Assembly (NCBI GenBank): GCA_030528845.1
Contig: JAUMYC010000013.1
Location: 1-22,897 of the forward strand
Direction: 5' to 3'
Length of the DNA: 22,897 bases
From: Eubacteriales bacterium
GTDB taxonomy: Bacteria; Bacillota_A; Clostridia; Christensenellales; Aristaeellaceae
Below, in pieces: positions 1-22,897 of the stretch. The notes beneath the pieces are model-generated. The model saw only the letters and a program-made list of their open reading frames with translations. It made no database searches and was not told the origin of the DNA. The position numbers and the translations under genes were made by a program. Positions within the stretch are counted from its first letter, which is position 1, and each line of letters starts with the position of its first letter.

Positions 1-1548
1 CGCGGGGAAGGACTGGAAGCCGAACTCGGATGCATAGCGGAAGAAATGCTTGCGGTAGTCGGTGAAGGGCACGGAGGAGTGCCACACCTTCCAATAATGT
101 ACGTCGCCGCGGTCGGCGTCGTTGGGGTCGTCAAAGGCGCCGCCGGAGGAGGGAGAGGCCGGCCAGTAGAAGGTGTCCGGGTCGTGTTCGGCCAGCTCCT
201 GCGGGATGATGTATTCGTACATCTTGATATAGTCCGCATACTGCTTGGGCGGGTACTGATACCATTTTTCGACCACGGCCAGCTCCATCTCGTTGTTGCC
301 GCACCACAGGCCCAAAGAGGCGTGATGGCGCAGACGGCGGATGTTGTCGGCGAATTCCGCGCGGATATTCTCTTCGAATTCCGGCGTGCAGTCGTACATG
401 GCGCAGCCGAACATGAAATCCTGCCAGACGATCAGGCCCAGCTCGTCGCAGGCGTCGTAGAACCAGTCGTCCGGATAGTAGCCGCCGCCCCAGACGCGGA
501 TGGCGTTGAAGTTGGCCTCCTTGGCGTCTTCGAGCAGGCGGCGGGTGCGCTGCGGCGTGACGCGGCGCAGGATGTTGTCCTCGGGGATGTAATCCGCGCC
601 CATGGAGAAGACGGACACGCCGTTGACGCAGGCCTCGAAGCTCTCGCCCCACCGGTCCTTTTCGCGGCGCATGGTCATCGTGCGCAGGCCGATGCGCTTC
701 TCCCACACGTCCAGCACGGCGCCGTCGTCGTCGAGCAGCTCGGCGCGCAGGCCGTAGAGGGGCTGCTCACCGTAGCCGTTGGGCCACCAGAGGAGCGGAT
801 CCTCCACCGTGATATCGTCGTTGACGGCGCTCGTCTGCGTTCCGTCGGGCGCGGTGAGCGTATAGCGCACGGAATATTCCGGCTCCATGCATTCGCAAAG
901 CCCCGTCCAGGTGTCGATCTCGCTGTGGAAGCTGAGGGTGACCTGCCCGGCGGCGTGCTCCTGATGCACGCGCACGCCAACGAACTTTGCCTTGTTGATC
1001 TTCTGCAGGGAGATATCGCGCCAGATGCCGGCGTCGGGCAGGCGCGGGCCCCAGTCCCAGCCGAACATGCAGTGCGCCTTGCGCAGCAGCGGGAAGCCCT
1101 GCGTGCAGTCCGGCGTGCCGTTGACGGGGGTGTTGGCGTAGGCCTCGCGCAGGAAGCGGTTGGGCGAGAGGAAGAGGATCTCGATCGTATTTTCGCCCTC
1201 GTGCACGTTTTCCAGCACGTTCACAGACCATGTGCGGTGCATGTTGTTCGCCATGAGCACGCAGGCGCCGTTGACGGTGACCTCGGCCAGCGTGTCCAGG
1301 CCCTCGCAGTGCAGAAGCAGCGCGTCGCAGTCCAGATCCTCGGCGCGCAGGGTGAAGCTGCGCGCGTAGAGATAATCCTTTTCCATCAGGTCGAAGGCCT
1401 GATATTCGTTGTCCCGCCAGAAGGGATCGTCCATTTTGCCGTTGTCGAGCAGATCCGCATAGACGGAGCCGGGCACGTTCGCGCTGAGCCACTGCTCGCT
1501 CTGCACCTCGCGCATTTTCCAAAGGCCGTTCAGGGAAATGGTTTGCAT
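1..1548 (-). CDS. Beta-mannosidase, glycoside hydrolase family 2 (partial, C-terminus beyond window)
   Basis: Cytoplasmic exo-enzyme expected to release mannose from the non-reducing end of beta-1,4-manno-oligosaccharides. The minus-strand frame stays open for 516 codons to the window edge; no signal peptide is visible. It opens with MQTISLNGLWKMR and a PGSVYADLL segment typical of GH2 mannosidases. FGWDWGPRLPDAGIWR at about 162-177 lies near the end of the sugar-binding beta-sandwich, and RVWGGGYYPDDWFYDACDE starts at 351 in the TIM barrel. GNNEME at 417-422 gives the likely acid/base Glu420, and SEFGFQ at 507-512 gives the likely nucleophile Glu508. The 88-residue spacing suits the family. 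The start is set by AAGGAGG seven to eight bases upstream. The gene is divergent from the CE7 esterase. The family call rests on motifs; a GH2 enzyme of another specificity is less likely. Confidence 0.9.
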   Translation of the reverse strand, partial: MQTISLNGLWKMREVQSEQWLSANVPGSVYADLLDNGKMDDPFWRDNEYQAFDLMEKDYLYARSFTLRAEDLDCDALLLHCEGLDTLAEVTVNGACVLMANNMHRTWSVNVLENVHEGENTIEILFLSPNRFLREAYANTPVNGTPDCTQGFPLLRKAHCMFGWDWGPRLPDAGIWRDISLQKINKAKFVGVRVHQEHAAGQVTLSFHSEIDTWTGLCECMEPEYSVRYTLTAPDGTQTSAVNDDITVEDPLLWWPNGYGEQPLYGLRAELLDDDGAVLDVWEKRIGLRTMTMRREKDRWGESFEACVNGVSVFSMGADYIPEDNILRRVTPQRTRRLLEDAKEANFNAIRVWGGGYYPDDWFYDACDELGLIVWQDFMFGCAMYDCTPEFEENIRAEFADNIRRLRHHASLGLWCGNNEMELAVVEKWYQYPPKQYADYIKMYEYIIPQELAEHDPDTFYWPASPSSGGAFDDPNDADRGDVHYWKVWHSSVPFTDYRKHFFRYASEFGFQSFPA

Positions 1549-1586
1549 AGCGGTTTCCTCCTTTTTTTCATGCGGTTTCTGCCTGT

Positions 1587-1592
1587 ATTTTA
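1587..1592 (-). promoter_or_regulatory. Possible -10 element for the beta-mannosidase gene
   Basis: TAAAAT on the minus strand lies about 39 bases before the start codon. The -35 region at a 17-base distance is poor (TTCCCA-like), so activator help or a different promoter is possible. Confidence 0.3.
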
Positions 1593-1623
1593 ACACAAGC
1601 GCGGGCGGATGGGAAGAAAACAG

Positions 1624-1652
1624 TTTACATTCGCCGCAGAATTCGCTATCAT
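1624..1652 (+). promoter_or_regulatory. Sigma-A type promoter of the CE7 esterase gene
   Basis: TTTACA at 1624-1629 and TATCAT at 1647-1652 are separated by exactly 17 bases, each with one mismatch to consensus. The predicted transcription start is near 1659, about 40 bases before the start codon and at the left end of a palindromic operator candidate. Confidence 0.7.
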
Positions 1653-1661
1653 TATGCTATG

Positions 1662-1677
1662 GTTTCCCGCGGGAAAC
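1662..1677. promoter_or_regulatory. Perfect 16-bp palindrome, candidate repressor operator
   Basis: GTTTCCCGCGGGAAAC equals its own reverse complement over all 16 bases. It sits about ten bases past the -10 hexamer of the CE7 promoter and between the two divergent genes, a position where a bound dimer would block transcription. The centre (CCGCGG, with an inner CG step) resembles LacI-family operators in general form, but no regulator gene is in the window and the regulator family is not known. Confidence 0.6.
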
Positions 1678-1697
1678 GAAAAAAGGAGGGTTTCGCC

Positions 1698-2663
1698 ATG
1701 CCTATTGTGGATATGTCGGTGGAAAAGCTGTATGCCTTTACGGGCTGCAACCCCTGCCCGGCCGATATCGAGGAATACTGGGACCGCGCGATCGCGCAGA
1801 TGGAGGCGCTGGGCACGGAATGCGAGCTCGTGCCGGCGGCGTTTCGGGCGCCGGGCGTGGAATGCTATGATCTGTACTTCACGGGCGTGGGCGGCGCGCG
1901 CATCCACTGCCGCTTTGCAAAGCCGGCGCACGCGCAGGGCAAGCTGCCCGGCGTTTGCCTCTTCCACGGCTACACGGGCTGCGCAGATTCCTTCTCCGGC
2001 CTGATGAAGTGGTGCGCCGCGGGCATGGCCGCCGCCTCGATGGACTGCCGCGGACAGGGCGGCTCCTCGGAGGATATCGTTCCCGTGAAGGGCAACACGC
2101 ATCACGGGCATATCATCCGCGGCCTGGACGACCCGGACCCGGACAAGCTCTATTTCCGCAATGTCTTCCTGGACACCGCGCAGCTGGCGCGCATCATGAT
2201 GGCGATGGACTGCGTGGACGAGACGAAGGTAGGCGCGACGGGCGGCTCGCAGGGCGGCGGGCTGACTCTGGCCTGCGCCGCGCTCACGCCCGGGCTCAAC
2301 CGCGCCGCGCCGGTCTATCCGTTCCTGTGCGATTACAGGCGCGTGTGGGATATGGACCTCGACGTGGCGGCGTATGCCGAGCTGCGCGAGTTCTTCCGCC
2401 ATTCCGACCCGCGCCACGAGCGCGAGGAGGCGGTCTTCACGAAGCTGGGCTACATCGACAACCAGCACATCGCCCATCGCATCCGCGCGCGCGTGCTCAT
2501 GTGTACCGGCCTGCTCGACACCGTCTGTCCGCCCTCGAGCCAGTTTGCGGCGTATAACAAGATCACCGCGCAGAAGGAAGTGCTGTTCTATCCGGACTTC
2601 GGGCACGAGAACCTGCCGGAGAGCGACGATATCATCCTGCAGTTCCTCTGCGGCATGGAATGA
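1698..2663 (+). CDS. Acetyl xylan esterase / cephalosporin-C deacetylase family (CE7)
   Basis: Alpha/beta-hydrolase esterase of carbohydrate esterase family 7, which removes acetyl groups from short xylo- and other oligosaccharides, usually in the cytoplasm. The 321-residue length matches the family (about 320). Visible family signatures are RGQGG at 118-122, GGSQGG at 182-187 with nucleophile Ser184, Asp274 in LLDTVCPPSSQ, and His303 in the GHENLP segment; GY at 91-92 is the expected oxyanion-hole region. There is no signal peptide. The chosen ATG follows AAAAGGAGGG with seven bases spacing; an upstream ATG at 1659 lies at the predicted transcription start and overlaps the palindrome, so it is rejected. 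Divergence from a beta-mannosidase suggests joint use on acetylated mannan-type oligosaccharides, which is inference. Confidence 0.93.
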   Translation: MPIVDMSVEKLYAFTGCNPCPADIEEYWDRAIAQMEALGTECELVPAAFRAPGVECYDLYFTGVGGARIHCRFAKPAHAQGKLPGVCLFHGYTGCADSFSGLMKWCAAGMAAASMDCRGQGGSSEDIVPVKGNTHHGHIIRGLDDPDPDKLYFRNVFLDTAQLARIMMAMDCVDETKVGATGGSQGGGLTLACAALTPGLNRAAPVYPFLCDYRRVWDMDLDVAAYAELREFFRHSDPRHEREEAVFTKLGYIDNQHIAHRIRARVLMCTGLLDTVCPPSSQFAAYNKITAQKEVLFYPDFGHENLPESDDIILQFLCGME

Positions 2664-2704
2664 CCGGAAAACAGGCCCAAAATGCATTCCATAAGAAGCG
2701 CGTG

Positions 2705-2744
2705 TGCCGCCTGTTCAAATAAAATTTACATGAAAAGGGCGGCA
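2705..2744. repeat. Inverted repeat upstream of the ABC importer promoter
   Basis: TGCCGCC at 2705-2711 and GGCGGCA at 2738-2744 are perfect inverted copies separated by 26 AT-rich bases, ending six bases before the -35 element. It could be a two-half-site operator or a weak hairpin ending the CE7 transcript; there is no clear U-tract after it. Confidence 0.3.
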
Positions 2745-2750
2745 AAGCAA

Positions 2751-2778
2751 TTGCGGATTTTTGATTATTTACTATAAT
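2751..2778 (+). promoter_or_regulatory. Promoter of the oversized ABC importer operon
   Basis: A consensus TATAAT lies at 2773-2778 with TTGCGG at 2751-2756, spacing 16. Transcription would start near 2785, leaving a leader of about 100 bases before the AGGAGGT ribosome-binding site at 2868-2874. The -10 is strong and the -35 only partial. Confidence 0.55.
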
Positions 2779-2883
2779 ATAAACTGATTGATAGTTTGCC
2801 GAAGTGTGTTTTTCCTGATGATCCGCAGGGAGAGCGCGCCCCGGCTCTCGATCAAAAAATAAAAATCAGGAGGTACTTGATCC

Positions 2884-5259
2884 ATGAAGAAGATCCTTTC
2901 TGCGATCATCGCCATGTGTCTGCTGCTGTCCAGCTTCGCTCTGGCAGAGGAGACCGTCCAGGATGCGTATACGTATAACCTGGCGATCGGCGAGTTCCCG
3001 ACTGTGTGGGATCCGATGCGCACGCAGACCAATACCGACTCCACCTTCACCGGCTATCTGGGCAACGGTCTGTTCGAGTTTGACTTCAACGAAGACCTGG
3101 ACGGCTACAAGATCGTTCCGCTGGCCGCTGCCGATTTCCCGGTCGACGTGACCGCTGACTTCGTCGGCGAAGACTGGGGCATCGCCGAAGGCGACACCGC
3201 CCGCGCCTGGAAGGTCACCATCCGCGAGGATATGACCTGGGAAGACGGCACCCCCATCACCGCTGCCGATTTCGTCTATTCCGCTCAGGCCCGCCTGAAC
3301 CCGAAGGCCGCCAACTATCGCGCGGACAGCTTCTATTCCGGCAACCTGGTCATCGTCGGCGCTGAAGAGTATGCCAAGCAGGGCGTCGCTTCCGACACCA
3401 CTCTGCGCGCGTACATGGGCATCACCGGCGACACCGACGTGGCCGCCTTCCTCGAGGCCCACGGCGACATGCCCGGCTACATCAACTGGTCCTATTCCTT
3501 CGGCGACACCTATGACTTCGCCACCGAAACCTGGACCGGCACCGCTGCGGACGAGGTCGTCGAAGTTCCGATGACTCTGGCCGAGCTGTACACCTTCTAC
3601 ACCGAAGGCCCCGGCGGCGAATACATCACCTGGGCTGATCTGGCCGGCAAGCAGGAGTATGCTCTGGACGAGCTGTACGCCAAGTACACCTACGCCGAGT
3701 ATCCCTGGGAGAAGGTCGGCTTCTTTGCCACCGGCGACTACGAGTTCGTCGTCATCCTGGAGAAGGAGCTGCAGGGCTTCTATCTGTGGTACTCCATGTC
3801 TGACACCTGGCTGGTCAAGCAGGACGTCTACGAAGAGTGCATCAGCGAGACCGACGGCGTGTATTCCTGCACCTACGGCACCACCGCTGAGACCTCTCCC
3901 TCCTGGGGCCCCTACTGCATGACCGAGTTCCAGTCCGACAAGGTCATCGTGCTGGAGCGCAACGACAACTGGTTCGGCTTCAACGACGATCCCGAGATCT
4001 ATCAGACCACCGCGATCCGCTATGACTACGTCAAGGAACCCTCCACCCGTCTGGAAATGTTCCTCAACGGCCAGCTGGATTCCTACGGCCTGAGCAAGGA
4101 TGACATCGAAGTCTACGGCCAGTCCGACTACACCTACTACTCCGAAGGCGACTCCGTCTTCGCGATGGTCTTCAACCCGGACAGGGGCGCTCTGGAAGTT
4201 TCTCAGGCCAACGCCGGCGAGAACATCAACAAGACCATCCTCTCCATCACCGACTTCCGTACCGCCATGTCTCTGGCCATGAACCGCGCCGAGTTCTGCC
4301 TCGCCACCAGCCCGCTGAATGCTCCGGCCTTCGCGCTCTACGGCGGCCAGATCGTCGCTGACCCGGACAACGGTATCTTCTATCGCACCACCGACGTCGC
4401 CAAGAACGTCATCGTGGACTTCTGGGGCCTGACCGACGAGATCGGCGAGGGCAAGATGTATGCCACTGCCGACGACGCGATCGACTCCATCACCGGCTAC
4501 AACCTCGAGATGGCCAAGCAGTATTTCGATGCTGCCTATGATCAGGCGATCGCTCAGGGCCTGATGGACGAGGACGACGTGGTCGAGATCATGGTCGGCA
4601 CCCCGAACAACACCTCCACCTTCTACAACAACGGCTACGAGTTCATCGTGAACAACTACACCGAAGCTGTGAAGGGCACCAAGCTCGAAGGCAAGCTCAC
4701 CTTCAAGCGTGACGCCACTCTGGGCAACAACTTCTCCGCTGCCCTGCAGAACAACAACGTCGACATGCTCTTCGGCGTTGGCTGGACCGGCTCCACCTTC
4801 GATCCCTTCGGCCTGATGGAAGCCTACACCTCCGCCAACTATCAGTATGACCCGTCCTGGGATACCACCGCTGCGATGCTGGACATCACCCTCAACGGCG
4901 AAGTCTACACCGCTTCCGTGTGGGATTGGACGCAGGCCATCGCCGGCACCCCGGTGCAGGGCACCAAGGGCGGCGAGACTGTCGAACTGTGCTTCCCCTA
5001 CAGCACCGACGCCGCTGAAGCCGCTCTGCGCTTCGAAGTGCTCGGCGCGCTGGAAGGCGCTGTTCTGATGAACTACAACTTCATCCCGCTCATGGGCGAC
5101 TCCTCTGCCAGCCTCAAGGGCATGCAGGTCGAGTTCTATCTCGAAGACGAAGTCTTCCCGATGGGCCGCGGCGGCGTGAAGTACATGACCTACAACTACA
5201 CCGACGCTGAGTGGGACGCCTTTGTGGCTGAACAGGGCGGCACCCTCAACTACAAGTAA
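2884..5259 (+). CDS. ABC importer extracellular solute-binding protein, family 5 (oligopeptide class), oversized
   Basis: Captures the substrate outside the cell and hands it to the OppBC-like channel. The 791-residue product is well above the roughly 500-600 residues usual for SBP family 5. Residues 1-21 form a signal peptide (Lys-Lys, hydrophobic core, ALA then EE) that looks like a signal-peptidase I site. The only early Cys, residue 12, is in the hydrophobic core and is not a lipobox, so membrane anchoring is unexplained. Family-type stretches include FPTVWDPMR near the mature N-terminus, WEDGTPITAADFVYS and the later ITDFRTAMSLAMNRAEF. An optimal AGGAGG with nine-base spacing fixes the start. 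The gene uses GCT/GCC and ACC/TCC codons strongly, unlike its GCG-rich neighbours, which suggests high expression. The ligand may be a peptide or an oligosaccharide. Confidence 0.9.
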   Translation: MKKILSAIIAMCLLLSSFALAEETVQDAYTYNLAIGEFPTVWDPMRTQTNTDSTFTGYLGNGLFEFDFNEDLDGYKIVPLAAADFPVDVTADFVGEDWGIAEGDTARAWKVTIREDMTWEDGTPITAADFVYSAQARLNPKAANYRADSFYSGNLVIVGAEEYAKQGVASDTTLRAYMGITGDTDVAAFLEAHGDMPGYINWSYSFGDTYDFATETWTGTAADEVVEVPMTLAELYTFYTEGPGGEYITWADLAGKQEYALDELYAKYTYAEYPWEKVGFFATGDYEFVVILEKELQGFYLWYSMSDTWLVKQDVYEECISETDGVYSCTYGTTAETSPSWGPYCMTEFQSDKVIVLERNDNWFGFNDDPEIYQTTAIRYDYVKEPSTRLEMFLNGQLDSYGLSKDDIEVYGQSDYTYYSEGDSVFAMVFNPDRGALEVSQANAGENINKTILSITDFRTAMSLAMNRAEFCLATSPLNAPAFALYGGQIVADPDNGIFYRTTDVAKNVIVDFWGLTDEIGEGKMYATADDAIDSITGYNLEMAKQYFDAAYDQAIAQGLMDEDDVVEIMVGTPNNTSTFYNNGYEFIVNNYTEAVKGTKLEGKLTFKRDATLGNNFSAALQNNNVDMLFGVGWTGSTFDPFGLMEAYTSANYQYDPSWDTTAAMLDITLNGEVYTASVWDWTQAIAGTPVQGTKGGETVELCFPYSTDAAEAALRFEVLGALEGAVLMNYNFIPLMGDSSASLKGMQVEFYLEDEVFPMGRGGVKYMTYNYTDAEWDAFVAEQGGTLNYK

Positions 5260-5291
5260 GCACCCTATTCCGGCTCAATAGCCAAGGACTT

Positions 5292-5327
5292 TACCACGGC
5301 AGGGGCAGCTTTGCCCCTGCCGTGGTA
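5292..5327 (+). terminator. Strong hairpin between binding-protein and permease genes (partial terminator or mRNA stabiliser)
   Basis: A perfect 16-bp stem, 5292-5307 paired with 5312-5327, encloses a GCTT loop. It starts 32 bases after the binding-protein stop in a 229-base gap that otherwise holds no gene. Only a short broken T-run (CTTTTC) follows, so full termination is doubtful. Such hairpins commonly protect or attenuate, giving more binding protein than membrane components. Confidence 0.65.
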
Positions 5328-5488
5328 TACCCATCTTTTCGGCAAACGGCGCCCGCGGGCCCGCTTGCAACGGGAGCCAACACCATATTTTTCACGCTTG
5401 TACCCGGAACGGCATCTTCCGCGAAGGGGAATGGCCCGGCCTTGCCGGATATAAGCGTAAAAAATGCGAAAGGGGCCATTACACCGCA

Positions 5489-6448
5489 ATGGTTAAATAC
5501 GTACTGAAGCGACTTCTGCTCATGCTGATGGTCTTCACCATCATCGTCTCTATGTGCTTTGTGCTGGTCAAGCTGCTGCCCAACAAGCCGGCAGAGCAGT
5601 TTGGCAAGGACATGGAGCTGATCGAAATGCGCCGCGAGGCGCTGGGCTACAACAAGCCCCTGATCGAACAATACGGCATTTTCGTGCGCCGCACCCTCAT
5701 CGGAGGCGACTGGGGCATCAGCGAAAGCCTGTATCTGGGCCAAAATGTCTGGGACAAATTTATGGAAAAAATGCCCGCGACGGTGCTGGTGAACGCATAT
5801 ACGATGCTCTTCTCCGTGCCGCTGGGCCTGATGTTCGGCATTTACGCGGCGCTGAAGAAGAACAAATGGCAGGATCATTTCATTTCCACGGCCGTTATGG
5901 TCTTCGTTTCGGTCCCGAGCTATATATACGCATTCCTCGTGCAGTATATCCTCTGCTTTAAGCTGAAGGTGTTCCCCTTCCAGATGAACTCCGGTTCGGA
6001 CTACTTCAGCTGGTCCATGTTCTATTCCATGATCCCCGCGATCCTCTCGCTGGGCTTCGGCACGGTCGCCGGCCTGACGCGCTATACCCGCGCAGAGCTG
6101 ACGGAAGTGCTCACGAGCGACTTTTTGCTCCTTGCGCGCACCAAAGGCCTCTCCCGCGCGCAGACGACCGTGCGCCACGCGCTGCGCAATTCCATGGTGC
6201 CTATCTTCCCGATGATCCTCGGCGAATTCATCGGCATCATGTCCGGCTCGCTGATCATCGAAGGTATCTTCGGCATCCCCGGCGTCGGCCCGCTCTACGT
6301 CGAGTCCATCACCGCCGCCACGCCGGATTATAACTTCTTCATGCTGCTGTCCGCCTTCTACACGCTCATCGGCCTCTCTTCGGGCATCATCGTGGATATC
6401 AGCTATGGCTTTATCGATCCGAGAATCAGAATGGGGAGCAAGAAATAA
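5489..6448 (+). CDS. oppB: ABC importer permease, OppB/DppB type
   Basis: First membrane subunit of the importer, 319 residues, the usual family length. TM1 is at about 9-30 (KRLLLMLMVFTIIV), with further hydrophobic segments near 98-120, 132-156, 180-198, 240-260 and 284-304. The cytoplasmic coupling loop that contacts the ATPases is DFLLLARTKGLSRAQTTVRH at 211-230, followed by the ALRNSMVPI segment, and the protein ends with the typical DPRIRMG. The start ATG has only a modest GAAAGGGG site about 13 bases upstream. The stop TAA overlaps the oppC start by one base (TAATG), indicating translational coupling. Unlike the other subunits, this one carries no insertion. Confidence 0.93.
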   Translation: MVKYVLKRLLLMLMVFTIIVSMCFVLVKLLPNKPAEQFGKDMELIEMRREALGYNKPLIEQYGIFVRRTLIGGDWGISESLYLGQNVWDKFMEKMPATVLVNAYTMLFSVPLGLMFGIYAALKKNKWQDHFISTAVMVFVSVPSYIYAFLVQYILCFKLKVFPFQMNSGSDYFSWSMFYSMIPAILSLGFGTVAGLTRYTRAELTEVLTSDFLLLARTKGLSRAQTTVRHALRNSMVPIFPMILGEFIGIMSGSLIIEGIFGIPGVGPLYVESITAATPDYNFFMLLSAFYTLIGLSSGIIVDISYGFIDPRIRMGSKK

Positions 6449-7971
6449 TGAGCAAGACAAAGATCAATATGAATATTCCTGCCTCTCAGTTCGAATTTGT
6501 CGGAACAGAAGGCCGGATGCACGACAAAAAGCTGGATACGAAGCCGATCGGCTACTTCAAGGACGTGTGGCTGCGCTTTTGCAAAAACAAGAGCTCGGTC
6601 GTCGCGGCCTGCATCATCGTGGTGCTGGTCCTCTTTGCCGTGTTCGTACCGCTGCTGTGCGAGACTTCCTATTCGCTGGCGCTGACGGACACGATGTACC
6701 TCAACTATGCCAAGCTGCCGCCCAAATTCATGCCCCTTGGCATCGACGGCACCTCCGACGCGACCGTGAACACCGCCACCTACAACGCCTATCGCGCCAT
6801 CGGCATCGAGACGGGCCTCGATCCGATCGTGGAAGTGTACCGGGCCGATTACGAAGACCCGACCGCCAGCAAAAAGGCGCGCTTCTTCGACATCAAGCTG
6901 GACAACTATTACAAGATGGGCATGCTCTATCTCACCCTGACGCCCGCGCAGTATGAAGACCTGCAGGCGTGGCAGGACGAGACCGGCATTCAGGTCATCT
7001 ATCCGGCGATCACCGACGCGAAGCAGACCGACGCCAACATCTGGTATGAGGCGGACAGAAAGGGCGCGCCGCAGCTGGACAAGGAAGGCAACTTCCAGCC
7101 CATCTACCGCACCACCACGCCCACGGACACCTCCTATCACTCTCTGCGCATCCCCGCGGACAACGACCCGGAGAACCCGCTCGCCTATGCGCGCGTGACG
7201 GGCACCTCCGAGGCCAAGAGCTATGTCGTGCGTGTGAGCAAGTATACCTACTTCCAGTATCGCTACGGCTTTGAGCCGGCCTTCACCTTCGGCACCAACG
7301 ACAAGGGCCAGGATATCCTGACCCGCCTTGCCGCCGGCGCCCGCTTCAGCTTCCTGCTGGCCATCTCCGTCTCCGCCATCAACCTCTTCCTCGGCTCCGT
7401 TTACGGCGCCATCGAGGGCTACTACGGCGGCGCGGTCGACCTGATCATGGAGCGCATTTCGGATATCCTAAGCGGTATCCCCTTCATCGTCGTTACGACG
7501 CTCTTCCAGCTGCATTTGTCAAAACGGGTGGGCGTCGTGCCAGCGCTATTATTCGCCTATGTGCTCACAGGCTGGATCGGCATGGCCTCGCGCGTGCGCA
7601 TGCAGTTCTACCGCTTTAAGGGGCAGGAGCATATCCTCGCTGCGAGGACTCTGGGCGCGAGCGACGCAAGGCTCATGTTCAAGCACATCTTCCCGAACTC
7701 GATGGGCACGCTGATCACCGGCTCCGTGCTGGTCATCCCGGGCGTTATCTTCAGCGAGAGCTCCATGACCTATCTGGGCATCGTCAACCTCGAATCCTCC
7801 ACCATGACCAGCGTGGGCACGATGCTCGCCAACGGCAAAAACTACCTCGCGACAGACCCGTACATCATCTTCTTCCCGGCGCTGTTCATCGCGCTGCTGG
7901 AGATCTCCTTCAACCTCTTCGGCAACGGTCTGCGCGATGCGTTCAATCCTTCTCTGAGGGGGGCGGAATAA
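6448..7971 (+). CDS. oppC: ABC importer permease, OppC/DppC type, with large extracytoplasmic insertion
   Basis: Second membrane subunit, 507 residues against about 300 for ordinary OppC. A cytoplasmic N-terminus precedes TM1 at about 50-70. Residues 71-280 form a hydrophilic stretch before the family signature FGTNDKGQDIL (281-291), where ordinary members have only about 40 residues. It therefore carries roughly 170 extra residues, rich in Tyr, Asp and Thr. Since TM1 crosses from inside to outside, this domain should face the binding protein. The remaining channel is normal: GARFSFLLAISVSAIN, GAIEGYYGG, coupling loop EHILAARTLGASDARLMFKH (394-413) and a C-terminal NLFGNGLRDAFNPSLRG. The start overlaps the oppB stop, and the next gene begins one base after this stop. 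Confidence 0.92.
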   Translation: MSKTKINMNIPASQFEFVGTEGRMHDKKLDTKPIGYFKDVWLRFCKNKSSVVAACIIVVLVLFAVFVPLLCETSYSLALTDTMYLNYAKLPPKFMPLGIDGTSDATVNTATYNAYRAIGIETGLDPIVEVYRADYEDPTASKKARFFDIKLDNYYKMGMLYLTLTPAQYEDLQAWQDETGIQVIYPAITDAKQTDANIWYEADRKGAPQLDKEGNFQPIYRTTTPTDTSYHSLRIPADNDPENPLAYARVTGTSEAKSYVVRVSKYTYFQYRYGFEPAFTFGTNDKGQDILTRLAAGARFSFLLAISVSAINLFLGSVYGAIEGYYGGAVDLIMERISDILSGIPFIVVTTLFQLHLSKRVGVVPALLFAYVLTGWIGMASRVRMQFYRFKGQEHILAARTLGASDARLMFKHIFPNSMGTLITGSVLVIPGVIFSESSMTYLGIVNLESSTMTSVGTMLANGKNYLATDPYIIFFPALFIALLEISFNLFGNGLRDAFNPSLRGAE

Positions 7972-7972
7972 T

Positions 7973-10174
7973 ATGGCACTGGAAAAGAAACTGCAGGTAC
8001 ACGACCTTCGCATATCGTTCCGCACGATCTCCGGCAAGCTGCAGGCTGTGCGCGATATCAGCTTCGATCTGTATAAGGGCGAGACGCTGGCCATCGTGGG
8101 CGAGTCCGGCTCCGGTAAATCCGTGACCTCCAAGGCGATCCAGGGCATTTTGGCCAACAACGCCATCGTCGAAGGCGGCGAGATCCTCTACGACGGGCAG
8201 GACCTGCTCAAGATCAGCGAGGAAGACTTCTATAAGCTGCGCGGCGACAAGATCGCCATGATCTTCCAGGACCCGCTCTCGAGCCTGAACCCGATCATGC
8301 GCATCGGCAAGCAGCTGACCGAGGCCATGCTGCTCAAGGGCAAGGCGCGCCAGAAGGCGAGCAAGGAGAGCTTCCACAACAAGAGCAAGCTGCTCGAGGA
8401 ATATATGACCGCCGCGAAGCCGGACAAGGCCGAGCGCGTCAAGCAGCTGTGCGAGATCTTCCGCAAGTTTGAAATGCGCCACATCCAGCTCGAGCAGGCC
8501 TACAACGCCGCGCACGAGTCTGCCGAGGAGGCGCTCGTGGAGATCGAAAACGCGCTCTTCCTCATCAGCAAGAACTCCTTCAAGGACGCCGAGGCGACCC
8601 TCAAGCAGATCAGCGAATTTGCGCTGCACTCCGAAAACCCCTATGTCACCGCGGACATGAGCGAGCTCAAGCCCCTTGCGGAAGGGCTGACCTCCGGCGT
8701 GCGCGCGCAGGTCAAGAAGGGCGAATTCGGCGAGACGAAGAAGAAGCTCGAGCGCATGCAGGCGATCCTCGGCAAGGCCGCAGGCAAGGCCAGGCCGGAT
8801 TTCTTCGCCATGGGCTATTATCTGGAGACCTCCGGCCAGCCGGAGAAGACCGGCGAGGCCGCAGCAAACAACGCCTTCTACGCCCAGTATCTCAACGAGC
8901 ATTTCCTGCAGGAATTCTCTGCGCTGGCCGCGGCCGGCGTGGAATGGGCCGACAAAAAGTACAGCGCCAAGCGCGCGGAAGCGATCAAAGAGCTCGACGC
9001 CGCGTTCAAGGAGCTCGGCGGCGCGCCGGCGGAGGATATCGACGAGATCGACGCGGCCAAGCTGGAAGCCGCCTTTGAAAAGGCGGACCTTGCCAAACTG
9101 ACCGAGCAGCTCAAAAAGACCGTCGCGGCTTCGATCGACCCGATCGACATCGTGAAGGATTCCGCCGCGTGCACCTTCGGCGGCTCTCTGAGCGCCTTTG
9201 TGAGCACCTACGGCAACGGCAAGCGCAACAACGGCCGCAAGGAGGCCAAGTATCAGCGTCAGATGGCCAGCTACAACCGCAAGGTCGCCAAGGGCCGCAC
9301 GCTCGATTACAAGATCCCCGAGCCGTCCATCGTCAACCTCGACCTGACGCGCCGCAACATCCTCAGCCTCGTGCGCAACCTTTCCGTGCATTATCAGCAG
9401 CGCCTCGCTGCCGAGCAGCACGCCGACGCGCAGGCCAAGGCGGAGCGCATCATCGAATATCTCAAGGAGAACGCCTCCGGCATGGTCTACAAGATCACCA
9501 AGCAGGCGGCGAAGAACAAGGCGCTCAAGCTGATGGAGGAAGTGGGCATTTCCGAGCCGCGCAAGCGCTATAAGCAGTATCCCTTCGAGTTCTCCGGCGG
9601 CATGCGCCAGCGCATCGTCATCGCCATCGCTCTGGCGGCAGACCCGGACATCCTCATCTGCGACGAGCCGACCACAGCGCTGGACGTGACCATTCAGGCG
9701 CAGATCCTCGAGCTGATCAACAAGCTCAAGCGCGAGCGCAACCTGACCATCATCTTCATCACGCACGATCTGGGCGTCGTGGCCAACATGGCCGACCGCA
9801 TCGGCGTTATGTACGCCGGAAAGATCGTGGAATACGGCACGGCCGAAGAAGTCTTCTACGACCCGCGCCACCCCTATACCTGGGCGCTGCTCTCCTCCAT
9901 GCCCGATCTGGAGACGAAGGAGAAGCTGGAGGCCATCCCCGGCACGCCGCCGGATATGATCTACCCGCCCAAGGGCGACGCCTTTGCCGACCGCAACCGC
10001 TACGCCCTGAAGATCGACTTCGAGGAGCAGCCGCCGCAGTTCCCCGTCTCCGAGACGCACTGGGCCGCGACCTGGCTCCTGCACCCCAATGCGCCCAAGA
10101 TCGACCCGCCCAAGACGGTCACGGACCGCATCGCCAAAATGAAGGCAAGGATGGGAGGGAACGCGAATGTCTAA
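7973..10174 (+). CDS. oppD: ABC importer ATPase, OppD/DppD type, with about 380-residue insertion in the helical domain
   Basis: ATP-hydrolysing subunit, 733 residues against about 330 normally. All nucleotide-binding motifs are intact: Walker A GESGSGKS (43-50), Q-loop IFQDP with Gln99, signature FSGGMRQR (540-547), Walker B ILICDEP with Asp564-Glu565, and H-loop His598. The extra residues, about 131-510, lie between the Q-loop and the signature, inside the helical subdomain. They are rich in Ala, Lys and Glu, look mostly helical and include a very basic patch around 417-445. The C-terminal Oligo_HPY-type tail is present (residues 660-710), but the four Cys that bind an iron-sulfur cluster in many DppD/OppD proteins are replaced by Asp, Asn, Asp and Thr. 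The ATG follows a GAGGGGGG site, and the gene overlaps oppF by eight bases. Confidence 0.93.
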
Positions 10175-11351
10175 CACGCAGGAAGTGCTTCTGCGAGTGG
10201 AGCATCTGTGCCAGTATTTCAAGGGCACGAAGGCTGTGGATGACGTCAGCTTCGACGTGAAAAAGGGCGAGGTCTTCGGCCTTGTCGGCGAATCCGGCTG
10301 CGGCAAGACGACCACCGGCCGCTCCATCATCAAGCTCTACGACATTACTTCCGGTAATATTTACTTCAAGGGCAAGCGCATCGCTGCGGGCACCCGCTCC
10401 TACAAGCAGGCCATCGCCTCCGCCCGCGCGGAAATGCGCACGGCAGACCCGGCCCGCAAGGCGCAGCTCAAGGAATTCATCGCGCAGCAGCGCGAGCAGA
10501 TGAAGCAGGCGATCTTTGATCACAAAAACTGCGACAAGCTGCACAGCAAGGACCTCGCGGCGGATGTGGAAGCGAAATATCAGCCGCTGCTGGCCGCTGC
10601 CTCGGGCGAGCAGCTCGAAAAGCTGAAAAAGCAGTATGCCTACGACCTGAACATCGCCAAGAAGCAGCGCTACATCACCCAGATCCAGATGATCTTTCAG
10701 GATCCGACCGCGTCTCTCGACCCGCGCATGACGGTGTACGAGATCATCGCCGAGGGCCTGATCATCCGCGGCGAAACGGACAAGAAGGTCATCGACGAAA
10801 AGGTGTACGGCGTTTTGGAGACCGTCGGCCTCGTGCGCGAGCATGCCACGCGCTATCCGCACGAATTCTCCGGCGGCCAGAAGCAGCGCATCGGCGTTGC
10901 GCGCGCCGTGGTCATGAACCCGGAGCTTATCATCGCCGACGAGCCCGTTTCCGCGCTGGACGTGTCCATTCAGGCGCAGGTCATCAACCTGCTCAACGAG
11001 CTGCGGCACAAGCTGGGGCTGACGATCCTGTTCATCGCGCATGACCTCTCCGTCGTGAAATACTTCTCCGACCGCATCGGCGTGATGTATTTCGGCAAGC
11101 TGGTGGAGCTGGCCACGTCCGACGAGCTCTTTGCCAACCCGCTGCATCCCTACACCGCGTCGCTGCTCTCGGCCATCCCGCTGCCGGACCCGGTCTACGA
11201 AAAGCAGCGCGTGCGCATCAAGTACGATCCGCTCTCCGCGCATGATTATTCCAAGGACGCCCCCACGATGCGCGAGGTCTCCCCGGGCCATTTCGTGCAG
11301 TGCAACGAGGCGGAATACAAAGCCTACCGCAAAAAGCTGGGCCTGAACTGA
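10167..11351 (+). CDS. oppF: ABC importer ATPase, OppF/DppF type, with insertion before the Q-loop
   Basis: Second ATPase of the importer, pairing with OppD. It has 394 residues against about 310-335 usually. Motifs are Walker A GESGCGKT (41-48), Q-loop QMIFQDP with Gln178, signature FSGGQKQR (234-241), Walker B IIADEP with Asp258-Glu259 and H-loop His292. The segment at about 72-168, between FKGKR and the Q-loop strand, is a charged, Ala/Lys/Gln-rich helical stretch of about 95 residues where ordinary members have about 15-20. The C-terminus ends with the clostridial-type MREVSPGHFVQCNEAEYKAYRKK. The start has GGGAGGGAACGCG upstream inside oppD. The insertion site differs from that in OppD, so the two insertions arose separately or have separate jobs. 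Confidence 0.93.
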   Translation: MSNTQEVLLRVEHLCQYFKGTKAVDDVSFDVKKGEVFGLVGESGCGKTTTGRSIIKLYDITSGNIYFKGKRIAAGTRSYKQAIASARAEMRTADPARKAQLKEFIAQQREQMKQAIFDHKNCDKLHSKDLAADVEAKYQPLLAAASGEQLEKLKKQYAYDLNIAKKQRYITQIQMIFQDPTASLDPRMTVYEIIAEGLIIRGETDKKVIDEKVYGVLETVGLVREHATRYPHEFSGGQKQRIGVARAVVMNPELIIADEPVSALDVSIQAQVINLLNELRHKLGLTILFIAHDLSVVKYFSDRIGVMYFGKLVELATSDELFANPLHPYTASLLSAIPLPDPVYEKQRVRIKYDPLSAHDYSKDAPTMREVSPGHFVQCNEAEYKAYRKKLGLN

Positions 11352-11363
11352 GAAATGGCATAG

Positions 11364-11397
11364 AAAAGAGCCACGGGCGCGCGCCTGTGGCTCTTTT
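11364..11397 (+). terminator. Intrinsic terminator after oppF
   Basis: AAAAGAGCCAC pairs with GTGGCTCTTTT (11 bp), extended by one G-T pair and three G-C pairs around a GCGC loop, with the T-run forming the stem end. It begins 13 bases after the oppF stop. The next gene's ribosome-binding site starts four bases later and no promoter is visible between, so some read-through or a promoter inside oppF is likely. Confidence 0.8.
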
Positions 11398-11416
11398 GCA
11401 AAGGAGAGAGGGAACA

Positions 11417-11836
11417 ATGGAACATAAATGGCGAACGAGGCTTCTGCAATACGGCATCACGCTGGCGGTCGGCCTGCTCATCGCGGGGCTGGTGGCGTGC
11501 TATCGCGGCTTTGCCTTCGGCGCAGACGCCGCCTGGAACATGCGCTATCTGAGCGACGGCTGCTTTGTCTCGACGGTGCTGCTGTGCGGCGTGGGCGGGC
11601 TGGTGCTCATCTCCACGGCGACGGATTTTTTCGACATGATCAGCTATGGCTTCAAGAGCCTTCTGGTGCTCTTTACACCGCTGCGCAAGCCCTCCGAGCA
11701 CCAGAGCTTTTTCGACTATAAGACCGAGCGCGCGGCGCGGCGCACGAAGGCGGAGCCGTTTCTGCTGGCGGTCGGGCTGGTGTTTCTGGCCGCGTCGTTT
11801 GCCTTTCTGGGGCTGTATTATGCCCTGCTGGGCTGA
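11417..11836 (+). CDS. Small integral membrane protein, DUF3899-like
   Basis: 139 residues with three predicted membrane segments: about 10-28, 49-68 and 115-136. A conserved-looking FFDMISYGFKSL sequence at 71-82 follows the second segment, and a basic cytoplasmic stretch (FFDYKTERAARRTK) precedes the third. This arrangement and the F-D-x-x-S/G-Y-G-F core match my recollection of the DUF3899 family, whose function is not known. The ATG at 11417 is preceded by AAGGAGAGAGG, which rules out the longer upstream frame that would begin inside oppF and cross the terminator. The following gene starts 11 bases after this stop, so the two are probably co-transcribed. Confidence 0.75.
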   Translation: MEHKWRTRLLQYGITLAVGLLIAGLVACYRGFAFGADAAWNMRYLSDGCFVSTVLLCGVGGLVLISTATDFFDMISYGFKSLLVLFTPLRKPSEHQSFFDYKTERAARRTKAEPFLLAVGLVFLAASFAFLGLYYALLG

Positions 11837-11847
11837 GGGGCGGCGCT

Positions 11848-12195
11848 ATGAAGGAATTTGACGGCGCATTCTGGGCGGCGCTGGACGCGCTGCTGGCAAG
11901 CTCGCAGGTCGTGATCGACCGGCCGAAGGGCACGGCGCACCCGCGATATCCCGATTTTTTCTACCCCGTGGATTACGGCTATCTCAAGGACACCTCCTCG
12001 ATGGACGGCGGCGGCATCGATGTATGGCGCGGCAGCGCGGGGACGGGGATCGACGCGATCCTGTGTACGGTCGACCTGCTCAAGAGAGATTCGGAGATTA
12101 AGCTGCTGATCGGCTGTACGGAGGAGGAAAAGGCGCTGGTCTACGCGGCGCAGAACGACTCGGAATACATGAAATGCGTGCTGATCCGCCGCTGA
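11848..12195 (+). CDS. Short inorganic pyrophosphatase-like protein
   Basis: 115 residues, against about 170-180 for a bacterial family I pyrophosphatase. Segments matching the family are FYPVDYGYL (38-46) and MDGGGIDVW (52-60), with Asp53 and Asp58 matching two metal-binding aspartates; DRPKGT and HPRYPD lie before them. Compared with the E. coli enzyme, the middle aspartate of the D-G-D-P-V-D motif is Gly55, and the region with the fourth metal-binding aspartate is missing or shortened. The family resemblance is clear, but full pyrophosphate hydrolysis is uncertain, and binding or cleavage of another phosphorylated ligand is possible. The start has a GAGGGGCGG sequence just upstream and the gene ends before a bidirectional terminator. 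Confidence 0.8.
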   Translation: MKEFDGAFWAALDALLASSQVVIDRPKGTAHPRYPDFFYPVDYGYLKDTSSMDGGGIDVWRGSAGTGIDAILCTVDLLKRDSEIKLLIGCTEEEKALVYAAQNDSEYMKCVLIRR

Positions 12196-12205
12196 ATACA
12201 AAAGA

Positions 12206-12253
12206 AACGCTCCGGCGCGGGAGGAATTTCCCGGCTCGGAGCGTTGTTTTTTT
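12206..12253. terminator. Bidirectional intrinsic terminator between convergent genes
   Basis: AACGCTCCG (12206-12214) pairs with CGGAGCGTT (12237-12245), with an inner CGGGA/TCCCG helix (12218-12222 with 12229-12233). A run of seven T follows on the plus strand (12247-12253) and TTTCTTTT follows on the minus strand, so it can end both the pyrophosphatase-like and the AI-2E family transcripts. Confidence 0.88.
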
Positions 12254-12254
12254 G

Positions 12255-13409
12255 TCAGAGGGTGAGGGATTCGCGGCTGCGCATGTCCTCACGCAGGAGC
12301 TGATAGGCCGCCGCAGCGATGGGCACGCCGATGAGCATGCCGGCGATGCCCAGCAGGCCGCCGCCGATCGTGACCGCCGCGAGCACCCACACGCCCGGCA
12401 GGCCGATGGACTGGCCCACGACGCGCGGGAAGATGAGGTTGCCCTCAAGCTGCTGCAGGATGACAAGATAGACCAGAAAGAGCAGCGCCTGCAGCGGGGA
12501 GACGGTGAAGATCATAAACGCGCCCACGATGGCGCCGATATACGCGCCGGCCACGGGGATGAGCGCCGTGCAGCCCACGAGCACGGAGACCATCGGCGCA
12601 TAGGGGAAATGGAAGGCGAGCATACCCACAAAGCAGAGCAGGCCGAGGATCACTGCCTCGAGGCATTGCCCGGAGATGTAGGAATGGAAGGCGCGGTTGA
12701 TGGTGGAAAGGATGTGGAGGGTCTTCTGCGTGCGCGCCTCGCCGAGATAGACCTTCATCAGCCGCTTGAACTGGCGCAGGAGCTTGTCCTTGCAGGCGAG
12801 GAGATAGACCGAGAAGACGATGCAGATGAAGACGGTGATGAGCGTGGACGCGACGGAGGACATGACGACGAACGCGCCGTTCATGATATCGCCGAGGCTG
12901 TCCATGGCCAAGTCGAGCGCCTTTTCCAGCGCGCTGGCCCAGTCCCAATTCAGGGGCTCGGAGCGCAGATTGTATTTGAGCAGCAGCTCCTGATCGAGCC
13001 ATGTGAGCGCCGAGGTGATCGCGTCGGGCAGCTGGTCGATCAGGATCGCCAGCGCGGCGACGAGCTCCGGCAGCACGATCTGAAAGAGGACGGTGATGCC
13101 GGCGACCACGCTGACATAGGCCAGCGTGAGGCAGACGGGCCTGCGGATCTTTTCGATCCACCTGCACTTTGCGGGGGCGCTCTTGCCCTTCGCGCGCAGG
13201 CGGCGCACGATGTCCGGCGGGAAGTTGCGCTCATAGAAGCACATGAGGATATTGACGACATAGGCGGCGATGCAGCCCGCGATCAGCGGAACGGCCGCGC
13301 CGGCCGCCGTGGAGAGCATGGCGGTGAAATCGCCCCAGTAATGCGTGATCAGATAGACCAGAACGATCGTCACGCCCGCGCGGATGCAGGTCTTCCAATC
13401 CAGCTTCAT
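12255..13409 (-). CDS. AI-2E family transporter (PF01594-type permease)
   Basis: 384-residue polytopic membrane protein. The N-terminal hydrophobic segments are MKLDWKTCIRAGVTIVLVYL onward and AAVPLIAGCIAAYVVNIL. A long soluble stretch with amphipathic helices (LPDAITSALTWLDQ) follows, then four or more membrane segments. The family hallmark near the C-terminus is LQQLEGNLIFPRVVGQSIGL followed by a GGGLLGIAGMLIGVPIAAA segment. Members export varied small molecules or ions, so autoinducer-2 transport should not be assumed. The start at 13409 is supported by CGAGGAGG seven bases upstream; a longer frame from 13508 would include the promoter and is rejected. It is a single-gene unit on the minus strand with its own promoter and terminator. 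Confidence 0.9.
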   Translation of the reverse strand: MKLDWKTCIRAGVTIVLVYLITHYWGDFTAMLSTAAGAAVPLIAGCIAAYVVNILMCFYERNFPPDIVRRLRAKGKSAPAKCRWIEKIRRPVCLTLAYVSVVAGITVLFQIVLPELVAALAILIDQLPDAITSALTWLDQELLLKYNLRSEPLNWDWASALEKALDLAMDSLGDIMNGAFVVMSSVASTLITVFICIVFSVYLLACKDKLLRQFKRLMKVYLGEARTQKTLHILSTINRAFHSYISGQCLEAVILGLLCFVGMLAFHFPYAPMVSVLVGCTALIPVAGAYIGAIVGAFMIFTVSPLQALLFLVYLVILQQLEGNLIFPRVVGQSIGLPGVWVLAAVTIGGGLLGIAGMLIGVPIAAAAYQLLREDMRSRESLTL

Positions 13410-13442
13410 ATGCGTCCTCCTCGGCAGAAATTTCCAACTACT

Positions 13443-13451
13443 ATAATACCA
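13443..13451 (-). promoter_or_regulatory. Extended -10 promoter of the AI-2E family transporter gene
   Basis: TGGTATTAT on the minus strand provides a TGn motif joined to a TATTAT -10 hexamer, 33 bases upstream of the start codon. The -35 region (TGTTCA) is weak, as is usual for extended -10 promoters. Confidence 0.5.
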
Positions 13452-13505
13452 TGCTTTTGCGCGGCTGAACAGCGCGGCGATGCAGAATAATTGTGACGTT
13501 TTGCG

Positions 13506-13550
13506 CAAAAATAGCGCCCTCCGGCTCCTGATTGCAGAGCGGAGGGCGCT
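13506..13550 (-). terminator. Terminator of the dlt-like operon
   Basis: On the minus strand AGCGCCCTCCG and CGGAGGGCGCT form an 11-bp perfect stem around a 16-base loop, followed by ATTTTTG. It starts 12 bases after the stop of the last operon gene. Confidence 0.82.
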
Positions 13551-13561
13551 TCCGCGCGGCG

Positions 13562-14077
13562 TTATTGGGCGCTCGCGCGGATGCTCTCGTAGAGGATGGA
13601 GGTCACGAAGCCCTCGGCGTCATAGAGGAAGGAGAGCGCGCAGCCGCCCTTTTCGAAGGTGAGGGAGGCATCGGCCGTGCGGGTCGGCTCGCCGTAGAGG
13701 GCGAGGATCTCATCGGTGTGCATGCCGATGTACGCGCCTTCGCCGGTAGTGAGGGCGTCGTCCGTCAGATAGATGCTCAGGATCAGGTCTTTGCCCTGCT
13801 CGGGGTAGGTATTGACGACCAGAGAGGGGAAGGTGTAGACCTTGTCCATGCCCTGAAACGCGCAGGAGGGGGACTCAAAGAAGCTCAGCGGATCGCCCAG
13901 CGGCGCGAGGGCGACGGCGGCGTCCAGATCCACGCCCAGCAGCGCCTCGCCCGGCTCCTCAGCCGAAAAGAGCGGCACGGGGAGAAGGTAGGTCTCGACG
14001 GGCCGGGCGTCCTGCTCCGCCGCGGCGCACGCGCAGCACAGCAGCAGCGCGCAGAAGATGGAAAGCAGTTGTCTCAT
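13562..14077 (-). CDS. Small exported protein with two BamE/BLIP-like units, last gene of dlt-like operon
   Basis: 171 residues, function unknown. Residues 1-20 are a signal peptide (MRQLLSIFCALLLCCACAAA then EQD). Cleavage after Ala20 seems likely, although the Cys cluster at 14, 15 and 17 leaves a lipoprotein possible. The mature part shows two related units: GVDLDAAVALAPLGDP (48-63) leading into strands PSCAFQGMDKVYTFPSLVVN, and IGMHTDEILALYGEPT (117-132) leading into strands ending FVTSILYES. A helix, then G-x-P, then antiparallel strands is the pattern of SmpA/BamE and BLIP-like folds, which often bind proteins or ligands. The start has CGGAGG upstream; the longer frame from 14137 overlaps the previous gene and is rejected. 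It lies 57 bases after the SGNH-like gene, so an accessory role in surface modification is plausible. Confidence 0.8.
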   Translation of the reverse strand: MRQLLSIFCALLLCCACAAAEQDARPVETYLLPVPLFSAEEPGEALLGVDLDAAVALAPLGDPLSFFESPSCAFQGMDKVYTFPSLVVNTYPEQGKDLILSIYLTDDALTTGEGAYIGMHTDEILALYGEPTRTADASLTFEKGGCALSFLYDAEGFVTSILYESIRASAQ

Positions 14078-14133
14078 AGGGCGTGTTCCTCCGGTGTTTG
14101 TTTTTGTTTGGACGAAGCAGCAGCGCGGTTGGT

Positions 14134-15207
14134 TCAATTTGTCAGCGCGTTTGCGCCGAAGCTGACGAGCGTTCCGTAGGTTTCGATCTCATAGAGCTGC
14201 TGCGCGTATTCGGCCTCGTAGGCCGCCGTCTTCTCTGCCCACAGGGCGGAAACGGCCTCGTCGCCGCGGTAGTCGGTCAGGTCGAAGCGCTCCTTGAGCC
14301 ATGCGCCGAAATAGCGCGAGAGCTTCTCCGCGCCCTGCTTGTTCAGATGCAGGCCGCCGTCGTAGGTGTCCTGCGTCATGTCCAGACCGATCTGCTGCTG
14401 CAGGGGGATGAAGTTGACGTACTGCAGGCCGTTCTCCTGCGCAAAGCGGACGATCTGCTCGTCCCACTGCGCGTACCAGTGCGGGTATTCCGTGGGGGCC
14501 TTGACGAGCACGAGCGCCACGCCCTTTTCCTTGCAGAGGTCGGCCATTTTTTGCAGATAGCCCATGGCCTTGTCGCCGAGGGTATAGTCCGCCAGCGGCA
14601 TCGCGGGCGGGAAGCCTGTCTGCGGCTTTACGTCCGCGCGCATGGAATAGCCGCTGTGCGTGACGAGCTCTTTGGAGAAGAGGTGGACGAAGTCGTCCCG
14701 GGTGAGCTCGGCCCAGCGGGAGTGATAGCGCAGGATGGGGAAGAGATAGTCCAGAAAATGCTCCTCGGGCGTCATAGAGGCGAGGATGCAGCGCGCCTTG
14801 GAGCCGCTCCAGCGCATGCCGTCGATGTTCATGCGGTTGTAGGCCTCGCTCTGCGGCTTGTTGTACTTCAGTGCCAGCACGTTGTACACCACGACGCGGG
14901 GCGTTTCATAGCGCAGCGCGTCCTCGAGGAGATAATAGGAATGCCACGCCAGCTGCTGCGGGCCGCCGCGCAGATAGGAAGAAATGCCGTATTCCTGAAA
15001 GAGCGTGACGGGCGAGAAGCTCTCATAGATCTCGCAGTCGCCCACCATCAGCACTTCGTGCGGGGCCTCGTCGCGGTAATATTCTTCTGTCATGCTGCCT
15101 TCGATGACGCCGCTTTGATACTTCGGCATGAGCAGCCGCTGCAAAAGCGCGAGCGCGCCGACAGCTAGGGCCGCGCAGACGAGGGCGGCGAGAGTGCGTC
15201 TGTTCAT
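14134..15207 (-). CDS. SGNH/GDSL hydrolase-like, DltD-position protein with Cys in the nucleophile site
   Basis: 357 residues. The N-terminal segment 4-27 is a hydrophobic anchor, placing the rest outside the cell. The SGNH fold is suggested by LMVGDCEIYESFSP (53-66) as block I, where the usual nucleophile Ser is Cys58, and by DGGLHLNKQGAEK (283-295) as block V, giving Asp283 and His287. In between, AWHSYYLLEDALRYETPRVVVYNV and ALVLVKAPTEYPHWYAQW fit the fold's alternating strands and helices. Its position after an MBOAT gene matches DltD or the AlgX/AlgJ type acetylation proteins, which complete acyl transfer to a polymer on the outer face. GGAGG eight to ten bases upstream fixes the start. 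A thioester on Cys58 is possible but inferred. Confidence 0.82.
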   Translation of the reverse strand: MNRRTLAALVCAALAVGALALLQRLLMPKYQSGVIEGSMTEEYYRDEAPHEVLMVGDCEIYESFSPVTLFQEYGISSYLRGGPQQLAWHSYYLLEDALRYETPRVVVYNVLALKYNKPQSEAYNRMNIDGMRWSGSKARCILASMTPEEHFLDYLFPILRYHSRWAELTRDDFVHLFSKELVTHSGYSMRADVKPQTGFPPAMPLADYTLGDKAMGYLQKMADLCKEKGVALVLVKAPTEYPHWYAQWDEQIVRFAQENGLQYVNFIPLQQQIGLDMTQDTYDGGLHLNKQGAEKLSRYFGAWLKERFDLTDYRGDEAVSALWAEKTAAYEAEYAQQLYEIETYGTLVSFGANALTN

Positions 15208-15222
15208 TTGTGCCGTCCTCCG

Positions 15223-16797
15223 TCAGAATTGATTGTAGATGAATTGGCTCGAATCGTAGCCCACGCCGTATGCGCCGAAGATGACGCAGGCGACGCACAG
15301 CAGCGCCAGAGCGCCGTAAAAGGCGAAGGGCCTCTGCCAGAGCAGCGCGCGCACAGAGCCTTTTTTACGCTTGCACAGGCTCACGCTCAGGATGACGGCG
15401 AAGGCGAAGAGCAGCACGGCGTAATCCGCCCCGCTCAGGCCGATGCGCAGCAGCGTCCCGTCAAAAAGCGCGAGCGGGCGCAGGTCTGTGAACATGGAGC
15501 CGACCATGCGCAAAGTGAGCGGCACGTCGCGGTAGCAGTCGAACATGCGGATGCAGCTCATCAGGAGCATCGTGCGCACGACGGCAAAGGCGCCCCAGAG
15601 CGGCTTGTCCCGCCAGCCAAAGCGCCGGTGAAAGCGTGCATAGAGGGGCTCAAGCTCCTGCGAGAACATGATCACGACGAAATTGGCCAGCCCCCACGCG
15701 ATGAAATTCCATGCCGCGCCATGCCAGAGGCCCGTGGTGAACCAGACGAGGAAGCCGGCCAGATAGACCGGCAGGCGCTTGGCGAGGGCCGGGGGCAGGT
15801 GCGCGCGGCTCCATTTGGAGAGGCGCAGCATGGGCCCGCACACGGAGACGGGGTAGAAGATGTAATCGGTAAACCAGCTGCCCATGCTGATGTGCCAGCG
15901 GTTCCAATATTCCTTGGTGCTCTTGGAGAAGAAGGGCAGATCGAAGTTTTCCTTGATGCGAATGCCCATCATCTGCGCAAGGCCGATGGTGATGTCGATG
16001 CCGCCGGTGAAATCGCAATAGAGCTCAAAGGCATAAAAGAGCATGGCCGCGAAGGCGAACGGGCCGGAATAGGCCTGCGGACCCTGCACGAGCGTCGTCA
16101 CCGCACCGATCAGCCTGTCCGCCACGACCAGCTTCTTGAAATAGCCCCATGCCACGCGCATGAGCCCGAAGGAGACGGTCTGCGGCTCGAAGGGGTGGGG
16201 CGAGAAGAGCGTTTGGGAGAGGTCGCCGTAGCGGCTGATGGGCCCCTGCACCAGCTGCGGAAAGAAGGAGACGAACAGCGCGAATTTGAAGGGGTTGCGC
16301 TGCGCGCGCTGCCGCCCGCGGTAGACGTCGATCAGATAGCCGACGGCCTGAAAGGTATAAAAGGACACGCCCATCGGTACGATCAGCCCGATCGGCGAAA
16401 AGGGCCTGCTCAGCAAAGAGGCGATGTTCTCCAGCACAAAGTTTGTGTATTTGGTGACGCTGAGCACGCCGATATTGAGCAAAAGCCCGCCCAGCAGCCA
16501 TTTCCATTTGCGCGCCTTGGTCTGCGCGCGCAGCTGCTTTTTCTCCTCGCGGGAGAGATGGTCGCCCTGGGCGAGGGCGGCCTCCAGCGCGGAGTGCAGG
16601 TCGTCCATTTTGCAGCCGATCAGCCAGACGCTCAGCGCCGTCAGCGCGATGAAGAAGAGATAGCGCCAGTCCGCAAGGGCGTAAAAGCCGCAGCTGGCGA
16701 TGAGCAGCAGCGGCCATTGGCATTTACGGGGCAGGAGATAATACAGCGCGAGCACGAGCAGCGCAAAGCCGAGGAAGCCGTAGGAAGTCAGCAGCAT
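15223..16797 (-). CDS. MBOAT family membrane O-acyltransferase (DltB/AlgI-like)
   Basis: 524-residue polytopic membrane protein that should pass an acyl group from the cytoplasmic carrier protein to an extracellular acceptor. Family marks are FVSFFPQLVQGPISRY (175-190), LYCDFTGGIDITIGLAQMMG (259-278), the YWNRWHISMGSWFTDYIFYP region (297-316) with His302, and WHGAAWNF with the invariant catalytic-site His359. Length and hydrophobic pattern fit AlgI/DltB-type proteins; the roughly 35-residue basic loop at 65-100 (ending TKARKWKW) is a cytoplasmic segment. The ATG follows the carrier-protein stop by one base, so translation is probably coupled. Immediate neighbours, a carrier protein upstream and an SGNH-like protein downstream, support a dlt-like pathway rather than acetyl-CoA use. 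Confidence 0.92.
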   Translation of the reverse strand: MLLTSYGFLGFALLVLALYYLLPRKCQWPLLLIASCGFYALADWRYLFFIALTALSVWLIGCKMDDLHSALEAALAQGDHLSREEKKQLRAQTKARKWKWLLGGLLLNIGVLSVTKYTNFVLENIASLLSRPFSPIGLIVPMGVSFYTFQAVGYLIDVYRGRQRAQRNPFKFALFVSFFPQLVQGPISRYGDLSQTLFSPHPFEPQTVSFGLMRVAWGYFKKLVVADRLIGAVTTLVQGPQAYSGPFAFAAMLFYAFELYCDFTGGIDITIGLAQMMGIRIKENFDLPFFSKSTKEYWNRWHISMGSWFTDYIFYPVSVCGPMLRLSKWSRAHLPPALAKRLPVYLAGFLVWFTTGLWHGAAWNFIAWGLANFVVIMFSQELEPLYARFHRRFGWRDKPLWGAFAVVRTMLLMSCIRMFDCYRDVPLTLRMVGSMFTDLRPLALFDGTLLRIGLSGADYAVLLFAFAVILSVSLCKRKKGSVRALLWQRPFAFYGALALLCVACVIFGAYGVGYDSSQFIYNQF

Positions 16798-16798
16798 A

Positions 16799-17026
16799 TC
16801 ATTCGTTTTCCAGCCGCTCGATCAGGCTCCAAAGCGCGCGTGCGGAATTGAAGTTCTCCGGCGCGATCTCCTCCGCCGGCACGACCACGTCGAACTCTTC
16901 GCTGATCTCGGTGATGATGTTGATGATATCGAACGAATCGAGGATCTTTTTGTCCACGAGGCCGTCGGTGTTGGCGAAATCGACGTCCGGGTGCAGCGCT
17001 TCGAGAATGCGGATGAGCTTGTCCAT
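16799..17026 (-). CDS. Acyl/aminoacyl carrier protein (DltC-like)
   Basis: 75-residue acidic carrier protein. ILDSFDIINII at 28-38 has the phosphopantetheine attachment Ser31 in a D-S-F-D context, where fatty-acid ACP has D-S-L and DltC commonly D-S-M. The remaining helices (EISEEFDVVVPAEEI, SARALWSLIERL) fit the four-helix fold. It is encoded six bases after the adenylation enzyme and one base before the MBOAT gene, so it should receive the activated acyl group from the former and present it to the latter. Placing the carrier before the MBOAT gene reverses the B-C order of classic dltABCD. Confidence 0.9.
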   Translation of the reverse strand: MDKLIRILEALHPDVDFANTDGLVDKKILDSFDIINIITEISEEFDVVVPAEEIAPENFNSARALWSLIERLENE

Positions 17027-17032
17027 GTTCGT

Positions 17033-18559
17033 TTATCGCTCCTTTTTCTTCTGTTCGTAGAGGGCCTTGAGGCCCACGCGGTCCAGCTTGCCGTTGGCCG
17101 TCAGCGGCATCTGCTCCAGCCGGAGCACGACGCCGGGCAGCATATAGCGCGGCAGCGCCTCGCGCAGCGCTTTGGAGAGCTCCTGCTCCGCCAGATCGCC
17201 TGCGAAGAACAGCGCGATGCGCCCCTTCTCCGGGTCGTACAGGCAGCAGCAGGCGCGCACGCCCTCGAGCATGTTCACATTGGCCTCGATCTCGCCCAGC
17301 TCGATGCGATGGCCCATGTGCTTGATCTGATAATCCTTGCGCGAGACGAAGACGAGCTCGCCGCGCTCGTTGCGCCGCCCCAGATCGCCCGTGCGGTAGA
17401 TCAGCTCCGGATAGCGGTCGTTGAGCGGGTTTTGCACGAAGACCTCGCCGGTCTTGTCAAAGGCGCGATAGTAGCCCAGAGTCAGGCTCGTGCCGCGCAC
17501 GCAGATCTCGCCGATCTCTCCCTCGGCTGCCGCTTTGTTTTGCTCGTTGAGCAGCAAGATCTCCGTGTTGCGGAAGGGCCTGCCGATCGGCACGGGCTCG
17601 TCCGGCGCGAAGTCGCGGTCCACCTTATAATAGCAGCACATGCCGGTGGTCTCCGTCGGGCCGTAGAGGTTGGTGAAGCCGGCCTCGGGCAGGGCCTCGC
17701 GCCAGAGACGCAGCTGCTTGATGGGGAAGACCTCACTGCCGAAGGCGACGGTGTGCAGATATTGAGGCTTGACCTTCTCAAACGTGCGCAGCGCGGAGAT
17801 CATCGTCAGCGCAGAGACCACCCAGCACACCGTGTTCACCCGGTGCTCGTTGAGAAATTCCACCAGCCGCACGGGGAACATGAACAGCTCCTTGGGGATG
17901 ATCACCGTCGTCGCGCCGAATTTGAGCGTGGGATAGAGCTCCTTGAGGCAGGCGTCGAAATAGAGCGGCGACTGCAGCCCGAAGCGGGTCTCCTCGCCAA
18001 AGCCGAGCACGTCCGAGAGGTTTTCGATGTAATCGATGACGCTCCTGTGGCAGGCGACCACGCCCTTGGGCACGCCCGTGGAGCCGGAGGTGAAGACGAT
18101 GTAGATCGGGTCGGTGTCCAGCTGCGCCTCGCGCACGCGCTGCAGTGCGGCCTCGTCGGCTGGATGGGCAGCGGCCTCGCTGTAGAGCAGCAGTTCGCCG
18201 TGGAAATCGAGCCCGCGCGCCGCCTCGAGCGTGCTCTCGTCGCAGAGCACCACGCGCGGCTGCAGGTTTTTGAAGATCAGCTCGATGCGCAGGCGGGGCA
18301 TTTCGACGTCGATAGGCACATAAAAGCAGCCCGCATACACGCAGCCGAAGAAGGCGGCGATGGCCTCGGGGCTCTTTTTCATGAACACGACCACGCCCTC
18401 GCGCGCGTAGCCCTTTTCCAACAGCGCAGAGCCTACGCCCCGGGCGGCGCGGGAGACCTGTGCAAAGCTCAGCGCGTGCTCCGCGTCCAAAAAGGCGGCT
18501 TTGTCCGGCAGGCGCGCCGCGGTGTGTTCGAGATATTCCAGTACGTTGGTCTGCTGCAT
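17033..18559 (-). CDS. AMP-forming adenylation enzyme (DltA-like amino acid / carboxylate ligase)
   Basis: 508 residues, the size of DltA. It activates a carboxylate with ATP and loads it on the carrier protein encoded next. Core motifs are FTSGSTGVPKG (156-166), FDACLKELYP with Asp202, NLYGPTETT (297-305), YRTGDLG (388-394), QIKHMGHRIELGEIE (411-425) and NGKLDR with the catalytic Lys491. Asp202 sits where amino-acid-activating enzymes hold the substrate amino group. In DltA the D-alanine selectivity Cys lies in an F-C-G-E-V segment; here the corresponding stretch reads AFGSEVFP (272-279), without Cys, so the substrate may not be D-alanine. The start follows CGAGGAA. It lies 29 bases downstream of the transglutaminase-like gene, in the same operon. 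Confidence 0.9.
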   Translation of the reverse strand: MQQTNVLEYLEHTAARLPDKAAFLDAEHALSFAQVSRAARGVGSALLEKGYAREGVVVFMKKSPEAIAAFFGCVYAGCFYVPIDVEMPRLRIELIFKNLQPRVVLCDESTLEAARGLDFHGELLLYSEAAAHPADEAALQRVREAQLDTDPIYIVFTSGSTGVPKGVVACHRSVIDYIENLSDVLGFGEETRFGLQSPLYFDACLKELYPTLKFGATTVIIPKELFMFPVRLVEFLNEHRVNTVCWVVSALTMISALRTFEKVKPQYLHTVAFGSEVFPIKQLRLWREALPEAGFTNLYGPTETTGMCCYYKVDRDFAPDEPVPIGRPFRNTEILLLNEQNKAAAEGEIGEICVRGTSLTLGYYRAFDKTGEVFVQNPLNDRYPELIYRTGDLGRRNERGELVFVSRKDYQIKHMGHRIELGEIEANVNMLEGVRACCCLYDPEKGRIALFFAGDLAEQELSKALREALPRYMLPGVVLRLEQMPLTANGKLDRVGLKALYEQKKKER

Positions 18560-18588
18560 GGCGTTTTTCCTCGCTGTGGGATAAAAAT

Positions 18589-19917
18589 TTAGTCGGAGAC
18601 GGTGTATCGCCCGTAATGGAGCCGATGCTGCACCGATTCGGTCGCGCGCTCGGGATACAGACTCGCGTCGAAGGGATGCGCGTTGCGGTGCTGCTTGTCC
18701 CAGCGCGCCAGCTCGGCGTCCGTCACCAGATAGAAATTGTCGCCGCCGCCGGAGAGATGGCAGGAATCGAAATGATACCAGCCGCCGCCGACGTCGACCA
18801 GGCTCCAGAAATGCTCGCTGTAGCGCGTGTCGCTCTTGACCACGTCGATGTTCGGGATGCCCGCGCGCTCCAGAAGCGCCTTGGACACGGAGAAATAGGT
18901 GAAGCAGTCGCCGCGGCGCTTGGTCAGGCCATCGTATGCGCCCGTGACCCAGTGGCTCTTGTCGCTGTAGCCGCTGTAGCGGATGTTGCGCTTTGTCCAG
19001 CCGTAGATCTTGAAGCCCTTCTCCATGGGGGTCATCTCGTCGGTCACGATCTCGGCGAGCACCTCGTCCACCAGCGGCCAGAGCAGCTCCACATCGTCGT
19101 CGTCGAGGTATTTTTCCGTTACGCGCACGGTGATCGTCTGCGTGCCGGTGTTTCCGGAGGAATCCGTGGCCGAATAGGTCACTTTGTAGGCGCCGACGAC
19201 GTTGAGGTCGACCTGCGAATTGTCGATCTGCAGGGCAACGCGCTCGTCGCGGTCGTCCGTGACGGAAACGCCCGCGCGGTAGCTCGGGCTCTCGCCCAGC
19301 TGCACGGAGATGTCCTGCGCACCGGTGATCTGCGGCGGGGTCGTGTCATACATGGTGCGGATCTTCGCATACGCGGTGGCGATATTGCCGATGGAATCCA
19401 CGGCGTAATAGGTGACGACGGCTTTCTTGGGGGAGAGCAGGTCCACCTGGCTGTCGTCCACGAGCACGCGCACCTCGCCGTCGCGGTTGTCGACGGCATA
19501 GACGGAGGATATATAATCCACGCTGTCGCCGATGAAGATGTCGTGATCCTGCACGCCGAAGATCTCCGGCGGGGTCAGGTCGTCCACGATGGTGATTTTC
19601 GCCTGCGCGGAGACGGAATTGCCGGCGCTGTCGCGCGCGGTGTAGGTGACGACGTATTCGCCGGGGCGGGAAAGGTCCAGATCGCCCTCGTCGATGATCA
19701 GCAGGGGAGCGGGGTCGCTCTCGTCGGTCACGCGCACGTCGCCCAGGTCGAGCGGATCGCCAGTGAAGATGGTGCGGTCGCGCACGCCGGAGATGGTCGG
19801 CGCGACGGTGTCGGCGGCTTGCTCTTCCATGGGCAGGCCCTCCGCCGCAGCGCACAGGCAGGGCAGCATGAGCAGCAAAAGCATTGCGCAAAGCCGCAGC
19901 GCGCGCCGTAGGTTCAT
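18589..19917 (-). CDS. Secreted protein with three Ig-like repeats and a transglutaminase-like domain
   Basis: 442 residues, first gene of the dlt-like operon. A signal peptide covers about 1-25 (LRRALRLC, Leu-rich core, CLCAAA then E). Three repeats of about 75 residues follow, at roughly 38-112, 115-190 and 193-267. Each starts with a PP/AP-x-I-x-G pattern and ends near a TY-A-x-DSxGN motif, as in DUF5011/HYR-type bacterial Ig domains. The C-terminal domain has a transglutaminase-like triad: Cys338 in RRGDCFTYF, His369 in YSEHFWSLV and Asp384 in WYHFDSC. Such secreted enzymes can be peptidases or cross-linkers of surface proteins or wall peptides; which applies here is not shown. GGAGGCGGGG nine bases upstream supports the start. 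Confidence 0.88.
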   Translation of the reverse strand: MNLRRALRLCAMLLLLMLPCLCAAAEGLPMEEQAADTVAPTISGVRDRTIFTGDPLDLGDVRVTDESDPAPLLIIDEGDLDLSRPGEYVVTYTARDSAGNSVSAQAKITIVDDLTPPEIFGVQDHDIFIGDSVDYISSVYAVDNRDGEVRVLVDDSQVDLLSPKKAVVTYYAVDSIGNIATAYAKIRTMYDTTPPQITGAQDISVQLGESPSYRAGVSVTDDRDERVALQIDNSQVDLNVVGAYKVTYSATDSSGNTGTQTITVRVTEKYLDDDDVELLWPLVDEVLAEIVTDEMTPMEKGFKIYGWTKRNIRYSGYSDKSHWVTGAYDGLTKRRGDCFTYFSVSKALLERAGIPNIDVVKSDTRYSEHFWSLVDVGGGWYHFDSCHLSGGGDNFYLVTDAELARWDKQHRNAHPFDASLYPERATESVQHRLHYGRYTVSD

Positions 19918-19957
19918 CGTCCCCGCCTCCGTTTCATGCCTTATTCTTATATTTCAC

Positions 19958-19986
19958 ATTGTGTTCCTTTTTATAGGAAGTGACAA
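19958..19986 (-). promoter_or_regulatory. Possible promoter of the dlt-like operon
   Basis: On the minus strand TTGTCA (19986-19981) and CACAAT (19963-19958) are 17 bases apart, with five and four matches to consensus. The -10 ends about 40 bases before the first start codon. A TATAAG at 19948-19953 is an alternative -10 without a good -35. Confidence 0.4.
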
Positions 19987-20068
19987 GCCGCGCAACGTTG
20001 ATTTCTGGTTATTCGATGGTGTCAAAAGCGGTACAAAAGGGGTACAGTAACAGGCCCTTGCAAGAGCG

Positions 20069-20111
20069 ACAGACTCCGGTCTCTTTTTGAAAATAAGAGA
20101 CCGGAGTCTGT
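20069..20111. repeat. Perfect 17-bp inverted repeat between the S9 peptidase gene and the dlt-like operon
   Basis: ACAGACTCCGGTCTCTT (20069-20085) and its exact inverted copy (20095-20111) enclose a nine-base loop. Neither strand has a T-run directly after the stem, so it is not an ordinary terminator. A near copy of the right arm, GACCGAAGTCTGTA, lies at 20151-20164 with 13 of 14 bases identical to 20099-20112, next to the S9 stop codon, and can compete for pairing with the left arm. The rest of the 249-base gap holds no gene that I can support. Confidence 0.75.
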
Positions 20112-20145
20112 AAAAATGCGCGTTTTCAGAGCACTTTTGCACGCA
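20112..20145 (-). terminator. Possible terminator of the S9 peptidase gene
   Basis: On the minus strand TGCGTG and CGCGCA pair (six pairs, one G-T) around a 17-base loop and are followed by TTTTT. The stem is short, so strength is doubtful. The long inverted repeat begins directly after it. Confidence 0.4.
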
Positions 20146-20166
20146 AAGCCGACCGAAGTCTGTACG

Positions 20167-22161
20167 TCAGCGGGTGTATTTCTCGAACCAGTCGGTGATC
20201 TCCTGCAGGCGGCGGATGCGATGGCGCGGCTTGCCGGAGCGGGAGAGCTCGTGATTCTCGCCGTGGAAGAGGCACATGCGCGTGGGCACGCCCATTTCCG
20301 CCAGCGCGGTGTACATCTGCAGGCCCTGTTCGAGCGGGCAGCGGTAGTCCTCGTCCGAATGGATGAAGAGGGTGGGGGTCTTCACATTCTTGGCATACTT
20401 GAGCGGAGACTGCCGCCAGAGCTTTTCGACGTCATCAAAGGGCGTTCCGCCGCACTGATCCTCGCCAAAGCGCGGCCCGATATCCGAAACGCCGTAAAAA
20501 CTGAGCCAATTGGAGATGGAGCGCTGGGAGGCGGTGCAGCAGAAGCGATCCGTATGGCCGATGATCCAGTTGGTCATGAAGCCGCCGTAGGAGCCGCCCG
20601 TCTCGCATACGCGCGCGGGGTCGATCTGCGGATAAGCGGCGAGCACGGCGTCGGTGAAATCCATGAGGTTTTTGTAGTCCGTCTCGCCGTAATGCCCGCG
20701 AATGTCCATAAATTCGCCGTTGCCGCCGTCGCTGCCCTTGGGGTTGCAGTAGAAGACGAAATAGCCCATGTTCGCCCAGAGCTGCATTTCGTGATAAAAC
20801 ACCGGGCCGTAGGCCGTCTTCGGGCCGCCGTGGATATCCAGCACCGCCGGATACTTCTTCTCCGGGTCGAAATCCTTGGGCAGAAGCACGCGTCCGGCGA
20901 TGGTATAGCCCTCGCTTTCGACGCTTATGGGCATTGCCTGCGCCACATAAGTATCCTTCAGCGCTTCTTCGTTCAGCTGCGTCCGCTGCCTGAGCTCGCC
21001 GCTTTCCAGATCATACGAATACAGCTCCTGCAGCTTCATGTCGTACATCGCCACCAGCAGGATCTCCGCGCTCTCCTCGCACACGGCCACGCAGTCGATC
21101 GAGCCCTCTTTCGTGATCACGGGCGCGTCCGTCCCGTCGGCGTTCATGCGATAGAGCAGCGCGTTTTCCGAGCGCGTGGTGGTATAATACAGCGCATTTG
21201 CGCGCACGCCGCGGCTCTCGCCCCCGCCGTAGCGGCAATCGCTGCCCACGGAGCCGTACATGCTGTATTCCTCGCGCCGCAGCAGGTCAAACCCGCCCGT
21301 TTCCTCGTTCAGCACATACACCCACGCGTTTTCGTTGTTGCCGTGGCGCTCGTGCTTCGAGCCAAAGCACCACACCTGGCCGCCCACGCACTCGAGCGAG
21401 CCCACGCTCAGCTCTTCATCCTGCGCGACGAGCACATTTTCGCCGGTCTTCCAGTTCAGCCGCCATACCTTGCAGCCCTTTCGCGCGGGCTTCACGGCAT
21501 ATTCGCTCGCAGTATAATAAAGATGCTCGCCCAGCACGGCCATGCTGCCCACGCTCGTCTGCGCATTTGTCACGCGTTCCACCTGCATCGGCTGCGTGTG
21601 CACGAGAAAGAGCGCCGTGCGCTTCTTATTGCGCATGCCGCCGCCGTTCATCCAGAAGGGCGACTCGTCCAGCACCTCGTAATCCTTCTCCTCGCCCTGC
21701 TTTTTCGCGTATTCCCTGCGCTCCTCCTCGCTCAGGCGATAGTAATCCGGGCAATGCACGTCGATCGTCCCCGTCACGGCATACACGCCCTCGCCGAGCC
21801 TGCGGATGCTCCCCGCCGCGAAGGGCAAAGTGAACGCGGGCATGGCCTCGCCGCCGCGCAGGTCGAGCATATAATAGGAAGTGAACCCCTCTTTCGCCTC
21901 GGCGCGCTTCTTTTCCTTTGCACTGCGCACGGCGGGGAAGAGCAGCCTCTGCTCATCCTCCCAGATAAACCCCTTCTCCTTGCCGATGTCCGTCAGCGGC
22001 CTCGCCTCGCCGTTTTCGTACAGATAGATCCGCGATTCGTACCCCTCGCCGTCCTCCGTACAATTCGCAGCCACAAACGCCGCCCTCTTCCCGCCGGGCG
22101 CATATTTCAGCCCGGAGAGGAATTTGTATTTCAGAAAATCGCGCAACTCAAGCTGTTTCAT
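20167..22161 (-). CDS. S9 family serine peptidase (prolyl oligopeptidase / acylaminoacyl-peptidase type)
   Basis: 664-residue cytoplasmic peptidase that should cleave short peptides, often after proline or at blocked N-termini. The N-terminal part, about 1-410, shows short strand repeats typical of a beta-propeller lid. The hydrolase domain starts near 415 with ISVESEGYTIAGRVLLPKDF, then LDIHGGP (441-447), and GGSYGG (522-527) with nucleophile Ser524. Asp605 in HSDEDYRCP and His637 in GENHELSRSGKP complete the triad. No signal peptide is seen. The start at 22161 follows AAGGAGAG by about ten bases; an extension to 22239 would run through the promoter -10 and is rejected. It is a single-gene unit upstream of the dlt-like operon on the same strand, 249 bases apart. 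Confidence 0.94.
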   Translation of the reverse strand: MKQLELRDFLKYKFLSGLKYAPGGKRAAFVAANCTEDGEGYESRIYLYENGEARPLTDIGKEKGFIWEDEQRLLFPAVRSAKEKKRAEAKEGFTSYYMLDLRGGEAMPAFTLPFAAGSIRRLGEGVYAVTGTIDVHCPDYYRLSEEERREYAKKQGEEKDYEVLDESPFWMNGGGMRNKKRTALFLVHTQPMQVERVTNAQTSVGSMAVLGEHLYYTASEYAVKPARKGCKVWRLNWKTGENVLVAQDEELSVGSLECVGGQVWCFGSKHERHGNNENAWVYVLNEETGGFDLLRREEYSMYGSVGSDCRYGGGESRGVRANALYYTTTRSENALLYRMNADGTDAPVITKEGSIDCVAVCEESAEILLVAMYDMKLQELYSYDLESGELRQRTQLNEEALKDTYVAQAMPISVESEGYTIAGRVLLPKDFDPEKKYPAVLDIHGGPKTAYGPVFYHEMQLWANMGYFVFYCNPKGSDGGNGEFMDIRGHYGETDYKNLMDFTDAVLAAYPQIDPARVCETGGSYGGFMTNWIIGHTDRFCCTASQRSISNWLSFYGVSDIGPRFGEDQCGGTPFDDVEKLWRQSPLKYAKNVKTPTLFIHSDEDYRCPLEQGLQMYTALAEMGVPTRMCLFHGENHELSRSGKPRHRIRRLQEITDWFEKYTR

Positions 22162-22203
22162 TTGTTTCGCACTCTCCTTTCGCGCAGCCTCCTGCGCATT
22201 TCC

Positions 22204-22212
22204 ATTGTAACA
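22204..22212 (-). promoter_or_regulatory. Extended -10 promoter of the S9 peptidase gene
   Basis: TGTTACAAT on the minus strand joins a TGn element to TACAAT, 42 bases before the start codon. The -35 region is GC-rich and unrecognisable. Confidence 0.5.
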
Positions 22213-22451
22213 CAACCCCGCCCCCGCGCGCCAGCGCAATTAAAACAGGGCATAGTCCGATGAATTTACCAATTTGCTTCCTATGGGCTATTTTATTACG
22301 ATTCGTTTACGGCTATAATAACAACACAGGGGAAAGTCTGTTTCACACCCGTGAAGTTTTTCCCCGGCGCTGCCGGGCACAGAAGCCTTCTGCGGCGCGT
22401 TTCTTATCTGTTTTTGTACAGAAACTTCATCTTCGGGCGGTGTACACCCCG

Positions 22452-22480
22452 TTGACAGCACTGCCAGAATGTAGTAAAAT
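22452..22480 (+). promoter_or_regulatory. Near-consensus sigma-A promoter of the exported Cys-containing protein
   Basis: TTGACA at 22452-22457 and TAAAAT at 22475-22480 are 17 bases apart. Transcription should begin near 22487, giving a leader of about 123 bases. That leader contains AGCC-GTAA-GGCT (22562-22573, a GNRA-type loop) and an A/T hairpin just before the ribosome-binding site. Confidence 0.78.
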
Positions 22481-22609
22481 CTTTTACGGTGAATATAAGG
22501 CCGCGTAATCGTCTTGAAACATCTTCGAGGCCCGCGCGCCGCACCAATGAATTCGGGATAGAGCCGTAAGGCTAAAAATATCCAATATTTTTTTAGGAGG
22601 GACCCTTTC

Positions 22610-22897
22610 ATGGAGAAGAGGAAACTGCAGGTCATGAAGATCCTGGTTCTTACGGTTCTTCTGGCCCTGGTCTGCTGTGGCGCTGCTATGGCTACTACGA
22701 CCGCGCCCGCTCCCGTGCATGTTTGGAAAACGGAATGTAGCCATCTGGACGCTTTCCGTGCCGGCAATGCTAACGGCATTTATGACTACCTTAAGGGTAA
22801 CGACATTATCGCCAAGGGCGCCACTTACGAAGCGGACAGGGAAGTCGCAGCTACTTGCAAAGCCGTAGGCTCGACTTATGTCTGCTGCGACGGCTGC
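22610..22897 (+). CDS. Exported Cys-containing protein of unknown function (partial, runs off right edge)
   Basis: 96 codons are visible without a stop. The start is set by TTAGGAGGGACC shortly upstream and by a near-consensus promoter. Residues 1-27 form a signal peptide: basic MEKRKLQVMK, then a hydrophobic core and CCGAAMA. A small linker (TTTAPAPVHV) leads to the mature part, in which Cys recurs at spaced positions: one in TECSHLD, one in ATCKAVG and three in YVCCDGC at the window end. The sequence AGNANGIYDYLKGNDIIAKGATYEAD looks like a compact globular domain. I do not recognise the family. The Cys could form disulfides in a surface or secreted protein. GC content is lower than in the neighbouring genes, with codons such as GCT and ACT common. 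Confidence 0.75.
   Translation, partial: MEKRKLQVMKILVLTVLLALVCCGAAMATTTAPAPVHVWKTECSHLDAFRAGNANGIYDYLKGNDIIAKGATYEADREVAATCKAVGSTYVCCDGC

What the first reader, a model, noticed from the sequence alone, without database searches (positions are those of the whole stretch)
2884..11351. ABC importer in which four of five subunits are enlarged
The gene order and motifs are those of an ordinary Opp/Dpp importer, but OppC, OppD and OppF carry large insertions at three different structural places and the binding protein is about 200 residues longer than usual; only OppB has normal size. All core ATPase and permease motifs are intact, so the machine should work. Enlargement of several subunits together suggests matched extra domains, perhaps on both sides of the membrane, for docking an extra partner or handling a large substrate.
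Basis: partly seen in the sequence, partly recalled or inferred. Interest (0 to 1): 0.8.

Follow-up and report, generated by a model that had tools for sequence, protein, structure and literature searches.

The report
Peptide importer with added coordinated domains
A bacterial peptide-uptake pump found in many gut and rumen Clostridia carries extra, inherited domains on four of its five parts and an unstudied small membrane protein beside it; what the additions do is untested.

Summary
OppA is 791 aa, OppB 319, OppC 507, OppD 733, OppF 394, with core domains intact. The extras are family traits: a ~210-residue OppC ectodomain between TM1 and TM2, a ~380-residue helical OppD arm between Q-loop and signature, a ~95-residue OppF arm before the Q-loop, and ~220-245 more OppA residues.

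They co-occur. Of 396 genomes of one order, 57 match both ectodomain and OppD arm, 5 the ectodomain only (contigs end before OppD), 3 the arm only (OppC there has an even larger, mostly different loop). Of 69 complete ectodomain operons, 64 have both arms, 2 lack the OppD arm, 3 lack both. So the outside module can exist without the inside one.

The OppD arm is predicted well folded, the ectodomain only partly. No subunit contact could be tested.

I read it as a new architectural variant of the known Opp3 importer: a MalF-P2-like docking domain outside, paired helical arms inside. Mollicute Opp is a precedent, but its OppD insert sits elsewhere.

The parts
2884..5259 (+). oppA, SBP_bac_5 binding protein, 791 aa; signal peptide without lipobox as read in the sequence
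   Evidence: signal read
3376..3783 (+). approximate first extra stretch of OppA (residues ~165-300); about 110 further residues lie somewhere after residue 439
   Evidence: anchors of the match to 6npo; estimate
5292..5327 (+). 16-bp perfect hairpin between oppA and oppB
   Evidence: read
5489..6448 (+). oppB permease, 319 aa, normal size
6448..7971 (+). oppC permease, 507 aa
6643..7275 (+). OppC ectodomain, residues ~66-276, between TM1 and TM2
7973..10174 (+). oppD ATPase, 733 aa
8345..9490 (+). OppD helical arm, residues ~125-506, after the Q-loop and before the signature
10167..11351 (+). oppF ATPase, 394 aa
10383..10664 (+). OppF arm, residues ~73-166, before the Q-loop
   Evidence: same site in the loci
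11364..11397 (+). terminator-like palindrome between oppF and the DUF3899 gene
   Evidence: read; the scan did not list it
11417..11836 (+). DUF3899 (PF13038) small hydrophobic protein, 139 aa, candidate sixth subunit

Best explanation
This is an Opp3-type (type I ABC) peptide importer of an enlarged architectural variant. Shown: four subunits carry family-specific domains inherited as a set, with a DUF3899 gene beside the operon. Inferred: OppA captures peptide outside. The OppC TM1-TM2 ectodomain acts as a docking tower that holds or orients the enlarged OppA, as the MalF-P2 loop does for maltose-binding protein. OppB and OppC form the channel and OppD and OppF hydrolyse ATP. The helical arms of OppD and OppF work as a pair on the cytosolic side, stabilising or gating the ATPase heterodimer or docking a cytosolic partner. 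DUF3899 is an accessory membrane subunit. Inheritance as a set: about 0.9. OppC-OppA docking: about 0.5. Paired arms: about 0.4. DUF3899 as a physical subunit: about 0.4.
For: Core families and order. Co-occurrence: of 80 loci, 69 have complete C, D and F; 64 have both arms, none the OppD arm without the OppF arm. In 396 genomes of one order searched separately for each domain: 57 both, 5 ectodomain-only, 3 arm-only, 331 neither; the five are cut by contig ends, the three have OppC of 628-650 aa. In 32 loci fetched from these same genomes, OppD is readable in 30 and all 30 have the arm. One ectodomain gene per genome in 17 of 17. The OppD arm is length-constrained (Q-loop to signature quartiles 424-433 residues in 95 loci) and ordered in the model (block pLDDT 72-97) although its median pairwise identity is 27%. 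TM1-TM2 is a periplasmic region of DppC, and the binding protein sits on the permease pair (passages of PMC12136057). DUF3899 in 60 of 60 loci with room.
Against: No contact was shown. In DppABCDF the scoop that enters the binding protein comes from DppB, not DppC (passages), so docking by OppC is an extra assumption. The ectodomain occurs without arms (5 of 69), so the modules are not obligate partners. Only part of the ectodomain is modelled with confidence (blocks 101-180 at 76-82; other blocks 26-76). Arm charges of OppD and OppF do not correlate (r -0.01 in 66 loci). Co-divergence is similar for pairs on opposite sides of the membrane. DUF3899 also lies beside arm-less Opp operons, and was not found after oppF in L122, so it is neither specific nor universal. 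The OppF distal arm segment comes and goes (83-85 versus 128).
Confidence: 0.5

Rival explanations
1. The cytosolic arms are docking sites for a soluble partner (peptidase, regulator) and not for each other; the transporter delivers peptides to it.
For: The OppD arm is fast-evolving but length-conserved, as a partner-binding appendage could be. No OppD-OppF charge match.
Against: No soluble gene is conserved beside the operon: at blastp E 1e-12 and half coverage, the clusters found in 10 or more loci are the opp genes, DUF3899 and one minus-strand cluster overlying the operon; a partner encoded elsewhere would not show. OppD arm never without OppF arm in 69 loci.
Confidence: 0.3
2. The inserts are near-neutral lineage baggage: dispensable domains tolerated in proteins with slow cores, co-inherited because the operon is inherited as a block.
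For: Arm-less natural variants exist (L019, L020, L070, L071, L073). The OppF arm length switches within clades. Co-occurrence alone follows from vertical descent.
Against: OppD arm length is held within about ten residues in half of the loci despite 27% identity, the ectodomain has 7 invariant columns in 23 divergent rows, and the ectodomain is found in records titled Clostridia, Lachnospiraceae, Erysipelotrichia, Spirochaetes and Bacillales.
Confidence: 0.15
3. It is a member of the mollicute-type expanded Opp (NCBIfam MMSYN1_0167/0168; that MMSYN1 is the minimal Mycoplasma cell is recalled).
For: These models are the best NCBIfam hits of OppD and OppF; the OppF insert lies at the same site.
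Against: Scores 470.6 against a cut-off of 740 and 399.1 against 800. In the mollicute OppD model the insert lies before the Q-loop, here after it. The mollicute OppC model is 307 long, too short for the ectodomain. A better match to that OppD model sits in a separate neighbouring operon in L005 (one stretch 10-592, 690 bits, still under the cut-off).
Confidence: 0.03

Closest known systems
Opp3-type oligopeptide importer (NCBIfam NF045471 Opp3B, NF045475 Opp3C)
   Same: Best NCBIfam hits of OppB and OppC; same core domains.
   Different: Below equivalog cut-offs (235 of 480; 254.7 of 450); extra domains on A, C, D and F.
Mollicute OppD/OppF (NF043079, NF043078); OppF of M. synoviae 797 aa (passage, PMC7456371); OppA of M. 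hominis reaching residue 961 (passage, PMC3179953)
   Same: Enlarged A, D and F, each seen in different species; OppF insert at the same site.
   Different: OppD insert before the Q-loop instead of after; OppC model 307 long.
MalF-P2 loop of the maltose importer (title of Daus 2009 seen in the reference list of PMC3328499; details recalled)
   Same: One permease subunit carries a large extracytoplasmic stretch that interacts with the binding protein (per that title).
   Different: Different subunit family and, as recalled, a different loop (TM3-TM4); no contact shown here.
SMC/Rad50-type ABC ATPases (recalled)
   Same: A long helical insert between the Q-loop lobe and the signature lobe.
   Different: A transporter NBD with oligo_HPY tail; the SMC_N hit is below cut-off (27.6 of 40).

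Membership tests
Opp/Dpp type I peptide importer | SBP_bac_5 binding protein, two BPD_transp_1 permeases, two ABC ATPases with oligo_HPY tails, in one operon | tested here: met
Opp/Dpp type I peptide importer | transports peptides | not testable with these tools
   no assay
NCBIfam Opp3B/Opp3C equivalogs | score above curated cut-off | tested here: not met
   235 of 480 and 254.7 of 450
Mollicute OppD (NF043079) | score above cut-off and insert before the Q-loop | tested here: not met
   470.6 of 740; insert after the Q-loop
Mollicute OppF (NF043078) | score above cut-off | tested here: not met
   399.1 of 800
Mollicute OppF (NF043078) | insert between Walker A and the Q-loop | tested here: met
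   (model positions 75 to 382 unmatched); the window's insert alone matched no family
MalF-P2-like docking domain | large extracytoplasmic domain in one permease | tested here: met
   sidedness only by homology to DppC
MalF-P2-like docking domain | contacts the binding protein | not testable with these tools
   no complex modelling
MalF-P2-like docking domain | same fold as MalF P2 | tested here: inconclusive
   the permease fills the hit lists
SMC/RecN family | Pfam SMC_N above cut-off | tested here: not met
   27.6 of 40

The most novel reading that the evidence does not exclude
A six-component class of ABC importer: OppABCDF plus a DUF3899 membrane subunit. An OppC tower permanently holds an oversized binding protein, and paired OppD/OppF helical arms form a cytosolic scaffold that couples import to assembly or to a partner, a control layer not described for type I importers as far as I know.
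Probability: 0.22. Interest if true: 0.75.

Novelty: new variant of a known kind. Interest (0 to 1): 0.55.

Why it matters
Solved Opp and Dpp machines are compact. Here an importer that recurs in uncultured gut and rumen Clostridia keeps large additions on both sides of the membrane, with natural arm-less variants as controls. That makes it a ready test of how accessory domains control a type I importer, and it gives a first genomic context to DUF3899, for which one full-text search of the held library found no paper.

Tried and rejected
Fe-S replacement idea: I asked whether the arms replace the [4Fe-4S] cysteine cluster of DppD/DppF (PMC12136057). In the loci printed the cysteine tail is absent in the armed and in the arm-less OppD of this family alike, so this was dropped.

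Soluble OppA retained by the OppC tower: OppA here has no lipobox. But in six relatives 22 of the 31 binding proteins with a readable signal also lack one (29 of 60 fetched loci were unreadable, the pattern is rough, and two of the 22 are the OppA in question), so it looks like a lineage trait.

Homology among the inserts: hhalign of OppC ectodomain, both arms, OppF N-terminal domain, second-operon pieces and OppA gave nothing; a split-half control worked. The second-operon OppD set wrongly included two OppD-OppF fusions.

Mirror-tree: every pair of regions correlates after correction for the OppB/OppC core, on the same or opposite sides of the membrane (45 rows that had every region). Lengths of A, C, D and F are also weakly correlated (Spearman 0.15 to 0.46), not corrected for kinship.

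Three losses of the OppD arm: the OppB+OppC tree puts the arm-less loci at three nested places (3 changes), but on the OppD-core tree all five sit near the base together with armed L068/L072 (2 changes), and on the OppF-core tree only L019/L020 are nested. Replacement, ancestral absence or long-branch artefact are possible, so I claim separability, not a number of losses. These are quick trees with many open forks.

Fold search: hits of both models were filled by the permease or the ATPase; the fold of the inserts remains unknown. The 'WA-Q 399' OppD of the second operon in L045 proved to be an OppD-OppF fusion; L061 has the same size and was not tested.

Weak points: the OppC model was built on only 20 sequences, which may explain its low confidence. 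The lipobox pattern is loose (34 of 66) and counts doubtful cases. The 80 loci are the best 80 of 98 by match to the full OppC, so they test the arms given the ectodomain, not the ectodomain itself; some are near-identical pairs. The DUF3899 model was grown from the same loci at E 1e-3, and a few of its extra hits on the minus strand (L012, L013) look spurious.

Full report
WHAT IS THERE. The window holds oppA-oppB-oppC-oppD-oppF at 2884-11351 as described. Sizes are 791, 319, 507, 733 and 394 aa. Pfam finds SBP_bac_5, BPD_transp_1 with OppC_N, and ABC_tran with oligo_HPY. The best solved relatives of OppC, OppD and OppF are among E. coli OppBCDF/DppBCDF and M. tuberculosis OppABCD/DppABCD; their alignments leave the extra stretches uncovered. 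Inserts: OppC residues ~66-276 between TM1 and TM2; OppD ~125-506 after the Q-loop; OppF ~73-166 before the Q-loop; OppA about 220-245 residues more than 6npo, in two stretches (estimate). The inserts of C, D and F have no Pfam or NCBIfam match above cut-off.

THE INSERTS ARE FAMILY TRAITS. Searches with the OppD and OppC inserts gave 267 and 621 proteins at E <= 0.001 (the first among a capped 7992 candidates); the best 120 of each were listed, mostly full-length relatives. A scan of genome contigs with an OppC alignment gave 98 relatives, of which the best 80 were kept, with record titles naming Clostridia, Christensenella, Lachnospiraceae, Erysipelotrichia, Spirochaetes and Bacillales. Each of 17 genomes tested has one match to the ectodomain. 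With the window's ectodomain as query it was found in 34 of 200 genomes of the order of G002 but in 1 of 398 drawn from the phylum, that one being G002 itself. Names of orders are not given for these genomes; some listed homologues are named Christensenellales.

CO-OCCURRENCE. I measured distances between motifs in every locus. In the 69 of 80 loci with complete C, D and F: OppD arm in 64, OppF arm of 70 or more in 66, both in 64, OppD arm alone in none, OppF arm alone in L019 and L020, neither in L070, L071 and L073. Searching 396 genomes of one order separately with an ectodomain alignment and an arm alignment gave 62 and 60 genomes, 57 shared (Fisher p 5e-59, which ignores kinship). The five ectodomain-only genomes all have contigs that end before OppD can be read through. 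The three arm-only genomes have OppC of 628-650 aa with a still larger TM1-TM2 loop; the ectodomain model does not match it at E 0.01, though BLAST to the window's OppC covers its first part. In 32 loci fetched from these genomes for the ectodomain (L094 and L125 repeat contigs of the first set), OppD is readable in 30 and armed in all 30. So within this order an armed OppD and an OppC with a large loop go together without exception where both can be read, while elsewhere the ectodomain exists without arms.

ARM-LESS VARIANTS. L019, L020, L070, L071 and L073 have compact OppD of 350-378 aa with Walker A, Q-loop and signature. On a tree of OppB plus OppC cores they fall at three nested places. 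On the OppD-core tree they are basal, and on the OppF-core tree only L019/L020 are nested, beside relatives with a longer OppF arm. Whether the arm was lost, the gene replaced, or the arm never gained is open; L019/L020 have B, C and F nested among armed relatives.

STRUCTURE. The OppD model (66 sequences, mean pLDDT 74.9) shows the arm as long helices, 111-148, 150-199, 296-347, 397-439 and 456-481, with block pLDDT 72-97 over residues 121-506. The OppC model (20 sequences) is poor, mean 53.5; ectodomain residues 101-180 reach about 80 and show strands and helices, the rest is uncertain. Fold searches were filled by the core domains. The loop is extracytoplasmic by homology: TM1-TM2 of DppC is described as periplasmic (passages of PMC12136057). 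The same passages place the scoop that enters the binding protein in DppB, so a docking role of OppC would be additional.

A SIXTH GENE. Clustering of neighbours showed a small hydrophobic protein in 47 loci. The window's copy is DUF3899. Of 60 loci with complete oppF and at least 1500 bases after it, 52 have it directly downstream on the same strand, often overlapping by a few bases, and all 60 have a hit somewhere in the locus; in L028, L034, L075 and L076 it lies before oppA. Of the 32 loci of the second set 28 have it; L104, L118 and L119 are cut by contig ends and L122 is a miss. In the window it lies at 11417-11836, 65 bases after oppF, behind a terminator-like palindrome. In 299 phylum genomes it passes the cut-off in 6; of the 5 besides G002, 4 have arm-less opp genes nearby (OppC 306-378 aa) and L110 has none. 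So it is a general Opp neighbour rather than a mark of the enlarged variant. One full-text search for DUF3899 found no paper.

MECHANISM. Shown: composition, co-inheritance, a predicted ordered OppD arm, adjacency of DUF3899. Established for the family: the binding protein delivers peptide to the permease pair and ATP drives import. Inferred: the OppC ectodomain docks OppA as MalF P2 does for MalE; OppD and OppF arms act together in the cytosol; DUF3899 assists in the membrane. Sequence co-divergence and arm charge do not decide this.

WHAT IS KNOWN. The nearest precedent is the mollicute Opp. By the pieces matched, its OppD model has the insert between positions 81 and ~306, before the Q-loop, and its OppF model between 75 and 382. 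M. synoviae OppF is reported as 797 aa, about 94 kDa and detected by immunoblot (passage); M. hominis OppA reaches residue 961 (passage). Strikingly, the neighbouring second operon in L005 carries a 603-aa OppD that matches the mollicute OppD model in one stretch over nearly its whole length (690 bits, cut-off 740). So two differently expanded Opp types can stand side by side. Literature searches showed no listed title or abstract about an OppC ectodomain or a Q-loop-to-signature arm in an Opp importer; only the top rows of each search were listed, and most subscription papers are not in the library.

Noticed in passing
window 11417-11836; L001-L080: DUF3899 gene beside the operon: a hit in 60 of 60 checkable loci, also beside arm-less opp genes.
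   Followed up: yes
L021, L042-L046, L048, L050-L053, L061, L062, L064, L078, L079: OppF has an extra N-terminal domain of about 400 residues, seen as two hydrophobic segments with a long stretch between them, before the ATPase; 16 complete loci (17 ORFs with partial L059). Two tested against Pfam gave no match above cut-off.
   Followed up: partly
L186, L187, L188; L108; L123: OppC of 628-650, 1001 and 782 aa: the TM1-TM2 loop is further enlarged; four of them tested (L186, L187, L108, L123) show no added Pfam domain above cut-off.
   Followed up: partly
L005 2327-4138; L007; L124: A second, adjacent opp operon with a 603-aa OppD; the one from L005 was tested and matches the mollicute OppD model.
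   Followed up: partly
L045 3875-5971; L061: Second-operon OppD and OppF fused into one ~698-aa protein; L045 tested, L061 has the same size.
   Followed up: partly
window 2884-2960; loci: OppA signal peptide lacks a lipobox in most of the window's close relatives, while Lachnospiraceae and Erysipelotrichia copies have one (loose pattern); probably a lineage trait.
   Followed up: yes
window 5292-5327 and 11364-11397: Perfect 16-bp hairpin between oppA and oppB, and a terminator-like palindrome after oppF.
   Followed up: no
window 1659-2663: AXE1-type acetyl esterase gene upstream of oppA.
   Followed up: no
window 14134-18559, minus strand: GDSL-like protein (weak), MBOAT acyltransferase and AMP-binding enzyme in a row, resembling a dlt-type D-alanylation cluster (Pfam; dlt name recalled).
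   Followed up: no
window 18589-19917 and 20167-22239, minus strand: Ig-like/transglutaminase protein and a prolyl oligopeptidase-family peptidase.
   Followed up: no
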